Below, piece after piece: positions 1 to 64,000 of a stretch of 64,000 bases of DNA. Numbering within the stretch: position 1 is the first letter of the stretch; each line of letters starts with the position of its first letter. The DNA is from Riemerella columbina DSM 16469 (GTDB lineage Bacteria; Bacteroidota; Bacteroidia; Flavobacteriales; Weeksellaceae), in assembly GCF_000374405.1 (NCBI RefSeq), contig NZ_KB894240.1, forward strand, positions 7,285-71,284, given 5' to 3'. The notes under the pieces were generated by a model. It ran no database searches, was not told the DNA's origin, and worked only from the letters and a program-made list of their open reading frames with translations. Made by a program: the position numbers and the translations under genes.

Positions 1-2
1 TT

Positions 3-82
3 AATCATTATAGGGTCTATCTTAGAGGTTGCAGGGTCTATTTTAATACCCGTAGGGTCTGGTTTAGAGGTTGAAATCATTA
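3..82. repeat. Three 21-bp tandem units flanked by an 8-bp direct repeat
   Basis: Three consecutive 21-bp units lie at 11-31, 32-52 and 53-73. Each begins (t/c)agggtct; units 1 and 3 both end ttagaggttg, while unit 2 is more diverged. The array is bracketed by the identical octamer aatcatta at 3-10 and 75-82. A 21-bp period equals seven codons, and the array is open on the plus strand through about base 174, but no start lies inside the window, so coding is undecided. It sits just downstream of the rluD-like stop. Confidence 0.6.
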
Positions 83-99
83 AAAAAATTGATACAGTG

Positions 100-1155
100 C
101 TAATCTTTATCCGCCAAATAAGTTCTCCATCGGTCTACGGCTTGTTGCATATCCTTCGGCATGGGACTTTCAAAATATAGTTCCTCCTTAGTGGTAGGGT
201 GTACAAATCCCAAAGTATGGGCGTGTAGTGCATGGCGAGGCAATACTTCAAACACATTTTTTACAAATTGTTTGTATTTAGGCATATTCACACCTCTTAG
301 GATTTGGTTGCCTTCGTAGCGTTCATCATTAAATAATGTATGCCCAATGTGCTTAAAGTGGGCTCTAATCTGGTGCGTTCTTCCCGTTTCCAGTTTACAT
401 TCTACCCAAGTCATATATCTAAAGCGTTCCAAAACCTTGTAATGGGTAACGGCGTGTTTCCCAAAGCTGCCGTCCTCAAAAACCGCCATCTGCATTCTGT
501 TTTTAAGATGCCTACCGATATGCCCGCGTATAGTCCCCGTATCCTCCTGAAGATTGCCCCAAACAAACGCCCAGTAGAGGCGCTTAGTAGTTCGGTTAAA
601 AAATTGTTTTGCCAAAAAACTCATGGCATATTCGTTTTTAGCTATCACCAATAGCCCAGAGGTATCCTTATCTATACGGTGTACCAGCCCTACTCTATCC
701 AAATCGGTTTTAAGTCCATTTTTTTCAAAATGGTAAGCTAGGGCATTAACTAGTGTACCGTCCCAATTACCAAAGCCTGGGTGGACTACCATGCCCGCCT
801 CTTTGTCTACCACTAGTAAATCCTCATCTTCATAAATGATATTAATGGGAATATCCTGCGGTACAATTACATTTTCGCGGGGTGGGTGCGCCAGCAATAC
901 CGAGATTTCATCGCCTGGCTTTACTCTATAATTTTGTTTTACGGGTTTTCCATTCACCACTACATTCCCTGCTCTGCAAGTTTGAGAGATTTTATTTCGA
1001 GAGGAGTTTTGTCTAAAAATCAGCAGGTATTTATCTATCCTAAGTGGTTCTTGCTTTTTATCTACCACTAAATTAAGGTGTTCATAAAGCCCACTACTTT
1101 CCTCATTATACTCCTCCTCTTGGATATGGTCTTCTAATTCGTCTTGCTCTTTCAT
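100..1155 (-). CDS. rluD: RluA-family 23S rRNA pseudouridine synthase (RluD-like)
   Basis: Predicted cytoplasmic enzyme that isomerises uridines to pseudouridine in rRNA; the RluD type modifies helix 69 of 23S rRNA. The 351-residue protein has an acidic N-terminal extension (about 1-25), an S4 RNA-binding domain (about 38-95) and an RluA catalytic domain. The signature HRIDKDTSG is at residues 159-167, which makes Asp162 the catalytic aspartate. A second family block, GRTHQIRAH, lies further on. ATG start. A hairpin terminator separates it from the upstream PASTA gene, so it may have its own promoter. RluD versus another RluA subgroup is inferred from overall architecture, not proven. Confidence 0.88.
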   Translation of the reverse strand: MKEQDELEDHIQEEEYNEESSGLYEHLNLVVDKKQEPLRIDKYLLIFRQNSSRNKISQTCRAGNVVVNGKPVKQNYRVKPGDEISVLLAHPPRENVIVPQDIPINIIYEDEDLLVVDKEAGMVVHPGFGNWDGTLVNALAYHFEKNGLKTDLDRVGLVHRIDKDTSGLLVIAKNEYAMSFLAKQFFNRTTKRLYWAFVWGNLQEDTGTIRGHIGRHLKNRMQMAVFEDGSFGKHAVTHYKVLERFRYMTWVECKLETGRTHQIRAHFKHIGHTLFNDERYEGNQILRGVNMPKYKQFVKNVFEVLPRHALHAHTLGFVHPTTKEELYFESPMPKDMQQAVDRWRTYLADKD

Positions 1156-1167
1156 TGGTCTTTAGAT

Positions 1168-1197
1168 AAAAGGCTTTGACGGATGCCAAAGCCTTTT
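1168..1197 (-). terminator. Intrinsic terminator after the PASTA gene
   Basis: An 11-bp perfect stem pairs 1168-1178 with 1187-1197 around an 8-nt loop. T-runs lie on both sides, so it could act in either direction. It sits between the PASTA gene stop and the rluD-like start. Confidence 0.7.
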
Positions 1198-1214
1198 TTA
1201 TATATTGTAAGTTA

Positions 1215-2225
1215 TTATTCTATGATGACTTTTTTAGTCTTTGGTTTCTCTTCTGACTTCGGTTTTTGAGGTTCTGAAGTTTTAGGTTTTGCCTCTGGCT
1301 TTTTAGGTTGGTTAGGCACCTCGGATTTAGGTTTAGAAGGCTTTGGCTGTACTTCTGGTGCTGACGGCTCTGGAGCGGCTTCTGGCATATAATCCTCTTC
1401 ATAATAAGACGGTGCTACAGGCTCCAACCTTACTCGATAGATTTGATTTAAACTATTAACCTTTTCCTGCATCTCTGCCAAAGTCTTTTTAGTTGCCCAA
1501 ATATCTACCTGCATACCTTGGTCTCTAAGGCTCCCTGGTGCTGGGTCTTGGTAATACACAATATCCGAGCCATCATTTTTGCCATCTTCGTGCTCTACTA
1601 AACCTATAGAAAAATAAGTTTGTTCAATGATGTTTTTAGCTTGTTCCACCGTCATACCTACTACATTAGGCACGGGGATATTTCTTCTAGGTCCAGAGCC
1701 TATCACCAAATCAATCACTGAAAATCTAGGCAGTGTAGTTCCTGGTTTTAAAGCCATACCATTGTATTTCATCCCAATAACGGCATCGGGCTGGATACTT
1801 GGCTCGTATACGGTATCGCCTACCTTTAGTCCTATTCTTTCCAACTGAGCAAATACAGTATTTTTATAACGGTTTAAGATGTCTGGAACAGTAACGGGTG
1901 CCCAAGTTCTAGGATTAACCTTTAAGCGTACCGAACGGCTTTCTTTAACTCTAGACCCCGCCGATGGGTAAACTTGTAATACTTGGAAAGATTTATATTT
2001 AGGATCATATTTACCACTATCCACTTCGTAATCTAGTCCAGCATCGTCCAAGACTTTAATAGCTTCATGCATCGTCATATTTACAACACTTGGAACTGGT
2101 ACCTCTTTACCATGATTGGTATGTACTTCTAGCCAACAAAAGGTTAGCCATACCAAACCAAATAAAATACCTATTGCAACTACTAAATTCAGTAATACCT
2201 TCCAATGGAAAATAGATTTAAACAT
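1215..2225 (-). CDS. Membrane-anchored PASTA-domain protein without kinase domain
   Basis: The 336-residue protein has a short cytoplasmic N-terminus, one membrane helix (about 10-30) and then three PASTA repeats (about 42-104, 112-176 and 184-246). Each repeat opens with a VP(S/D/N)(V/I) motif followed by a helix. The tail (about 265-336) is rich in Pro, Lys, Glu and Ser. PASTA domains in other bacteria bind muropeptides or the peptidoglycan stem, usually as sensor parts of Ser/Thr kinases or penicillin-binding proteins. Here there is no kinase or transpeptidase domain, so a periplasmic wall-binding or scaffold role is inferred. Stand-alone PASTA proteins of this length are common in Bacteroidota. 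ATG start; candidate promoter at 2250. Confidence 0.8.
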   Translation of the reverse strand: MFKSIFHWKVLLNLVVAIGILFGLVWLTFCWLEVHTNHGKEVPVPSVVNMTMHEAIKVLDDAGLDYEVDSGKYDPKYKSFQVLQVYPSAGSRVKESRSVRLKVNPRTWAPVTVPDILNRYKNTVFAQLERIGLKVGDTVYEPSIQPDAVIGMKYNGMALKPGTTLPRFSVIDLVIGSGPRRNIPVPNVVGMTVEQAKNIIEQTYFSIGLVEHEDGKNDGSDIVYYQDPAPGSLRDQGMQVDIWATKKTLAEMQEKVNSLNQIYRVRLEPVAPSYYEEDYMPEAAPEPSAPEVQPKPSKPKSEVPNQPKKPEAKPKTSEPQKPKSEEKPKTKKVIIE

Positions 2226-2249
2226 AATTTTAAATTATAAACTTTTGAG

Positions 2250-2257
2250 CAAATATA
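2250..2257 (-). promoter_or_regulatory. Candidate minus-7 box TATATTTG for the PASTA gene
   Basis: Matches the Bacteroidota minus-7 consensus TAnnTTTG, 25 bases upstream of the ATG. No clear minus-33 TTTG at standard spacing. Confidence 0.45.
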
Positions 2258-2298
2258 ATACTTTCTGCGGAAGTAGAAGTCATGCTGAAGGGATTAAG

Positions 2299-2862
2299 TT
2301 AAAATCCCGTACTACGCCGAATGGTTTTAAGGGCTAAACTACCAAAAAATCCGCCTAATAAAAACCCAACACTAGCACCAAATACAATATCTAATGGAAA
2401 ATGTACCCCAAGATAAATACGGCTATAAGACACGAATACTGCCCAGAAAAACACCATCGCAGAGAAATAGTTGATTTTTTTCTCAAACAACATCGACATA
2501 AAAGTAGCTATAAAAAAAGTATTAGATGCATGAGCGGAGTAAAAACCATACTGTCCCCCACACTTCACCTCTCTTACTAGCCCTTCCAAAGTAGCATCAT
2601 GGCACGGTCTTAAACGGTGTACGCCTACCTTAAAAATATTAGCCAACTGGTCCGAAACTACAATCCCTAATACAATAAATAGTAGAATATAAAGTACCGA
2701 ACGCTTATCGAAATGCTTTAAAATTAAATAGAGAAAGATAATATACAAAGGAATCCAAGTCAGTTTACCCGAAACCAAAATCCAAAATGCATCAAAGGAT
2801 TCATTTCCCAATTGATTAAGAAACAAAAATAAGGATTTGTCGTATTGAATCAGTTCATGCAT
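2299..2862 (-). CDS. PAP2-family membrane phosphatase
   Basis: Multi-pass inner membrane phosphatase of the PAP2 superfamily, 187 residues. All three phosphatase motifs are present. The KX6RP motif runs from Lys78 to Arg85-Pro86. The second motif reads SAHAS (109-113), with His110 expected as general acid. The third is SRIYLGVHFPLD (147-158), with His154 as nucleophile and Asp158 supporting it. Likely substrates are undecaprenyl pyrophosphate or another lipid phosphate, but the sequence alone does not distinguish them. It starts 4 bases after the tatA stop and is probably cotranscribed with tatA. Confidence 0.85.
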   Translation of the reverse strand: MHELIQYDKSLFLFLNQLGNESFDAFWILVSGKLTWIPLYIIFLYLILKHFDKRSVLYILLFIVLGIVVSDQLANIFKVGVHRLRPCHDATLEGLVREVKCGGQYGFYSAHASNTFFIATFMSMLFEKKINYFSAMVFFWAVFVSYSRIYLGVHFPLDIVFGASVGFLLGGFFGSLALKTIRRSTGF

Positions 2863-2866
2863 ATTA

Positions 2867-3235
2867 TTATTTACGGCTTACAGGACCTTCGTAGGTGTCA
2901 TCATCTTGTGGTGGTAATTTAGGCTGTGGTTTTGGTTGAGCACCATCCAAATCTTTATTCACCATTTCCGATACCTCGGTAATTTGTTTTTTTATATCAT
3001 TAACGGGGTTAATATCCGACACCGAATTTTTAACTTGTTCTATTTCCTTTTTGATATCCGATACTGAGGTATCCGTTTCCTTCATGATTTCGGTTTTGAT
3101 GTCTTCCATCGCCGATTTCATTTTTCTAATGCCATGTCCCAACTCCCTAGCAATTTCAGGAATTTTCTTAGGACCAAATAAAATAACTATCAGTAGTACA
3201 ATGACTACCATTTCGCTAAAACCTAAATCTCCCAT
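2867..3235 (-). CDS. tatA: Twin-arginine translocase subunit TatA/TatB
   Basis: Small single-span component of the Sec-independent (Tat) export channel, 122 residues. One helix covers about residues 6-20. It is followed by the family hinge FGPKKIPEIAREL and an amphipathic helix. The rest is a charged, proline-rich tail ending near PPQDDDTYEGP. The FGPxKxPE hinge is diagnostic for the TatA/TatB family, and the short length favours TatA. No tatC is in the window. The PAP2 gene follows at 4-base spacing. Confidence 0.9.
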   Translation of the reverse strand: MGDLGFSEMVVIVLLIVILFGPKKIPEIARELGHGIRKMKSAMEDIKTEIMKETDTSVSDIKKEIEQVKNSVSDINPVNDIKKQITEVSEMVNKDLDGAQPKPQPKLPPQDDDTYEGPVSRK

Positions 3236-3275
3236 GATGCGAAATTACAAAACTTTGATATAATATCCATTAAAA

Positions 3276-4499
3276 TTAAAACGATTTATTCCTCTTGAAT
3301 ACATAATAAATGAGCACCGCACTAATCATCATCAATATAAAGCCTAATAAAAATGAGGCTCCAGCAAACTCAAACGGCGCTTCATCATGCGTGAAAAAAT
3401 AGAATATATTAGTCATTAATGGTGGCCCAATGATACTGGTAAGGCTTACTAAACTCGTTAAAGCCCCTTGCAAATCGCCTTGTTCGTTAGCAGGAATTTT
3501 GGAAGATATAACCGATTGTAAAGTGGGTCCCGCAATACCGCCCATACAATAAATGCCTAAAATGGCAAACATCATCCAACTTTGATTTGCAAACGCAAAT
3601 AATAACATACCTAAACCGTACAACATCACCCCATAAATAATGCTGCGTTTGTCCCCAATTTTAGGATTAATTTTTCTGATTATCACCCCTTGAACTAATG
3701 CTGTAAGTGCACCCATAACCCCTAATGAAATCCCGACAGTTTTCTCACTCCAATCAAATCGGTACATTCCGAAATAAGTCCAGTTGGTTTGCACCGCATG
3801 AGCCGCAATATAAACCAAAAACCATGCGCCTACTAAGCCAGAAATACTCGGATATTTCTTTAAATGCATGAGTGAACCTACGGGATTTGCACGCTTCCAA
3901 TTAAATGGGCGTCTACGCTCCTTGGGTAAACTTTCTGGCAGTACAAAAAGTCCATAAATAAAATTGATCAAACATAATATTCCTGAAGCTAAAAATGGTA
4001 TTCTAGAACCATATTCTCCTAAAATACCTCCCAAAACAGGCCCTATAATAAAGCCTAATCCAAAAGCCGCCCCTATCATTCCGAAATTTTTGGAACGGTC
4101 TTTTTCTGTACTAATGTCTGCAATATAAGCACTAGCCGTGGTAATGCTAGCCCCCGTAACGCCCGATAACATACGCCCTACAAACAACCATATAATCGTA
4201 GGTGCCCACGCCTGAAGAAAAAAGTTAGCCGAAAAGCCTAACAATGAAAATAAAATAATAGGACGCCGCCCAAATCGGTCACTTAAATTCCCTAATACCG
4301 ATGCAAATATAAACTGCATAGCTGCATAAGAAAAACTGAGCCAGCCTCCATATTTAGACGCCTCGCTGATGTCTCCTTGTATCAGCTCTTCAATCAACTT
4401 TGGAACTACTGGAATAATAATCCCCCAGCCTGTAATATCAATTAATAGAGTGATAAATATAAAGCCGACTGCCGCAGATTTTTTGGATTGGTGCAACAT
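3276..4499 (-). CDS. MFS transporter, TCR/Tet-like family
   Basis: 407-residue transporter with about 12 predicted membrane helices. The N-terminus contains DITGWGIIIPVVP, and the loop 2-3 motif A reads GNLSDRFGRRPI, as in proton-coupled drug exporters of the TetA group. A SGVTGASITTASAYIAD segment resembles the family motif in helix 5. It is chromosomal and lies among housekeeping genes. Many Flavobacteriia carry such TetA-like proteins without proven tetracycline resistance, so substrate and phenotype are unknown. ATG start with its own candidate promoter at 4529. Confidence 0.82.
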   Translation of the reverse strand: MLHQSKKSAAVGFIFITLLIDITGWGIIIPVVPKLIEELIQGDISEASKYGGWLSFSYAAMQFIFASVLGNLSDRFGRRPIILFSLLGFSANFFLQAWAPTIIWLFVGRMLSGVTGASITTASAYIADISTEKDRSKNFGMIGAAFGLGFIIGPVLGGILGEYGSRIPFLASGILCLINFIYGLFVLPESLPKERRRPFNWKRANPVGSLMHLKKYPSISGLVGAWFLVYIAAHAVQTNWTYFGMYRFDWSEKTVGISLGVMGALTALVQGVIIRKINPKIGDKRSIIYGVMLYGLGMLLFAFANQSWMMFAILGIYCMGGIAGPTLQSVISSKIPANEQGDLQGALTSLVSLTSIIGPPLMTNIFYFFTHDEAPFEFAGASFLLGFILMMISAVLIYYVFKRNKSF

Positions 4500-4528
4500 A
4501 GATTTAAATCAATGAATTTTATAGCACA

Positions 4529-4536
4529 CAAAACTA
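4529..4536 (-). promoter_or_regulatory. Candidate minus-7 box TAGTTTTG for the MFS gene
   Basis: Fits TAnnTTTG, 30 bases upstream of the MFS ATG, in the short gap after pdxH. Confidence 0.4.
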
Positions 4537-4553
4537 CTCATAAAAAATGAAAT

Positions 4554-5198
4554 CTAAGGGGCTAATCTTGAGATTTTCCAATCAAAATTTTCATCTAACC
4601 GATAGCGAATACGGTCGTGCAAGCGGTTGGGTCTACCTTGCCAAAATTCTATTTCGTAAGGCTTTGCAATATAACCGCCCCAATGCTCTGGTCTAGGAAT
4701 TTCCTTTCCTTCAAACGCTTGTTCTAAAGTTTTTAATTTTTCCTCCAGAAACATTCGGCCTGGAATGACTTCACTCTGCGGCGATACCAATGCACCTAAT
4801 TGACTCCCTCTAGGGCGAGATGAAAAGTAACCATCACTAAGGTTTTGAGGTAATTTTTCAATATGGGCTTTAATGATAATTTGTCGTTCTAATGGTGGAT
4901 AAAAAAAGTGTAAACAAACCTTCGGTATTTCTGAAATGGCTCGTCCTTTCTGGCTGTTATAATTAGTGTAAAAGATAAAACCTTCCCAAGTGTAAGCTTT
5001 CAGTAAAACCATTCTGGTTCTCGGGCAACCATCGGCATCTACCGTTGAAATTGCCATAGCATTCGCCTCAGAAATAGCTGGATGATTTTCAGCATCTGTA
5101 AACCACTCACGAAATTGTTCAATAGGATTTTCCTTTATTTCACTTTCTATAAGCTGTCCTTTGTCGTAAACTTTTCTTTTATCGTGTAAATCTTCCAT
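4554..5198 (-). CDS. pdxH: Pyridoxamine/pyridoxine 5'-phosphate oxidase
   Basis: FMN-dependent cytoplasmic oxidase that makes pyridoxal 5'-phosphate from PNP or PMP. The 214-residue length is typical. Recognisable parts are the FMN-binding TRMVLLKAYTWEGFIFYTN region, SRPRGSQLGALVSPQS, and the C-terminal substrate/FMN motif FWQGRPNRLHDRIRY, ending in RLAP. It starts 28 bases after the PglE-like aminotransferase stop, a PLP enzyme, so it may be the last gene of the polysaccharide transcript. ATG start. Confidence 0.95.
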   Translation of the reverse strand: MEDLHDKRKVYDKGQLIESEIKENPIEQFREWFTDAENHPAISEANAMAISTVDADGCPRTRMVLLKAYTWEGFIFYTNYNSQKGRAISEIPKVCLHFFYPPLERQIIIKAHIEKLPQNLSDGYFSSRPRGSQLGALVSPQSEVIPGRMFLEEKLKTLEQAFEGKEIPRPEHWGGYIAKPYEIEFWQGRPNRLHDRIRYRLDENFDWKISRLAP

Positions 5199-5226
5199 AT
5201 CTTATTCCATTAGAGTGTGTTATCTA

Positions 5227-6366
5227 CTATCTGGCACTCACAAAATTTTGTACTACCGATTTTATACGCGCTCTATCTTCATCCGTCATATTAGAGCCAG
5301 AGGGCAGACACAAGCCATCATTAAATAATTGCTCTGCTACTTTTTCTCCATAATAAGGTGCATCAGCAAATACGGGTTGTAAGTGCATCGGTTTCCATAG
5401 AGGGCGTGATTCTATATTTTCTTCTAATAAGCGTAAGCGTAAATCTTCTCTGGTAAAACCTGCTTTTTCAGGATTAACAACAATCGCCGAAAGCCAATGA
5501 TTGGAAAAGTAATCTTCTGATGGCTCACTAAACACCTCTACTCCATCGATATCTTTAAACAGCTCCACATAAAAATCATGATTGGCTCGGCGTTGTGTAA
5601 CACGCTCATCTAATACTTCCATTTGTCCACAACCTATCCCCGCACAAATATTACTCATACGGTAATTATAGCCAATCTCTGAGTGCTGGTAGTGTGGGGC
5701 ATTATCTCTTGCTTGGGTAGATAAAAACACCGCCTTGTCTTTTTCTTCCTTAGTTTGACAAACCAAAGCCCCTCCACCTGAAGTCGTGATGATTTTATTG
5801 CCATTGAAACTTAAAATACCCATTTCGCCAAAAGTTCCACATTTTTGTCCTTTATAAGTGCTTCCCAATGCTTCGGCCGCATCCTCAACAATCGGAATAT
5901 CGTATTTGGAAGCCACTGCCATCAATTCATCCATTTTGGCAGGCATTCCGTATAGATGCACTACGATGATTGCTTTTGGCTTCTTACCTTTAGAAATACG
6001 GTCTTCTATCGCTTGCTCCAGTGCTTTGGGACACATATTCCAAGTATCTTTTTCGCTATCTACAAAAATGGGGGTCGCTCCTTGATACACAATCGGATTT
6101 GCTGATGCAGAAAAAGTCATACTCTGACAAATCACCTCATCGCCTGCTTTTACGCCTAAGATGATGAGTGCTAAGTGTAAAGCGGCTGTTCCTGCACTTA
6201 ATGCTGCTACCTCAACTTCTTGTGACAAATAGTTTTTTAAATCATTTTCAAATTGATTGACATTAGGTCCTAATGGTGCTACCCAATTTTCAGCAAATGC
6301 CTCGTTGATATACTTTTGCTCATTTCCTCCCATATGTGGTGAAGAGAGCCATATTTTTGTGTTCAT
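5227..6366 (-). CDS. DegT/DnrJ/EryC1-type sugar aminotransferase (PglE-like)
   Basis: PLP-dependent aminotransferase, 379 residues, that would aminate a 4-keto nucleotide sugar. The PLP-lysine is in SFNGNKIITTSGGGA, and DAAEALGSTYKG is the cofactor-contacting segment. The N-terminus (KIWLSSPHMGGNEQKYI) resembles PglE/WlaK-type UDP-4-amino-sugar aminotransferases. It lies immediately beside PglD-like and PglC-like genes, with a PglF-like dehydratase at the other end of the locus. The likely reaction is therefore UDP-4-keto-6-deoxy-GlcNAc to the 4-amino sugar, on the way to N,N'-diacetylbacillosamine. Substrate assignment is inference. Confidence 0.85.
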   Translation of the reverse strand: MNTKIWLSSPHMGGNEQKYINEAFAENWVAPLGPNVNQFENDLKNYLSQEVEVAALSAGTAALHLALIILGVKAGDEVICQSMTFSASANPIVYQGATPIFVDSEKDTWNMCPKALEQAIEDRISKGKKPKAIIVVHLYGMPAKMDELMAVASKYDIPIVEDAAEALGSTYKGQKCGTFGEMGILSFNGNKIITTSGGGALVCQTKEEKDKAVFLSTQARDNAPHYQHSEIGYNYRMSNICAGIGCGQMEVLDERVTQRRANHDFYVELFKDIDGVEVFSEPSEDYFSNHWLSAIVVNPEKAGFTREDLRLRLLEENIESRPLWKPMHLQPVFADAPYYGEKVAEQLFNDGLCLPSGSNMTDEDRARIKSVVQNFVSAR

Positions 6367-6369
6367 ATT

Positions 6370-6969
6370 TTATATTTTCTTTACTTTAATTATTTTCCCT
6401 GGATTACCTACAACAGTTGCACCATCTGGTACATCTTTAATAATTACTGCACCTGCACCTATTGTTGCCCATTTGCCTATTTTAATTTTGGGTATTACGC
6501 TGGCTCCTATACCAATGTGCGTCCCCTCTCCAACAGAAACATTGCCCGCCAAAGCGGCATTAGGTGAAATGTGTACAAAATCTTGGATTTGGCAATCGTG
6601 CTCCACAATAGCAGAAGTATTTATAATACAGTGTTTTCCTATTTTAGCATCGGAATTTACAACTGCATTAGCCATAACCACAGTACCTGCGCCAATTTTT
6701 GATTTATGGGAAATAACGGCATTTTTATGAATGGCTATTTGATATTGGAATTTGTATTTTTCAGCAAAAATTTTCCTTACATTATTATTCCCAATTGCAA
6801 TGATTGCTTCTAATTTTTCATCTGGCAATAGGTTATTTTTTTTAACAGGAATTCCATACAAATCCTCGTGTTTAGGATTATCCTCATAAACTGCCTGAAT
6901 ATGAATATCATTGCCTTGCAAAATATCCAAAATAACTTTTGCGTGTCCTCCTGCTCCAAATAAAATCAT
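6370..6969 (-). CDS. NeuD/PglD-type sugar acetyltransferase
   Basis: 199-residue acetyl-CoA-dependent acyltransferase. It has an N-terminal Rossmann-like sugar nucleotide domain (GAGGHAKVILDIL near residue 5) and a left-handed beta-helix of hexapeptide repeats (about 90-190). His in VEHDCQIQDF is the expected catalytic base region. The PglD type N-acetylates UDP-4-amino-sugars. It lies 3 bases upstream of the PglE-like start, and its own ATG overlaps the stop of the preceding gene, which indicates translational coupling within the operon. Confidence 0.85.
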   Translation of the reverse strand: MILFGAGGHAKVILDILQGNDIHIQAVYEDNPKHEDLYGIPVKKNNLLPDEKLEAIIAIGNNNVRKIFAEKYKFQYQIAIHKNAVISHKSKIGAGTVVMANAVVNSDAKIGKHCIINTSAIVEHDCQIQDFVHISPNAALAGNVSVGEGTHIGIGASVIPKIKIGKWATIGAGAVIIKDVPDGATVVGNPGKIIKVKKI

Positions 6970-7574
6970 TATAAATTACCTTTAAATTCTTCCGAAGTGG
7001 CTTGTCCTTGCTCGTTGATACCTTCGGACTTTACCACCTTCAAAATGGTTAGAAATATTATTTTTAAATCTAACAAAAAACTGATGTTCTCTACATACCA
7101 AACATCGTACTCAAACTTCTTCTCCCAACTGATGCTATTCCTACCATTGACTTGTGCCCAGCCTGTAATACCGGGCTTCACTTCATTTCTTCTTCGTTGG
7201 AAATCATTGTAAAGTTGCAAATATTCTGGCAAAAGTGGGCGAGGTCCAACGAGGGACATATCGCCTTTTATAACATTGAGCAATTGGGGAATTTCATCTA
7301 AGGAAGTTTTTCTTACAAATCGCCCTATTTTCGTTAATCGTTCTGCATCGGGTAATAAGTTTCCATTTGCATCTTTTTTGTCATTCATCGTTTTGAATTT
7401 GATGATTCTAAAAATACGCTCATTCTTTCCTGGTCGTAACTGAAAGAAAAAAGGTTTCCCCTCATTAGCAATTACCAACAAAACGGTTACTATCAAAAAT
7501 ATAGGCAATAAGATTACAAAACCTATTAGGGATAGGGAAAAATCTAGTAATCGTTTAATGTAATTTTTGTACAT
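6969..7574 (-). CDS. Priming phosphoglycosyl transferase (PglC-like)
   Basis: Monotopic phosphoglycosyl transferase, 201 residues from the chosen start, that would load the first sugar phosphate onto undecaprenyl phosphate. One N-terminal membrane segment (about 10-30) is followed by KFKTMNDKKD, the catalytic Asp-Glu dyad in SLDEIPQLLNVIKGDMS, and GPRPLL. The ATG at 7574 (MYKNYIKRLLDF) is preferred over the in-frame start at 7619. It leaves a 4-base gap after the upstream stop instead of a 41-base overlap, and MYK-like starts are usual for the family. With PglD/E/F-like neighbours, diNAcBac-phosphate is the likely substrate. Confidence 0.85.
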   Translation of the reverse strand: MYKNYIKRLLDFSLSLIGFVILLPIFLIVTVLLVIANEGKPFFFQLRPGKNERIFRIIKFKTMNDKKDANGNLLPDAERLTKIGRFVRKTSLDEIPQLLNVIKGDMSLVGPRPLLPEYLQLYNDFQRRRNEVKPGITGWAQVNGRNSISWEKKFEYDVWYVENISFLLDLKIIFLTILKVVKSEGINEQGQATSEEFKGNL

Positions 7575-7578
7575 GATT

Positions 7579-8634
7579 TTAGTTAATTGACTTAAAAAAT
7601 AAATAAAGTTGAACCCCAAAGATAAGCAAGGTTTGTAATATAATAAGATTTCTTTTGAAAGTTTGCTTACTAATACTTAAGGCATAAACAACTATAAAAG
7701 TATTCGACAGCATCATATATCTCGAAAAAGTATTTGGAAAAAGCACACAGACCAAACAAGGGACTACTACTAACATAAAATATTTATTATAGATTAGATA
7801 CGACTTAATATCCCTATAAAATAGTATAAAAAAACTAATCATTAAACTGTATGTGTATAAAAAGAATAAAAATATTGATTCCCATTCCCTTTCATATAAT
7901 AACTTGATAAAAATATCTGTCTTCCTTATGTAAAAATCGACTTTTAGAAAAAGATTGTATGGCAACACACTTTCTAAATATTTGGTTGGCATTAATTTTA
8001 CCAATACAATCAAAAAACAAAGAATAATGGAAATTAAATATTGTAGTTTTAAAATTTTCGATTTACTCCATCCAATTCTTAACAAAAAAAAGAAACTAAT
8101 AAAGACTAATAAATAGATATAAGTACTATAGTGAAACAATCCAGCATATAACAATAATAATATTGTAATCCAGTATTTCTTCTTATGAATAAAAACAAAA
8201 GATAGAGCTACAAAAGATAAGGCATGAATATTCCGAACTCCTGAAAGAATTGCAAATAAATTTAATGAACAAAAAATAATGAAATATAAAAGAGTAGGAG
8301 GATTTTGTTTAACACATTGGCGATAGATATAACGAAAAATATATAAAAAATTGAAGACTGTAATATAAGTTACTGGCAAAAAAAACAGAAAAATAGGCAA
8401 ATTTAATTTTGCTAATAACAATAGCCAAACAAGAGGTATATAATCAGGACTTTTGATAAATACCTTTTGAATTTTAATACTTAATAAATCAAAATCACCA
8501 AAAACAGAATAATATCCATAGAAGTGATTTAAATCATAAGTAGGTGGTGGCGTATATAAGCATATACCTATAGCATAGATAAGAGGCAATAAAAAAAATA
8601 CTATCTCCTTATTTAGATTTTTATTGGATTCCAT
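7579..8634 (-). CDS. EpsG-family polytopic membrane protein, second polymerase candidate
   Basis: 351-residue integral membrane protein with about ten hydrophobic helices. An early periplasmic segment contains TPPPTYDLNHFYGYYS, and SGVRNIHALSFVALSF lies mid-protein. This layout resembles EpsG-like proteins, thought to polymerise or help export exopolysaccharide. A separate Wzy-like protein is encoded at 10919, so this one could be a second polymerase or a length/linkage factor. The overlap with the upstream GT4 gene (8621-8634) marks tight operon packing. Sequence is very AT-rich. Family call moderate; exact function unknown. Confidence 0.6.
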   Translation of the reverse strand: MESNKNLNKEIVFFLLPLIYAIGICLYTPPPTYDLNHFYGYYSVFGDFDLLSIKIQKVFIKSPDYIPLVWLLLLAKLNLPIFLFFLPVTYITVFNFLYIFRYIYRQCVKQNPPTLLYFIIFCSLNLFAILSGVRNIHALSFVALSFVFIHKKKYWITILLLLYAGLFHYSTYIYLLVFISFFFLLRIGWSKSKILKLQYLISIILCFLIVLVKLMPTKYLESVLPYNLFLKVDFYIRKTDIFIKLLYEREWESIFLFFLYTYSLMISFFILFYRDIKSYLIYNKYFMLVVVPCLVCVLFPNTFSRYMMLSNTFIVVYALSISKQTFKRNLIILQTLLIFGVQLYLFFKSIN

Positions 8635-9772
8635 TTAGCAGTTCTTGATAATTAGCTAATAACTCATTCCATACCAATCTCTGTTGATATCGACTCTCTA
8701 TCATTTTCCTACTTTGGCTCTTCAATTGATTATATAACTGATTGTCATTTACTAATTGTTCCATAGCTGATTGTAAAGCCTCCGTGTTTTTTGGATGAAT
8801 TATGATTCCATTTTTATAATTTATAATAATTTCATTACAACCATTAATATCAGAAACTATACTTGGTAATCCCATGGCTCCTGCTTGCATCACAACATTT
8901 GGAAATCCTTCACGATAACTTGGAAAAACCAAAGCATCCGCAATCGCGAAATATGGGCGAACATCTTTTTGGTAACCAACTGCAAGGATATTATCGTTAA
9001 TTCCTATTTCTTCAATAGTTTTCTGAAGCAAAGGGTCTAATTCTCGCTCTTCAGCACCAACTAATAGTAGTTTTATATTATGATTCTGTATTTTTTTAAA
9101 GGCTTCTACTAATTCATTAATTCCTTTATCACCAACCAATCTTCCTACAAAGATATAAACAAAATCATTTTCTTGTATTCCTAATTCTGTTTTTAAATTT
9201 TGTTTGCTCTCTTCACTTATCTGTTGATGTGAAAAATAATTAGTGTTAATACCATTTACATTTCCGTTTGCTATGACTTTAAGTGGTTTACGAGTAATCT
9301 TATATTTTATCAAATCTTCCTTCACCCCTCTACCTTCTGGATATATGTGAGTAGCACACATACATAAAAGGCGATCCATATAAATCAATATTTTTTGTAT
9401 TCCTCCCTTTCTAGAAGGAAAAATCAAACCTGTAAATGTATGTATTCGAATAGGGACTCCTGCAAATTTAGCCGCTAACATAGAAAGTAATCCTGCCTTT
9501 GGGGTAATAGAATGTACGATTTGTGGCTTTTCCCTTTTAAAAAATAAAAAAAGTTGAAACAAAGAAATTATATCATTTAACAAAGATATATTTCTCTTTA
9601 TCTCAATAGGATGAACTCTAACCCCTTCACGAACTTCTACACTTTCCAAATCTTTTCCAGCTCCTGAAACTGCCACTACATCAAAATATTGATTGAGAAA
9701 TCTCAACTGTCCTTTAAGTAAAATATTCAAGGAAACAGGAACTGTAGATAAACGTACTAATTTAGGTTTCAT
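8621..9772 (-). CDS. GT4-family glycosyltransferase
   Basis: Cytoplasmic or membrane-associated retaining glycosyltransferase of GT-B fold, 383 residues. The acceptor-side half carries HSITPKAGLLSMLAA and HTFTGLIFPS, seen in PglA/CapM/EpsD-like enzymes. The donor half has FVGRLVGDKGINELVEAF (about 208-225) and SYREGFPNVVMQAGAMG. The usual EX7E motif reads Glu288...Gln296, so the second glutamate is replaced; I recall Gln variants in related Bacteroidota enzymes, so this is not taken as inactivation. It probably adds the second or a later sugar of the repeat unit. It overlaps the next gene upstream by 11 bases. Confidence 0.82.
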   Translation of the reverse strand: MKPKLVRLSTVPVSLNILLKGQLRFLNQYFDVVAVSGAGKDLESVEVREGVRVHPIEIKRNISLLNDIISLFQLFLFFKREKPQIVHSITPKAGLLSMLAAKFAGVPIRIHTFTGLIFPSRKGGIQKILIYMDRLLCMCATHIYPEGRGVKEDLIKYKITRKPLKVIANGNVNGINTNYFSHQQISEESKQNLKTELGIQENDFVYIFVGRLVGDKGINELVEAFKKIQNHNIKLLLVGAEERELDPLLQKTIEEIGINDNILAVGYQKDVRPYFAIADALVFPSYREGFPNVVMQAGAMGLPSIVSDINGCNEIIINYKNGIIIHPKNTEALQSAMEQLVNDNQLYNQLKSQSRKMIESRYQQRLVWNELLANYQELLNGIQ

Positions 9773-10922
9773 GTTGTGTAATTGCTATTACTTTTTTAAA
9801 ATCTTGATAAATAGACTCTATAAAAAAAAACTCTGATCTCATTAAAGATTGTTGACTATAATATCTTCGTACATCACTATTGTTTTGATAATATTGTATA
9901 GCTTTTATCAATGCTTCTACATCATTAACATTAGTTAATAAACCATATTTTGCTTTATAAAAAGTGCCTTTTTCAATTTTAATCTCTTGTCCTTCATTTA
10001 ATAATTCTAAAGGACCTGATAAACAATTGGTTGATATAACCGGTAATCCTACACTCATTGCTTCTAACAACGCATTAGGAAAACCTTCAGAGTCTGAACT
10101 AAGGATAAAGATGTGATAGTCTAACAAGTCATTGAGTACTTTTTTGGATATACCTGGTAAATATACACGCTCACTTAGATTCCTTCTCTCTATTTCATTT
10201 CTATAATTACCACGTAAAGTACCTTCTCCAATAATTGTTAAAGTAGCATTCCTAATCTGTTCTATTGCCTTAAACAGAAGGCTATGGTTTTTCACTTGCT
10301 CAAATCTACCAACAGAAACAATTTTTATTGCTCCATCTTCATTTGTGATTTTTTGGACATTATGGCTTTTAATTGGCTTTTCGATAGGGTTATATAGTGT
10401 CTTTATTGGAATCGTAACATCGAAATTTTGTTTTAAATCCTGATTGATATAATATGAATTAGAAAATAAAACATCTGCCTTATTATACAATTTCTTTATT
10501 AATAATTTAGATAGCCAAAGTCTAACCCATGAAGTATTGTACATCTTTGAAGGATAGTTTCGCTCACTCATCAACACCTTTATATCTGAATTTTTGTTTT
10601 TGACCATACCATTAATAATATTAGCTCTAAATAGAAAGGATATGGATATCTTTATCTGTTCTTTTTTTAAAAATTGAACATATTTTCTGTATATAACTAA
10701 TGGGCTGACCATTCTTCGCCATAAGCCATTCTTATGGTTAGAATAATTAGTGATGACCTTAACTTCAGAAGGAATTATATAGTGAATTGTGGGATAGAAT
10801 AAATATAAATACACATCATACTCTTTTATCAACTCTGGCAATAGCAGACTAATTACCTTTTCTGCTCCACCATGCCCCATTGAAAGAGTCAATATAGATA
10901 GTTTGGGTTTATCAATCTTCAT
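9762..10922 (-). CDS. GT4-family glycosyltransferase
   Basis: 386-residue GT-B glycosyltransferase. The N-terminal loop LTLSMGHGGAEKVI is typical of GT4 enzymes. The donor domain has VGRFEQVKNHSLLFKAI and a complete EX7E motif, EGFPNALLE, followed by AMSVGLPVIST. It should add one sugar to the lipid-linked repeat unit; sugar and linkage cannot be read from sequence. It overlaps both neighbours (11 bases downstream, 4 bases upstream), consistent with a single translationally coupled operon. Confidence 0.85.
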   Translation of the reverse strand: MKIDKPKLSILTLSMGHGGAEKVISLLLPELIKEYDVYLYLFYPTIHYIIPSEVKVITNYSNHKNGLWRRMVSPLVIYRKYVQFLKKEQIKISISFLFRANIINGMVKNKNSDIKVLMSERNYPSKMYNTSWVRLWLSKLLIKKLYNKADVLFSNSYYINQDLKQNFDVTIPIKTLYNPIEKPIKSHNVQKITNEDGAIKIVSVGRFEQVKNHSLLFKAIEQIRNATLTIIGEGTLRGNYRNEIERRNLSERVYLPGISKKVLNDLLDYHIFILSSDSEGFPNALLEAMSVGLPVISTNCLSGPLELLNEGQEIKIEKGTFYKAKYGLLTNVNDVEALIKAIQYYQNNSDVRRYYSQQSLMRSEFFFIESIYQDFKKVIAITQHET

Positions 10923-12232
10923 TTATAAAATTTTACTTTTCTAAATAAAATAAGGTATATCAATAAAATATAGAAGGGTATAGATCCTTGTATTATCAAT
11001 GATATATCACCATTTTGTAAAGCGTACCATAAGTGATTGAACAAAAATAAGTAAATAAAAAATAATATCCCACTATTAGTAAAACTACTTCTTGAAAAAC
11101 TCTTATCTATCATCTTAAGAAGAACTCCTGCTATGAAACTCTGCATCATTACTAACAATAGACCTCCGTTAATAAATCCTAAACCTACAAAGCCTGGTGG
11201 AATAACACTCTTCCAATTTCCCATAATCATATAGGTATTATAATAAGAAATCGCATCAAAATCAGTAGATTGAGGGTAGATAAGTTTCAGAGGTTTTAAC
11301 ATCCAAATATAATAATCTGATAAATATCTATAATCAAAATTAGATTGTATAAAATTGGTAACGCTATATGTTTGATGATTAAATTCTTGAAAAAACAAAC
11401 TTAGAAATCCTATCTTTTCTTGATTTGCCCTTACATCATCAAAAGTTATATTTATCGAATCAGAAAACATTACAAACAAAAATGTTTTTCCAAATATCAC
11501 TATAAAAAGTGAAGAAAAAACTAAAAGAAACAAATAGATCCATTTAATTTTTCTAGTTTTCAAAAAGTAATATGCTAAAAATACATAAATAAAGATAGAA
11601 ATAAACCCTGCACGCCCACCACCTAAAAAAGATATAACTAAAAGTATAAACAAGGTTAATAATAACATTGCTTTTTTCTTGAATTGTCTTGTGTACTTTC
11701 CTTTAAAGTATAAATATAATTGTAAAATAAAAGAATAAATAATAAAAACTGAAAATATCCTAAAAAAAGCGCCCAAATAGTTTTTATTATCATCTGCTCC
11801 ATAGCGAATTTCATTCACATTATTAATAATATAATTTATTCCTCCATAAAGATAAACATATATCAAGTAAGAAAAAGAACCTATAATCAAAAGAACTCTT
11901 GCTGTATTAAAAAGCCTTTCGTCTTTAAAAGTCGACACTTTAATAAGAACGCCTCTACCTTTGTGAAAGAAATACCCTGCTATTAAAAAAAGGTATCCTA
12001 ATAAAAATATAATTGATTCGTATAAATAGTCACTATCATTAGCTAAACGACGATATAAGTGATAAATATTACGACTATCATATATAAGAGCCAAAGGTAC
12101 CACGGCATAGATAAATGTGTACCAAAGTAGAATATAATCAAATAATTTGATATTTCTATTATAATAACTATTTGATATAATAAGTACCGAGCAAACAATG
12201 ATAATTAAAAACAAACATATAGAGGCTATCAT
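10919..12232 (-). CDS. Wzy-like O-antigen/capsule polymerase
   Basis: 437-residue protein with about 11-12 predicted membrane helices, an N-terminal helix directly at the start, and a large loop (about 255-350) between helices, as in Wzy and O-antigen polymerase family proteins. The segment ISFLGGGRAGFISIF fits the arginine-containing periplasmic motif often seen in Wzy proteins. It would join lipid-linked repeat units in the periplasm. Position between flippase-side genes and glycosyltransferases supports this. Wzy sequences are poorly conserved, so the call rests on topology and context. Confidence 0.75.
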   Translation of the reverse strand: MIASICLFLIIIVCSVLIISNSYYNRNIKLFDYILLWYTFIYAVVPLALIYDSRNIYHLYRRLANDSDYLYESIIFLLGYLFLIAGYFFHKGRGVLIKVSTFKDERLFNTARVLLIIGSFSYLIYVYLYGGINYIINNVNEIRYGADDNKNYLGAFFRIFSVFIIYSFILQLYLYFKGKYTRQFKKKAMLLLTLFILLVISFLGGGRAGFISIFIYVFLAYYFLKTRKIKWIYLFLLVFSSLFIVIFGKTFLFVMFSDSINITFDDVRANQEKIGFLSLFFQEFNHQTYSVTNFIQSNFDYRYLSDYYIWMLKPLKLIYPQSTDFDAISYYNTYMIMGNWKSVIPPGFVGLGFINGGLLLVMMQSFIAGVLLKMIDKSFSRSSFTNSGILFFIYLFLFNHLWYALQNGDISLIIQGSIPFYILLIYLILFRKVKFYK

Positions 12233-13227
12233 ATATTATTTTTTATTATCTTTATAAAATCCTCCACTCTCAACAATCTAGAACCAAATAGATTAAACTC
12301 TCCTTCTTGAAATTCATAATCCTTACCATTCCATAAAAAGCGTCCTGGTTTTCCATCAATATACATTTGTGAGTTTAAATAAGAGCCAAACATTGTTTGT
12401 ATCTCATTTATAAAATATTCTCCGGATTTTGTTTCGAAAATATCAACTGCCATACTCCTAAAGTTTCCTTTTTCACAAAGCTCTCTGGTCATATCTAGCA
12501 ATTCTCTTGGTGGTTCAACCCATCCAACAGCATCTGAACCACTCGCAAAATTTCCTTTTAAAAGTTTCTGGTGTCCGAAATAAGAATCCCCAATCTTAAT
12601 AATTCGCCATTCGTGAATTATAGGTTTAAAGTCTTGAACTAATAAATAAAACTTTTGCAAATTTGCAAAATCAGGAAAAATTTTTAATCCGAAAAATTTA
12701 TTGATATAAATTTTACCTATATTTAAACTTCTTATTTTCTCTGTTAAAGGGAATACTGAGAAAGTAAAATATTTAGCGTACCATTTATTTTTTACTATTT
12801 TTACCTTTGACGAACCCGCTCCTAAATTAGACTTAAATACCAAAGGATAATCAGCATTGTTAAGAAAATTTACAGCTTCTTTTTTATTCGTAAAAACTCT
12901 TGTATGCACATGTGGAAAGCCATTGGCTTCTAACCAAGCCGCCATATTTCTCTTATTCTCATGTATATACAACTCTTGAAAGCTTGGATAAATGGGACGC
13001 TTGAGAATTTGTTCAATCGTATAATGACGCTCATCTAAAATACTTTTTCTTTCTATAGAATCACAAGTAGAAGTACATAAAAAACCATCTGCGTTAGAAT
13101 TCTTGATATTTTTAAGCCAATCTGCACTTAAAAAATCTATTACTTCATAGTCAACACCTATATATTTACAAGCTTCTATATATTTTTTATGTTCGCCAGA
13201 AAACGATGTTAATATTCCTAGTTTCAT
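12229..13227 (-). CDS. ATP-grasp ligase (RimK-like) in the polysaccharide locus
   Basis: 332-residue predicted carboxylate-amine ligase. The ATP-binding lysine and glycine-rich loop are in FKSNLGAGSS (131-140). A central EWRIIKIGDSYFGHQK segment (206-221) and the metal-binding DIFETKSGEYFINEIQ (262-277) complete the ATP-grasp pattern. Such enzymes join a carboxylate to an amine through an acyl phosphate. It overlaps the polymerase gene by 4 bases and follows an opine dehydrogenase at 6 bases. A plausible role is to amide-link an amino acid or opine to a uronic acid carboxyl on the nucleotide sugar or polymer. That role is inference; the ATP-grasp fold is well supported. Confidence 0.78.
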   Translation of the reverse strand: MKLGILTSFSGEHKKYIEACKYIGVDYEVIDFLSADWLKNIKNSNADGFLCTSTCDSIERKSILDERHYTIEQILKRPIYPSFQELYIHENKRNMAAWLEANGFPHVHTRVFTNKKEAVNFLNNADYPLVFKSNLGAGSSKVKIVKNKWYAKYFTFSVFPLTEKIRSLNIGKIYINKFFGLKIFPDFANLQKFYLLVQDFKPIIHEWRIIKIGDSYFGHQKLLKGNFASGSDAVGWVEPPRELLDMTRELCEKGNFRSMAVDIFETKSGEYFINEIQTMFGSYLNSQMYIDGKPGRFLWNGKDYEFQEGEFNLFGSRLLRVEDFIKIIKNNI

Positions 13228-13233
13228 AATAAC

Positions 13234-14430
13234 TTAACTAATTAGTTCTTTAATTGAAGTATACCCATAAACATCAGGCGTTCCATACAAAAATTTCTCA
13301 TTATTTCTTATGTTTATTTTTTCATTACTATCAATAATTGTATCATCAATTACATTTCCTGCCCACTTTAAAATTTTATCAATAGTAGGTGTTTTAATTT
13401 CTAATTTTTCCGCCATCCATTTTGCAATTACAATACCATAGTAAATATCGTCATAAAAAAAACGGTGTGTAGCATCAAACACCCATTTACCATCATTATT
13501 TTGAACTACTGGTGTAGGTATTTGTCCCAGTGTTTGTGACTCTGTAAAAGATTCTTTTATATTGGGGCTAGATGAACCATAAGAAAAATGTTCCAAATCT
13601 AAGTAATTCATCATATATTTGAAGTCATGATTAGGAAAACTTTCAATTATTTTTTCTCGAATAAGACTATACTCATTATCTAAGTCCTCAAGAACTTTAG
13701 CGGATAGATCGTCATAGTCACGATAGAAAAACGGCACTTCATCATAAGCATCCCATTGACCTCCTGAGGATAAATACAATCCATACAATCTTGTTTGATG
13801 TATTATCTGATTGTCAACAGATAGCGTTAATGATAAGAAGTTGTCTGCAAGTAAATACTCACCCTTACCAAAATAATTATAGCATAAATCATCAAGTAAA
13901 AGACTTTTTAAATTTTCAAATTCTTCTTTTGGATATACCGCTACAACATTATTTTTTTTACATCCATAATTAATCCCAACTTTACCATACTCCTTAGTTC
14001 TCGTAATCCAAGGTATCAAACCAGATGCAAAATATACAACATTTTTCAAATTGAATTTATCGATTATTTCTTTAACCATCCAATTAAATCCCCCTTGCCC
14101 GTATATTGTACCCACATAGACCTTTTTATCCTTCGAAATATAAGGTGCTATCTGGTGTAATAAATTTCTATATTGGTATACAGGTATACTAAGAATTATA
14201 CAGTCTGCTTCTGGAATAACATCTTTAGGATCCGCTGAAACTTTTTTAATAGTTCCTTTTAGAATATCGTTTACGCTACCATCAGGTAAAGTATACTCCA
14301 TCTCAATAGTCTCTTGCCATTGATCTGGCTTTCTCGTGAAAAGGTTAATTTCATTATTATTTTTGGAAAGTAACGGTATCAATGAATGTGTACTATTACC
14401 ACCTCCAATTATTGTGATTTTATTTTTCAT
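13234..14430 (-). CDS. Octopine/nopaline-type opine dehydrogenase
   Basis: 398-residue NAD(P)-dependent dehydrogenase. The Rossmann domain opens with ITIIGGGNSTHS (5-16). The C-terminal opine dehydrogenase domain contains NQIIH with His211, and THRFFYDDIYYG with Arg323 and Asp327/328. These match in order the His, Arg and Asp residues known in octopine dehydrogenase. Family members reductively condense an amino acid with a 2-oxo acid to give an N-(1-carboxyalkyl) amino acid. It lies between the flippase (11-base overlap) and the ATP-grasp gene, which suggests it makes an opine-type substituent for the polysaccharide. Substrates are unknown. Confidence 0.8.
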   Translation of the reverse strand: MKNKITIIGGGNSTHSLIPLLSKNNNEINLFTRKPDQWQETIEMEYTLPDGSVNDILKGTIKKVSADPKDVIPEADCIILSIPVYQYRNLLHQIAPYISKDKKVYVGTIYGQGGFNWMVKEIIDKFNLKNVVYFASGLIPWITRTKEYGKVGINYGCKKNNVVAVYPKEEFENLKSLLLDDLCYNYFGKGEYLLADNFLSLTLSVDNQIIHQTRLYGLYLSSGGQWDAYDEVPFFYRDYDDLSAKVLEDLDNEYSLIREKIIESFPNHDFKYMMNYLDLEHFSYGSSSPNIKESFTESQTLGQIPTPVVQNNDGKWVFDATHRFFYDDIYYGIVIAKWMAEKLEIKTPTIDKILKWAGNVIDDTIIDSNEKINIRNNEKFLYGTPDVYGYTSIKELIS

Positions 14431-15667
14431 TTTTACTAATTTCGTTATACAAATATACTACTCCTAATCCTAAAAACAATCTAGAAAAGGATAAACTTAT
14501 TGCCCCGCCAATAATTCCTAAATAATATATCAACGGAAAAGATATAGCAAATCCCAGTATAGAAGCATAAAAAGTATTTTTCATTACTAATTTATCTTTT
14601 CTATTAACTATTAAATAGTTAGTCCCAAATATGTTATAGATTGCTATTCCTAAAATTCCTACACATAGTATCCCTAAAATAAATATAGAGTTTTTGTAAT
14701 CAATAGAGAAATAACTAAAAATATATTTTGAAAACAATAAAATTATTATGGCTAACAAACTCGCTATTGATAAAAGCATTTTCTTATATTTAGGAAAAAA
14801 GTTTTTTTGTCTATTCATAAACGGAAAGAAGGCTCTAGATATAACACCTATAAACATTATAGCCATATCTATTATTTTCTTTAATGAATCAAAAATCCCT
14901 GCTGCAGAATTTGATACCATAATACCCAATAAAAAACTTGAGGTATTATTGTATAGTACTGGCATGAATTGATTGATAAAAATGGGGAAGTTATCTTTTA
15001 TTGTCTGGATTATCTTTTTTCTTTTAAGAAAATGGAACTTCACTTTATAATGAAAAAGTATAACCATCAAAGCAATCAGTCCAGAAAATACATATCCTAA
15101 ACTCTGTAGTAAAGGGTAAATCCAAAAATCATTCTTTCCTTTTATAAAAATAAAAACAAGAATTGTAAATAGAATTTTAACTGAAGTATTAATTATTGTA
15201 ATAAACTTCATTTTTTCAATCCCTTGAAAAAACCAATCAGGAAATAAAACATTTCCTATTAATATACCCGTAGAAAGAAAAACAATTTCTTTATAATCAC
15301 TAAATTTTGGTATTAGAAAAACTATCCCTGATATTACCAAAAGCGAAATAACTAAAAATAATAACTTAACTGTCATTATTTTACTAAAAATTAAATCCAG
15401 TTTTTTTTTACTTTCTCTAAAAATGGCGACATCTCTCGTACCAGTAATAGCAAAACTATAATCCGTTAACGATTGAAAATACATCACTAAAGACGCAGCA
15501 ACAACGATAATCCCATAATGATTAAAACCAATGGTTTTTAAAAGATATGGTAATACCACTAAAGGCATTAACAAATTTACAAGTTGCAAAACCCCTAAAG
15601 AAAGAATATTCTCTATTAGGGGTCTGTAGTTCTTATTAGATACTATTTGCCTAAACTTATTAATCAA
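14420..15667 (-). CDS. Wzx-type oligosaccharide flippase
   Basis: 415-residue polytopic protein with about 12-14 predicted helices, of the MOP/polysaccharide transporter superfamily. FNHYGIIVVAASLVMYFQSLTDYS after helix 1 resembles the conserved N-terminal block of Wzx proteins. It would move the undecaprenyl-linked repeat unit across the inner membrane. The start is a TTG: an in-frame TAA lies two codons upstream and the next methionine is residue 34, which would remove helix 1. It follows the WbpO-like gene by 13 bases. Confidence 0.82.
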   Translation of the reverse strand: MINKFRQIVSNKNYRPLIENILSLGVLQLVNLLMPLVVLPYLLKTIGFNHYGIIVVAASLVMYFQSLTDYSFAITGTRDVAIFRESKKKLDLIFSKIMTVKLLFLVISLLVISGIVFLIPKFSDYKEIVFLSTGILIGNVLFPDWFFQGIEKMKFITIINTSVKILFTILVFIFIKGKNDFWIYPLLQSLGYVFSGLIALMVILFHYKVKFHFLKRKKIIQTIKDNFPIFINQFMPVLYNNTSSFLLGIMVSNSAAGIFDSLKKIIDMAIMFIGVISRAFFPFMNRQKNFFPKYKKMLLSIASLLAIIILLFSKYIFSYFSIDYKNSIFILGILCVGILGIAIYNIFGTNYLIVNRKDKLVMKNTFYASILGFAISFPLIYYLGIIGGAISLSFSRLFLGLGVVYLYNEISKNEK

Positions 15668-15680
15668 AACTTATTGATTT

Positions 15681-17003
15681 CTACAACTTACAATCACTTT
15701 CACTCAACACACCTTTCACATCATACACCACTGCACAATCTTTTTTCAATTTTGAAAGATCCAATTCTTTTAACTCTTTATGTGCAACACCTAAAACGAT
15801 AGCATCAAATTTTTTAGATGGTAATTCTTTGGTGCTTTCAATATTGTATTCATGTTGCACTTCATTTGGGCAAGCCCAAGGGTCGTAAGTGGTTACTTTG
15901 ACTCCAAAATCTTCCAAAGCTGTAATCACATCTACAATTTTGGTATTCCTTACATCTGGACAATTTTCTTTAAAAGTTACGCCCAACATCAATACATCCG
16001 CATTGTTCACAGGTATGTCTTTTTTAATCATTGCTTTTACGACTTGTTCTGCCACATATTTACCCATAGAATCATTCAAACGGCGACCCGCCAAAATAAT
16101 CTCTGGATGATAACCATACTCTTGTGCTTTTTGTGCCAAATAGTAAGGATCTACACCAATACAATGCCCACCTACTAAACCTGGCTTGAATGGCAAAAAG
16201 TTCCACTTCGTACCTGCAGCCTCTAATACCGCATGGGTATCTATGTCCATTAGATTAAAAATCTTAGCCAACTCATTTACAAATGCGATATTAATATCTC
16301 TTTGCGAGTTTTCAATCACTTTTGAGGCTTCTGCCACTTTAATCGTTGGTGCTAAATGCGTTCCTGCGGTGATGACTGATTTATATAAATCATTCACTAA
16401 TTCTCCAATTTCTGGTGTAGAACCTGAGGTAACTTTCAAAATTTTCTCCACCGTATGTTCTTTATCCCCAGGATTGATACGCTCCGGTGAATAGCCTGCA
16501 TAGAAATCTTTATTAAATTTCAGTCCAGAAACTTTCTCAAGAACTGGAATACAATCCTCTTCCGTCGCACCTGGATAAACAGTAGATTCATAAACAACGA
16601 TATCCCCTTTCTTTAAAACTTTACCTACGGTTTCACTTGCTTTGACTAATGGCATTAAGACTGGTCGATTATTCTTATCTACTGGCGTAGGTACCGTTAT
16701 AATATACACATTTGCTTCTTGAATATCTTCCAATTCTGCAGAGCAATACAATCCTTTCTCAGACTGATTACCAAATGGGTTTTCTTTAACCAATGCAGAT
16801 TGTAATAATTCATCGGAAACTTCTAGAGTATCATCATGACCTTCATTCAATTTCTTTACACGCTCTTGATTGATATCAAAACCTACTACTGGATATTTTG
16901 TTGCAAACAACCTTGCCAAAGGCAATCCTACATAACCCAAACCAATGATAGCAATCTTAAGAGGTTTGAGGTGAGAGGTTTGAGGTGTGATATTATTATT
17001 CAT
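15681..17003 (-). CDS. UDP-N-acetylhexosamine 6-dehydrogenase (WbpO/TviB-like)
   Basis: 440-residue nucleotide-sugar dehydrogenase oxidising C6 twice to give a uronic acid. It shows the NAD-binding GLGYVGLPLARLF (about 21-33), YSPERINPGD, and the catalytic cysteine in GGHCIGVDPYYLA. These fit the UDP-GlcNAc/GalNAc (WbpO/TviB) branch. The neighbouring WbpP/TviC-like epimerase supports UDP-GalNAcA (or GlcNAcA) as product. The N-terminal 15 residues before KIAIIGLGYVG are unusual and are encoded by a 14-bp tandem duplication. The ATG overlaps the TGA of the four-helix-bundle gene (ATGA), so translation may be coupled. Confidence 0.9.
   Translation of the reverse strand: MNNNITPQTSHLKPLKIAIIGLGYVGLPLARLFATKYPVVGFDINQERVKKLNEGHDDTLEVSDELLQSALVKENPFGNQSEKGLYCSAELEDIQEANVYIITVPTPVDKNNRPVLMPLVKASETVGKVLKKGDIVVYESTVYPGATEEDCIPVLEKVSGLKFNKDFYAGYSPERINPGDKEHTVEKILKVTSGSTPEIGELVNDLYKSVITAGTHLAPTIKVAEASKVIENSQRDINIAFVNELAKIFNLMDIDTHAVLEAAGTKWNFLPFKPGLVGGHCIGVDPYYLAQKAQEYGYHPEIILAGRRLNDSMGKYVAEQVVKAMIKKDIPVNNADVLMLGVTFKENCPDVRNTKIVDVITALEDFGVKVTTYDPWACPNEVQHEYNIESTKELPSKKFDAIVLGVAHKELKELDLSKLKKDCAVVYDVKGVLSESDCKL
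16960..16987. repeat. 14-bp tandem duplication inside the dehydrogenase N-terminus
   Basis: Two identical copies of agaggtttgaggtg at 16960-16973 and 16974-16987. On the minus strand they encode the non-family leader TPQTSHLKPL of the dehydrogenase. A similar low-complexity tract in inverted sense lies beyond the four-helix-bundle gene at 17380-17425. Confidence 0.7.
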
Positions 17004-17362
17004 AATTTATTTTTTAAAGCTTTTATCAAACTGATTACTTGTTTTCTAACTGTTATAATATGATTTTGTAATAGATTAAATTCTTCTTCAGAAAAATATA
17101 TTAGGCGATAAGCAATCGTTAATTGTGTATCTAACTCACCTAAAGAACCCAACGCAATATATAGAAAATGGATATACTCTTTGAGATATTGTCTCATTGC
17201 ACCTTCTGCAATATTTGAGGGTATGGACACCGCACATCTTCTTATTTGATTTGTCAGCCCGAACCTTTCTTCATTTGGGAAATTGCTACTAAGTTTATAA
17301 GTAACTTCAACCAAATTCATGGCATCTTTCCACACATTCAAATCTCGGTAAGACTTAATCAT
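17000..17362 (-). CDS. Four-helix-bundle protein (S23/intervening-sequence family)
   Basis: 120-residue protein with the family pattern: SYRDLNVWKDAMNLVEVTY at the N-terminus, GLTNQIRRCAVSIPSNIAEG in the middle, and FLYIALGSLGELDTQL near the end. This is the S23/IVP four-helix-bundle family, first found in intervening sequences of 23S rRNA genes and structurally related to the Avd accessory protein of diversity-generating retroelements. No reverse transcriptase or rRNA is nearby. It sits between wbpP-like and wbpO-like genes, which normally work as a pair, with low-complexity repeats on both sides. An inserted selfish or accessory gene is therefore likely; function unknown. Confidence 0.85.
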   Translation of the reverse strand: MIKSYRDLNVWKDAMNLVEVTYKLSSNFPNEERFGLTNQIRRCAVSIPSNIAEGAMRQYLKEYIHFLYIALGSLGELDTQLTIAYRLIYFSEEEFNLLQNHIITVRKQVISLIKALKNKL

Positions 17363-17379
17363 AATAATTCTTTATATCT

Positions 17380-17428
17380 AAACAACGCAACTGCCCTCAA
17401 AACACAAACCCCAAAACTCTAACCCTAA
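17380..17428. repeat. Low-complexity C/A-rich tract upstream of the four-helix-bundle gene
   Basis: The plus strand reads as imperfect ctcaaaacac/aaaccccaaa/actctaaccc units. It is the approximate inverse complement in style of the gaggtttgaggtg tract at 16960-16987. No gene or strong promoter seen here. Confidence 0.4.
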
Positions 17429-18394
17429 CTACAGATTCTCCCAATACCAATCTACTGCTTCTTTTAATCCTTCAGAGAAAATGTGTGTGGGCTCGTATCC
17501 TAAATTTTTCTTGGCTTTATCAATAGACGCTAATGAATGAGGGATATCTCCCATTCTATTAGGTCCGTGTAGAATCTCTACATCGGCAATTTTTTCATCA
17601 TATGCTGCTAGGTATTTTTTTAAAAGATTAGCCATATCTTTAATTGTAGTTCTATCCCCAACGGCCGTATTATAAACCGTATTAATCGCCTCAGGGTTCT
17701 CCGTCAACATTGCCTTTTCATTCATCTGAATCACATTATCGATATAGGTGAAATCTCTTGAATAGGTACCATCTCCGTTAATCGTTGGCGATTGATAATT
17801 CATCAACTGAATTACAAATTTTGGAATAACAGCTGCATAAGCCCCCTTAGGGTCTTGCTTTCTACCAAAAACATTGAAATACCTTAATCCAATGCACTCC
17901 AATCCGTATGTTTTACTAAAAACATCTGCATAGAGTTCGTTTACATATTTTGTAATTGCGTACGGAGATAACGGTTTTCCGATGACATCTTCCTCTTTTG
18001 GTAATGATTTTGAATCTCCATAAGTCGATGAACTTGCCGCATAGACAAATCGTTTGATTTTAGCATCTCTTGCTGCGACCAACATATTTAAAAATCCTGA
18101 AACATTGACATCGTTACTCGTAATAGGATCTTCAATCGAACGAGGAACGGATCCTAAAGCCGCTTGATGCAATACATAATCCTGACCTTCACAGGCTTTT
18201 CGACAAGTTTCTAAATCTCTAATATCTCCTTCAATCAATTTGAAATTGTCGTTATCAAAAAAATATTCAATATTGTGTCGATGTCCCGTAGCAAAATTAT
18301 CTAATACGGTTACTTTATAACCCTTGTCTAAAAAATATTCGGTCAAATTAGAACCTATAAATCCTGCTCCGCCTGTAATGAGTATGTTTTTCAT
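17429..18394 (-). CDS. UDP-GlcNAc C4-epimerase (WbpP/TviC-like)
   Basis: 321-residue extended-SDR epimerase. NAD-binding GGAGFIGSNLTEY is near residue 7, AASSSTYGD gives the catalytic Ser/Thr, and YAITKYVNELYADVF supplies the YxxxK pair. The segment ALGSVPRSIEDPITSNDVN is characteristic of WbpP/TviC enzymes, which interconvert UDP-GlcNAc and UDP-GalNAc or their uronates. With the WbpO-like dehydrogenase it should make an N-acetylhexosaminuronic acid precursor. It starts one base after the autokinase stop. Confidence 0.9.
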   Translation of the reverse strand: MKNILITGGAGFIGSNLTEYFLDKGYKVTVLDNFATGHRHNIEYFFDNDNFKLIEGDIRDLETCRKACEGQDYVLHQAALGSVPRSIEDPITSNDVNVSGFLNMLVAARDAKIKRFVYAASSSTYGDSKSLPKEEDVIGKPLSPYAITKYVNELYADVFSKTYGLECIGLRYFNVFGRKQDPKGAYAAVIPKFVIQLMNYQSPTINGDGTYSRDFTYIDNVIQMNEKAMLTENPEAINTVYNTAVGDRTTIKDMANLLKKYLAAYDEKIADVEILHGPNRMGDIPHSLASIDKAKKNLGYEPTHIFSEGLKEAVDWYWENL

Positions 18395-18395
18395 A

Positions 18396-20771
18396 TTAAA
18401 ATCTATCTTTAATTTTCTCTATAAAACTTTTTTCTTTAGCACCATAGCCATAACCATACTTATTACCATAACCGAAGTTACTTTTATCAACATCATTCAA
18501 AACAAATCCCACATTCTTAATTTTTTGAGCTTTGATATTATTATTTGCAAATCCTACCAAATCTTTATCAGTATAATTTGACCTTGTAACATACAATATC
18601 GCATCAGATAAATCTGAAATTAGGAAAGTATCGGTAACTAACATTAATGGTGCTGTATCCACAATGATATAATCATAAGTGTCCTTTAAATTATTCAATA
18701 ATTCTTCATAACGACCATTGGTTAATAATTCCGTAGGATTTGGTGGAATACTACCCGAATAAATGACATCTAAATATGGATTGTAAGTACTTTGGTATAT
18801 AATACTTTCTAAATTAGTACTAGCATCGTAAAGATATTCCGACAAACCTGCCAAACCTTTTCGAGCTTCATTATACCTTTGCAATTGAGGGTTTCTAATA
18901 TCAGAACCTATAATTATTACCTTTTTATTTGGTGTAGCTAGCGTAAGTGCTAAATTAACCGATGTAAATGTTTTTCCTTCCCCTTTTACCGTAGAGGTAA
19001 CAAATACCGTTTTACCTTTCCCTTTGTTTTTAGGCAGCATAAAATTCATATTGGTAATCAAAATTCTAAAGGCCTCTGCCATAGGGGATAAATCATTAAG
19101 CCCAACAGTTTCTGGCTGACCTTTCTCCACTTTCGGTAATTCCGCTAAAACAGGAGTATTCGACAGTTTTTCAAGATCGTGTTTAGTTTTAACTTTATTA
19201 TCGAATAGTTCTTTAAGATAAATCAATGCAAAAGGAACTAGTAACCCTAATACTAAAGCCGCCAGCAATACAATCATTTTTTTAGGGGATACTGGTTGAT
19301 CTTCAGCGTAGGCAGAATCTAATACACGAGCTTTATTTCCTGTAATCGCTAATGATATAGCCGTTTCTTCTCTTTTTTGAAGTAATAATAGGTACAACTG
19401 CTCTTTTATCTGTTGTTGTCTCTCAATTCCTCTAAATATTTTTTCTATAGAAGGTAGTTTAGATATTTTTCCAGATATTTTATTTTGCTCTCTTTGCAAT
19501 TCTCCACTTTTGATTTGCAATCCAGATCTTGTTTTTTGAAGCGACTGTAGAATAGAAGATTTAAGATTATTCAGTTGTTTGGATATATTCTGTACTGAAG
19601 GGTGTTCTGGTGTAGCAGATGCCAACAATCTATTGCGTTCTAATACCAATTCATTATAAGTGTTAATTCCCGCTGAGGCAGCTGGATTATCCAATCCTAC
19701 GGCTGACGGTAAAATCTGATAAGCTCCTTGATTTCTTAAATAATTGAGGATCCCATCGGTCAATTGAAGCTGAGCATCAATTTCCAATTGTTTTGCTCTA
19801 GCCTCAGTTGTAGTTTTAAGGCTAAGTTCCGCTTCTACCTGTATATCAGTTAATTGATTATTAATTTTAAATTGTTGTTTTTGATTTTCTACATCTCCCA
19901 ACTCTTCAGAGATCACTTTAATACGACTCTCGATAAACTTCATCGTTTCCTGAGACTGAGAATTTTTATCTTCTATCGCATCTGTATTATATGCAACAAC
20001 CAATGTATTAATAATATCTTTGGCTTTATCAATATTAGATGACTTCATAGACAACTGAATCACCGTAGCATCTTTATTCGCTAATGATACATTAAGATTT
20101 TGTTGTAATTGAGACACTCTATTGTCTTTTGAAGCAATATTGAGTTGAATATCCGATACTGGACCTTCTTTATGAGGATCATAGTTTGGATTTTTCTTTA
20201 TAATAATGTTGGCAAAAGGTAAACTAATGGTAGTGTTAAATTTAGTGGATACTTCTTTATCTAACTCTTTAGAAGATAATACAATATCATTTTTGTTTAA
20301 AGTAACATCAATAGGTTTTTCAGGAAAAGATTTATCCTTTTTCTCATTAATAATATAAACTAAGATCGGGCTAGTCGTATCATAGATTTCTTGTCTTTTA
20401 CCATCGACTTTTGCTGTGATTGAAGTTTGCAAATTCTTAGATTCAACCACTTGAGTCATCAACTTTTTAGACTTTAACACCTCAATTTCATTATCAATAC
20501 TGTTGGTGGACATTCCGCCTATTCCAGAAAGGTCTTTTAATAAATCTGCCTCTGATCCAGCAGAAGATGTCTTTGCATCTTTAACTAATATAGTCGACTG
20601 AACATTATAAATTTTTGTAGCGCTTTTTAAATATAAAAAAGCAATAATTAGTGCCAATACTGCGGATATTACAAACCAAAGCCATCTTTGAAGGTAGGGT
20701 TTAATAATTTCTGTAATATTGACTTCTTGTTCCTCAATATTTGAGGTAGATGGAGTAATTTGACTATCCAT
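18396..20771 (-). CDS. wzc: Wzc-like polysaccharide copolymerase/tyrosine autokinase
   Basis: Inner membrane regulator of polymer length and export, 791 residues. The first membrane helix is about 31-48. A long periplasmic region has coiled coils (about 270-340, 395-470), and the second helix is about 499-519. The cytoplasmic BY-kinase follows, with Walker [12 protein letters not shown] (592-602), Walker A' GSDIRNP (622-628) and Walker B IIVDTAPL (702-709). The C-terminus has a tyrosine-rich stretch ([10 protein letters not shown], about 768-777), the expected autophosphorylation cluster. It follows the Wza-like gene by 21 bases. No cognate phosphatase gene is in the window. Confidence 0.92.
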
Positions 20772-20792
20772 TATTTTCTAAAACTTAATTAA

Positions 20793-21599
20793 TTATTTTC
20801 TAATTACGAGTGCTAAAATAGTAACTACGATAGATGCTATAGAGATATAAACTCCCGTCTGAGGACCATATATAGACGAATTAACTTTCGTTTTATTTGG
20901 CGCTACAGCAACCACATCATTCTGTTGAAGGTAGTAATACGGGGAGTTGACAAAATCGCCACTAGTCAAATCCACATAGGCATTAGTCCTAACTCCATCT
21001 TGCTCTCTTATAATTAAAACTCTATCTCTTTTACCATAAATCGTTAAATCGCCTGCCATTCCCAGTGCATCCAGTAATCTTACTTTACCATCAGGAATTA
21101 TGTATTGCCCAGGTTTAGCCACCTCTCCTAGTATGGTCACTTTGTAGTTAGCATATTTAATATTAACTGTTGGATTGATGATATATTTAGAAATTTTATA
21201 TACCAATTCATTTTTTAGGTCTTCAATTGTTTTACCATTAGTATTAACCTTACCGATATAAGGAAAATCAATATATCCTTCGTCATAAACTTTATAAGTA
21301 AATCCAGTAAGAGAGCTTTGATTACTTAAAGCATCGTTCCCAGATGGTGTAGAATAGGTTACTCTTGATGTAGACGGCGTAGTGCCTTGATTAAATGGTG
21401 CCGCTACTGCCATATCTTTCGCTGTAACTAAAATGGTGATCTCATCTCTAGGTTGAATTGTGGATCTAGAATTTTTAATCGCTGCATCAGCAGCCAATTG
21501 CTCTACATCCTGCATATACTCTATATCATTCTTGGATTTACAAGAATTGAGTAATACCATGATCAAACAAAAACTTAATATAATTTCACCTATTTTCAT
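20793..21599 (-). CDS. wza: Wza-like outer membrane polysaccharide export lipoprotein
   Basis: 268-residue lipoprotein with signal peptide and lipobox LLNSC (Cys20). A polysaccharide export (Poly_export) domain begins near RSTIQPRDEITILVTAKD. It continues into SLBB-type segments (GEVAKPGQYIIPDGKVRLLD). A C-terminal hydrophobic helix (about 248-265) ends in RK. This short form, with a terminal membrane helix, is usual in Bacteroidota. It would form the periplasm-spanning and outer membrane export channel and work with the Wzc-like kinase encoded next. Candidate promoter at 21617. Confidence 0.9.
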   Translation of the reverse strand: MKIGEIILSFCLIMVLLNSCKSKNDIEYMQDVEQLAADAAIKNSRSTIQPRDEITILVTAKDMAVAAPFNQGTTPSTSRVTYSTPSGNDALSNQSSLTGFTYKVYDEGYIDFPYIGKVNTNGKTIEDLKNELVYKISKYIINPTVNIKYANYKVTILGEVAKPGQYIIPDGKVRLLDALGMAGDLTIYGKRDRVLIIREQDGVRTNAYVDLTSGDFVNSPYYYLQQNDVVAVAPNKTKVNSSIYGPQTGVYISIASIVVTILALVIRK

Positions 21600-21616
21600 C
21601 TATTTATAAATATTTG

Positions 21617-21624
21617 CAAAGATA
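21617..21624 (-). promoter_or_regulatory. Candidate minus-7 box TATCTTTG inside the polysaccharide locus
   Basis: Fits TAnnTTTG in the 36-base gap between the PglF-like and Wza-like genes, 18 bases upstream of the wza ATG. A possible internal promoter. Confidence 0.4.
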
Positions 21625-21635
21625 TACATTATATT

Positions 21636-23567
21636 TTACACATCTAATCTTTCGTATATAGAGTTGTTACTTTTAAACTCCTTAACGATATTTTTTAAAG
21701 CACTTACCATATGCATTTTATTAGCGGTCTTTGCCAATTCAATAATTTCTTCCGTTGCAGCATTTATAGTTTCATAACTTACAACTTCATCTTTAGAAAT
21801 CATAATTTTTTCATGGTGCGTAGGTAGCGTCTTCGTATTATCGCTTAAAAGTTCCTCATAAAGTTTCTCCCCAGGTCTTAGTCCCGTATATACAATTTTA
21901 ATATCTTCATCGGGCTCAAAACCCGATAATTTAATCATCCTTCTGGCTAAATTTAAAATTTTAACAGGTTCTCCCATATCAAACACAAAAATTTCGCCTC
22001 CCGTTCCCATTGTTCCTGCCTGCAGTACTAACTCACAAGCTTCTGGAATCGTCATAAAATACCGCACAATTTCTGGGTGTGTTATAGTTACTGGTCCTCC
22101 TTTTTCTATTTGCTTTTTAAAATGAGGAATTACAGAGCCATTAGACCCCAAAACATTACCAAATCTCGTCGTGATAAATTTTGTACTATTTTCTGGAGTA
22201 GTCTGCAAAGCTTGAACAAACAATTCAGCTGCTCTTTTCGTAGCGCCCATCACATTAGTAGGATTTACTGCTTTATCCGTAGACACCATTACAAATCGAT
22301 TGACCTTATACTGACTGGATAGCATCGCCAAATTTTTGGTTCCTTTTATGTTAACCCTTATTCCTTCTTGTGGATTATGCTCTACCAAAGGGACATGTTT
22401 ATATGCCGCAGCATGATACACCATAGAAAACCGATACTCATCAAATAACTCATTCATTCTCTGCTTATTGGTAATATCTGCCAATACAAACTCAAAATCT
22501 ACTTCTGGAAAATGAGACTTCAATTCTAATTCTATTTCGTACAATGGAGACTCTGCTTGATCCAGCACAACGACTTTAGATGGCTTGAATTGAGCTACCT
22601 GTCTTATTATTTCGCTACCAATAGAACCAGCTCCCCCCGTTACCAAAACAGATTTATTATGATGCCTTATCTTAACTTCTGAATTATCAAGTTCTATTGG
22701 TCGTCTATTTAGCAAATCTTCAATTTGTAAATTTTTAATACTAAACTGTTCGTTGTTATTTCTTAGTTTTTGCAAAGTCGGTGTTTTAAGAACTTTAAGC
22801 CCTTTTTCTAAAAACATAGTAACCCATTCGTTTAATTCCTCTCTAGTAAACCGATTACTTGCAATTACGACTCCATCTATATCTAGATAATCTTTATTAT
22901 TTTTGCTAATAAAATCAAAACTATAAATCCTTTTTCCTAACAGTTTTGCTCTTTTAGAATCGGTTCTTCGGGTTATAAATCCTACCACTTCATAAGGTAA
23001 AGATGCATTTCCCATAATCGCATTGGCAATAGATACAGACTCCTCATCTATACCTAATACTAAAACATTTTTCTTAGAAGAACTGCGCTGATATTCTCTA
23101 GCAAAATGAAACACTTCCTTAACAACCAAACGGAATAAAAATAATACCGTGAAAGAAATAAAGAAAAATATAAGTAATAGTAATGTTAGAAAAAATTTAT
23201 CATTAAAAAAAAACTTACTTAAAACATTGATACTCACAAGTACAAATACAGAGCAAAATGTAGAAAGTAAAATTTTGAACAAATCTAGAAATGAAGAATG
23301 CCTAATGATGCCCGAATAAGTCCTGAATACGAACATAAAGACCATATTCACACCGATAATTAAACAATACTTTGTTAACCAACTGATAGTTTGGGGAGGT
23401 TCTATATTAGAAAATTGGCTAATAATTAGATATGACAAAAATAAAGATAGTGATATTAAACCCACATCCATCAATAAAACAATCCAGCGTGGCAAATACC
23501 TAATATTGGTAACACCAATCGCATTATTTCCACTATAGATATAGTTTTTAATATCTGAAATTTTCAT
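21636..23567 (-). CDS. PglF/WbpM/CapD-type nucleotide-sugar 4,6-dehydratase
   Basis: 643-residue inner membrane protein. It has four or five N-terminal membrane helices (to about residue 150), a first Rossmann-like domain, then a catalytic SDR domain with VTGGAGSIGSE (about 309-319). The catalytic block STDKAVNPTNVMGATKR has Met where classic SDRs have Tyr, as in the FlaA1/WbpM/PglF group, so 4,6-dehydration of UDP-GlcNAc is expected. This is step one of bacillosamine synthesis; PglE/D/C-like genes lie at the other end of the operon. The ATG at 23567 is preferred to an in-frame TTG at 23573. It is the first gene of the polysaccharide transcript. Confidence 0.9.
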   Translation of the reverse strand: MKISDIKNYIYSGNNAIGVTNIRYLPRWIVLLMDVGLISLSLFLSYLIISQFSNIEPPQTISWLTKYCLIIGVNMVFMFVFRTYSGIIRHSSFLDLFKILLSTFCSVFVLVSINVLSKFFFNDKFFLTLLLLIFFFISFTVLFLFRLVVKEVFHFAREYQRSSSKKNVLVLGIDEESVSIANAIMGNASLPYEVVGFITRRTDSKRAKLLGKRIYSFDFISKNNKDYLDIDGVVIASNRFTREELNEWVTMFLEKGLKVLKTPTLQKLRNNNEQFSIKNLQIEDLLNRRPIELDNSEVKIRHHNKSVLVTGGAGSIGSEIIRQVAQFKPSKVVVLDQAESPLYEIELELKSHFPEVDFEFVLADITNKQRMNELFDEYRFSMVYHAAAYKHVPLVEHNPQEGIRVNIKGTKNLAMLSSQYKVNRFVMVSTDKAVNPTNVMGATKRAAELFVQALQTTPENSTKFITTRFGNVLGSNGSVIPHFKKQIEKGGPVTITHPEIVRYFMTIPEACELVLQAGTMGTGGEIFVFDMGEPVKILNLARRMIKLSGFEPDEDIKIVYTGLRPGEKLYEELLSDNTKTLPTHHEKIMISKDEVVSYETINAATEEIIELAKTANKMHMVSALKNIVKEFKSNNSIYERLDV

Positions 23568-23587
23568 TTTCAATCAATTATAAAAAA

Positions 23588-23603
23588 AAGAGTTCTAACT
23601 CTT
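23588..23603 (-). terminator. Short hairpin plus T-run between recX and the polysaccharide operon
   Basis: A palindrome aagagttctaactctt is followed on the minus strand by a run of T. It can end recX transcription. It also lies at the predicted transcription start of the polysaccharide operon, so it could be part of its leader. Confidence 0.5.
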
Positions 23604-23612
23604 AAAGTCATA

Positions 23613-23620
23613 CAAATATA
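23613..23620 (-). promoter_or_regulatory. Candidate minus-7 box TATATTTG for the polysaccharide operon
   Basis: Fits TAnnTTTG, 45 bases upstream of the PglF-like ATG. No convincing minus-33 TTTG at standard spacing. Confidence 0.45.
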
Positions 23621-23662
23621 ATACTTTTTTTAATGATGGCTTAACCCTATCAAATGATAAAA

Positions 23663-24127
23663 TTATATCCCCAATACCTCCAAAATTATATTATATTCAA
23701 ATCCTTTATCAATCAAATATTTAATAGTCTTTTGCTTTTGAATATTCGTGTTTTTTTCATTAAGATTAGCATAGTATTTCTCATACAATCTTTTTAAAGT
23801 CTCTCGATAATCCTCATCATCAATTTCTTGTAATGCCATATCTATTAATCTAGAAGATATATTTTTTTGCTTTAATCCATTAATGATTTTCTTGCGCCCC
23901 CAATGCTTATGATTAAACTTCCCTCGAACATAACTCCTCGCAAATCGTTCTTCATTTAGAAAATCTTCTCGCATTAAATATAACATAATCTCTTCCTTAG
24001 CCTCTGGAACCAATAAAAACTCTCGCATCTTTTGCTCTACTTCCTGATGACAACGGTCTTGATAAACACAATAACGAACAATTTTTTGTTTTATTTCCTC
24101 AAAAGTATACGATTTTTTTTGATTCAT
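23663..24127 (-). CDS. recX: Regulatory protein RecX
   Basis: 154-residue RecX-family protein that binds RecA filaments and modulates recombination. YSYxxx-type tandem three-helix repeats are visible: CHQEVEQKMREF, NEERFARSYVRGKFNHKHWGRKKI (typical of RecX), and the C-terminal RxLIDKGFEYNIILEVL-like end. The ATG at 24127 (MNQKKSYTF) is chosen. A longer in-frame start at 24184 would put 19 codons of hydrophobic sequence across the glyA terminator hairpin, which is unlikely. An adjacent ATG at 24130 is equally possible. No recA is in the window. Confidence 0.85.
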   Translation of the reverse strand: MNQKKSYTFEEIKQKIVRYCVYQDRCHQEVEQKMREFLLVPEAKEEIMLYLMREDFLNEERFARSYVRGKFNHKHWGRKKIINGLKQKNISSRLIDMALQEIDDEDYRETLKRLYEKYYANLNEKNTNIQKQKTIKYLIDKGFEYNIILEVLGI

Positions 24128-24150
24128 CATTTCTAAAAAAAGGCTTAAAA

Positions 24151-24181
24151 AAAGAAGCGAAGATTGTACCAACGCTTCTTT
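24151..24181 (-). terminator. Intrinsic terminator of glyA
   Basis: A 9-bp perfect stem pairs 24151-24159 with 24173-24181, followed on the minus strand by TTTT. It lies 27 bases after the glyA stop and just upstream of recX. Confidence 0.75.
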
Positions 24182-24207
24182 CATTTTAAAATTTATATCG
24201 ATTATAA

Positions 24208-25476
24208 TTAACCTTTGAACAATGGACGATGAGACATAAGGTCGTGCACCTGACCTTTTACTTCGTTAAGTACATTATCATCATTAATATTTTCTACAAC
24301 TTTTGATACTAAGTCTGCGATAGTTTCCATATCAGATTCTACCAAACCTCTCGTGGTGACCGCTGGTGTACCCAAACGAATACCTGAAGTTACAAATGCC
24401 GACTTATCGTCAAATGGTACCATATTTTTATTACATGTGATATCCGCTTTCACTAAGGCTTTTTCGGTTTCTTTACCATTAACGCCTTTATTTCTTAAAT
24501 CTACTAATATTAAGTGATTATCTGTTCCGCCCCCCACGATATCAAACCCTCTATCAATCATGGCTTGAGAAAGAGCTTTAGAGTTAGCCACCACTTGCTT
24601 AGCATAAGTTTCAAATTGAGGACTTAGCGCTTCTTCAAACGCCACGGCTTTAGCAGCAATGACATGTTCTAATGGACCACCTTGGATTCCTGGAAAAACG
24701 GCACTATCTAAAACAGCACTCATCATTTTAATATCCCCTTTAGGCGTTTTATGCCCGAATGGATTTTCAAAGTCTTTACCTACCATAATCAATCCTCCTC
24801 TTGGTCCTCTTAAGGTTTTATGCGTGGTAGTCGTCACCACATCACAATAAGGAAAAGGCGAACTCAACAAACCTTTAGCCACTAACCCTGCTGGGTGTGC
24901 AATATCTGCCCAAAGGATAGCTCCTACCTCATCGGCAACTGCTCTAAATTTCGCATAATCTAAGTCTCTAGAATACGCGGAGTAACCTGCGATAATCATT
25001 TTAGGTTTTACCTCTAATGCTTTTTGACGCATCGCCTCATAATCTATGAGTCCCGTTTCTTTCTCTACGCCATAAAACTCTGCTTTATATTGGATACCAG
25101 AAAAGTTGACAAACGACCCATGGGTTAAGTGTCCTCCCATAGATAAATCTAAACCTAAAATTGTATCACCTGGCTTTAAACAAGCTAAATATATTGCAGC
25201 ATTAGCTTGAGACCCAGAATGAGGCTGCACATTGGCATACTCTACTCCAAATAGTTTTTTAGCATGTTCTATTGCTAATCTCTCTACCTCGTCTACCACT
25301 TCGCATCCGCCATAGTAGCGTCTACCAGGGTAGCCTTCGGCATATTTATTGGTTAAAACGCTCCCCATGGCTCTCATGACATTGTCAGAAACAAAATTTT
25401 CTGATGCTATCAGTTCAATACCATTGGTTTGGCGTGCTCTCTCTTGTTCAATTAAGTTAAAAATTGTATCGCCCAT
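24208..25476 (-). CDS. glyA: Serine hydroxymethyltransferase
   Basis: PLP enzyme of one-carbon metabolism that converts serine and tetrahydrofolate to glycine and methylene-tetrahydrofolate. 422 residues from the chosen start. [19 protein letters not shown] and [13 protein letters not shown] are near the N-terminus, [12 protein letters not shown] binds PLP, and the Schiff-base lysine is in [13 protein letters not shown]. The ATG at 25476 ([12 protein letters not shown]) is chosen. The longer frame begins with TTG at 25509 and would overlap the candidate promoter at 25507-25514. Confidence 0.95.
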
Positions 25477-25506
25477 AGGATTAAGTTGTTTTTTATAAAC
25501 TGGATT

Positions 25507-25514
25507 CAAATTTA
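25507..25514 (-). promoter_or_regulatory. Candidate minus-7 box TAAATTTG for glyA
   Basis: Fits TAnnTTTG, 31 bases upstream of the ATG at 25476. It supports the shorter glyA start. Confidence 0.45.
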
Positions 25515-25588
25515 TAAAAAATATTCCTAATCTGGTTTAATTTTTTAAGAATTGTTTTAGGGCTGGCATTACCTTTATCATTAAAAAC

Positions 25589-26896
25589 TTAATCAACAAT
25601 CTCTCCGTACAAGTCAAATTCTTCAGCAGAAGTGATTTTAACATTAGCAAAAGAACCAATGGATAGATAAGTGTTTTCGGCGGAAACCAGTACGGTATTA
25701 TCCACATCTGGCGAATCAAATTCTGTTCTACCTACAAAATAATTCCCTTCTTTTCTATCAAAAATACAACGGAACACTTTTCCAATTTTTTCTTGATTTT
25801 TCTCCCAAGAAATTTGAGATTGAAGTGCCATTATTTCCTCCACTCTAGCCTCTTTAACTTCCTGAGGCACATCATCTTCTAAATCGTAAGCCGTAGTATT
25901 TTCTTCGTGAGAATAAGTAAAACAACCCAACCTATCGAACCTTTGGTCAGCTACCCATTGTTTCATTTCTTGGAAACGCTCTTCAGTTTCACCTGGATAG
26001 CCTACAATTAATGTGGTTCTAATCGCCATATCTGGAACTTTCTCTCTAAATTTATCTAGCAGTCGGTTGGTTTTTTCGTGTGTCGTTCCTCTCTTCATCG
26101 ACTTTAGCAAGTCTGTATTAATATGCTGCAATGGGATATCAATATAGTTACAAACCTTAGGTTCATTTTTAATGACTTCTAAAACATCCTCTGGAAACCC
26201 AGTAGGAAAAGCGTAGTGCAATCTAATCCATTCTATCCCCTCTACTTTAACCAAGGTATTTAATAATTCTGCTAGTGCTCTTTTTTTATAAATATCTAAC
26301 CCATAATAAGTTAAATCTTGAGCAATTAATATGAGTTCTTTAGTGCCTTTTTTAGCTAATTTTTCGGCTTCTTTTACCAACTTTTCAATAGGTGTAGATA
26401 CATGTCCACCCCTCATCAATGGTATTGCACAAAAGGAACACGGGCGGTCGCAACCTTCAGAAATTTTTAAATAAGCATAATGTTTAGGCGTTGTGGTCAA
26501 TCGTTCGCCCACTAATTCGTGCTTATAATCAGCACCTAAATGCTTTAGTAATATCGGTAAATCCCTAGTTCCGAAATACTGGTCTACATCGGGAATTTCT
26601 TTTATTAAATCTGGCTTATAGCGTTCAGAAAGACAACCCGTTACAAATACTTTTTCTATCTCTCCCCTATTTTTAGCCTCTACATAATCTAAAATAGTGT
26701 TGATAGACTCCTCTTTAGCATTATCAATAAATCCACAGGTATTGATGACGACTACATCGCCGCGTTGCTGCTCGTGGGTTACCTCTTTGCCATTGGCTTT
26801 TAGCTGTCCCATTAGCACTTCGGAATCGTAGAGATTTTTAGAACACCCCAATGTTACGACATTAATTTTTTTCTTACCCGTTGATTTTGTACGCAT
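25589..26896 (-). CDS. rimO: Ribosomal protein uS12 methylthiotransferase RimO
   Basis: Radical SAM enzyme that methylthiolates Asp89 of ribosomal protein S12. 435 residues. The N-terminal MTTase domain supplies cluster cysteines in TLGCSKN, INTCGF and VTGCLSE. The radical SAM motif is CDRPCSFCAIP (CxxxCxxC), and a C-terminal TRAM domain covers about the last 65 residues. CSKNLYDSEVL is the RimO-type variant, as opposed to MiaB or MtaB. ATG start. It follows rfbA after a terminator, so it has its own transcription unit with a candidate promoter at 26920. Confidence 0.95.
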   Translation of the reverse strand: MRTKSTGKKKINVVTLGCSKNLYDSEVLMGQLKANGKEVTHEQQRGDVVVINTCGFIDNAKEESINTILDYVEAKNRGEIEKVFVTGCLSERYKPDLIKEIPDVDQYFGTRDLPILLKHLGADYKHELVGERLTTTPKHYAYLKISEGCDRPCSFCAIPLMRGGHVSTPIEKLVKEAEKLAKKGTKELILIAQDLTYYGLDIYKKRALAELLNTLVKVEGIEWIRLHYAFPTGFPEDVLEVIKNEPKVCNYIDIPLQHINTDLLKSMKRGTTHEKTNRLLDKFREKVPDMAIRTTLIVGYPGETEERFQEMKQWVADQRFDRLGCFTYSHEENTTAYDLEDDVPQEVKEARVEEIMALQSQISWEKNQEKIGKVFRCIFDRKEGNYFVGRTEFDSPDVDNTVLVSAENTYLSIGSFANVKITSAEEFDLYGEIVD

Positions 26897-26919
26897 TGAT
26901 TATAGAATTTGTAAGCCTG

Positions 26920-26927
26920 CAAAAGTA
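26920..26927 (-). promoter_or_regulatory. Candidate minus-7 box TACTTTTG for rimO
   Basis: Fits TAnnTTTG, 24 bases upstream of the rimO ATG and downstream of the rfbA terminator. Confidence 0.45.
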
Positions 26928-26952
26928 CTAATAAATTTCCTTCTATAAAAAT

Positions 26953-26984
26953 AAAGGGAAAACAGCCTTAGCCATCTTCCCTTT
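26953..26984 (-). terminator. Terminator after rfbA
   Basis: An 8-bp stem (aaagggaa 26953-26960 with ttcccttt 26977-26984) is followed on the minus strand by an ATTTTTAT tract. It ends the rfbC-rfbB-rfbA transcript. Confidence 0.65.
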
Positions 26985-27005
26985 AAAATTATTTTAAATT
27001 GCTGA

Positions 27006-27863
27006 TCATTTAATCGTCTTTAAATAATCGCCATAACCACTTTTACCATATTTCTCTGCCGACTTTAGCAATTGTTCTTTATTAATAAAGCCTTTTTTGT
27101 AGGCAATCTCTTCAATACAAGAAATTTTAAAGCCTTGTCTTTTTTCTAAAACTTTTACAAACTCTGATGCTTCATGCAAGGAGTCAAAAGTCCCCGTATC
27201 TAACCATGCGGTACCTCGCGACATTACGCCAACTTCCAACTCACCCTTTTCAAGGTAGATTTTATTAATATCCGTAATTTCCAGCTCTCCCCTTGATGAC
27301 GGTTTTAAGTTTTTAGCAAATTCCACCACCTGATTATCATAAAAATAAAGTCCTGGCACAGCATAATTGGATTTTGGCTGTTCAGGTTTTTCTTCAATGG
27401 AAAGCACTTTATTATGATCATCAAATTCCACTACACCATAACGCTCTGGATCACTTACTTGGTAGGCAAAAACACAGCCTCCTTTCACATTGGTCTTACT
27501 TTCCAATAGTTGAGGCAATCCCGTTCCGTAGAAAATATTATCTCCTAGCACTAACGCCACAGAGTCATCTCCTATAAATTCTTCCCCCAATACAAACGCT
27601 TGAGCCAAGCCGTCTGGGCTAGGCTGTACTTTATATTGAATATCACACCCAATTTGAGAGCCATCACCTAATAGTTTTTTGAACCCTTCTTGATCGTGAG
27701 GGGTAGTAATAATCAGTATTTCTCTAATTCCTGCCAATAATAAAATGGATAGTGGGTAATACACCATGGGTTTATCATAAACAGGCATTAGTTGCTTGCT
27801 TACCGCAATGGTTAATGGGTATAGTCGTGTGCCAGAACCTCCGGCTAGTATAATTCCTTTCAT
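27006..27863 (-). CDS. rfbA: Glucose-1-phosphate thymidylyltransferase
   Basis: First enzyme of the dTDP-sugar pathway: glucose-1-phosphate plus dTTP to dTDP-glucose. The 285-residue length is typical. [20 protein letters not shown] carries the nucleotide-binding and catalytic Arg/Lys loop, KPMVYYPLS follows, and [10 protein letters not shown] and [10 protein letters not shown] lie later. Last gene of the short operon, 13 bases after rfbB. It supplies dTDP-glucose for the RfbB step. Confidence 0.95.
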
Positions 27864-27876
27864 GAGAGTTTATATA

Positions 27877-28956
27877 TTATTTATACTGCTTTTCATAATA
27901 TTTTTGATAAGCACCACTCGTTACATGTTCTAGCCAATCTTGATTGTTTAAAAACCAATCAATGGTTTTAGATAGACCTTCTTCAAAAGTAACACTTGGC
28001 TTCCAGCCTAAGTCTTTATTAAGTTTCGTAGCATCAATAGCATAACGCTTATCATGTCCTGGACGGTCTTTTACAAATGTAATCAACTTCTCAGAATAAC
28101 CTTTTGGACGACCTAATTTTTCATCCATTTGCTTGATGAGTTCTTTTATCAAGTCAATATTTTGCCATTCATTCCATCCACCGATGTTATAAGTTTCGCC
28201 TGTTTTAGCTTCATGGAAAATTTGGAAAATAGCTTTAGCATGATCTACTACAAACAACCAATCGCGGGTATATTTTCCATCGCCGTAGATAGGTAGAGGT
28301 TTTTCATTAATAATATTAGAGATACAAAGTGGAATCAACTTTTCTGGAAAATGATTTGGTCCGTAGTTATTAGAACAATTGGAAATAATAAAAGGCATTC
28401 CATATGTATTTCCATAAGCTCTTACCAGATGGTCGGACGCAGCTTTACTGGCAGAATATGGTGATTTAGGGTCGTAAGAAGTTTCTTCAGTAAAAAATCC
28501 TGTTTCGCCCAATGCACCATATACTTCATCGGTAGACACATGATAAAAAAGATTCTTTCTTTCTTCGTCTGGAAAATTTCCATGCGTATGTTCTGGATTA
28601 AGCGTCCAAAATTCTCTACATAAATTTAATAAATTAGCCGTTCCCATCACATTAGTATTAATAAACGCATTAGGATCGGTAATACTTCTATCCACATGGC
28701 TTTCTGCGGCTAGGTGAACTATGGCATCAGGGTTATATTTTTCAAATACTGATTTTAATTCATCAACCTTAGTAATATCTGCTTTCTCAAAAATATAATT
28801 GGGTTGACTTTCAATATCTTTAAGGTTTTCTAAATTCCCAGCATAAGTTAGCGCATCCAGATTAATAATTTTTGTATCTGGTAAATTTTTAACAAATTCT
28901 CTTACCACATGAGAACCTATAAATCCAGCACCTCCCGTTATAATAATTGATTTCAT
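27877..28956 (-). CDS. rfbB: dTDP-glucose 4,6-dehydratase
   Basis: NAD-dependent extended-SDR enzyme that makes dTDP-4-keto-6-deoxyglucose. 359 residues. GGAGFIGSHVVREF is at the N-terminus, HLAAESHVDRS follows, the catalytic Thr-Asp-Glu lies in STDEVYG, and YSASKAASDHLVRAYG carries the YxxxK pair. These define RfbB/RmlB. It follows rfbC at 22 bases. Confidence 0.95.
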   Translation of the reverse strand: MKSIIITGGAGFIGSHVVREFVKNLPDTKIINLDALTYAGNLENLKDIESQPNYIFEKADITKVDELKSVFEKYNPDAIVHLAAESHVDRSITDPNAFINTNVMGTANLLNLCREFWTLNPEHTHGNFPDEERKNLFYHVSTDEVYGALGETGFFTEETSYDPKSPYSASKAASDHLVRAYGNTYGMPFIISNCSNNYGPNHFPEKLIPLCISNIINEKPLPIYGDGKYTRDWLFVVDHAKAIFQIFHEAKTGETYNIGGWNEWQNIDLIKELIKQMDEKLGRPKGYSEKLITFVKDRPGHDKRYAIDATKLNKDLGWKPSVTFEEGLSKTIDWFLNNQDWLEHVTSGAYQKYYEKQYK

Positions 28957-28978
28957 TTTATAGTTTTACATTATATAG

Positions 28979-29524
28979 TTAATAGTTTTTTAAAGATAAA
29001 GCAGGTTGATTTTTATCTTTTTCAGAAAGTATCATCTTATCAAAAGGAATTTTCCAATCGATATTCAGTTCTTCATCATTCCAATGTACACCACCTTCTG
29101 ATTCTTTATTATAAAAGTTATCACATTTATACGCAAAAACGGCTGTATCGCTTAACACAGCAAAACCATGAGCAAAGCCTCTCGGAATATAGAGTTGTAA
29201 TTTATTCTCATTATTAAGTTCAATACCAAACCACTCTTTATAAGTTGGAGAATTTTCTCTTAAATCTACAGCTACATCCCATACCCTACCTTCTAAACAA
29301 GACACTAACTTTGCTTGAGCGTGTACGCCTTTTTGTAAGTGTAAGCCCCTAACCACACCATAAGATGATTTGGAAATATTATCTTGCACAAAATGCCCAT
29401 TCATCCCCGTCAATTGTTCAAATTTTGCTTCATTAAATTTCTCAAAAAAGTAACCTCTTTCATCTTCAAAAATGGTAGGTTCTACGATAAAACAATCTTT
29501 TAAAGGGGTTTCTTTCGCTTTCAT
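28979..29524 (-). CDS. rfbC: dTDP-4-dehydrorhamnose 3,5-epimerase
   Basis: Cupin-fold epimerase, 181 residues from the ATG at 29524 (MKAKETPLKDC). Motifs are FEDERGYFFEKFNE, GLHLQKGVHAQAKLV with the catalytic His, and LYIPRGFAHGFAVLS. An in-frame start at 29545 is TTG and adds only a short non-family leader, so the ATG is preferred. It normally works with RfbD to give dTDP-L-rhamnose, but no rfbD gene is in this window. Confidence 0.93.
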   Translation of the reverse strand: MKAKETPLKDCFIVEPTIFEDERGYFFEKFNEAKFEQLTGMNGHFVQDNISKSSYGVVRGLHLQKGVHAQAKLVSCLEGRVWDVAVDLRENSPTYKEWFGIELNNENKLQLYIPRGFAHGFAVLSDTAVFAYKCDNFYNKESEGGVHWNDEELNIDWKIPFDKMILSEKDKNQPALSLKNY

Positions 29525-29565
29525 ATATTGTATATTAGTGGACAAAAATAGGAATTTTCAATCAG

Positions 29566-30144
29566 TTAAAGAAACACTTTTAGTGTTTTAAAAATAATAC
29601 GACAATCTTCTTTAAAAGAAATACATTTTAGATACTCTAAATTCATTTTAACTTTATCTGGAAAAATCACTTCGTCATTATATTTTAATGGGTCTGACTG
29701 TTGTTTTAGTACGGTTTCTTCATTCCTATACTTAAGGCTTGCATAGGACAATAAACCTGGTTTTAACTTTAAAATTTTTCGTGCTTCATCTTGCAGTTGG
29801 TCATAATACCCACAAATATCTGGGCGAGGTCCAACAAAACTCATATCTCCTTTTAAAATATTGATTAATTGAGGTAATTCATCTAATTTGGAACGCCTCA
29901 AAAACGATCCAAAACTTGAAACCTGTCTAGATTCATCATGAATGGTTTTAAACTTATAAATTTTAAAAACCTTTGCATATTGTCCCACTCTAGTTTGTGT
30001 GAATATACCGAAAGATTTCGTATCTAGAGAGTTCAGTACCAACAAAACCAAAAGTAATGGGATACACCCCATCAATAAGGACAATGCTACAACTTTATCC
30101 AGAAAATATTTTATCTTTAAGTAAGTTATGGTACTACGGTTCAT
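29566..30144 (-). CDS. Second priming sugar-phosphate transferase
   Basis: 192-residue bacterial sugar transferase (monotopic phosphoglycosyl transferase). A membrane segment covers about 15-35. VFKIYKFKTIHDES follows, then the Asp-Glu dyad in SKLDELPQLINILKGD, and FVGPRPDICGYY. It resembles the catalytic core of PglC/WcaJ-type enzymes but differs clearly from the one at 6969. It heads the rfbC-B-A operon and lies after the tRNA terminator. ATG at 30144; an in-frame TTG one codon earlier is less likely. Substrate unknown. Confidence 0.85.
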   Translation of the reverse strand: MNRSTITYLKIKYFLDKVVALSLLMGCIPLLLVLLVLNSLDTKSFGIFTQTRVGQYAKVFKIYKFKTIHDESRQVSSFGSFLRRSKLDELPQLINILKGDMSFVGPRPDICGYYDQLQDEARKILKLKPGLLSYASLKYRNEETVLKQQSDPLKYNDEVIFPDKVKMNLEYLKCISFKEDCRIIFKTLKVFL

Positions 30145-30170
30145 CAACCAAATCTTTATTTATAGTCCTA

Positions 30171-30211
30171 AAAACAAAATACTCCCTAAGATACGAAGTT
30201 CATTAGGGAGT
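30171..30211 (-). terminator. Terminator after the CAU tRNA
   Basis: A 9-bp stem (actccctaa 30181-30189 with ttagggagt 30203-30211) is followed on the minus strand by ATTTTGTTTTT. It separates the tRNA from the rfb operon. Confidence 0.75.
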
Positions 30212-30218
30212 AATTGCG

Positions 30219-30292
30219 TGGTCCCACCTGGGCTCGAACCAGGGACCACCTGATTATGAGTCAGGTGCTCTAACCAACTGAGCTATAGGACC
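30219..30292 (-). tRNA. tRNA with CAU anticodon (elongator Met or Ile2)
   Basis: A 74-nt cloverleaf: 7-bp acceptor stem GGTCCTA/TGGGACC (one U-G pair), D-arm GCTC...GAGC, anticodon loop CTCATAA, T-loop TTCGAGC, discriminator A. CCA is not encoded. CAU may be read as elongator methionine or, if C34 is lysidinylated, as isoleucine AUA; sequence inspection does not settle this. Candidate promoter box at 30322. Confidence 0.93.
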
Positions 30293-30321
30293 TCAAAATT
30301 TGTGGTTAAATTTTGTGCTTG

Positions 30322-30329
30322 CAAAAATA
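30322..30329 (-). promoter_or_regulatory. Candidate minus-7 box TATTTTTG for the tRNA
   Basis: Fits TAnnTTTG, 30 bases upstream of the mature tRNA 5' end. Confidence 0.4.
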
Positions 30330-30359
30330 GCAAATTTTATATTACTACCAAATTTTATT

Positions 30360-30755
30360 CTATATTTCTTGGCATAATTCTACTAAAACACCATTGGTAC
30401 TTTTAGGATGTAGAAACACAACCAGCTTATTATCAGCACCTTTTTTAGGTTCTTCGGAAATAAATATAAAGTCTTCTTTCTTTAGACGCTCTATTTCATA
30501 ATGAATATCCTCAACCCCAAAAGCGATGTGATGAATGCCCTCCCCTCTTTTTTCAATAAATTTGGATATTGGACTATCCTTTCGGCTGGCTTCCAATAAT
30601 TCTACTTTAGCATCACCCAATTGATAAAAAGAAGTCGTTACCACTTCTGATTCTACACTTTCATGTTTATAATGAGATTTTCCTAAAAGTCTTTCAAAAA
30701 GCCTATCCGAATCCTCTAATGATGCTACTGCAATACCTAAATGTTCTAATTTCAT
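30360..30755 (-). CDS. mce: Methylmalonyl-CoA epimerase
   Basis: 131-residue vicinal-oxygen-chelate (glyoxalase fold) protein that interconverts (R)- and (S)-methylmalonyl-CoA in propionate/succinyl-CoA metabolism. EHLGIAVASLED gives the first metal-binding His, KVELLEASRKDSPI a metal-binding Glu, GIHHIAFGVEDI another His, and VLVELCQ the final Glu. Length and order fit MCE. No mutase genes are nearby. Divergent from mtaB, with its own candidate promoter at 30781. Confidence 0.92.
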   Translation of the reverse strand: MKLEHLGIAVASLEDSDRLFERLLGKSHYKHESVESEVVTTSFYQLGDAKVELLEASRKDSPISKFIEKRGEGIHHIAFGVEDIHYEIERLKKEDFIFISEEPKKGADNKLVVFLHPKSTNGVLVELCQEI

Positions 30756-30780
30756 ACTTTCTAGTATTTTTATCTCTAAA

Positions 30781-30788
30781 CAAAGTTA
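30781..30788 (-). promoter_or_regulatory. Candidate minus-7 box TAACTTTG for mce
   Basis: Fits TAnnTTTG, 26 bases upstream of the mce ATG. Confidence 0.45.
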
Positions 30789-30847
30789 AGCATAATCTAG
30801 AAAATATGATCCCTAAATTTAGTTTTTCTTTATTTTAATAAAATCAC

Positions 30848-30855
30848 TAAATTTG
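30848..30855 (+). promoter_or_regulatory. Candidate minus-7 box TAAATTTG for mtaB
   Basis: Fits TAnnTTTG only 10 bases before the mtaB ATG, which would give a transcript with almost no leader. Confidence 0.4.
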
Positions 30856-30865
30856 CAAATTGATT

Positions 30866-32218
30866 ATGACAACAAATTCTAGCCCTAAAACTGCGGCATA
30901 TCATACTTTAGGATGCAAATTAAATTTTGCAGAAACTTCCACTATAGCCCGCCAACTCACCGATGCAGGCTACCAAAAAGTGAGTTTTGATGACAAAGCT
31001 AGCGTGTATATCATCAATACTTGCTCTGTTACCGAAAATGCAGATAAGGAGTGTAAATATCATGTAAAGCGCGCCATAAAAGCCAATCCTGATGGCTTAG
31101 TGGTGATTGTGGGATGCTATGCTCAACTTAAACCGGAAGAAATTTCCAAAATTAATGGGGTAGATTTGGTACTCGGGGCTAAAGAAAAATTCAATATTCT
31201 TAGCTACCTTGGTGATTTAGAAAAAACCGACCATCTCGGCGTAGTGCATTCTTGTGAAATTGAAGAGGCTGATTTCTTTATCGGGTCTTATTCTATCGGC
31301 GATAGAACGCGTGCCTTTTTAAAAGTTCAAGATGGTTGCGATTATAAATGTACTTACTGCACCATTCCTTTAGCTAGAGGAATTTCTAGGTCGGATACTA
31401 TTGAAAATATCGTTAAAAATGCCAAAGAAATTGCCCATAAAGACATTAAGGAAATTGTGCTGACGGGGGTTAATATTGGGGATTATGGTAAAGGCGAATT
31501 CGGAAACAAACGCCACGAGCATACTTTTTTGGACTTGATTACCGAGCTCGACCAAATTGAAGGCATTGAAAGAATTAGAATTTCTTCCATAGAACCGAAT
31601 TTATTAAAAGACGAAAGCATTCATTTAGTGGCGAATAGCCAAAGATTTGTACCTCATTTTCATATTCCATTACAATCGGGGAGCGATGATTTATTAAAGA
31701 AAATGAAACGCCGCTACCTGACTAAATTGTATCAAAACAGAATAGAAAAAATAAAATCGGTGATGCCCGATGCTGCCATCGGAGTAGATGTTATCGTGGG
31801 ATTCCCAGGCGAAACAGAGGAACGCTTTTTAGAAACTTATCATTTTTTAAATGAACTTCCCGTTTCTTATTTCCATATTTTCACTTATTCCGAGAGAGAA
31901 AATACCGAAGCCGCTTCAATGGAGGGTGTAGTGCCAATTCCCGTAAGGAAAAAAAGAAATAAAATGCTAAGAATACTTTCCGAAAAAAAGAAAATGGCAT
32001 TTTATCAAACCCAATTGGGGAAAACATTACCCATCCTTTGGGAGCACGACAATAAAAACGGAATGATGTACGGCTTTACCGAAAACTATGTTCGTGTAAA
32101 GAAACCTTTCGACGCTAATTCTATCAACCAAATTGAGCATTTGAAACTTCATCAAATTGATGACGATGGCGTGGTGTCGGTAGTCCCTGCCTTTGAATTA
32201 TTCCTTCAAAATGCTTAA
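30866..32218 (+). CDS. mtaB: tRNA ms2t6A37 methylthiotransferase MtaB
   Basis: Radical SAM enzyme that converts t6A37 to ms2t6A37 in tRNA. 450 residues. MTTase-domain cysteines are in HTLGCKLN, INTCSVTENAD and VVGCYAQL. The radical SAM motif is CDYKCTYCTIP, and a TRAM-like C-terminus follows. CKLNFAETS and SVTENADKE are typical of MtaB and separate it from RimO and MiaB. The ATG at 30866 is used; a TTG lies two codons earlier. First gene of a plus-strand operon with dapF and mltG. Confidence 0.93.
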   Translation: MTTNSSPKTAAYHTLGCKLNFAETSTIARQLTDAGYQKVSFDDKASVYIINTCSVTENADKECKYHVKRAIKANPDGLVVIVGCYAQLKPEEISKINGVDLVLGAKEKFNILSYLGDLEKTDHLGVVHSCEIEEADFFIGSYSIGDRTRAFLKVQDGCDYKCTYCTIPLARGISRSDTIENIVKNAKEIAHKDIKEIVLTGVNIGDYGKGEFGNKRHEHTFLDLITELDQIEGIERIRISSIEPNLLKDESIHLVANSQRFVPHFHIPLQSGSDDLLKKMKRRYLTKLYQNRIEKIKSVMPDAAIGVDVIVGFPGETEERFLETYHFLNELPVSYFHIFTYSERENTEAASMEGVVPIPVRKKRNKMLRILSEKKKMAFYQTQLGKTLPILWEHDNKNGMMYGFTENYVRVKKPFDANSINQIEHLKLHQIDDDGVVSVVPAFELFLQNA

Positions 32219-32233
32219 CCTAAAATATTAATT

Positions 32234-32992
32234 ATGATTTTTTATAAATATCAAGGGACTGGCAACGATTTCGTAATGATTGATAATCGGGAAGGGACTT
32301 TCAACCTTAGTCAAAAAGAAATAGAACACCTTTGTCACCGAAGATTTGGTGTAGGTGCCGATGGATTAATTCTTCTAGAACATGATACCACCACAGATTT
32401 TAAAATGGTGTATTATAATTCTGATGGCTCGGAAAGTACCATGTGTGGCAATGGTGGACGATGCTTGGTTGCATTTGCGCATTTCTTAGGGGTTTTTAAT
32501 GAAAAATGTACTTTTAATGCAATTGATGGATTGCACGAAGCAGAAATCAATGAGGATATTGTAAAACTTAAAATGATTGATGTAGAAAGCATCACCCAAA
32601 GTTTCGATAGCACAGTGCTTAATACAGGGTCACCTCATTATGTAACTTTTATAAAAAACATTCAAGATTTTGATGTTTTTAATGAAGGGCGACGCATCAG
32701 AACTAGTGAACCTTATGCTAAAGAAGGAATCAATGTTAATTTTGTAGAACTTATTTCGGATAATGAATTATTTGTCCGCACTTACGAAAGAGGCGTAGAA
32801 GACGAAACCTACAGTTGTGGTACGGGCGTTACCGCTTCTGCATTAGCCTTAATGTTAAAGCAACCACAAAATGAAATTAATATTAAAACTTTAGGCGGTC
32901 AATTAAAAGTTTATGCCGAAGTGGCGGATAAAGGTTTTAACAAGATTTGGCTAGAAGGTCCTGCCGTACAAGTATTTAAAGGCGAATTATAA
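32234..32992 (+). CDS. dapF: Diaminopimelate epimerase
   Basis: Converts LL- to meso-diaminopimelate for lysine and peptidoglycan synthesis. The 252-residue length is normal. The two catalytic cysteines are in TMCGNGGRC and YSCGTGVTA. YQGTGNDFVMIDNR is the family N-terminus. It starts 15 bases after mtaB and is followed by mltG at 10 bases, so peptidoglycan genes are grouped here. Confidence 0.95.
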   Translation: MIFYKYQGTGNDFVMIDNREGTFNLSQKEIEHLCHRRFGVGADGLILLEHDTTTDFKMVYYNSDGSESTMCGNGGRCLVAFAHFLGVFNEKCTFNAIDGLHEAEINEDIVKLKMIDVESITQSFDSTVLNTGSPHYVTFIKNIQDFDVFNEGRRIRTSEPYAKEGINVNFVELISDNELFVRTYERGVEDETYSCGTGVTASALALMLKQPQNEINIKTLGGQLKVYAEVADKGFNKIWLEGPAVQVFKGEL

Positions 32993-33002
32993 ATCTATTA
33001 TT

Positions 33003-34028
33003 ATGAAAAAAATTATTGGACTTCTTGTCCTAATTATTATAGTTGTGGCAAGTTTTTTTAGCTACCAATACTATAAGAAAAATTATACCAGTAATGTTGT
33101 AAAAGAAGGTTTTGTCTTAATTCCATCGAATGCCAGTTTCAAGCAAATTTTAGATAGTATTTCCCCATTTCTAGCAGATAAAAAAAGTTTTGAAGAAGTG
33201 GCGATTGCAAAAAACCTGAATCAATTTCACCATGCGGGACGCTATGAAATTAAAGCCTCTATGGATAATAAAAGCATCGTGAATATGATAAAAGCGGGTA
33301 ATCAAACGCCTGAGCAATTTAGAATTATCGCTTTTGACAATGTCTACCAAATGATGGGAAGAGTCGCCAAAAAAACAGAAGTTGACTCATTAGAATTTAT
33401 TAATGGATTCGATAAAATTGCTAAACAAAAAGGACTTGAAAACGCAGAATCTCTAAAGCGATTTTTCTTTGTAGATACTTATCAATTCTTTTGGACCGTA
33501 ACACCAGAAGAATTTTTTGAGACTTTTGAAAAGCAATACCAAGATTTTTGGAATCCAGAACGGATTGCTAAAGAAAAAAAACTGGGACTTAGCCGAGACC
33601 AAATTTATGCTTTAGCCTCTATTGTCTATAAAGAATCTGGCGGTAGAACTGACGAGCAGCGTACCATTGCAGGGCTGTATCTTAACCGTTATAAAAAAGG
33701 GATGAAGTTACAATCCGACCCTACCGTAATCTATGCCATCAATCAAGCGAATCATTTTACGAAAACCATTAAACGCGTGTATTACAAAGATTTAAAAACA
33801 CCTTCCCCATACAACACTTATGCGAATGCGGGTATTCCCCCAGGTCCCATCTGTATCGTGGACAAAAGTTCCGTAGACGCAGTATTAAACCCCGAGCAGC
33901 ACAATTATATTTTTATGGCGGCTGACCCAGATAAATTAGGCTTCCATAGGTTTACAAGTAGCGATATTGAACATGCTCAAAATGCACGAGACTATCAAAA
34001 ATGGCTCAACGAGAAAAATATTAGATAA
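33003..34028 (+). CDS. mltG: Endolytic murein transglycosylase MltG
   Basis: Inner membrane lytic transglycosylase that cleaves nascent glycan strands. 341 residues: an N-terminal helix (about 3-22), a LysM-like region, then the YceG domain with the catalytic glutamate in IVYKESGGRTDEQRTIAG. LYLNRYKKGMKLQSDPTVIY and TYANAGIPPGPICIVDKSS are conserved blocks. Ends at a strong bidirectional terminator. Confidence 0.94.
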   Translation: MKKIIGLLVLIIIVVASFFSYQYYKKNYTSNVVKEGFVLIPSNASFKQILDSISPFLADKKSFEEVAIAKNLNQFHHAGRYEIKASMDNKSIVNMIKAGNQTPEQFRIIAFDNVYQMMGRVAKKTEVDSLEFINGFDKIAKQKGLENAESLKRFFFVDTYQFFWTVTPEEFFETFEKQYQDFWNPERIAKEKKLGLSRDQIYALASIVYKESGGRTDEQRTIAGLYLNRYKKGMKLQSDPTVIYAINQANHFTKTIKRVYYKDLKTPSPYNTYANAGIPPGPICIVDKSSVDAVLNPEQHNYIFMAADPDKLGFHRFTSSDIEHAQNARDYQKWLNEKNIR

Positions 34029-34031
34029 ACA

Positions 34032-34066
34032 AAAAAATCCATAACGCTAAAGGTTATGGATTTTTT
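34032..34066. terminator. Bidirectional terminator between mltG and nrdA
   Basis: A 14-bp perfect stem pairs 34032-34045 with 34053-34066 around a 7-nt loop. An A-run on one side and a T-run on the other allow it to serve both converging operons. Confidence 0.85.
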
Positions 34067-34098
34067 CTTCTCAACTTTTAATCACTTACTTTTTATTA

Positions 34099-35754
34099 TT
34101 ATGCCTCACAAGAGGAACAAGTTACAAAATTAACCATCATTTCTTTTGATACCGAAGAACTTCTTTGGTAGTATAGCGTTTTCACACCTTTCTTCCATGC
34201 TTCTATCATTAAGTAATTCACATCTTTTACAGGCATAGTCGATGGAATATTTAAATTTAAAGATTGTGCTTGGTCAATGTATTGTTGGCGCTGTGCCGCT
34301 TGAGAAATAATTTCCATTGGCGAAATTTCCTTAAAGGTCTTAAATACCGCTTTCTCTTCTTCCGTTAAACCTTCTAAATGCTGTACAGAACCATGATTAA
34401 GCATAATGGTACGCCAAGTTTCTTCGTTATCTAACTCTTTTTCTTTTAATAATTTAGCCAAGTATTTATTTTTTCGCATAAAGTTTCCTTTAGCTAAACC
34501 TGCCTTATAGTAATTAGAAGCAAACGGTTCAATTCCTGGCGAAGTTTGCCCCAAAATCGCAGAGCTAGATGTAGTAGGCGCTACTGCCATAAGTGTGGTA
34601 TTTCTCATACCGTAGCCTTTTAACAATTCTGGTTCGCCATAGATATCTGCTAACTCTTTAGAAGCCGCCTCTGCTTGTTCTCGGATGTGTCTAAAGGCTC
34701 TCGCATTAAATTGAGTCGCCTCGAAACTTTCAAAAGGAATCATATTTTTTTGTAGATAAGAGTGATAACCTAAAGCCCCCAACCCTAAAGCACGATGTTT
34801 TATTGCAAAGTTTCTTGCTCCTTGTAAATAATAATTCCCTTCGGTTTTTTCTATAAACTCTGAAAGCACCGCATCCAAGAAATAAATAGCTAACTTAACC
34901 GCATTGGTATCTTTCCACTCGTCATACAATTCTAAGTTCATAGAAGACAAGCAACAAATGAAAGATTCTTCCGCCGTAGAAGGCAACATAATTTCCGAAC
35001 AAAGGTTACTAGAGTTAATTATTAAACCTGCATCTTTATAAACTTGAGGTTTGTTTCTATTAACATTATCGGTAAAGAAAATATAAGGTAAGCCTTTTTG
35101 CTGGCGACTTTCCAGCACGCGTGCCCATATTTTTCTTTTTTCTACATCGCCGTCTATCATATCTTGCATCCAGTAATCTGGCACACAAACCCCTATGAAT
35201 AAGTTTTGAATAGGGCTACCGATATCTTTGATGGATAAAAATTCTTCGATGTCTCCATGGTCTATATCTAGATAAGCGGCAAATGCACCTCTACGCACGC
35301 CACCTTGCGATACCACATCCATAGAAGTATCAAAGAGTTTCATAAAAGATACCGCTCCAGAGGATTTACCGTTATCGGTTACGGCTGTTCCTCTGTGTCT
35401 TAATTCCCCAAAATAGCCAGAAGTACCGCCTCCAATTTTGGTTTGCATAATTACTTCTCCCATTTTATGAGTAATCCCTTCAATGCTATCTGGAATATGG
35501 ACATTAAAACAAGAAATAGGCAAACCTCTTTGCGTTCCCATATTTGCCCATACCGGCGATGAAAATGAAATCCAGCCTTTGGTAATCATTTCCTCGAAAG
35601 CAGGTTGGAGTTCTGGTTTATATAATCGTTTTGCCGCAGCGGTTGTAATTCTTTGGATTGCCCCATGAACGGTTTCGCCCTTTAAGAGATAGCCTCTATT
35701 GAGCATTTGTTCGGATTCTTCATTGAGCCACCATATTGGTTGTTGTTCTTCCAT
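34099..35754 (-). CDS. nrdA: Ribonucleoside-diphosphate reductase, large subunit (class I)
   Basis: Large subunit that reduces NDPs to dNDPs, 551 residues. ISCFNVHIPD carries one redox cysteine, SSNLCSEIMLPS the thiyl-radical cysteine and catalytic Glu, and the C-terminal CSSC pair relays electrons from thioredoxin or glutaredoxin. Compared with the roughly 760-residue E. coli protein it lacks the N-terminal ATP-cone, so dATP overall inhibition through that domain is not expected in this chain. nrdB precedes it at 52 bases. Confidence 0.94.
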   Translation of the reverse strand: MEEQQPIWWLNEESEQMLNRGYLLKGETVHGAIQRITTAAAKRLYKPELQPAFEEMITKGWISFSSPVWANMGTQRGLPISCFNVHIPDSIEGITHKMGEVIMQTKIGGGTSGYFGELRHRGTAVTDNGKSSGAVSFMKLFDTSMDVVSQGGVRRGAFAAYLDIDHGDIEEFLSIKDIGSPIQNLFIGVCVPDYWMQDMIDGDVEKRKIWARVLESRQQKGLPYIFFTDNVNRNKPQVYKDAGLIINSSNLCSEIMLPSTAEESFICCLSSMNLELYDEWKDTNAVKLAIYFLDAVLSEFIEKTEGNYYLQGARNFAIKHRALGLGALGYHSYLQKNMIPFESFEATQFNARAFRHIREQAEAASKELADIYGEPELLKGYGMRNTTLMAVAPTTSSSAILGQTSPGIEPFASNYYKAGLAKGNFMRKNKYLAKLLKEKELDNEETWRTIMLNHGSVQHLEGLTEEEKAVFKTFKEISPMEIISQAAQRQQYIDQAQSLNLNIPSTMPVKDVNYLMIEAWKKGVKTLYYQRSSSVSKEMMVNFVTCSSCEA

Positions 35755-35806
35755 GTATATAAATCTTGATTGTTTGGTGTATAATTATAGTGCTAAATTA
35801 AATTTA

Positions 35807-36781
35807 TTAAAATAAATCATTTGCCGTAATAGGCTTATCATGCTTGGTATAGTCTACGGGACGCTTTGCAAAGAAATCGTCTAGAGAGTTGGCAAACACC
35901 TCTTCCTCAAACCATTGCATTGGTCGATATTCTTCTGCGGTAATATTATATTTGGGTTGCATTCCAATTTTTTTAAGAGAATCGTCCACTCTATATTTCA
36001 TAAAGTTGAGTAAATCTTTCTTAGATACTTTATCGATTTCTCCTAGTTCAAAAATCCAATCTAAAATTTCACTTTCCACAGATAGAGATGTGTCTACTAA
36101 TTTATAAATTTCTTCAATATCTTGGTCGGTTAAAAGTTCTGGCTGCTCCTCACGGATTTTATTAATTAAATAAATCCCTGCATTGGCATGAATTTGTTCA
36201 TCTACACTCGTCCACGCAATAATGTTGGATACATTTTTCATATACCCTTTAAACCTTGTAAAGGATAGTATAATTGCAAATTGGCTGAATAAGGATACAT
36301 TCTCTATTAAAATTGAAAATAACAACAGCGAAGACACATATTCTTTAGGCGTTGTGGAATTGGCGTGTTTTAAAACTTCGCTAAGGAAATCAATTCTTTT
36401 TTTAACCGCTGGAATTTCCACCACATTTCTAAATTCATCATTATACCCTAGCACCTCTAGCAAACGAGAATAGGCTTCGCTATGGCGAAATTCGCACTCT
36501 GCAAAAGTAGAGCCGAGACCATTGAGTTCTGGCTTTGGCATATGGTTATATAAATTCCCCCAAAAGGTTTTTACCGAGACTTCAATCTGGGCAATTGCCA
36601 AAAGGGCATGTTTAACTGCATTTTTTTCATGCGGCTCCAGTTGTGAATGGAAATCTTGAATATCGGCGGTGAAATCTACTTCCGAATGTACCCAAAACGA
36701 TTTGTTGATAGAATCTACAAATTGTAAAACTTCTGGATATTCAAATGGCTTATAACTAACGCGTTTATCGAAAATTCCCAT
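35807..36781 (-). CDS. nrdB: Ribonucleoside-diphosphate reductase, small subunit
   Basis: Ferritin-like radical-generating subunit, 324 residues. Metal ligands are visible in the helices: FAECEFRHSEAYSRLLE (Glu and His) and SVDEQIHANAGIYL (Glu and His). HAKLLAIAQIEVSV-type sequence carries an earlier ligand. The C-terminus (YTKHDKPITANDLF) is the expected tail for docking on NrdA. It is first in the nrdB-nrdA operon, downstream of a 312-base gene-free region with a promoter and paired palindromes. Confidence 0.92.
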   Translation of the reverse strand: MGIFDKRVSYKPFEYPEVLQFVDSINKSFWVHSEVDFTADIQDFHSQLEPHEKNAVKHALLAIAQIEVSVKTFWGNLYNHMPKPELNGLGSTFAECEFRHSEAYSRLLEVLGYNDEFRNVVEIPAVKKRIDFLSEVLKHANSTTPKEYVSSLLLFSILIENVSLFSQFAIILSFTRFKGYMKNVSNIIAWTSVDEQIHANAGIYLINKIREEQPELLTDQDIEEIYKLVDTSLSVESEILDWIFELGEIDKVSKKDLLNFMKYRVDDSLKKIGMQPKYNITAEEYRPMQWFEEEVFANSLDDFFAKRPVDYTKHDKPITANDLF

Positions 36782-36856
36782 ATCTATGTGGCTTTAGGTT
36801 AATAAAAATTCAAATTGATGAATAATAAAACAGAACACTGATTTACAAATAGTTAA

Positions 36857-36933
36857 GAAAATCTATTTTCCATCAAGTGTGCTTACAAAGATAGAATATA
36901 AATATTTAAATTAAAAGTGAGAAAATCTATTTT
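36857..36933. promoter_or_regulatory. Paired palindromic sites bracketing the nrdB promoter
   Basis: A 14-bp identical direct repeat (agaaaatctatttt) occurs at 36856-36869 and 36920-36933, 64 bases apart. Each contains the dyad AAAAT-CT-ATTTT; copy 1 extends to GAAAAT-CT-ATTTTC (36857-36870). The candidate minus-7 box lies between them. An operator for a dNTP-responsive repressor is plausible, but it does not match the NrdR box I know. Confidence 0.45.
36886..36893 (-). promoter_or_regulatory. Candidate minus-7 box TATCTTTG for nrdBA
   Basis: Fits TAnnTTTG, 105 bases upstream of the nrdB ATG, giving a leader of about 95-100 bases. Confidence 0.42.
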
Positions 36934-37093
36934 ATGTTTAAAATTTTGGTTTTTAAGCATATAAATTTACCAAAAAGTTTTCCACAATCCGTAAGTCACC
37001 AACAGTAAATACTTTGTGGTTTTTTGAGAATATCAATTTAAACAACTATTTAAAAATAACTACCTAAAAGTAATCCACAACTAAACACTACAA
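36934..37093. other. Remainder of the 312-base nrdB-comF spacer
   Basis: No gene seen. One perfect match to the DnaA-box pattern TTWTNCACA (ttttccaca) is at 36978-36986, and a one-mismatch copy (taatccaca) is at 37071-37079. Two boxes are too few for an origin; DnaA control of nrd transcription is possible, as known in E. coli. Confidence 0.35.
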
Positions 37094-37738
37094 TCAATCT
37101 ATAGCTAAGACTAAAACGCTAATTTTATTTTCATGTTGCTTTAAAATTTGCCAAGCGGCTTTATTCATAGTGTTTCCCGTAGTATAGACATCGTCAATTA
37201 ACAACATATGCTGATGGGTGATTACTTTATTTAATGAAAATAAATCTTTGGTGTAGGTACGATGGGTTTTGTCTTTTTGAGCTTGAGGTTTAGAATAAAA
37301 ATTTCTTTTAAGAATATCTGAATCATGTGGTATATTCCAAATTTTAGAGAGCGTATTTGCTAAAAGATGCAATTGGTTATAACCCCTCTCCTTTAGTTTC
37401 TTAGGGTGTAGCGGAACGGTAACCAATACATCTACAAATGGCTTTGGCATACGCTCGGCAACCTCGTGGGCTAAATACTCCCCCACCCGCTGCATCCCTT
37501 TATATTTTAGTTGATGAATTAATTGTTGTGCCAGATTACCTTCGTCATAATGCATTAATGCAAAGGCTTCCTCTAAAGGAAAATTCAATTGACACTTTTT
37601 ATAAAAGTCATTATCCTTATCAAAGGAAAAATGCGTAAATGGTAGGTCTTGATAACATGCCCAACATACTACTCCCTGTGGCTCTATAACATTAGAACAA
37701 CCAATACATCGGTTTGGAAATAATAACTCTGTAAACAT
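37094..37738 (-). CDS. comF: ComF-family phosphoribosyltransferase-like protein
   Basis: 214-residue cytoplasmic protein. It has an N-terminal zinc-ribbon (CIGC and CWAC pairs, about residues 11-29) and a type I PRTase fold with PRPP loop LLIDDVYTTGNTMNKAA near the C-terminus. ComF in naturally competent bacteria acts at the inner face of the DNA uptake machinery. In Flavobacteriia the family is widespread and competence is not implied by this gene alone. ATG start, candidate promoter at 37757. Confidence 0.88.
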   Translation of the reverse strand: MFTELLFPNRCIGCSNVIEPQGVVCWACYQDLPFTHFSFDKDNDFYKKCQLNFPLEEAFALMHYDEGNLAQQLIHQLKYKGMQRVGEYLAHEVAERMPKPFVDVLVTVPLHPKKLKERGYNQLHLLANTLSKIWNIPHDSDILKRNFYSKPQAQKDKTHRTYTKDLFSLNKVITHQHMLLIDDVYTTGNTMNKAAWQILKQHENKISVLVLAID

Positions 37739-37756
37739 CTGACAATAATTTACTTA

Positions 37757-37764
37757 CAAATATA
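37757..37764 (-). promoter_or_regulatory. Candidate minus-7 box TATATTTG for comF
   Basis: Fits TAnnTTTG, 19 bases upstream of the comF ATG. Confidence 0.45.
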
Positions 37765-37856
37765 TTAAAAATATTAACTTGTGTAAATCAATCATTTGTG
37801 ATTATTTTGTAATAAAGAATTAAATTTAATCATCGTATAAAATATCCCTTAGTCTC

Positions 37857-38462
37857 ATGAAAATCATTTGCATTGGTAGAAACTATTCCGAACATGCTAA
37901 AGAACTCAACAACGAAGTCCCTAAAGAACCCGTACTTTTTATGAAACCCGATACGGCTTTACTTAAAAGCAATGACTTCTATCTTCCTGACTTTTCTAAT
38001 GACATTCATTACGAAGCAGAAATCGTTTTAAAAATCTCTAAAGGTGGCAAATACATTCAACCCGAAAATGCACACAAACATTTTGACACAATCGCTTTGG
38101 GAATAGACTTTACCGCCCGCGATTTGCAATCTAAACTAAAAGAAAAAGGATTACCTTGGGAAGTTGCCAAAGGCTTTGATGGTTCAGCAGTCGTGAGTCC
38201 ATTTTTTGATAAATCTGAGTTTAACCTTTCATCCGTTCAGTTTCAATTACATCAGAATAAAACTATAGTGCAAAATGGCAATACCCAAATGATGCTATTT
38301 TCTGCTGAAAAAATTATCGCTTATGCTTCTCAATTTTTTACCCTTCGTGTAGGCGATTTAATATTTACTGGAACACCAAAAGGAGTAGGAAAAGTGAATG
38401 AAAATGATAGATTAGAAGGCTATCTAGCAGATAAAAAAGTATTGGATATTAGAATTTTGTAG
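37857..38462 (+). CDS. Fumarylacetoacetate hydrolase (FAH) family protein
   Basis: 201-residue compact FAH-fold enzyme. CIGRNYSEHAKEL is at the N-terminus, metal-binding Glu residues are in EAEIVLKI, FTARDLQSKLKEKG is typical, and GDLIFTGTPKGVG is the C-terminal signature. Members hydrolyse or decarboxylate acylpyruvates or oxaloacetate; the small size resembles acylpyruvase/FAHD1-like proteins. Exact substrate cannot be assigned. Divergent from comF and probably cotranscribed with the downstream stress protein gene, or close to it (60-base gap). Confidence 0.87.
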   Translation: MKIICIGRNYSEHAKELNNEVPKEPVLFMKPDTALLKSNDFYLPDFSNDIHYEAEIVLKISKGGKYIQPENAHKHFDTIALGIDFTARDLQSKLKEKGLPWEVAKGFDGSAVVSPFFDKSEFNLSSVQFQLHQNKTIVQNGNTQMMLFSAEKIIAYASQFFTLRVGDLIFTGTPKGVGKVNENDRLEGYLADKKVLDIRIL

Positions 38463-38522
38463 GCGCTTATTATTGTAGATTTAATTTTTTTCCGTAAATT
38501 TATAGAAGAAAAAATAATCATT

Positions 38523-38966
38523 ATGACAACTATAATTTTACCTATCGATTTTGGCGAATCTACCGACCATTTGGTGGATGCCTCTGTGAAATTTGCTAAA
38601 GAAACTAACGGAAAAATCTGCCTTATCCATGTGGCACCATCGGATTTGGGATTTGCTATTGGCGATATGGGATTCCAGTATTTTCCAGAAATTGAAAAAA
38701 ACGAAATTAAACAAGAATTATTACAGCTCAACGAACTGGAACAAAGAATCATTGCCCAAGGCGTAGACTGCGAACATCTTTTAAAACAAGGAGTAGCGAA
38801 AGATATTATTTTAAGTCATGCCGAAGAGAAAAATGCCGATTATATCGTGATGGGTTCTCATGGCAGAAGTGGTATCTACGATGTATTTGTAGGTAGCTTA
38901 ACCAAAGACCTTACTAAGAGTTCGCCTATTCCAGTACTGGTGATTCCTTGTCATAAAAATAATTAA
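38523..38966 (+). CDS. Universal stress protein (UspA family)
   Basis: 147-residue single-domain Usp. TTIILPIDFGESTDHLVDAS is at the N-terminus. The ATP-binding signature MGSHGRSGIYDVFVGSLT (GxxGx9GS-type) is near residue 115, and PIPVLVIP lies at the end. It probably binds ATP. Physiological role not readable from sequence. Confidence 0.9.
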   Translation: MTTIILPIDFGESTDHLVDASVKFAKETNGKICLIHVAPSDLGFAIGDMGFQYFPEIEKNEIKQELLQLNELEQRIIAQGVDCEHLLKQGVAKDIILSHAEEKNADYIVMGSHGRSGIYDVFVGSLTKDLTKSSPIPVLVIPCHKNN

Positions 38967-39010
38967 AAAATAATACATATAACATCTTTATCCTTCAATT
39001 GAGATAAAGC

Positions 39011-39067
39011 ATTGGCAAAAGATTAGCTTTAAAGTTTATTTAATTCAGAAGTTAATCTTTTGCCAAT
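39011..39067. repeat. 15-bp perfect inverted repeat with 27-base loop
   Basis: attggcaaaagatta (39011-39025) pairs perfectly with 39053-39067. The repeat ends one base before the stop of the decayed transporter gene. A smaller hairpin (38986-38992 with 39003-39009) lies just before it. Neither is followed by a strong T-run, so a terminator role is uncertain; a mobile-element scar is an alternative. Confidence 0.55.
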
Positions 39068-39068
39068 T

Positions 39069-39343
39069 TTATAGTTTAGAAGATATTGATATTAATTCTA
39101 CTGTTGTTTTACTTCCATCTTTTTTTAGCAATAAGCTAAGTCCTGCTAAAACGCAAACCGCGTATGGATTATTAAGAGAAGATTTATCCCAATGAAACGC
39201 ATCCTCGCCACCTTGTTCTATAGACTTTAAAATGCTATCCTTAAATACACTCCATGAATAAAGTATTCCCAACGCAAGATTAATAGTTAAGCCAGCAGCC
39301 ACGACTAGCCTACCCCTTTGTTTTTAATTGATTTTGCTTCCAT
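39069..39343 (-). pseudogene. Decayed OFA-type MFS transporter (frameshifted, internally deleted)
   Basis: The frame starting at GTG 39302 encodes 77 residues with NLALGILYSWSVFKDSI and NNPYAV, matching the N-terminal part of oxalate/formate-antiporter-type (OFA) MFS proteins. A plausible original ATG at 39343 (MEAKSIKNKG) is in another frame; one base inserted near 39315-39322 would explain the break. After NNPYAVCVLAG the sequence jumps to GLSLLLKKDGSK and a polar end resembling an MFS C-terminus, so most of a roughly 400-residue protein is deleted. Not expected to be functional. Confidence 0.65.
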
Positions 39344-39397
39344 GTGATTATTGAAATAAAAAAACAGAAACTTCTATTTTTTTACTCTCTCTTAGAA

Positions 39398-40216
39398 TCA
39401 ATTTTTAGGATATGGAATAGCCTTATCCACTTCTAGAGGAAAATAATTTTTCTTTATAGCTCTTTGTAGACTTTTTCTTTTTTGTTCAATTTCTTCGGAA
39501 GAACTTAAATCATCTTCAGAAGCAATTGACCCTCCCTTTCTTAAAAATTCTTTTAAAATCTCAACAATATTATTGTAATAGTCAAGTTTTACTTTCTGAT
39601 ATTGTTCGTGAGAAACTAAAATAGGTTTTTTTCCATAGTGCGTCTCTAAAAAATTATTTGTATTATAGACTATAGGAAGATTTTTATTTTTCACCAACGA
39701 ATAGTGGAAAAGGTTTTGAGAGTCATATATTTCATATATTAAACCTGGCAATCCATTAAATTTATAAGGACCCTCTTGAAGAGGAATGTTTGAATCAAAC
39801 CAAGCTATCCAGGTTCTACCACCAAAACTAGTACTTGCTTTTTGTAAGGTAATATTCTTTATCTTCTTTGTCTCATCTTCTAATCTCCATTTCATTTCGT
39901 CATTAGATTTGATTATATAATAATCGTAGGTATGACTGTGATATTGATTGTTAAAAGAGCTATTAGTTTCTCTTATTAATAATTGGTCGGATTCTGATTT
40001 CGTTTGCAATTCTGATTTTGTAGATCTATTTAAAGAATCAATAGTAAGGAATTCTTCATCATAGAATTTTGTCATTTTTTGATCAATATCTAAAATCATA
40101 TTTATTGTTAATGTATCGGTTGGCTTCCGTATTATTAATTCATAAAAAAAACGATGAGTCTGAGCAAATGAAATGCTTGTAAATAAAATGAAAGAAAGAA
40201 AGATTGTATTTTTCAT
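39398..40216 (-). CDS. GLPGLI-family secreted protein
   Basis: 272-residue protein with a Sec signal peptide (MKNTIFLSFILFTSISFAQ). The family signature FNGLPGLIYEI is near residue 155, preceded by GGRTWIAWFDSNIPLQEGPY. GLPGLI proteins are largely confined to Bacteroidota, and their function is not established. The last third is charged. It stands alone next to a decayed transporter and a Crp/Fnr gene. Confidence 0.9.
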   Translation of the reverse strand: MKNTIFLSFILFTSISFAQTHRFFYELIIRKPTDTLTINMILDIDQKMTKFYDEEFLTIDSLNRSTKSELQTKSESDQLLIRETNSSFNNQYHSHTYDYYIIKSNDEMKWRLEDETKKIKNITLQKASTSFGGRTWIAWFDSNIPLQEGPYKFNGLPGLIYEIYDSQNLFHYSLVKNKNLPIVYNTNNFLETHYGKKPILVSHEQYQKVKLDYYNNIVEILKEFLRKGGSIASEDDLSSSEEIEQKRKSLQRAIKKNYFPLEVDKAIPYPKN

Positions 40217-40358
40217 ATTTAGAAATTTTTATTAAAATATAGGAAAACTAATTTTCCTTTTATTTATTTGGGTTAAACAGGTAAAATTCCCACAATTCGT
40301 AGCTACTGAATTCACTTTAGTTATTCACTAAAAAACAACCGTTGCTAAAATAATAATA

Positions 40359-40946
40359 TTATACGTATAAAAAATGTTTATTTTTTACCAAATACTCTCT
40401 TGAAATACCCATTAAAGATGCTAATATATTATCATTTAATAATTTTATAAGGTGATGAGGGAAATGCTCTTTTAAATGTAAAAATTTTTCACTCAAATCA
40501 TATGTATTGAGAGCTTCAAATCGTTGTATGTTCAATGCTGTATATATTTCTAAAATATCAGTATAAATACTTTTTAAGTTCATATTTATAGACAAAATTT
40601 TTTCAAAGTCCTTCTTTTTAACACTCAAAATATCTGCATCCATTATACATTCTATAGTTTCATTATTTGCATCAAAATTTCTAAAACTAACAATATTTGT
40701 AAGAAACCTATTTTCCCAAGCAATCATTCGTGTAACTTCTTTTCCATTTTTATTAATATAAAAAGACCTTAAAATTCCACTATTCAAGAAAAATAATTCA
40801 TTGCAGGGAGTACTTCGCTCAACCAAAATTTGTTTTTTCTTTACTTTTAACGGTGTAAAATAGATTTTAATAATTTGTTCTTCAACTCTAGTTATTTCTC
40901 CGTATTGATTAAATAAATTAATTAGTTTTTCATAATCCATTTTCAT
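40359..40946 (-). CDS. Crp/Fnr-family transcriptional regulator
   Basis: 195 residues from the ATG at 40946 (40940 also possible). The cyclic-nucleotide-binding-like beta barrel contains LVERSTPCNELFFLNSGILR and EVTRMIAWENRF. A dimerisation helix and HTH region follow (FLHLKEHFPH, ASLMGISREYL). A longer frame reaching 41069 is rejected: its first 41 residues are a hydrophobic, AT-rich leader, and a candidate promoter lies inside it at 41035. The end after GISREYL reads VKNKHFLYV instead of the usual SRIRK-like recognition helix, so DNA binding may be altered. Ligand and targets unknown. Confidence 0.78.
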   Translation of the reverse strand: MKMDYEKLINLFNQYGEITRVEEQIIKIYFTPLKVKKKQILVERSTPCNELFFLNSGILRSFYINKNGKEVTRMIAWENRFLTNIVSFRNFDANNETIECIMDADILSVKKKDFEKILSINMNLKSIYTDILEIYTALNIQRFEALNTYDLSEKFLHLKEHFPHHLIKLLNDNILASLMGISREYLVKNKHFLYV

Positions 40947-41034
40947 TAATTTTATGCTTTTGATAAATATTGACAAGACATTTTTTACATAGGTTAAATA
41001 TTTATTTTTTAAATATATATAAAGTTTATTGTTA

Positions 41035-41042
41035 CAAATATA
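41035..41042 (-). promoter_or_regulatory. Candidate minus-7 box TATATTTG for the Crp/Fnr gene
   Basis: Fits TAnnTTTG, about 89-95 bases upstream of the chosen starts. It supports the short form of the protein. Confidence 0.4.
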
Positions 41043-41131
41043 ATAAATATAATCGTTATTAAATTTCACATTAACAGTAAAATTGATTGAAATATCTAAT
41101 TTTAAACTATAAAATTTAAACTATGGACACA

Positions 41132-41165
41132 TAAAAAACTCCGAAACATAGGTGCTTCGGAGCTT
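41132..41165 (-). terminator. Terminator of the nuo operon
   Basis: A stem of ctccgaa (41139-41145) with ttcggag (41156-41162) is followed on the minus strand by a T-run. Lies 23 bases after the nuoN stop. Confidence 0.75.
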
Positions 41166-41185
41166 TATATATTTTGTTTTATTAA

Positions 41186-42571
41186 TTAGTATAATTTAGT
41201 AAGCATAGCAAACAAATCTGGATACACACCAATACTTACTATTAAAAGTATGATTACTACTGCTACAATATTATAAGTGATACTCACGCGTTCACTGGTT
41301 TTAAAACTACTTTCGGTGTGAAAGAACATCGCTATAATTAATCTTAGGTAATACGCGATACTTAGTGCTGACCCTAAAATTGCAATGATAACCAACAATG
41401 TAGCACGCCCAGAAATAGCCTGACTAAACAAACTAAACTTAGCCACAAAACCCGCGGTAAGCGGTATTCCCGCCATAGACAATAAAGATACTGATGCTAC
41501 GACTGCCAATAAAGGCTCTGTTTTAGCCAATCCATTAAAGGCTTCGTAAGAGGTTTCTCTTTTCAGTTTTTCTACCCAAATTAGGCACATAAATACCCCT
41601 ACCGTTGCAATAGAATAGGCAAATAAATAAAAGGCTAAATTGTAATTTGAAAAAACATTAAATCCAAAAAATATTAAGCCTAAATACCCCGCATGAGATA
41701 CACTAGAATAAGCCAACATTCTTTTAGCATTAGACTGTGCCAAGCCCATAAGGTTAGCCAAGATTAAAGTAATAATCACCAACGCTGCCATTACATCAAT
41801 CCAAACTGAATAACTGCCCATAAAGCATATCGTCAGTACTTTGAATAAGGCATAAAATCCTGCAATTTTAACCACTGATGCCATAAATGCTGTAATCAAT
41901 GATGGGGCACCTTGATAAACATCTGGACTCCACATATGAAATGGTGCTAAAGACACTTTAAATGCCATAGCACATAGCATCATCAATACTCCAATAATGA
42001 ACATTGGATTGTTTCCTGCAATGCTACTATAAAATCCTATATTTTCGATGGCAAAACTATGGGCACTACCATAAACTAACGCAATACCTAATAATAAGAA
42101 ACCTGTAGCAAATGCTCCCATTAAGAAATATTTCATGGAGGCTTCTATGGAACGAAGATTGGTTTTAGAACTTCCCGCCATTACATAAAGTGGAATCGAT
42201 AGAATTTCTACACCAATAAATAGCATCACTAAACTTTGAAATCCAAATAGAGTAATGGCTCCACATAGCGAAAATAGCATCAAAGCGTAGAGTTCTGACT
42301 GATGACTTCTGTGGTTGCTAAATGCAAATCCTGCAACGAAGAATATCAGCATGGTAATACTTACTGCTACTTTTGTAAACAATACTGCATTAGGATTAAA
42401 TTGATACATGGCTTCGTATTTCTCGAAGAATGCCAACTCTGGCATATAACTCATGTATAATGCGGCTCCTAGTCCTATAATGCCAACATAACGGGCATAT
42501 TTTCCTAGGTTAAAAACGCCTGTGAATAATGCCACAACCGCTGTGATGAATATAATAATTAAAACGCTCAT
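41186..42571 (-). CDS. nuoN: NADH-quinone oxidoreductase subunit N
   Basis: Antiporter-like proton-translocating membrane subunit of complex I, 461 residues with about 14 helices. FIGVEILSIPLYVMAG and MLAYSSVSHAGYLGLIFFG are the conserved helix blocks with buried charged residues. Last gene of the operon, before a terminator; 26 bases after nuoM. Confidence 0.93.
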   Translation of the reverse strand: MSVLIIIFITAVVALFTGVFNLGKYARYVGIIGLGAALYMSYMPELAFFEKYEAMYQFNPNAVLFTKVAVSITMLIFFVAGFAFSNHRSHQSELYALMLFSLCGAITLFGFQSLVMLFIGVEILSIPLYVMAGSSKTNLRSIEASMKYFLMGAFATGFLLLGIALVYGSAHSFAIENIGFYSSIAGNNPMFIIGVLMMLCAMAFKVSLAPFHMWSPDVYQGAPSLITAFMASVVKIAGFYALFKVLTICFMGSYSVWIDVMAALVIITLILANLMGLAQSNAKRMLAYSSVSHAGYLGLIFFGFNVFSNYNLAFYLFAYSIATVGVFMCLIWVEKLKRETSYEAFNGLAKTEPLLAVVASVSLLSMAGIPLTAGFVAKFSLFSQAISGRATLLVIIAILGSALSIAYYLRLIIAMFFHTESSFKTSERVSITYNIVAVVIILLIVSIGVYPDLFAMLTKLY

Positions 42572-42597
42572 TTCTTTTTCTTAAATTATCTTTTTTA

Positions 42598-44082
42598 CTA
42601 ACTTATCATTGAGGTATAAATCAACTTCAACGAACTTCCCACCATTTCAATAATAATATTTGGATAAACGCCTAATACAAGAACAAATACCGAAAGAATG
42701 GCTAATACGGTAAATTCTACTGCAGACACATCTTTAGCTTGTGATAAAACGGCGTCATTACCTTCCCCAAACATGGCTTTTCCATACAATCTTAACAAAT
42801 AAACCGCACATAAAATTACCGTAAGTCCAGATACAAACACCGCTAAAGTATTATAATCAAATACCGCTTTTAGCAATATAAACTCCCCGATAAAGCCATT
42901 GGTTAAAGGCACTGCCATAGACCCAATTAGAATAATCATAAATAGTACGGCAAATTTAGGCGCTACTCTCGCTAAACCGCCCATTTCTCTAATATCTCTC
43001 GTATTGAATCGTTTCATTAAAATATCAGCACAATAGAATAAACCTACCACATTAATACCGTGGGCAAAGGTTTGCACTAAAGCTCCTTCCCCTCCTTCAT
43101 AAGTGAAAGCACCATTAACGGTAAGAATAGCAGAAGCAATTAATCCCGCTACCATTAATCCAACATGCGATAAAGAAGAGTAAGCGATAATTCTTTTAAC
43201 ATCGTTATTTACAATTGCAATCAGCGCACCGTGGATAATACCACAAATTGCCATTACCATAACGATTTTTCCAGAAATGCCAAGAAAAGCATCGGGTGTA
43301 ATCGGTAATAAATATCTTAATAATCCAAATACCGCCATCTTTAGCATAATCCCTGATAGCAACATAGAGCCTTGTGTTGGTGCATAAGTATAGGTATCTG
43401 GTTGCCAAGTATGCAATGGAAACAAAGGCAACTTAACCGCGAAGGCTAAAAATATCATCCAGAATACAAAAACTTGTTGTTCCGAACTCATTGCAGCACG
43501 ATATAAATCTATTAAGGCAAAAGAATCGGCATGGTTGTATAAATAAATTAAACCAACCAACATAAATAATGACCCAAAGAATGTGTATACAAAAAACTTC
43601 GTGGTTACCTTAATTCTTTTATCTTCTTGACCCCAAATTCCGCAAATAAACCAAATTGGAATTAGTGTAACTTCCCAGAATACATAGAATAACAATCCAT
43701 CTAATGCTGTAAATACTCCAATTAATCCAAACTGCATCAGCAAGATTAAAGCATAGAAACTATTTCTATAAGAATACTTTTCATTAAAAGAAGATAGAAT
43801 GATGAGAGGCACTAGAATATTCGTAAGCAATACCAGAAGCATGCCCATACCATCTATCCCGAAGTGCAGACTGCTACGAATCAAAACACTCCAATCATAC
43901 TGAAGTTGGTACTGCATTTCGCCATCTATAGCATCTGAATAATTGAACTGACAAAGCATCGCTACCGATAGACACAACTGTGCTACCGCAACTAATAATG
44001 CTAAGTATTTGCTCTGATTACCTTTCCACGCAAAAACCAATCCCGAACCTACAAGAGGTAATAATAACAATAATAACAACAT
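42598..44082 (-). CDS. nuoM: NADH-quinone oxidoreductase subunit M
   Basis: Second antiporter-like subunit, 494 residues and about 14 helices. FYVFWEVTLIPIWFICGIWG, KLPLFPLHTWQPDTYTYAP and RIIAYSSLSHVGLMVAG mark the proton channel core, with the Glu and Lys residues typical of NuoM. Four-base spacing from nuoL. Confidence 0.95.
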   Translation of the reverse strand: MLLLLLLLPLVGSGLVFAWKGNQSKYLALLVAVAQLCLSVAMLCQFNYSDAIDGEMQYQLQYDWSVLIRSSLHFGIDGMGMLLVLLTNILVPLIILSSFNEKYSYRNSFYALILLMQFGLIGVFTALDGLLFYVFWEVTLIPIWFICGIWGQEDKRIKVTTKFFVYTFFGSLFMLVGLIYLYNHADSFALIDLYRAAMSSEQQVFVFWMIFLAFAVKLPLFPLHTWQPDTYTYAPTQGSMLLSGIMLKMAVFGLLRYLLPITPDAFLGISGKIVMVMAICGIIHGALIAIVNNDVKRIIAYSSLSHVGLMVAGLIASAILTVNGAFTYEGGEGALVQTFAHGINVVGLFYCADILMKRFNTRDIREMGGLARVAPKFAVLFMIILIGSMAVPLTNGFIGEFILLKAVFDYNTLAVFVSGLTVILCAVYLLRLYGKAMFGEGNDAVLSQAKDVSAVEFTVLAILSVFVLVLGVYPNIIIEMVGSSLKLIYTSMIS

Positions 44083-44086
44083 TATA

Positions 44087-45979
44087 TTATAGAACTAAAA
44101 AGTTAATAATTAAAATAATACCTATCGCCAAAGACATAATGAAAATATAAGTTTCTACATTTCCATTTTGTAGTCTTTTGAACGCTTTACCAGAGCCAAT
44201 GGCTCCAAGTCCCACACCATTCACCAATCGGTCTAGAAACCCTTTATCAAACACAGACGACGCTCTGCCTAAACCTTCTTCTATCGGTTTTACAACCATC
44301 GCATTATAAATTTCATCAATATATAATTTGTGTGCTGACCATTTTTCCCAACCTTTGTAATGCTCCTGTGGTTGTTTTTTCTTCACTACATAAAGATATC
44401 TTACACCAATCCAAACCAGTACAAACATCAGTACCGTAAACCCTAATAACACCATTTCTCTAACGAAAGGAACTTCTTCTAGGTGAGGTGGATTAATATA
44501 TAAACGCTCTAACCAATGGTGTAGATTTTTAAACTCACCATGAGCTATAAAATGAGGCAAATTAATGAAACCACCTACTACTGAAAGTACTGCCAATACC
44601 ATTAATGGTAAAGTCATATTCAGCGGGCTTTCGTGTAAATGGTGCTTTTGCTCTTCTGTTCCTCTAAACTCCCCATGGAAAGTTAAATAATATAGTCGGA
44701 ACATGTAAGTTGCCGTCATAGCCGCAATTACAAATAGAATAAACCAAAATATAGGATGTTTAGCATAAGCAGAAACTAAAATTTCGTCTTTCGAAATCAT
44801 CCCAGAGAATAATGGCATCCCCGAAATGGCTAAAGTCCCAATAAAGAAAGTAATATGGGTAATTGGAATATATTTTTTAAGACCGCCCATATAGCGCATA
44901 TCTTGCTCACCACTCATCGCATGGATTACAGACCCTGAGCCTAAGAATAATAAGGCTTTAAAGAAAGCATGCGTCATCAAGTGGAACATGGCTGCAGTAT
45001 AGGCTCCAACACCTAACGCTACAAACATAAATCCTAATTGAGAGACTGTAGAATATGCCAATACTTTTTTAATATCGTTTTGTCTTAATGCCATAAATGC
45101 TGCCATACCAGCCGTTAATAATGCTACGATAAGAATAACATCCATGGTCGTAGGTGCTAAAGAATACAATACATTAGAACGCACAATCAGGTAAATACCA
45201 GCGGTAACCATCGTAGCGGCGTGGATTAATGCGGATACAGGCGTTGGTCCTGCCATCGCATCTGGAAGCCATGTAAATAATGGTAACTGAGCCGACTTAC
45301 CTACGGCACCAACAAATAAACTTAAAGTGATAAAGGTAATAATAGCCCCATCTGGTTCAAACATAGAGGCATTCTGAGAGATGCTCATATAGTCCACCGC
45401 ATTGGTTTGATAGGCTAAAGTAAATATCCCAATTAATAAACCTAAGTCCCCAATACGGTTCATGATAAAGGCTTTTCTTGCTGCTTTACCATACTCTACA
45501 TTTTTGTACCAAAAGCCAATTAATAGATAAGAACAAAGTCCTACCCCTTCCCATCCGATAAATAGGATAAGGTAGTTGCTTCCCATAACTAATAATAGCA
45601 TCGAGAAGATAAATAAATTTAAGTAAGTAAAGAATTTATAAAATCCTTCGTCGTGGCTCATATAACCAATAGAGTAAAGATGGATCAAAGAGCCAATCCC
45701 TGTAATGATCATCATCATCATCAAAGATAACTGGTCTACTTGGAAACCGAAATTAACCAATACCCCATTCACTCTAAACCACTCAAACGCTTTCACCACT
45801 AATGCAGGGGAATCGGCGTTAAACTGTGTAAATAAATACGCCGATAGCACAAAAGAAGTGAATACTACCGCAGTGGCAAGACCTCCTACTATTAGTTTTG
45901 GTAACTTTTTCCCTAATAACCCATTGATTAAAAAGCTCATCAAAGGAAAAAGAACAATTGCATAAATTATATTTTCCAT
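44087..45979 (-). CDS. nuoL: NADH-quinone oxidoreductase subunit L
   Basis: Distal antiporter-like subunit, 630 residues. The core of about 14 helices includes FIGWEGVGLCSYLLIGFWY, LPDAMAGPTPVSALIHAATM and VLAYSTVSQLGFMFVALG. The C-terminal part carries the long lateral helix (around 530-600) that ties the antiporter subunits together, then a last membrane helix. Seven bases after nuoK. Confidence 0.95.
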   Translation of the reverse strand: MENIIYAIVLFPLMSFLINGLLGKKLPKLIVGGLATAVVFTSFVLSAYLFTQFNADSPALVVKAFEWFRVNGVLVNFGFQVDQLSLMMMMIITGIGSLIHLYSIGYMSHDEGFYKFFTYLNLFIFSMLLLVMGSNYLILFIGWEGVGLCSYLLIGFWYKNVEYGKAARKAFIMNRIGDLGLLIGIFTLAYQTNAVDYMSISQNASMFEPDGAIITFITLSLFVGAVGKSAQLPLFTWLPDAMAGPTPVSALIHAATMVTAGIYLIVRSNVLYSLAPTTMDVILIVALLTAGMAAFMALRQNDIKKVLAYSTVSQLGFMFVALGVGAYTAAMFHLMTHAFFKALLFLGSGSVIHAMSGEQDMRYMGGLKKYIPITHITFFIGTLAISGMPLFSGMISKDEILVSAYAKHPIFWFILFVIAAMTATYMFRLYYLTFHGEFRGTEEQKHHLHESPLNMTLPLMVLAVLSVVGGFINLPHFIAHGEFKNLHHWLERLYINPPHLEEVPFVREMVLLGFTVLMFVLVWIGVRYLYVVKKKQPQEHYKGWEKWSAHKLYIDEIYNAMVVKPIEEGLGRASSVFDKGFLDRLVNGVGLGAIGSGKAFKRLQNGNVETYIFIMSLAIGIILIINFLVL

Positions 45980-45986
45980 ATTTCTT

Positions 45987-46313
45987 TTATCCTTTTAATT
46001 TATTAAGTAAACTGATATCTACAGACTTGGTATTTCTATACATCATTGTGATGATGGCTAATCCTACCGCCACCTCTGCTGCAGCTACCACCATAATAAA
46101 GAATACCAACATCTGTCCATGGGCATCGCCATAGTAAGTTGAAAACGCTACCAATAATAAATTGACAGAATTGAGCATCAACTCTACGCAACCCAAAATC
46201 ACAATCGCATTTTTTCTCAACAAAACACCCAAAACTCCTAAACAAAATAAAAATAGCGACAAGGCTACGAAATAAGTTAATGGGATATGTTCTACAAAAG
46301 TATTGACTTCCAT
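45987..46313 (-). CDS. nuoK: NADH-quinone oxidoreductase subunit K
   Basis: Small membrane subunit, 108 residues with three helices. Helix 2 holds the conserved glutamate in LGCVELMLNSVNLLLVAFS and helix 3 another in AAAEVAVGLAIITMMYR. Six bases after nuoJ. Confidence 0.95.
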   Translation of the reverse strand: MEVNTFVEHIPLTYFVALSLFLFCLGVLGVLLRKNAIVILGCVELMLNSVNLLLVAFSTYYGDAHGQMLVFFIMVVAAAEVAVGLAIITMMYRNTKSVDISLLNKLKG

Positions 46314-46319
46314 AATAAT

Positions 46320-46817
46320 TTATATATCTTTTTTACCAATTAATACCGCACCTACAATCCCCGAAAGAATCAAAATAGAAGCTAACTCAAATGGTAATAC
46401 ATATTCGTTAAACAATAATTGACCTAAGTTTTTGGTTAATCCAACCCCTTGTGCAACTTCACTTGTTGGAAGTTGGTTACCCGTGTAGCCTTTTAGCATT
46501 CCTAAAAAGCCTACCAATAATAATCCCGCAGAGAATACGCCTGCAAATTTCATCACATTGTGCTTTTTACCTTCATCTTGTGCTTTTAAATTCAGCATCA
46601 TTAAGACATAAAGGAACAGAACCATAATCGCTCCCGCATAGACAATGATCTGTACAATACCCAAAAACTGAGCATTGAGCAAAATATAAAGCCCTGCAAT
46701 AGAGAAGAAAGTCACCACCAAAGACAAAATACTATACAGCGGATTTTTAGACGCTACAAAATAAATTGCACTGGCTACCGCTAAACCTGAAATAATATAA
46801 AAAACAATTAATTCCAT
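46320..46817 (-). CDS. nuoJ: NADH-quinone oxidoreductase subunit J
   Basis: Membrane subunit, 165 residues and five helices. NPLYSILSLVVTFFSIAGLY and QIIVYAGAIMVLFLYVLMML are diagnostic; the latter holds the pi-bulge helix region. Its ATG overlaps the nuoI stop by one base, indicating coupled translation. Confidence 0.94.
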   Translation of the reverse strand: MELIVFYIISGLAVASAIYFVASKNPLYSILSLVVTFFSIAGLYILLNAQFLGIVQIIVYAGAIMVLFLYVLMMLNLKAQDEGKKHNVMKFAGVFSAGLLLVGFLGMLKGYTGNQLPTSEVAQGVGLTKNLGQLLFNEYVLPFELASILILSGIVGAVLIGKKDI

Positions 46818-47347
46818 TAGTTATAAGATTTTTTTTGTCGTTCGGTAATATCTATTCTATGATCCATTTTTTCTACCAACTTATCCTTACCATAAACGAA
46901 TAATCCACGACTTGGCTCTACATCCACCAAACGATCGGTAAGGTAAATTGCCGATTTAGGACAAGCTTCTTCGCACATGCCACAGAAAATACATCTTAGC
47001 ATATTAATCTCGTAGGTAGACGCATATTTTTCTTCGCGATAAAGGTGTTTTTCATCTTTGGTACGCTCCGCCGCCGTCATGGTAATCGCCTCCGCAGGAC
47101 AAGCTACAGCACAAAGTCCACAAGCGGTACAACGCTCCCTTCCTTCTTCATCTCTTTTTAAGACATGTTGCCCACGCCATACGGCTGCACGAGGTTTTAT
47201 TTCTTCTGGATATTGAATGGTTTTATCTTTCTTAAAAAAATGTTTTAGCGTAATTCCCATTCCCTTCGCAATTGCTGGAAGATAGGCTTTTTCCGCCAAA
47301 GTCATCTTTTTATTAGAAACCACTTTTGATCTATTGGTTAGTTTCAT
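46817..47347 (-). CDS. nuoI: NADH-quinone oxidoreductase subunit I
   Basis: Peripheral-arm ferredoxin-like subunit with two 4Fe-4S clusters (N6a/N6b), 176 residues. The binding motifs are CTACGLCAVACPAEAI and CIFCGMCEEACPKSAI. It transfers electrons toward NuoB. A 70-base gap separates it from nuoH, longer than other gaps in this block. Confidence 0.95.
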   Translation of the reverse strand: MKLTNRSKVVSNKKMTLAEKAYLPAIAKGMGITLKHFFKKDKTIQYPEEIKPRAAVWRGQHVLKRDEEGRERCTACGLCAVACPAEAITMTAAERTKDEKHLYREEKYASTYEINMLRCIFCGMCEEACPKSAIYLTDRLVDVEPSRGLFVYGKDKLVEKMDHRIDITERQKKSYN

Positions 47348-47417
47348 CCTATTTTATATTGTATTAGATTGAGGCTAAGCCCAATGCTCGTCTCTATCTG
47401 TTTTTATTTAATTTTAA

Positions 47418-48482
47418 TTATGCACCAAAGGCTAAAATCATTGCCCCAGTCACTAATAAATTCACTAATGCTAATGGGATTAAAGTTTTCCATCCTAAAT
47501 GCATCAATTGGTCGTATCTGAATCTCGGTAAAGTCCATCTGATCCACATAAATACAAAGATACCAAAAAATACTTTAGATAAGAAAGCCACAATGCTTAG
47601 AATACCCGCAATATTTTCCCCGTAGTTAGAAGTTACCCAGTCAATCCCTGGATAATTGTAACCACCAAAGAACAATACTACAATTAAAGCATTAGAAATA
47701 AACATATTCACATATTCCCCAAACATATACAAGCCTAGCTTCATTGCAGAATACTCCGTCATAAACCCTGCAACCAATTCCGTTTCACACTCTGGAAGGT
47801 CGAACGGGTGGCGGTTACACTCTGCCAATGCCGCTACAAAAAACACAAGAAAGGCAATAGGTTGGTAGAAAATATTCCAATTCATTCCAGAAATTGTAGG
47901 AATTACACCCCAGATATTACCATGGGTTTGTGCCTCTGTAATCACTTTTAAATCTAAAGACCCTGCCATCATAATAATGGATAATAGTGCTAAGCCCATC
48001 GCTAACTCGTAGGAAATCATTTGAGAAGACGCACGAATAGCACCAATCAAAGAGTATTTGTTATTAGAAGCCCAGCCACCAATCATAATACCATAAACCC
48101 CAACCGAAACCATACCAATAAGGTACAATACGCCAACATCTATATTAGCCACTTGAAGGCTAAAGGACTCCCCGCCGATGTTTAAACTTTTTCCCCAAGG
48201 GATAACAGCACCTGTAATTAGGGAAATAAACATCACCAAGCCTGGTCCTAAAATAAAGAGAAATTTTTCCGCATTTCTCGGAATAAAATCTTCTTTAAAG
48301 AAAAACTTACCTCCATCTGCTAATGGTTGAAGCAATCCTAAGGGTCCCGTTCTATTAGGTCCTACCCTATCTTGCATTAGGGCAGCTACTTTTCTCTCTG
48401 CCCATGTAGAGTAAGCCGCTACGGTAAGAGACAAAATGAAAAGCGATACAACTAATATCAATTTAAAAGTTATTAACTCCAT
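47418..48482 (-). CDS. nuoH: NADH-quinone oxidoreductase subunit H
   Basis: Membrane subunit at the quinone-binding interface, 354 residues and about nine helices. DRVGPNRTGPLGLLQPLADG and HPFDLPECETELVAGFMTE are the highly conserved loops. ATG start; its 5' end lies 2 bases after the nuoG stop. Confidence 0.95.
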   Translation of the reverse strand: MELITFKLILVVSLFILSLTVAAYSTWAERKVAALMQDRVGPNRTGPLGLLQPLADGGKFFFKEDFIPRNAEKFLFILGPGLVMFISLITGAVIPWGKSLNIGGESFSLQVANIDVGVLYLIGMVSVGVYGIMIGGWASNNKYSLIGAIRASSQMISYELAMGLALLSIIMMAGSLDLKVITEAQTHGNIWGVIPTISGMNWNIFYQPIAFLVFFVAALAECNRHPFDLPECETELVAGFMTEYSAMKLGLYMFGEYVNMFISNALIVVLFFGGYNYPGIDWVTSNYGENIAGILSIVAFLSKVFFGIFVFMWIRWTLPRFRYDQLMHLGWKTLIPLALVNLLVTGAMILAFGA

Positions 48483-48484
48483 AA

Positions 48485-49516
48485 TTATCTTTCTTCGTCT
48501 TTAATTTTTGGTTCTAGTCTAGCCTCATCTTTTACGCTCACTTCTTTTGCGGATTCGTAGTCGATAAGTTCGTAGTTGTTGGTTTTCTTTTCGTAATGGT
48601 TGAGAGAGATGACCGAATGTCTACTGATATGTCTTGGTCCTTCTACATTCCAATACTTCAAATCTTTTCTGTGGAATCTACAATCATTACAGATAAATTC
48701 TTGTACTTCACCATACTCATCTTTTCTACCCGTTACACGGATGATTTCATCTCCTTTCATCCAAAGCACCGCCTTACCGCTACATTTGTCGCATTGGCAA
48801 GTGGCGTTCATCGGTTTAGTAAACCATACTCTGCTGGCAAAGCGTGAAGTTTTATCCGTAAGCGCACCCACAGGGCATACATCTATCACATTGCCTATAA
48901 ACTCGTGGTCTAAGGCTTTATTGAGGTAAGTTGAAATTTCGGCATGGTCACCGCGGAATAAAATGCCGTGCTCCCGCTCATCGGTCAGCTGGTTGGCTGC
49001 CAATACGCATCTGGCACAGAGGATACAACGGTTCATATTCAATTTAATATAAGGACCGATGTCTTCTGGTTCAAAAGTTCTTCTTTCAAACTCTGTTCTG
49101 GTATTTTCCACGCCGTGCTCATAACCTAAATCTTGGAGATGGCACTCTCCTGCTTGGTCACAGATAGGGCAGTCTAATGGATGATTAACCAATAGAAATT
49201 CCGTAACGGCTTTTCGTGCTTCTTGAGTTCTCTCAGAGGTTAAGTTCTTCACTTCCATACCATCCATCACAGTAGTACGACAACTCGCTACCAATTTAGG
49301 CATCGGGCGCGGATCTGCTTCAGAACCTTTAGAAACTTCTACCAAACAAGTACGACAACGCCCACCGCTGGTTTCCAGTTTGCTATAATAGCACATGGCT
49401 GGCGGTACAGATTTCCCACCGATTTGTCTTGCCGCCTCCAAGATACTAGTTCCTGGTGCAACTTCGGTTGTTTGTCCGTCTATGGTGACTTTAAATTTTT
49501 TAATCTCTTCGCTCAT
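48485..49516 (-). CDS. nuoG: NADH-quinone oxidoreductase subunit G (short form)
   Basis: Iron-sulfur subunit of the peripheral arm, 343 residues. N-terminal 2Fe-2S cysteines are in CYYSKLETSGGRCRTC, the His-ligated 4Fe-4S site is in HPLDCPICDQAGEC, CILCARCV follows, and a final Cys set is CQCDKC/CNDC. The E. coli protein is about 900 residues; the molybdopterin-oxidoreductase-like C-terminal domain is largely absent here. I believe short NuoG forms are usual in Flavobacteriia, so this is not called a truncation. It follows the outer membrane protein gene at 39 bases instead of nuoF. Confidence 0.93.
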   Translation of the reverse strand: MSEEIKKFKVTIDGQTTEVAPGTSILEAARQIGGKSVPPAMCYYSKLETSGGRCRTCLVEVSKGSEADPRPMPKLVASCRTTVMDGMEVKNLTSERTQEARKAVTEFLLVNHPLDCPICDQAGECHLQDLGYEHGVENTRTEFERRTFEPEDIGPYIKLNMNRCILCARCVLAANQLTDEREHGILFRGDHAEISTYLNKALDHEFIGNVIDVCPVGALTDKTSRFASRVWFTKPMNATCQCDKCSGKAVLWMKGDEIIRVTGRKDEYGEVQEFICNDCRFHRKDLKYWNVEGPRHISRHSVISLNHYEKKTNNYELIDYESAKEVSVKDEARLEPKIKDEER

Positions 49517-49555
49517 ATTTATAATGATTCGCTTTAATAAAAGCCTTGATTATTT

Positions 49556-50371
49556 TTATAATTTATTCTTTTTAGTACCAAACACATATCCGATACCAAA
49601 ATTAATTTGTCCAAACATAAAATCTTGACTCGCCGTATCTTCACTACGGAGTGTTGTTTTAATATCAGGCATATTGATATAGCCATATTTTACTTCTACC
49701 CTCGCAATGAGATGTTTCCAAAATATCACATTAATATTTGTTCTTACATCAGCACCAAATCCAGCAATATGGAAACGGTCACTTCTTTCGTTACCGAATA
49801 GTTTAGCATTGGTTTTAGGGTAAAGCACGCCTACACCACCACCATACGCCCAATAGAGGTCAAATTTATCCTTTTGAATTAAAGGTTGGTATTTTTCAGC
49901 CCCTACATTCACATAGTTGAGTCCATCGGTATGCTCAAAAGTTAAAAATTGCTCATCGGATAGGTCTACCTTAGCATCTTTAATATACGACGCATAAGGG
50001 TTTGAAATTGTACCACTAGCATCTACCGTCTGGTCTTGATCCATAACATATTTCATATGGTCTACGGCTAAAACTAATGCCACATTGTCTTTTATGAAAT
50101 AACCGATACGCGTATTGGTCTGCGGAATCGTTACTCTTAAAGGATGAAAATAATCTCTAAAACTAAAATCCGTAGGACGATCATGCGCCACAACTTGATT
50201 CAATTGGAGATTATAATCTTGCCCTTTAAAGTGAATATCCGAATTGCTATATTTAGCTCTATTCCAACCCCAAAAAAGAATCATAGATCCTTTTCTAAAA
50301 ATATCTTTTTCTTGAGCATTCATACCCGAAAAATAAAATAAAAGCAATAAAAACACATATAGTTTTTTCAT
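49556..50371 (-). CDS. Outer membrane beta-barrel protein (unassigned)
   Basis: 271-residue protein with a Sec signal peptide ending MNAQ. Many alternating amphipathic strands follow, and it closes in a strand-like FGIGYVFGTKKNKL, suggesting a small outer membrane barrel. RIGYFIKDNVALVLAVDH is typical of Bacteroidota porin-like proteins. It lies inside the nuo operon between the sdp-like genes and nuoG. It may belong to the inserted segment or be an older resident. No known function recognised. Confidence 0.7.
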   Translation of the reverse strand: MKKLYVFLLLLFYFSGMNAQEKDIFRKGSMILFWGWNRAKYSNSDIHFKGQDYNLQLNQVVAHDRPTDFSFRDYFHPLRVTIPQTNTRIGYFIKDNVALVLAVDHMKYVMDQDQTVDASGTISNPYASYIKDAKVDLSDEQFLTFEHTDGLNYVNVGAEKYQPLIQKDKFDLYWAYGGGVGVLYPKTNAKLFGNERSDRFHIAGFGADVRTNINVIFWKHLIARVEVKYGYINMPDIKTTLRSEDTASQDFMFGQINFGIGYVFGTKKNKL

Positions 50372-50515
50372 AATTATGTTTCACATCTTTTCCTACTTTA
50401 TGGAAAATTTTATTCTTTATTATTATAATTTTTCCTTAATATTTTATCCTATCAATTTGAGTTTAGAATTACCCATTCGCATTTTTACGATCAGTTTAAT
50501 GACTTTAGCTAAAGC
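50372..50515. other. 144-base AT-rich spacer between the membrane gene and the barrel gene
   Basis: No gene seen and no clean TAnnTTTG box found. The gap is large for an operon and may hold a promoter for the barrel gene and nuoG-N that I cannot define. Confidence 0.3.
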
Positions 50516-50992
50516 TTATTCAATTAATTCAAAATTACTTTTTATATCGCTGTTATTATCTAAAAATAATTTAAAATCTACTTCATTTTTTATACCCAGT
50601 AATAATTTTTGATTAATGAGTATACCATAACTTCCTCCTACATTATACGCTTCTATATTTTTTTTACTATTATATCTTACTCCATAGCCTCCAAAATCTT
50701 CAAAGGAATTATACTTAATAAACTTAACAGAATTTATTTGTTTCCACTCTATATATTTTTCTCCTGCAAACGGAAAAAAAGAGTATTTAATCCCTCTTTC
50801 TGAAATTTCAATTTCCAAAGTTAAACTATAAATAAATATTAGAATAACGAAATAAACTATCAATCCCACTATATGTGGTATTGATAACCACTTTGTCCCT
50901 CCTGCGGTTCCATTATATGACATCGCTAACAATAAAATTAATAATGGAAGCCATAACCAATATTGAGTAAATTTTTGTTTTTCCTTAAACAT
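50516..50992 (-). CDS. Two-helix membrane protein with PH-like domain; candidate SDP immunity protein
   Basis: 158 residues: two membrane helices (about 11-25 and 38-56), then a soluble domain (about 58-147) with strand patterns such as EISERGIKYSFFPF and EWKQINSVKFIKY, resembling bacterial PH-like domains. It overlaps the 3' end of the sdpB-like gene by 8 bases, so it is translated with the toxin system. B. subtilis guards itself against SDP with the multi-pass protein SdpI; no SdpI-like gene is present here. By position and topology this is the best immunity candidate. That role is inference, and no family is recognised. Confidence 0.6.
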   Translation of the reverse strand: MFKEKQKFTQYWLWLPLLILLLAMSYNGTAGGTKWLSIPHIVGLIVYFVILIFIYSLTLEIEISERGIKYSFFPFAGEKYIEWKQINSVKFIKYNSFEDFGGYGVRYNSKKNIEAYNVGGSYGILINQKLLLGIKNEVDFKLFLDNNSDIKSNFELIE

Positions 50993-51860
50993 ATTTATTT
51001 GAATTTATAACTTGATGTGACAAAGGTAATAAATAGATTAATAACGCACCTACCATAACTAAAAAAAAACTAAACAATCCTAAAAACAAAAATATGAGAA
51101 AATGAAATAATATCCCTAGTACAAAAAGATAGTTTTTGTATTTCTGTGTCATAAAGATTGCACAAAATAAGAATAATTCCAATAAAACACTCCCCCAAGT
51201 AATAGCACTAGTTAAAAATGCACTTCCGAAGATAAAGGAAATTGTATCCCAATACTCATAACCATATATTTCATGTTGCAACCAATAATATATAGCAGTT
51301 CCATCTGCCCACTCTGGAACAACAAATTTACCAACACTTGCGTGTAAATAAACAATTGCAACTTGAATTTTGATCAACATATAACATATATATCCAACAA
51401 ATTTACTACACAATCTTACTGTTTTTTCCAATTTCCATTGATTTAATCGAAAATCTAATATGTTAATCGGAATCAATAAAAAACATATTATTGAATTTAT
51501 TTGATCTCCCCCATCCACAACAGCAGATATATTTACAAAACTAAATATTAAATACCATTGCAGAATTCCTGTTATAAAAGGAAAAAAGCCAAACATCGTA
51601 ATTAACAATATGGAGATACTTAGTAAATAACACAATATTTTATTATACCTTAAAACATAGAAAAAATTTATTTTTTCAAAAAAAACATTTGGAGAATAAT
51701 TTGATATAATCTCAATGGGAAATAAATCATCATAAGCATTACATAATAATGTAATCAAAAAACTAAAAGCCAAAAAGAACCTGACCAATGGTAAAATATG
51801 CCCATTAGTGATATCAAAGTTAATAACCTTAGATTCATTATTGAGTAGAGATAAAGACAT
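50985..51860 (-). CDS. SdpB-like HTTM-family membrane protein
   Basis: 291-residue polytopic protein (about 7-8 helices) of the HTTM/vitamin K-dependent carboxylase-like superfamily that includes SdpB. The N-terminal block HILPLVRFFLAFSFL and the motif YLHASVGKFVVPEWADGTAI (His and Lys in a helix, then Trp-x-x-Gly) fit the family. SdpB, with SdpA, is needed to mature the SDP toxin in B. subtilis. It overlaps the sdpA-like gene by 23 bases and the candidate immunity gene by 8 bases. ATG start. Confidence 0.82.
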   Translation of the reverse strand: MSLSLLNNESKVINFDITNGHILPLVRFFLAFSFLITLLCNAYDDLFPIEIISNYSPNVFFEKINFFYVLRYNKILCYLLSISILLITMFGFFPFITGILQWYLIFSFVNISAVVDGGDQINSIICFLLIPINILDFRLNQWKLEKTVRLCSKFVGYICYMLIKIQVAIVYLHASVGKFVVPEWADGTAIYYWLQHEIYGYEYWDTISFIFGSAFLTSAITWGSVLLELFLFCAIFMTQKYKNYLFVLGILFHFLIFLFLGLFSFFLVMVGALLIYLLPLSHQVINSNKYV

Positions 51861-52377
51861 ATTCTATATCATATTTAAATTTTTGATTATTTTTATAGTA
51901 AACCCAAGGGACTCTTTTTTCCTTGATGACAACATAATTTCCTTTGAAATATTTAATTGAAGGATTAGATATACGAATCAGGAATTCATCCTTCAAAGAA
52001 ATTTCATCAACAGAACTTGCAGTTCTCCAATAATTATGGTTTATACTTGATAATATAAAGGACAATTCTTGTCCCATACTTCTTGACTTTCTTGACAGAC
52101 CAAACAAGTTAGAGTAATGTGTATTGGGTTTTATCATTTTATTTTTAACGACATTATTGTTTGAGTCTACCTCATATAAATTAACAGAAAACTCTCTTGG
52201 GTCTCTAGTGAAAAAAGCCCATCCTTGTTGAAGCAAATACTTGTTAGTTTGCTTATACTCAAAAGGTAACCTTATAGCACTTTCCTTGGCAAAAGTAGAT
52301 GCAAACACAATATAACAAATAAAAAATATTATTGTATAAGCAACTAAATCCAATAATTTTTTATTTTTTAAATACAT
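51838..52377 (-). CDS. SdpA-like toxin maturation protein
   Basis: 179 residues from the ATG at 52377; a TTG two codons earlier is the longest start. One N-terminal membrane helix (about 8-26) precedes a periplasmic domain containing QQGWAFFTRDPREFSVNLYEV. The GW-(A/G)-FFT-(K/R)-(D/N)-PRE pattern is characteristic of SdpA-family proteins. RKSRSMGQEL and NHNYWRT follow. SdpA in B. subtilis is a membrane-associated protein required with SdpB for producing active SDP. It overlaps the sdpC-like gene by 17 bases and sdpB by 23. Confidence 0.82.
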   Translation of the reverse strand: MYLKNKKLLDLVAYTIIFFICYIVFASTFAKESAIRLPFEYKQTNKYLLQQGWAFFTRDPREFSVNLYEVDSNNNVVKNKMIKPNTHYSNLFGLSRKSRSMGQELSFILSSINHNYWRTASSVDEISLKDEFLIRISNPSIKYFKGNYVVIKEKRVPWVYYKNNQKFKYDIEYVFISTQ

Positions 52378-53080
52378 TAGCAATATCCGTAACTAAATAT
52401 TCTTTTGAAATTTTTTGTTTATTGAACTTTTCTAAAGAAGTCGCCCATGCTTTATAATGAAAGGTAACTGCCGCGACCACATTAACTAATCCTGCCGCTT
52501 CCCAAACAACAGCCGCTACAACAAAAGCAACAGCTGCCGCTACAACTAAAATAGTTTGTTCTATTTCATCTGTAAAATATTGTTGTATTTTTTTTAAATC
52601 ATCCTCATTATTAAAATCAAAAGTAGTAAAATCTATTTTTTCTGTCAAAATGAGAGCTTCTCTGATTGAGTTACCGTATTTTTTGGAGATTAAAAGACTT
52701 TTTAACAGCTCATCTGATCCATGATTTATAGCATTCTCTATTTTAATATAATTTCCACTTTTAATATCCTTTTTAAAATTTTCAAAAAAATAAGGATTTT
52801 TATTATTTATATTCTGAATAACATCGTTTATCAATAATTGTTTATCTTTTTCCATTTCAGGAGATAAAACTATTGCATCTCTACTAATATCAGATAAAGA
52901 TTGTACCCTATCAACAAATTTGCCTTCTTGAAAAAAAATCCCTTTAAATATTTCCTCACCAGTAAAATCAAATCTATTGTTGATATCGTCACTATCCCTG
53001 TTGCAACTTACTAATATAAAAACTATTGTTAGTAAACTGATAAACACTCTGTTTTTTGTCAGTTCTCTGTAAAATTTCAT
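52361..53080 (-). CDS. SdpC-like antimicrobial peptide precursor (lipoprotein)
   Basis: 239-residue precursor. The signal peptide ends in lipobox ILVSC (Cys26), so the pre-form is probably a lipoprotein. Just after it comes FTGEEIFKGIFFQEGK (39-54), the conserved SdpC-family pattern. A helical middle region follows, then a strongly hydrophobic hairpin (about 176-206, with VVAAAVAFVVAAVVWEAAG) like the segment released as the mature SDP toxin in B. subtilis. Cys26 is the only cysteine, so the disulfide of B. subtilis SDP cannot form. First gene of the sdpC-A-B-like set; 66 bases after nuoF. Confidence 0.82.
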   Translation of the reverse strand: MKFYRELTKNRVFISLLTIVFILVSCNRDSDDINNRFDFTGEEIFKGIFFQEGKFVDRVQSLSDISRDAIVLSPEMEKDKQLLINDVIQNINNKNPYFFENFKKDIKSGNYIKIENAINHGSDELLKSLLISKKYGNSIREALILTEKIDFTTFDFNNEDDLKKIQQYFTDEIEQTILVVAAAVAFVVAAVVWEAAGLVNVVAAVTFHYKAWATSLEKFNKQKISKEYLVTDIANVFKK

Positions 53081-53146
53081 AACTTAATTTTTTTGTTTAT
53101 TATTAATTCATTTTACACATCTCTTTGAGAAATAAGAGCATCTCTT

Positions 53147-54496
53147 TTACTTTACCAAAGGAATAGGATCAGCATAGTTTCCTAAACCATATTTTTGAGT
53201 TTGTGCCAATTCTGGATTTTTCACATACCATTCAAATTCATCTCTAAAGTGACGAATTGCTGCGGCTACTGGCCATGCTGCGGCATCTCCTAACGGACAG
53301 ATGGTATTACCTTCAATTTTTCTTTGGATATCCCAAAGCAAATCAATATCGGACATTTCACCTTTTCCAGAGACTATTTTCTTTAAGATTCTATACATCC
53401 AGCCTGTACCTTCACGGCAGGGGGTACACTGCCCACAGCTTTCGTGGTTGTAAAAACGCGCCAAAGTCATCGTATGCTCTACCACAGATTGGTCTTCATC
53501 TAAAACGATAAACCCTCCAGACCCCATCATGGTTCCCGTAGCGAAACCGCCTTCTGAAAGGGATTCATAATTCATATATCTTGGTTTACCATCAATGGTT
53601 CTTAGCAATAAGTTGGCAGGAACAATCGGTACGGAGCTACCTCCCGGAATACAAGCCTTTAAGCGCTTACCATTCGGGATACCGCCACAGTATTCATCAG
53701 AATAGATAAACTCTTCTACCGTTATGGTCATATCAATTTCGTAAACTCCTGGTTTATTGATGTTTCCGCAAGCAGAAATAAGTTTAGTCCCTGTGGAACG
53801 CCCTACACCAATTTTGGCATATTCGGCACCTGTAATATTAATAATCGGCACTACCGCTGCGATGGATTCCACATTATTCACCACCGTTGGTCTTTCCCAT
53901 AGACCTTTAACCGCAGGGAATGGTGGTTTCAATCTCGGATTTCCTCTTTTACCTTCTAGGGATTCTAATAGGGCAGTTTCTTCTCCACAGATATAAGCCC
54001 CTCCACCTCTCTGTACATAGATTTCCAAATCAAAGCCTGAGTCTAAAATATTTTTTCCTAAAAATCCTGCTTTTTTAGCTTCAGCTATGGCGTCCTCTAA
54101 AATATCTGGAATCCATGCATACTCCCCACGGATGTAGATGTAAGAGGTATTAGAGCCTAAGCAATAGGATGAAATGAGCATTCCCTCAATTAAAAGATGA
54201 GGGATAAATTCCATTAAATAACGGTCTTTGAATGTTCCAGGTTCGGACTCATCGGCATTAACTACCAAGTGTCTTGGTACACCTTCGGGTTTCGCTAAGA
54301 AACTCCACTTGAGTCCTGTAGGGAAACCTGCACCACCTCGCCCTCTAAGTCCAGAGGTTTTTACTTCGTCTAAGATTTCTTCGGGTGTCATTTTTAAGGC
54401 TTTCTCCGCTGCTTTGTAACCGCCTTGTTTACGGTAAACATCAAAGTGGCGAATGCCTTCTATATGTGCGTCTTTAAGTAAAAGTTTTTTACTCAT
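53147..54496 (-). CDS. nuoF: NADH-quinone oxidoreductase subunit F
   Basis: NADH- and FMN-binding subunit, 449 residues. Motifs: RGRGGAGFPTGLKWSF, YICGEETALLESLEGKRGNP and the 4Fe-4S (N3) site ESCGQCTPCREG with a distal Cys in NTICPLGD. It accepts the hydride from NADH. It should be followed by nuoG; instead the sdp-like segment begins 66 bases after its stop. Confidence 0.95.
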   Translation of the reverse strand: MSKKLLLKDAHIEGIRHFDVYRKQGGYKAAEKALKMTPEEILDEVKTSGLRGRGGAGFPTGLKWSFLAKPEGVPRHLVVNADESEPGTFKDRYLMEFIPHLLIEGMLISSYCLGSNTSYIYIRGEYAWIPDILEDAIAEAKKAGFLGKNILDSGFDLEIYVQRGGGAYICGEETALLESLEGKRGNPRLKPPFPAVKGLWERPTVVNNVESIAAVVPIINITGAEYAKIGVGRSTGTKLISACGNINKPGVYEIDMTITVEEFIYSDEYCGGIPNGKRLKACIPGGSSVPIVPANLLLRTIDGKPRYMNYESLSEGGFATGTMMGSGGFIVLDEDQSVVEHTMTLARFYNHESCGQCTPCREGTGWMYRILKKIVSGKGEMSDIDLLWDIQRKIEGNTICPLGDAAAWPVAAAIRHFRDEFEWYVKNPELAQTQKYGLGNYADPIPLVK

Positions 54497-54509
54497 TATA
54501 CTATTGATA

Positions 54510-55019
54510 TTAATCTAAAGCGATGGCACCTTGTCTACATAAATCAAGGATTTCATCTACTTTTTCTTTGGTTAAATGTTCGTGATAAAATTTACCCAGC
54601 TGCATCATTGGTGCATAGCCACACGCACCTAAGCATTCCGCAGGTTTCAAGGTAAACAATCCATCAGCGGTGGTTTCGCCATCCTTTATATTAAGGGTGG
54701 TTCGGATATGATTCAAAATATCCTCACTTCCGTTGAGCATACAAGGTCCTGTTCTACATACTTCAAGAACATACTTTCCCACAGGCTTCATATTAAACAT
54801 GGTATAAAATGTTGCCACCTCATACACCTCGATAGGTTTTATGTCTAATACTTCTGCCACATAATCCATAACGGGAACAGAAAGCCACCCACCAAATTCC
54901 TTTTGTGCGATATGCAAAACGGGAATCAATGCCGACTTTTGTCTGCCTTCTGGATATCTTGCGATAATTTCATGAACCTTTTCTAAGGTTTCTGGTTTAA
55001 AAGCAATGGTTTCGCTCAT
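54510..55019 (-). CDS. nuoE: NADH-quinone oxidoreductase subunit E
   Basis: Thioredoxin-fold 2Fe-2S (N1a) subunit, 169 residues. Cysteine ligands are in CRTGPC and ECLGACGYAP. Thirteen bases upstream of nuoF. An 83-base gap, containing a small palindrome (55045-55057), separates it from nuoD. Confidence 0.95.
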   Translation of the reverse strand: MSETIAFKPETLEKVHEIIARYPEGRQKSALIPVLHIAQKEFGGWLSVPVMDYVAEVLDIKPIEVYEVATFYTMFNMKPVGKYVLEVCRTGPCMLNGSEDILNHIRTTLNIKDGETTADGLFTLKPAECLGACGYAPMMQLGKFYHEHLTKEKVDEILDLCRQGAIALD

Positions 55020-55102
55020 TTGTTTATTGTATTGTCATGGCATTAGTGCTAAGCACTGCACCATATTTAATATTCTTTAAATTATTGTATCCACTGTACC
55101 AC

Positions 55103-56326
55103 TTACGCGTCTAGCTCTCCTGCAATCACATTCATACTACTCATGGTGATAATAGCGTCGGAAATCATAGACCCTTTAATCATTTCTGGATAGGCTTGAT
55201 AGTAAATAAAACATGGTCGTCTAAAATGCAACCTGTAAGGCGTTCTACCGCCATCACTAATCAAATAAAATCCTAACTCGCCATTCCCTCCTTCTACACA
55301 GTTGTAAACTTCTCCTTTTGGCACATCTTGCTCACCCATCACAATTTTAAAGTGATAGATTAAAGCTTCCATTTTGGTATAAACATCCGCTTTTTCTGGA
55401 AGATAAAAGTCTGGCACATCCGCATGGTAATCGCCTTCTGGAAGGTTTTCATAAGCATTCTTTACCAACTTATAACTCTCCCATATTTCCTGTTGTCTTA
55501 CCATAAAACGGTCGTAAGTATCTCCCGCCGTACCAATTGGAATAATAAAATCAAAATCATCATAAGATGAATATGGTTGCGCTACTCTCACATCATAGTC
55601 TACTCCCGCAGCACGCAAATTAGGTCCTGTAAAACTATAACTCAAAGCACGCTCTGCAGAAATAGGTCCAGCACCAATGGTTCTATCCATAAAGATTCTG
55701 TTACGCTCCATCAAATCGCAAAATTCTTGGAAACGCTTCGGAAAATTTTTAATAAAATCCTTAATCAACTCGTGGAACTTAGGTGAAAAATCTCTTTCAA
55801 AACCTCCAATTCTACCGATATTGGTCGTCATTCTAGCACCACAAACTTGTTCGTACATTTCATAGATACGCTCTCTATCTTGGAATACATAAGTAAATCC
55901 AGTAAGCGCTCCCGTATCTACCCCAATTACTCCATTGCACACCAAATGGTCGGCTATTCTTGCCAATTCCATAATGATGATACGCATATAATCTACACGC
56001 TTTGGCACTTTGCAACCGATGAGTTTTTCTACCGTCATATGCCACCCCAAATTATTAATAGGTGCCGAACAATAGTTTAATCTATCGGTAAGGGTTGTAA
56101 TCTGAGCATAATTTCTTCTTTCGGAAATTTTTTCAAAGGCTCTATGGATATAGCCTACCGTTTGTTCAGAGTGCAAAATACGCTCCCCGTCCATCGTTAA
56201 GATATTTTGAAAAATACCGTGTGTAGCGGGATGCGTAGGTCCTAAATTGAGGGTATACAATTGTCCATCAATCTGTTCATTACTTTCGTAATGCTGAAGT
56301 ATATTAGATAATTCGTTGTCTTTCAT
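55103..56326 (-). CDS. nuoD: NADH-quinone oxidoreductase subunit D
   Basis: 49-kDa-type subunit forming the quinone site, 407 residues. LNLGPTHPATHGIFQN carries the quinone-binding His, and SEQTVGYIHRAFEKI and RIGGFERDFSPKFHEL are conserved. The ATG at 56326 (MKDNELSNIL) is chosen over a GTG at 56359 that would almost reach nuoC. C and D are separate genes here, unlike the fused nuoCD of E. coli. Confidence 0.94.
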   Translation of the reverse strand: MKDNELSNILQHYESNEQIDGQLYTLNLGPTHPATHGIFQNILTMDGERILHSEQTVGYIHRAFEKISERRNYAQITTLTDRLNYCSAPINNLGWHMTVEKLIGCKVPKRVDYMRIIIMELARIADHLVCNGVIGVDTGALTGFTYVFQDRERIYEMYEQVCGARMTTNIGRIGGFERDFSPKFHELIKDFIKNFPKRFQEFCDLMERNRIFMDRTIGAGPISAERALSYSFTGPNLRAAGVDYDVRVAQPYSSYDDFDFIIPIGTAGDTYDRFMVRQQEIWESYKLVKNAYENLPEGDYHADVPDFYLPEKADVYTKMEALIYHFKIVMGEQDVPKGEVYNCVEGGNGELGFYLISDGGRTPYRLHFRRPCFIYYQAYPEMIKGSMISDAIITMSSMNVIAGELDA

Positions 56327-56380
56327 ATCATCTTTTTTAAGATATTGAAATTTAAACACTTAAGTTTTAAATTCCACAGG

Positions 56381-56875
56381 TTATCTACCGAACATTTTAT
56401 CATCTTTGTCCTCTCTGGTAGCATCTTCCAAACGGTATTGCTTTAGCATAGGGTGATAGCCGAGTTCGGTATCATTTAAGATAATTCTTAAATCTGGGTG
56501 TCCTTTAAAATTAATCCCGTAAAAGTCATAAGTTTCTCTTTCCATCCAGTTAGCACCAGCATACAAATCGGTAATGCTATCTACTTCTGGATTTTCTTCA
56601 GAAACAAAGGTTTTTAAACGAATTCTAAAATTCGTTTTCATATTGTGTAAATGGTAGACCACCCCCAACTCTTTACCTGCTACACTAGGATAGTGTACCC
56701 CGCAAATATCGGTTAGGAAGTGCATCTCTAGCGAAGATTCTTTAAGGTGATGAATCACTTTTTTAATCTCTTCTTTTTTTATTTCTAATGTTAAAAGTCC
56801 ATAAGGCTCCGAAGCATACAATACCGCTTCTGGGAATTCTCTATTAATGGCTTCTAAAACAAAACTATTATCCAT
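56381..56875 (-). CDS. nuoC: NADH-quinone oxidoreductase subunit C
   Basis: 30-kDa-type peripheral subunit, 164 residues. DICGVHYP and the signature ANWMERETYDFYGINFKGHP identify it. It stabilises the quinone-module arm. 43 bases after nuoB. Confidence 0.94.
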   Translation of the reverse strand: MDNSFVLEAINREFPEAVLYASEPYGLLTLEIKKEEIKKVIHHLKESSLEMHFLTDICGVHYPSVAGKELGVVYHLHNMKTNFRIRLKTFVSEENPEVDSITDLYAGANWMERETYDFYGINFKGHPDLRIILNDTELGYHPMLKQYRLEDATREDKDDKMFGR

Positions 56876-56918
56876 AATTTTCTATTTGATGATATTCAAT
56901 TTTAAAATTAACATCATC

Positions 56919-57476
56919 TTATTTAACATCATAACTTTCTAATAATGCCTTATACTCTGGCAAATCTCTTCTTCTCAAACTTTCGCTTTCAGCTAAGGCT
57001 TGCACTTGCATAAAACCTTCAAGAATTTGCTCTGGCCTTGGCGGACATCCTGGCACATAGACATCTACAGGAATCACTCTATCAATCCCTTGCAATACAG
57101 AATAAGTATCAAAAATACCACCACTACTTGCACACGCACCTACAGCAATTACCCATTTCGGTTCTGCCATTTGAGAATAGACTTGCTTCAATACAGGCGC
57201 AAGTTTTTTAGAAATGGTACCACAGACCAACAAACAATCGGCTTGTCTTGGTGAAAAGGACATCCTTTCGGCACCAAATCTCGCAAGGTCGTAAGTCGGC
57301 ATCATCATTGCCATAAACTCGATACCACAACACGAAGTCGCAAACGGCAATGGCCATAGCGAATAAGAACGCGCCATACCGATAAGACTGCTTAATTTAG
57401 TTGCGAAAAAGCCCTCACCAGAATAGCCTGGAGGTGCCGCAGCATCTGTTTTTATAGTTGGTTTTGTATTAGACAT
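56919..57476 (-). CDS. nuoB: NADH-quinone oxidoreductase subunit B
   Basis: Subunit with terminal 4Fe-4S cluster N2, 185 residues. Ligands are in ATSCCGIEF (adjacent cysteines), VGACASSGG and YVPGCPPRPE. Transfers electrons to quinone. 27 bases after nuoA. Confidence 0.96.
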   Translation of the reverse strand: MSNTKPTIKTDAAAPPGYSGEGFFATKLSSLIGMARSYSLWPLPFATSCCGIEFMAMMMPTYDLARFGAERMSFSPRQADCLLVCGTISKKLAPVLKQVYSQMAEPKWVIAVGACASSGGIFDTYSVLQGIDRVIPVDVYVPGCPPRPEQILEGFMQVQALAESESLRRRDLPEYKALLESYDVK

Positions 57477-57503
57477 TGATTTATTTTAATTTTTAAAAAG
57501 TTA

Positions 57504-57869
57504 TTATTTATCCCAATCTAACGCACCTCTTTTAAGGACATAGAAAAAACCTATAAAGAATACCGCTACAAAGGTAAGCACTGCCAAAAAGCCCTCTAAA
57601 CCGAACTCTCTGAAATTGACTGCATAAGGATAGAAAAACACAATTTCTATATCGAAAAGAACAAATAAAATCGCTGTAAGGAAATATTTAACAGAGAATG
57701 GTGTTCTTGCATCCCCTTCATTTTCAATACCACATTCGAAGGCATCATCTTTAACACCCCCATTTAAACGTGGCCCTAAATAGTGCGATGCCACTAAAGA
57801 CACCAATACAAAGCCAATCCCTACCGCAGCTTGTATTAAAATTGGAATATAATTTTCTGGAATACTCAT
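57504..57869 (-). CDS. nuoA: NADH-quinone oxidoreductase subunit A
   Basis: Small membrane subunit, 121 residues and three helices, with the conserved loop FECGIENEGDAR and the second-helix start VKYFLTAILFVLFDIEIVF. First gene of the operon, with a candidate promoter 23 bases upstream. Confidence 0.95.
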   Translation of the reverse strand: MSIPENYIPILIQAAVGIGFVLVSLVASHYLGPRLNGGVKDDAFECGIENEGDARTPFSVKYFLTAILFVLFDIEIVFFYPYAVNFREFGLEGFLAVLTFVAVFFIGFFYVLKRGALDWDK

Positions 57870-57891
57870 TTCTAATCAATTCTTTGACTTG

Positions 57892-57899
57892 CAAAACTA
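57892..57899 (-). promoter_or_regulatory. Candidate minus-7 box TAGTTTTG for the nuo operon
   Basis: Fits TAnnTTTG, 23 bases upstream of the nuoA ATG. The rest of 57900-58040 shows no gene. Confidence 0.45.
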
Positions 57900-58040
57900 A
57901 TAAATTATAAACTAAATCCATAAAATTGAGGGGGCTTTTGGGCTTAAATCATCTTTATAAACCTCAATTTAGAATCGTTTTAAATAGTTTTCTACAAAGG
58001 TCTTATATTAAATATCAATTCTTATGCCTTTCTATAATTG

Positions 58041-58217
58041 CTACTTTTTCATTTTTTTAAGCATCACAAAAGCAATATAGGCTAAATACAAAAACAAGCC
58101 ACTAGAAAATAGAATATTGATAATGGTATTGAGGTGTGTATCGGCTACCCGAAAAAACACATTGTAAATCACAAACAAAGCTATAAGGGCAATATAAATG
58201 TACAGTTGCTTTTTCAT
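58041..58217 (-). CDS. Small two-helix membrane protein (58 residues)
   Basis: ATG at 58217 to TAG at 58041. The 58-residue product starts MKKQLYIYIALIALFVIYN and has a second helix around 33-52 (ILFSSGLFLYLAYIAFVML). Lysines at both ends predict a hairpin with both termini in the cytoplasm. It begins 9 bases after the stop of the acyltransferase-fold gene, so cotranscription is likely. No family recognised; conservation is untested. Confidence 0.6.
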   Translation of the reverse strand: MKKQLYIYIALIALFVIYNVFFRVADTHLNTIINILFSSGLFLYLAYIAFVMLKKMKK

Positions 58218-58226
58218 AAATCTATT

Positions 58227-59357
58227 TTATAGCGTTATTTCTTTAGCGTAAGTCCTTCTTCTCTTATGATTTATAGGATTGTAGTCCTGCCAAAGCAATT
58301 GGATATTTTTATTTTCTTCAAGTTCGGGATTGGTTTCTAAAAATCGAACACCTTTTTTTCTAAAGACTTTATAAATTTCCTCAAAAATAATAGCGGTGAC
58401 CCCTCTACGCTGATAATCTGGACGAATGCCTATCAAATAAAAATTGGCTCTATCATTCTTTTTTCCTGCTCTTAAAAAATGCCACCACCCGAAAGGAAAC
58501 AACTTACCATTAGCCTTTTGCAAAGCTTTGGAATACGACGGCATCGTAATGGCAAAGGCCACCAAATCATGCTGTTCGTCCTCTATACAAATGATATAAT
58601 CTTTATCTATAAAACCAAAGTATTTTTCTTTATAAGTTTTAATTTGTTCGTCTGTAATCGGTGTATAAGTGGATAGATTTTTATAAGTCTCGTCCAATAA
58701 TTTAAACATAGCATCTACCAAAGGCAGAATATCTTTTTTACTTTTAAATTTTAAAACTTTAAGTTTGTATTTTTCAGCAATTAAACGACTAAATTTCGTG
58801 ACTTTTTCTGGTAAAGTTTCAGGGAAATTGATTTCAAATTCTACCCATTCCTTTTCTTTTTTAAATCCTAAATCTTCAAGGTATTTAGGATAATAGTCAT
58901 GATTGTAAATTCCAATCATGGTGGCAATTTTATCAAAGCCTTGGGTAAGCATCCCTGCTTTATCTAAGTTGGTAAATCCCATTGGCCCTTCTAACTTAGG
59001 TAAATTTTTAGCCTTTGCCACCGCTATGGCTTTATTCATTAACGCTTCTGCTACTTTAGGGTCTTCAATAAAATCCAACCAACCAAAACGTAGTTTTTTG
59101 ATGCCTAATTCTTCTGCTTCTTTATGATTAACCATCAGTGCGATACGCCCAACAACCTCCCCATTCCGCAATGCCAAATATTGCTCGGCTTCCGAATACG
59201 CCAATGCAGGATTTTCATGGGGATTCCAAATGTTTTTTTCATCATTAATCAACGGGGGAACATAATACGGATTATCTTTATATAGACGGTTAGGAAATTG
59301 GATAAACGCCAATAAACCCTTATCACTTTCCACTTTTTTTATTTGAATTTCTGCCAT
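58227..59357 (-). CDS. GNAT-fold (acyl-CoA N-acyltransferase-like) protein of unknown substrate
   Basis: 376-residue cytoplasmic protein. RNGEVVGRIALMVNHKEAE near the N-terminus and the C-terminal IGIRPDYQRRGVTAIIFEEI, with the QRRG acetyl-CoA loop, match the GNAT acetyl-CoA-binding pattern. The internal KLEGPMGFTNLDKAGMLTQGF is typical of a large conserved bacterial family of unknown function. Not a classic small acetyltransferase; substrate unknown. ATG start and candidate promoter at 59376. Confidence 0.75.
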   Translation of the reverse strand: MAEIQIKKVESDKGLLAFIQFPNRLYKDNPYYVPPLINDEKNIWNPHENPALAYSEAEQYLALRNGEVVGRIALMVNHKEAEELGIKKLRFGWLDFIEDPKVAEALMNKAIAVAKAKNLPKLEGPMGFTNLDKAGMLTQGFDKIATMIGIYNHDYYPKYLEDLGFKKEKEWVEFEINFPETLPEKVTKFSRLIAEKYKLKVLKFKSKKDILPLVDAMFKLLDETYKNLSTYTPITDEQIKTYKEKYFGFIDKDYIICIEDEQHDLVAFAITMPSYSKALQKANGKLFPFGWWHFLRAGKKNDRANFYLIGIRPDYQRRGVTAIIFEEIYKVFRKKGVRFLETNPELEENKNIQLLWQDYNPINHKRRRTYAKEITL

Positions 59358-59375
59358 CTTGTACTATTTTCTATG

Positions 59376-59383
59376 CAAAGATA
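59376..59383 (-). promoter_or_regulatory. Candidate minus-7 box TATCTTTG for the GNAT-fold gene
   Basis: Fits TAnnTTTG, 19 bases upstream of the ATG, in the divergent spacer. Confidence 0.42.
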
Positions 59384-59448
59384 CTATAAAAATGTTTGGC
59401 ATATTTTTTTCTTAAACTAAAGTTGAAAAATATAAATATTATTGAATT

Positions 59449-60132
59449 ATGGGAACTTATTATATCCTGATTGGCGCCATTATGCTTGCCAGTTGGTTCG
59501 TATCTTCTAGATTGAAATCTAAATTTGAACATTACTCTAAAGTCCACCTCAGCAATGGACTATCTGGAAAAGAAGTGGCGGAAAAAATGCTCAGAGACCA
59601 TAACATCTACGATGTACAAGTGATTTCAACCCCTGGACAACTGACCGACCATTATAACCCTACGAATAAAACAGTCAACCTTTCGGAAGCGGTTTATATG
59701 CAACACAATGCCGCCGCCGCTGCCGTAGCTGCCCATGAATGCGGACACGCCGTGCAACACGCTGTTGGTTACTCTATGCTTCAACTGCGTTCTAAAATGG
59801 TTCCTATAGTGAGTATTGCTTCAAGATTGAATCAATTTATATTGATGGCAGGAATTATGGTAATGATTTATAGCGGTAATAAAATATTATTAGCAATTGG
59901 TGTCGCTTTATTTGCTGTGACTACTCTATTTGCATTTGTAACGCTTCCTGTAGAATACGATGCCAGCAACAGAGCATTAAAATGGCTAAAATCAACGAAC
60001 ACCGTTACTCCTAATGAATACAAAGGTTCAGCAGATGCCTTAAAATGGGCTGCCAGAACTTATGTAGTAGCGGCTATTGGTTCATTAGCACAATTGATTT
60101 ACTTTGCCTCAATGCTGAACAGACGAGATTAA
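59449..60132 (+). CDS. Membrane zinc metallopeptidase (YugP-like)
   Basis: 227-residue protein. An N-terminal helix precedes the zinc motif in AAHECGHAVQHAVGYSML (HECGH). VYMQHNAAAAAVAAHE lies just before it, and VTLPVEYDASNRALKWL is the family block after two further helices. YugP-like membrane metallopeptidases have no firmly established substrate. Single plus-strand gene, closed by a strong terminator. Confidence 0.88.
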   Translation: MGTYYILIGAIMLASWFVSSRLKSKFEHYSKVHLSNGLSGKEVAEKMLRDHNIYDVQVISTPGQLTDHYNPTNKTVNLSEAVYMQHNAAAAAVAAHECGHAVQHAVGYSMLQLRSKMVPIVSIASRLNQFILMAGIMVMIYSGNKILLAIGVALFAVTTLFAFVTLPVEYDASNRALKWLKSTNTVTPNEYKGSADALKWAARTYVVAAIGSLAQLIYFASMLNRRD

Positions 60133-60152
60133 ATCAAAATATCATTCATAAA

Positions 60153-60184
60153 AAAATTGCTCTCTAAAATTAGAGAGCAATTTT
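60153..60184. terminator. Bidirectional terminator between the metallopeptidase gene and pdhB
   Basis: A 14-bp perfect stem pairs 60153-60166 with 60171-60184 around a 4-base loop, with A- and T-runs at the ends. Serves two converging genes. Confidence 0.85.
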
Positions 60185-60204
60185 ATTTTTATAAATCCAA
60201 TGCT

Positions 60205-61185
60205 TTATTTAACATACATTGCATTTTTAATTTCTGATTTTACTTTTTCCAATTTTGGGAACCACTCAGCAAATAGTGCTGCCGAATATGGTGCTGGTGC
60301 ATCTGGCGTTGTAATTCTCTTGATTGGTGCATCTAGGAAATCAAATGCTTTTTGTTGTACCATATAAGTAATTTCTGAAGCTACAGAACCAAATGGCCAC
60401 GCTTCTTCTAACACGACTAAACGATTGGTTTTCTTCACTGATTCTAAAATCGTATCATAGTCTAGTGGACGCACCGTTCTTAGGTCTATCACTTCCACAG
60501 AAATTCCTTCGGATGATAACTCCTCAGCCGCTTGAAGTGCCAATTTCATAATCTTACCGAATGATACCAAAGTCACATCTTTACCTTCTCTCTTAATATC
60601 GGCTTTACCGATAGGAATATAATATTCTTCTTCTGGAATTTCCATTTTGTCGCCATACATCTGCTCAGACTCCATAAAAATCACAGGATCATTATCTTGA
60701 ATTGCTGTTTTTAAAAGCCCTTTGGCATCATAAGGATTAGATGGCACTACCACTTTTAGTCCAGGACAATTGGCATACCAACTTTCAAATGCTTGTGAGT
60801 GGGTAGCCCCTAACTGACCCGCCGACCCCGTAGGCCCACGAAATACAATAGGAATATTCCACTGTCCACCGCTCATCTGAAACATTTTGGCAGCATTATT
60901 AATAATTTGATCAATCGCTACCAAAGAAAAGTTAAAGGTCATAAATTCTACAATCGGGCGGTTGCCGTTCATAGCAGCTCCCACAGAAATCCCCGCAAAA
61001 CCACCTTCTGCAATTGGCGCATCAATAACTCTTTTCGCTCCAAACTCATCTAACATCCCTTTAGATGCCTTATAAGCCCCGTTGTATTCTGCAACTTCTT
61101 CTCCGATTAAGTAGATTGATTCGTCTTTACGCATTTCCTCACTCATGGCTTGAGCGATCACTTCACGAAATGTATATTCTTTCAT
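60205..61185 (-). CDS. pdhB: Pyruvate dehydrogenase E1 component, beta subunit
   Basis: 326-residue transketolase-like subunit that binds thiamine diphosphate with the alpha subunit. IYLIGEEVAEYNGAYK carries the ThDP-activating Glu, then APIAEGGFAGISVGAA and GQLGATHSQAFESWY, and the C-terminal domain LVVLEEAWPFGSVASEI. Sequence fits pyruvate rather than branched-chain E1 beta. The alpha subunit and E2 genes are not adjacent, so it is a single-gene unit here. Confidence 0.92.
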   Translation of the reverse strand: MKEYTFREVIAQAMSEEMRKDESIYLIGEEVAEYNGAYKASKGMLDEFGAKRVIDAPIAEGGFAGISVGAAMNGNRPIVEFMTFNFSLVAIDQIINNAAKMFQMSGGQWNIPIVFRGPTGSAGQLGATHSQAFESWYANCPGLKVVVPSNPYDAKGLLKTAIQDNDPVIFMESEQMYGDKMEIPEEEYYIPIGKADIKREGKDVTLVSFGKIMKLALQAAEELSSEGISVEVIDLRTVRPLDYDTILESVKKTNRLVVLEEAWPFGSVASEITYMVQQKAFDFLDAPIKRITTPDAPAPYSAALFAEWFPKLEKVKSEIKNAMYVK

Positions 61186-61208
61186 TATAGTATAAATATT
61201 GTATGGTG

Positions 61209-61216
61209 CAAATTTA
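61209..61216 (-). promoter_or_regulatory. Candidate minus-7 box TAAATTTG for pdhB
   Basis: Fits TAnnTTTG, 24 bases upstream of the pdhB ATG. Confidence 0.42.
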
Positions 61217-61263
61217 ATTAATTTTATTCAAAGAAAAAAACGCACTTTTTAAGGGTTGTGCAA

Positions 61264-61297
61264 TAAAAAAAGCGACACTAAATATTAGCATCGCTTT
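61264..61297 (-). terminator. Terminator after the DUF2147 gene
   Basis: A 7-bp outer stem (61269-61275 with 61291-61297), with partial inner pairing, is followed on the minus strand by a run of seven T. Confidence 0.7.
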
Positions 61298-61321
61298 CAA
61301 TTCGATTAGAATTAAAATTCT

Positions 61322-61741
61322 CTAGTCTACTTTTTTCCAAGTTTGTGTACGCCCCAATAAAGAAAAACCAACATAACCTCTTACATCTAAATTATTCCCG
61401 TTTCTTTTAGCAGAACACTTGTAAACTTTACCCGTTTTAGGGTCGGTAATGGTACCACCATCAAATTCTTTACCATCTTTTTTAAGTCCTCTAATGACTT
61501 CCATTCCTAAGATAGGCTGGTTTTTTCTATCGTCTTTGCAAGCAGAGCAATTAGGGTCGGCAGGTTTAATTAATAATTGAACTACCTTTCCATAGTATTT
61601 CCCATCTGATTTCTTAAAAATTTCCACGATGGATTTTGCTTTCCCCGTTTCATCGTCTATTGTTTTCCATTTGCCTTCTACTTGTGCGTAAGACATTGCG
61701 CTCATCAGCAATGTGGCGAACATTAATCCTAATTTTTTCAT
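61322..61741 (-). CDS. DUF2147-family secreted protein
   Basis: 139 residues from the ATG at 61741 with signal peptide MKKLGLMFATLLMSAMSYAQ. An ATG three codons earlier is possible, but the Lys-Lys start fits a signal peptide better. The mature part has GKWKTIDDETGKAKSIVEIF, a CxxC pair (CSACKDD) and GYVGFSLLGRTQTWKK, matching DUF2147. Function of the family is not established; periplasmic localisation expected. Confidence 0.88.
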   Translation of the reverse strand: MKKLGLMFATLLMSAMSYAQVEGKWKTIDDETGKAKSIVEIFKKSDGKYYGKVVQLLIKPADPNCSACKDDRKNQPILGMEVIRGLKKDGKEFDGGTITDPKTGKVYKCSAKRNGNNLDVRGYVGFSLLGRTQTWKKVD

Positions 61742-61825
61742 ATTAATCATATTTTAATTTGAAGTAAAGATATAAAAATATTTTATATAGGCAAGCATTT
61801 TGGCAATTATTTATACAACATAAAA

Positions 61826-61854
61826 AAATAACCCTATCAAAGATAGGGTTATTT
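61826..61854 (-). terminator. Terminator after tRNA-Cys
   Basis: A 13-bp perfect stem (61826-61838 with 61842-61854, loop aaa) is followed on the minus strand by T-rich sequence. Confidence 0.8.
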
Positions 61855-61858
61855 CTAG

Positions 61859-61929
61859 AGGTTCCGAGCGGATTCGAACCGCTGTACAAGGTTTTGCAGA
61901 CCTCTGCCTAGCCGCTCGGCCACGGAACC
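61859..61929 (-). tRNA. tRNA-Cys (GCA)
   Basis: A 71-nt cloverleaf: acceptor GGTTCCG/CGGAACC, anticodon loop CTGCAAA with anticodon GCA, T-loop TTCGAAT, and discriminator U73, which is the cysteine identity base. CCA is not encoded. Candidate promoter box at 61942 and a strong terminator directly downstream. Confidence 0.95.
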
Positions 61930-61941
61930 ATTTTGCGAGTG

Positions 61942-61949
61942 CAAATATA
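61942..61949 (-). promoter_or_regulatory. Candidate minus-7 box TATATTTG for tRNA-Cys
   Basis: Fits TAnnTTTG, 13 bases upstream of the mature tRNA 5' end. Confidence 0.4.
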
Positions 61950-61986
61950 AGCACTTTTATTTAATGTAAAAAATTTTAGCTCAACT

Positions 61987-62577
61987 TTATTTGCGTTTTC
62001 TAAAAAATAAAATTAAGTTGATGACCACAATCAGTAAACTGAGGACAACCCAAACAGCATCTCGGCTATTATTCTTTTTGTAAGTTTGCACTTCTTTATT
62101 AGCCAATAGAGATAGTTTGGTACTTTGGTTTAGATAGTTAGCCGCCTCTATATAGCAGTCTTCATTTTTATTCAATATCACATGCTGGGTAAAGTACGCC
62201 ACCTTTTTTTTAGAATAGCCTATCAGCCAAAACTCATTAGTTTCCTTTAAACTAAGGTATTCTACACGATAATGCTCTGGACGAATATCACCTAAATGCT
62301 GAACTTGATAAGTGTTATTATTTTTCTCACCATACACTTCTATACTATAAAAATCCATCGGCTCGGAGTGTTTATTGACCAACTGCAATGCCAAACCATC
62401 TGCCAAAGGTTTTACCACGCTACTTTTAAACAGCCAATAACTAAAAAACACCAATGCTAATCCCGTAACGATATTTCTATATATCAACAATTTACCTTTA
62501 AAATACCCCTTCCCAAGCACCGATGCTGGTAAGGATAAAAGCAATAATATAAAAAGTATCAGCACAAAAGATTCCAT
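61987..62577 (-). CDS. Membrane protein of unknown function (196 residues)
   Basis: Predicted helices at about 4-22, 35-52 and 172-190. Between them is a soluble region (about 58-165) with beta-strand character (DFYSIEVYGEKNNNTYQVQHL). The protein ends FFRKRK, suggesting a cytoplasmic C-terminus. No family recognised. It lies 15 bases after the HD-domain gene and may be cotranscribed, though a candidate promoter lies at the end of that gene. Confidence 0.65.
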   Translation of the reverse strand: MESFVLILFILLLLSLPASVLGKGYFKGKLLIYRNIVTGLALVFFSYWLFKSSVVKPLADGLALQLVNKHSEPMDFYSIEVYGEKNNNTYQVQHLGDIRPEHYRVEYLSLKETNEFWLIGYSKKKVAYFTQHVILNKNEDCYIEAANYLNQSTKLSLLANKEVQTYKKNNSRDAVWVVLSLLIVVINLILFFRKRK

Positions 62578-62591
62578 AGTATGAGTAAAAT

Positions 62592-63272
62592 TTAGGGCAA
62601 AGATACAGATTCGTCTGCATCTTTAGTATACCAATCTTGATAAAACTCATCTAAAAAAGTCAACATAAACTGATGGCGTCTTTCTGCCATAGCTTTCCCA
62701 GCAGTAGTATTCATTTTATCCTTAAGCAATAAAAGTTTTTCGTAGAAATGGTTAATGGTAGTCCCTTGAGATTTTTTATAAGTGTCTTTATCGAAATGGG
62801 TTTGAGGTTTTATATCGGGATGGTACATGAGATTATTTTTAAACCCACCAAAATTAAACGCTCTCGCCACGCCAATAGCCCCAATAGCATCCAATCGATC
62901 TGCATCTTGCACCACTTGCAATTCTATCGAAGGGTTGTTAGGAAAGGCTTGATGGTTTTTAAAGGATAGATGCGTTACAACATAAAGCACCTCATCAATT
63001 ATATTGTGTGTTACTTTATGAGCGTTTAGAAATTCTTTAATGATTTTCGGTGCAAGGCTCTCATCCCCATTGTGAAACTTAGGGTCGGCAATATCATGAA
63101 GCAATGCAGACAATGCTACAATCTCTCGATTGGCGTGTTCCTTTATCGCTAAAGCATCTGCCATGTGATACACCCGCTGGATATGAGACCAATCGTGTCC
63201 TGCCTCAGCATCTTGGAGCTGTTGCTTTACAAAAGTTATCGTGTCATCAATTAATGTATTGGTATAAGGCAT
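62592..63272 (-). CDS. HD-domain phosphohydrolase
   Basis: 226-residue metal-dependent phosphohydrolase. GHDWSHIQRVYHMADAL supplies the first His, LSALLHDIADPKF the His-Asp pair, and VVQDADRLDAIGAIGVARAF the distal Asp, giving the H...HD...D set. Resembles YedJ-type HD hydrolases with unknown nucleotide substrate. It begins directly after the LpxH-like stop with no gap. Confidence 0.87.
   Translation of the reverse strand: MPYTNTLIDDTITFVKQQLQDAEAGHDWSHIQRVYHMADALAIKEHANREIVALSALLHDIADPKFHNGDESLAPKIIKEFLNAHKVTHNIIDEVLYVVTHLSFKNHQAFPNNPSIELQVVQDADRLDAIGAIGVARAFNFGGFKNNLMYHPDIKPQTHFDKDTYKKSQGTTINHFYEKLLLLKDKMNTTAGKAMAERRHQFMLTFLDEFYQDWYTKDADESVSLP
62598..62605 (-). promoter_or_regulatory. Candidate minus-7 box TATCTTTG for the membrane protein gene
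   Basis: Fits TAnnTTTG inside the last codons of the HD gene, 21 bases upstream of the 62577 ATG. Confidence 0.35.
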
Positions 63273-64000
63273 TTAATGGTAAGTTTTTAGTTCAAATGTA
63301 GCGCCATCAAATACGCCATAAGTAAAATAAGAAATCCAATCGCCAAGATTAACATATTGAGAATGCGCGTTCAAATCCAAAATCATTGGTAAATGCCGAT
63401 GTCCATATACAAAATAATCAATGGCTTCTGTTTTTAGTTTTTCTTTGGAATAGAGAATTAGGAACTCTTTATCTTCACCGAGAAAGGTTTTATCCTCTTC
63501 CCCACTTATCATCTTATTTTTTTGCGAAAGATGAAGCGCCAATTTCATACTGATATCAGGGTGCAACCATCGGAACGCCCATTGTGCTAGAGGATTGGTA
63601 AATAGTTTTTTCATGCGCTTAAACCCTTTATCCCCAGGACCTAAACCATCACCATGTGCTAATAAAAATTGTTTTCCATTAATGGTGGCATAGCGTTTTT
63701 CAAAAAACACAGGGATTTGCAATTCGGTTTCAAAATAATCACGCATCCATAAATCATGATTGCCTACAAAAAAATAAATCTCTATCCCGCTATCTTTTAG
63801 CTCAGCAATTTTCCCCAAAACCCTTACAAAACCTTTAGGTACCACATACTTCCATTCGTGCCAGAAATCGAATAAGTCGCCCATTAAGAATAAAGTATGG
63901 GCATCCATTTTTATTTCGTCTAGCCATTGGATAAATTTTTGCTCTCGTACCTTACTTTCTTTAGGCGACGGCGCACCAAAATGTTGGTCGGAAGCAAAAT
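63273..64000 (-). CDS. UDP-2,3-diacylglucosamine diphosphatase-like phosphoesterase (LpxH-like, 5' end cut off)
   Basis: Partial gene open to the window edge; about 242 codons are visible. Metallophosphoesterase motifs run in order: FASDQHFGAP at the very edge (metal-binding Asp-x-His), MGDLFDFWHEWK, FVGNHDLWMRD, LLAHGDGLG and YGHRHLPM. LpxH hydrolyses UDP-2,3-diacylglucosamine to lipid X in lipid A synthesis; similar Bacteroidota proteins are annotated this way. An internal ATG at 63908 is not the start, because the essential first motif lies upstream of it. The true start is outside the window. Confidence 0.87.
   Translation of the reverse strand, partial: FASDQHFGAPSPKESKVREQKFIQWLDEIKMDAHTLFLMGDLFDFWHEWKYVVPKGFVRVLGKIAELKDSGIEIYFFVGNHDLWMRDYFETELQIPVFFEKRYATINGKQFLLAHGDGLGPGDKGFKRMKKLFTNPLAQWAFRWLHPDISMKLALHLSQKNKMISGEEDKTFLGEDKEFLILYSKEKLKTEAIDYFVYGHRHLPMILDLNAHSQYVNLGDWISYFTYGVFDGATFELKTYH

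Follow-up and report, generated by a model that had tools for sequence, protein, structure and literature searches.

A recurring opine dehydrogenase and ATP-grasp ligase gene pair in a Wzx/Wzy polysaccharide locus of Riemerella columbina, a candidate system for opine-amide decoration of the capsule

The window, the whole stretch of 64,000 nucleotides of Riemerella columbina DSM 16469 that was analyzed, contains a polysaccharide locus that combines an octopine-type opine dehydrogenase (ODH) gene, an amide-ligase candidate of the ATP-grasp type, and uronic-acid genes. The ODH-ligase pair is a real cassette that recurs beside wzx in other genomes, and its two enzymes probably act in one pathway. 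The opine-amide model of the first-pass annotation is the best of several readings. We hold it at slightly less than even confidence: ODH would make an opine, and the ligase would form an amide between the opine amine and a uronic acid of the capsule repeat, at its C6 carboxylate. Opine-type amino acids are already known in some O-antigens, and the window offers a two-gene, expressible candidate, which makes the question of their dehydrogenase and ligase genes testable. If the model is true, opine-bearing capsules could be predicted from sequence, and octopine-type dehydrogenases would gain a role beyond crown gall, metallophores, and invertebrate anaerobiosis.

RESULTS AND DISCUSSION

Organization of the locus

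All genes described here lie on the minus strand of the window. The ODH gene (13234 to 14430, 398 amino acids [aa]) and the ATP-grasp ligase gene (12229 to 13227, 332 aa), a predicted amide-bond former, were found side by side as first annotated, packed between the flippase gene wzx (14420 to 15667; PF01943, 152 bits) and the polymerase gene wzy (10919 to 12232). The wzx gene overlaps the start of the ODH gene by 11 bases, a gap of 6 bases separates ODH from the ligase gene, and wzy overlaps the stop of the ligase gene by 4 bases. The Wzy label comes from NCBIfam TIGR04370 (51.2 bits against a cut-off of 40); the Pfam Wzy match (PF14296) was below its cut-off.

Next to wzx is a TviB/WbpO-like nucleotide-sugar 6-dehydrogenase gene (15681 to 17003), whose product scored over the cut-off of TIGR03026 (395.6 bits) and just below that of PRK15182 TviB (555.9 against 592 bits) and is the predicted source of the sugar carboxylate. 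The best NCBIfam match of the 4-epimerase (UDP-HexNAcA; 17429 to 18394) was PRK15181 TviC (361 bits, below the cut-off of 760). These TviB/TviC-like genes correspond to the WbpO/WbpP-like genes reported earlier for the locus, in agreement with that description.

The locus further encodes two GT4 glycosyltransferases (8621 to 9772 and 9762 to 10922; both PF00534), an EpsG-type second polymerase-like protein (7579 to 8634; PF14897, 43.3 bits), a PglC-like initiating sugar-phosphate transferase (6969 to 7619; PF02397, 215.8 bits), a Wzc-like chain-length protein/kinase (18396 to 20771; PF13807 and PF13614), and a Wza-like export protein (20793 to 21599; PF02563). An amino-sugar route is represented by a PglF-type membrane 4,6-dehydratase (21636 to 23573; PF02719, 405 bits), a PglE/LegC-type sugar aminotransferase (5227 to 6366; PF01041; TIGR04181, 404 bits, below the cut-off of 420), and a PglD/NeuD-type sugar N-acetyltransferase (6370 to 6969; TIGR03570, 225.6 bits, over the cut-off). 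The aminotransferase gene bears on the question of whether an opine carboxyl could be joined to an amino sugar. A promoter and terminator scan gave counts near those of shuffled sequence and carried no information.

The dehydrogenase

The ODH sequence matched the Pfam Octopine_DH domain (PF02317) with 85.3 bits against a cut-off of 30, and its N-terminal Rossmann domain (residues 4 to 104) matched PF03807 and PF01210, both above cut-off. The octopine dehydrogenase of Pecten was matched by sequence (3c7a; E, 7.8e-25), and the AlphaFold model (pLDDT, 92.3) matched the fold of 3iqd with a Z score of 40.8 (rmsd, 3.2; 381 residues aligned). His211, Arg323, and Asp328, representing the His-Asp pair and the NADH-sensing Arg, are present, and His211 is aligned with Pecten His212 by a count on the sequence alignment. 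All three residues were invariant in an 11-row ODH alignment that included the window sequence; in wider alignments His and Asp were still invariant, but Arg was not. The earlier assignment as an octopine-type dehydrogenase with these residues is thus borne out, and the enzyme is predicted to condense an amine with a 2-oxo acid at the expense of NAD(P)H.

Although the window ODH shares the domain, the fold, the His/Asp pair, and the Arg sensor with the Pecten maximus enzyme, the identity between the two is about 21%, and the guanidinium contacts differ. Residue roles in the Pecten enzyme, including the contact of Glu142 to the arginine guanidinium, are described in an excerpt of PMC2924402. 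By a count on the sequence alignment, the position of Glu142 is occupied by Gly137 in the window ODH, and the stretch of the Pecten enzyme that holds Trp278 is an insertion with no counterpart in the window protein. The guanidinium contacts of an octopine dehydrogenase sensu stricto are therefore absent, and the replacement of Glu142 by Gly makes arginine an unlikely substrate, as judged from the aligned residues.

The ligase

In a single-sequence scan, Pfam gave no match for the ligase at E 0.001, and its NCBIfam matches all lay below cut-off (rimK_fam, 26.2 against 143.4 bits; LysX, 22.2 against 275.6), so that the label "RimK-like" was insecure on this basis. A nine-row profile searched against PDB sequences matched LysX (3vpd; E, 2.2e-10) and ArgX (3vpb; E, 1.3e-9). 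The structural model (pLDDT, 74.9; built on a three-row alignment) matched the folds of LysX (3vpd), RimK, and ArgX with Z scores of 21.7, 21.3, and 21.0; synapsins and D-Ala ligases followed at about 19, indicating that the LysX/RimK/ArgX group is the nearest but not an exclusive match. Residues K92, K132, R208, D262, E275, and Q277 are present, and the first five, which we take from the family roles to be ATP/Mg-binding residues, were invariant in the nine-row alignment (window included).

The window ligase thus has the fold and the catalytic residues of LysX, ArgX, and RimK but differs from them in its low identity (14 to 16% over the fold alignments) and its polysaccharide-locus setting. 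Since it missed every NCBIfam cut-off, it is a relative by fold that lies outside the curated RimK and LysX families: the first-pass label holds by profile, model fold, and residues, but not by curated-model score. LysX, ArgX, and RimK couple the amine of an amino acid to the carboxylate of a carrier, and the data support a place for the window ligase among such amino acid-carboxylate ligases.

Recurrence of the gene pair

A search for the same gene pair in other polysaccharide loci, as suggested with the first description, found wzx, ODH, and the ATP-grasp ligase in the same order in loci L098 and L099 of two distant MAGs (Saccharicrinis sp. and RA.bin96). Identities to the window proteins were 63% (ODH) and 48% (ligase) for L098 and 51% and 52% for L099. 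The Wzx proteins of both loci share 31 to 32% identity with that of the window and are encoded at the same position beside ODH. This recurrence rules out a chance adjacency of ODH and ligase, and the identical gene order in three lineages makes one pathway for both enzymes probable. Other polysaccharide loci carry other ODHs beside ligases of other families, which also speaks against chance.

Each gene also occurs apart from the other. Ligases of the same ATP-grasp family were found in loci without this ODH clade. Locus L100 has an ODH of the clade, and no such ATP-grasp gene was detected in that locus (hmmsearch with two profiles, none at E < 0.2), nor was such an ATP-grasp protein found in its genome at E 0.001. 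Among viral contigs there were no confirmed relatives of ODH or of the ligase.

Association with 6-dehydrogenases and proposed pathway

A nucleotide-sugar 6-dehydrogenase was present in all four polysaccharide loci found with this ODH clade (the window, L098, L099, and L100) versus 8 of the 77 other retained loci. With the window left out, the difference gave a Fisher P of 0.002, in a post hoc comparison of cut-off neighborhoods from mostly unlike loci. The types differ: the window has a TviB-like enzyme, L098 and L099 have TuaD-like ones (all three scoring under the respective named model's cut-off but above that of the general model for NDP-sugar dehydrogenases), and L100 has a UDP-ManNAc dehydrogenase (over cut-off). 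With differing types, the constant feature is the sugar carboxylate, and the presence of a 6-dehydrogenase in every one of these loci favors a uronic acid as the acceptor.

In the proposed pathway, ODH would act on an amino compound, probably one of the amino acids but not arginine, and condense it with pyruvate or another 2-oxo acid to form an N-(1-carboxyalkyl) derivative. The LysX/RimK-fold ligase would convert the C6 carboxylate of a UDP- or lipid-linked hexosaminuronic acid to an acyl phosphate and couple it to an amine of that derivative, yielding an opine amide; Wzx would then flip and Wzy polymerize the repeat unit bearing it. It counts against the model that the usual opine has a hindered secondary amine alone, so that a second amine is needed. 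If the ligase uses the alpha amine, the carboxyalkyl group would sit on another nitrogen, as in N-epsilon-carboxyethyl-lysine. We infer the substrates, the order of the steps, and the linkage; the protein families, catalytic residues, folds, gene packing, recurrence, and company of uronic-acid genes were observed.

The linkage has a precedent of the kind cited in the first-pass annotation: N-epsilon-(1-carboxyethyl)-lysine is amide-linked to GalA in Providencia rustigianii O14 (PMC10609480, excerpt). Amide-linked N-carboxyethyl amino acids are described for the O-antigen glycan of P. rustigianii O14 as well as for that of P. alcalifaciens O35 (same excerpt). By analogy, an O14-type opine-uronamide decoration may be marked by a polysaccharide locus that, like the one in the window, combines ODH, a candidate amide ligase, and genes for a uronic acid. 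In the capsule of Campylobacter jejuni, the C-terminal ATP-grasp domain of Cj1438 amidates the C6 carboxylate of GlcA (PMC11800379, excerpt). Likened by description, this enzyme resembles the proposed window ligase as a capsule-locus ATP-grasp protein forming an amide at a uronic acid C6 carboxylate; it differs in being TupA-like and in using serinol-P/ethanolamine-P, and the excerpt mentions no opine dehydrogenase. Among the literature matches listed, none tied a surface polysaccharide to an opine dehydrogenase, which excludes little, and none named dehydrogenase or ligase genes for the opine-type amino acids of O-antigens. The main text of a paper on Proteus O-antigen gene clusters (PMC5560731) lacks the words octopine, lysine, and ATP-grasp.

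More speculatively, and with somewhat less confidence than for the window model, wzx-ODH-ATP-grasp could be a mobile cassette that amide-links opines to whatever uronic acid the host locus provides. It would then belong to a broader, so far undescribed group of ODH-decorated surface glycans, another branch of which would N-carboxyalkylate LicD-carried phosphoethanolamine.

Alternative readings

In the original model, the proposed linkage, like the substrates, stands less firmly than the shared pathway, the opine-type dehydrogenase, the ligase class, and the 6-dehydrogenase association. The opposite linkage is known as well, and some of the comparative data agree with it. In that case the ligase would activate an opine carboxyl and acylate an amino-sugar amine, for instance a 4-amine made by the PglF/PglE-type enzymes, in the manner of alanopine on Qui4N; P. 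alcalifaciens O35 has N-(1-carboxyethyl)-alanine on Qui4N (PMC10609480, excerpt). PglF/PglE/PglD-type genes are present in the window and a PglE-like gene in L099. In L100, the gene of a PaaK-like AMP-forming ligase (a sub-cut-off NCBIfam match; E, 2.5e-20) precedes that of ODH, and two genes before the ligase gene lies one for an AAC(3)-like N-acyltransferase. Another ODH adjoins an ATP-grasp_4 ligase in L065, L091, and L096, with a sugar-aminotransferase-like open reading frame (ORF) one to two genes away; in L093, where these parts extend across some 10 kb, an aminotransferase-like ORF adjoins the ligase. However, these L065-type ligases belong to a different ATP-grasp family, and PglD in the window is an ordinary N-acetyltransferase of the amine in question. 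Moreover, a PglE-like gene was found in only two of the four ODH-clade polysaccharide loci (none was seen in L098, with its 34-kb contig, or in L100, with 21 kb), versus the 6-dehydrogenase in all four. We consider acylation of an amino sugar less likely than the uronamide.

Less probable again is that the two enzymes serve the same polysaccharide but not a common substituent. The ligase would amide-link an ordinary amine or amino acid to the uronic acid, and ODH would N-carboxyalkylate something else, such as an amine on the glycan or on its lipid-linked precursor. Ligase relatives do occur in polysaccharide loci that lack this ODH, namely, in L054 to L056 beside proteins whose glutamine-amidotransferase match is weak at best and in L067 beside an asparagine synthase, and ODH relatives beside LicD and NTP-transferase/CobD-like fusions may act on phosphoethanolamine. 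The direct adjacency of ODH and ligase in the same order in three lineages argues against such a division.

Three Saccharicrinis-family ODHs, 49 to 50% identical to that of the window, lie outside recognized polysaccharide loci, indicating that the clade is not tied to glycans; the L100 ODH groups with them in the tree (93/92). A metabolic ODH (redox balance or osmolyte) riding in a serotype region with no glycan role, as these relatives might suggest, is nevertheless very improbable given the overlap with wzx, the packing with wzy, its conserved place next to this type of ligase in L098 and L099, and the lack of a match in 196 other genomes of the window's family, by which ODH is no core metabolic gene of that family.

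Other settings of ODH relatives

Among the 80 retrieved loci, 62 have such a dehydrogenase no more than 300 bp away from a gene for an NTP-transferase/CobD-like fusion, and 13 have it fused to LicD. The best NCBIfam match of the fusion was CobD (threonine-phosphate decarboxylase) in all four scanned copies (L097, L100, L102, and L103), each below cut-off, and an aminoethylphosphonate/phosphonate reading of the fusion ("PntC") was dropped after this result. In the window genome, none of three matches spanned both parts of the fusion (residues 1 to 158, 315 to 560, and 363 to 549 of 604), which makes such a use unlikely there.

A siderophore reading was also rejected: the Serratia and Proteus ODH matches sit with IucA/IucC-type genes, none of which were among the scanned neighbors in the window. 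The Paraburkholderia and Cytobacillus ODH matches are in settings other than IucA/IucC-type loci, and genome G768 has a second, weaker ODH at L192.

The gene pair

The two ORFs lie on the minus strand where the first-pass annotation had placed an octopine-type dehydrogenase (13234-14430, 398 aa) and a RimK-like ATP-grasp ligase (12229-13227, 332 aa), side by side inside a Wzx/Wzy locus, and its observation as a whole was confirmed. The genes are tightly packed in the order wzx, dehydrogenase, ATP-grasp and wzy, with an 11-base overlap, a 6-base gap and a 4-base overlap.

The dehydrogenase matched PF02317 in Pfam at 85.3 bits (cut-off 30) and the Pecten octopine dehydrogenase in the sequence search (E 7.8e-25). 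The best structural match of its model (pLDDT 92.3) was octopine dehydrogenase (Z 40.8, 381 residues aligned), followed by N-(1-carboxyethyl)-norvaline dehydrogenase (Z 36.9) and metallophore opine dehydrogenases (Z 26-31), bearing out the assignment; the expected His211, Arg323 and Asp328 are all present. In the Pecten enzyme, Glu142 and Trp278 hold the guanidinium of arginine and His212 holds the carboxylate, according to PMC2924402. The pairwise alignment retained the carboxylate-binding His and contained no counterpart of Trp278, and a count along it placed Gly137, invariant across the four rows of the clade alignment, at the position of Glu142. Judged from sequence, arginine is an unlikely amine substrate. 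Lysine is a candidate that could carry the alkyl group on its side chain, the arrangement found in P. rustigianii O14, and still offer the ligase a free alpha amine.

The ATP-grasp was scarcely detected by single-sequence scans. A nine-row profile matched LysX (E 2.2e-10) and ArgX (E 1.3e-9), and the model (pLDDT 74.9, built on a three-row alignment) matched LysX, RimK and ArgX at Z ~21 and then synapsins and D-Ala ligases at Z ~19, which supports the RimK-like assignment. LysX, ArgX and RimK join an amino acid via its amine to a carboxylate.

Recurrence of the pair

Scanning named genomes for the window dehydrogenase gave 319 relatives, of which the best 80 were analysed; the closest were those of L098 (Saccharicrinis sp. 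UBA6048), L100 (a Muribaculaceae MAG) and L099 (RA.bin96), with 63%, 52% and 51% identity, respectively. The search for the same gene pair in other polysaccharide loci was positive, as wzx, dehydrogenase and ATP-grasp occur in the same order in L098 and L099, whose ATP-grasps are 48-52% identical to that of the window. A profile search of the L100 locus and genome found no window-type ATP-grasp. In L065 (family f25, same class), a distant dehydrogenase, 15% identical to that of the window, adjoins an ATP-grasp_4 ligase; homologues of both are adjacent in L091 and L096 and separated in L093, with polysaccharide genes around. In L092, also among polysaccharide genes, a dehydrogenase adjoins an ATPgrasp_ST ligase. 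Given these separate pairings (window type, L065 type and L092), opine dehydrogenases and carboxylate-activating ligases appear to have been brought together more than once.

A protein family of ~620 aa accompanies the other dehydrogenase and ATP-grasp_4-type ligase (L065:7624-9489, L091:7672-9537, L093:14253-16169 and L096:497-2335); Pfam scans of the L065, L091 and L093 copies gave no match. Relatives of the window ATP-grasp in three genomes (L054:5886-11898, L055:5388-12363 and L056:7832-13840) adjoin a ~577-aa protein with a weak GATase_7 match or none, near a bi-domain Zn-dehydrogenase/Gfo-Idh oxidoreductase.

The modified sugar

A nucleotide-sugar 6-dehydrogenase is encoded in each of the four polysaccharide loci in which this dehydrogenase clade was detected; it is TviB-like in the window, TuaD-like in L098 and L099 and a UDP-ManNAc dehydrogenase over the cut-off in L100. 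Such a gene was present in 8 of the 77 other loci from the best 80 of 319 relatives (Fisher p 0.002 with the window excluded, in a post hoc comparison where most of the 77 differ in locus type). When only the 39 of these loci with 20 kb or more of sequence are counted, 6 have the gene. Among loci of other ATP-grasp relatives taken as polysaccharide type (L054-L059, L061 and L066), one of eight had a TviB match. These numbers and the LysX/ArgX/RimK fold favour a sugar carboxylate as the modified site. PMC11800379 describes a capsule ATP-grasp, Cj1438C, acting on the GlcA carboxylate. An opine amide on the uronic-acid carboxylate is put forward tentatively as the likelier of two linkages.

The reverse linkage, of the opine carboxyl to an amino sugar, is considered rather improbable. 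It is known chemistry, alanopine on Qui4N being described in PMC10609480. It fits the gene content of L100, where the dehydrogenase follows a PaaK-like AMP-forming ligase with an AAC(3)-like acyltransferase nearby, and also the sugar-aminotransferase-like ORF near the ligase or pair in L065, L091, L093 and L096 (incomplete at the stretch end in L093 and L096).

Dehydrogenases in other settings

Among 71 Saccharicrinis-family genomes, the dehydrogenase was detected at E 1e-40 in four, that of L098 and three others. The three further copies (L193:1351-2556, L194:11799-13103 and L196:12373-13587) are 49-50% identical to that of the window, and no polysaccharide genes were recognised around them, one copy being only 1.4 kb from the contig start and readable on a single side. 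An NTP-transferase/CobD-like pair lies ~8 kb from another of the three. In the tree, the seven dehydrogenases form one clade (support 100/100), within which the window groups with L098 (99/97) and L100 with the three copies (93/92). These copies show that the dehydrogenase is not bound to a glycan setting; those in polysaccharide loci may be recruited metabolic enzymes. The opine-amide interpretation of the first-pass annotation is partly supported: the recurrent gene pair and the uronic-acid genes speak for it, and the wider occurrence of the clade speaks against it. On this reading, the pair would provide a further form of amide decoration on surface glycans.

Of the loci of the best 80 of 319 relatives, 62 have a dehydrogenase ORF that is either no more than 300 bp away from an NTP-transferase and CobD-like PLP fusion or joined to that fusion in a single ORF (for example L102:4699-7630 and L100:15685-18515, the latter involving the second dehydrogenase of L100). 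Among the same 80, 13 dehydrogenase ORFs also match LicD (for example L117:9998-11788) and 3 also match the fusion. The 80 loci (L098-L177) come from Bacteroidales and others. CobD was the top NCBIfam match in all four fusion copies scanned, each below the cut-off. The simplest reading is a phosphoserine decarboxylase and cytidylyltransferase making CDP-ethanolamine, which the dehydrogenase N-carboxyalkylates for LicD; this suggests an N-carboxyalkyl ethanolamine-phosphate decoration of surface glycans at these loci. Proteus mirabilis O14 carries 2-(1-carboxyethylamino)ethyl phosphate, which was not found among the literature matches listed. A genome search gave no match spanning both parts of the fusion in the window's genome.

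Distribution and locus setting

Among 197 family genomes, the dehydrogenase was detected at E 1e-15 in the window's own genome only, being absent at this threshold from five other genomes of the genus. In a phylum sample of 395 genomes, 12 others had weak matches, none above 27.4 bits and one of them covering the greater part of the query, and 4 others had a PF02317 domain. The dehydrogenase/ATP-grasp region is variable, and we infer its horizontal gain. The G+C content is 0.28-0.29 across 8-16 kb versus 0.34-0.41 in the first 8 kb of the window, which is weak evidence because comparable dips occur outside the locus at 40-42 and 50-52 kb.

The hexosaminuronic-acid genes described earlier were detected as TviB- and TviC-like genes. 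The locus also contains Wzc-like and Wza-like genes, PglC/D/E/F-type genes for an amino-sugar start, and genes for two GT4 enzymes and one EpsG-like protein. A PF05635 (23S rRNA-intervening-sequence) protein is encoded between the TviB-like and TviC-like genes (17000-17362), with phmmer homologues in loci L092, L124 and L184. PF02397 sugar-phosphate transferases occur at 6969-7619 and at 29566-30147, the latter adjoining RmlA/B/C-like genes, and the two may reflect a second or shared polysaccharide.
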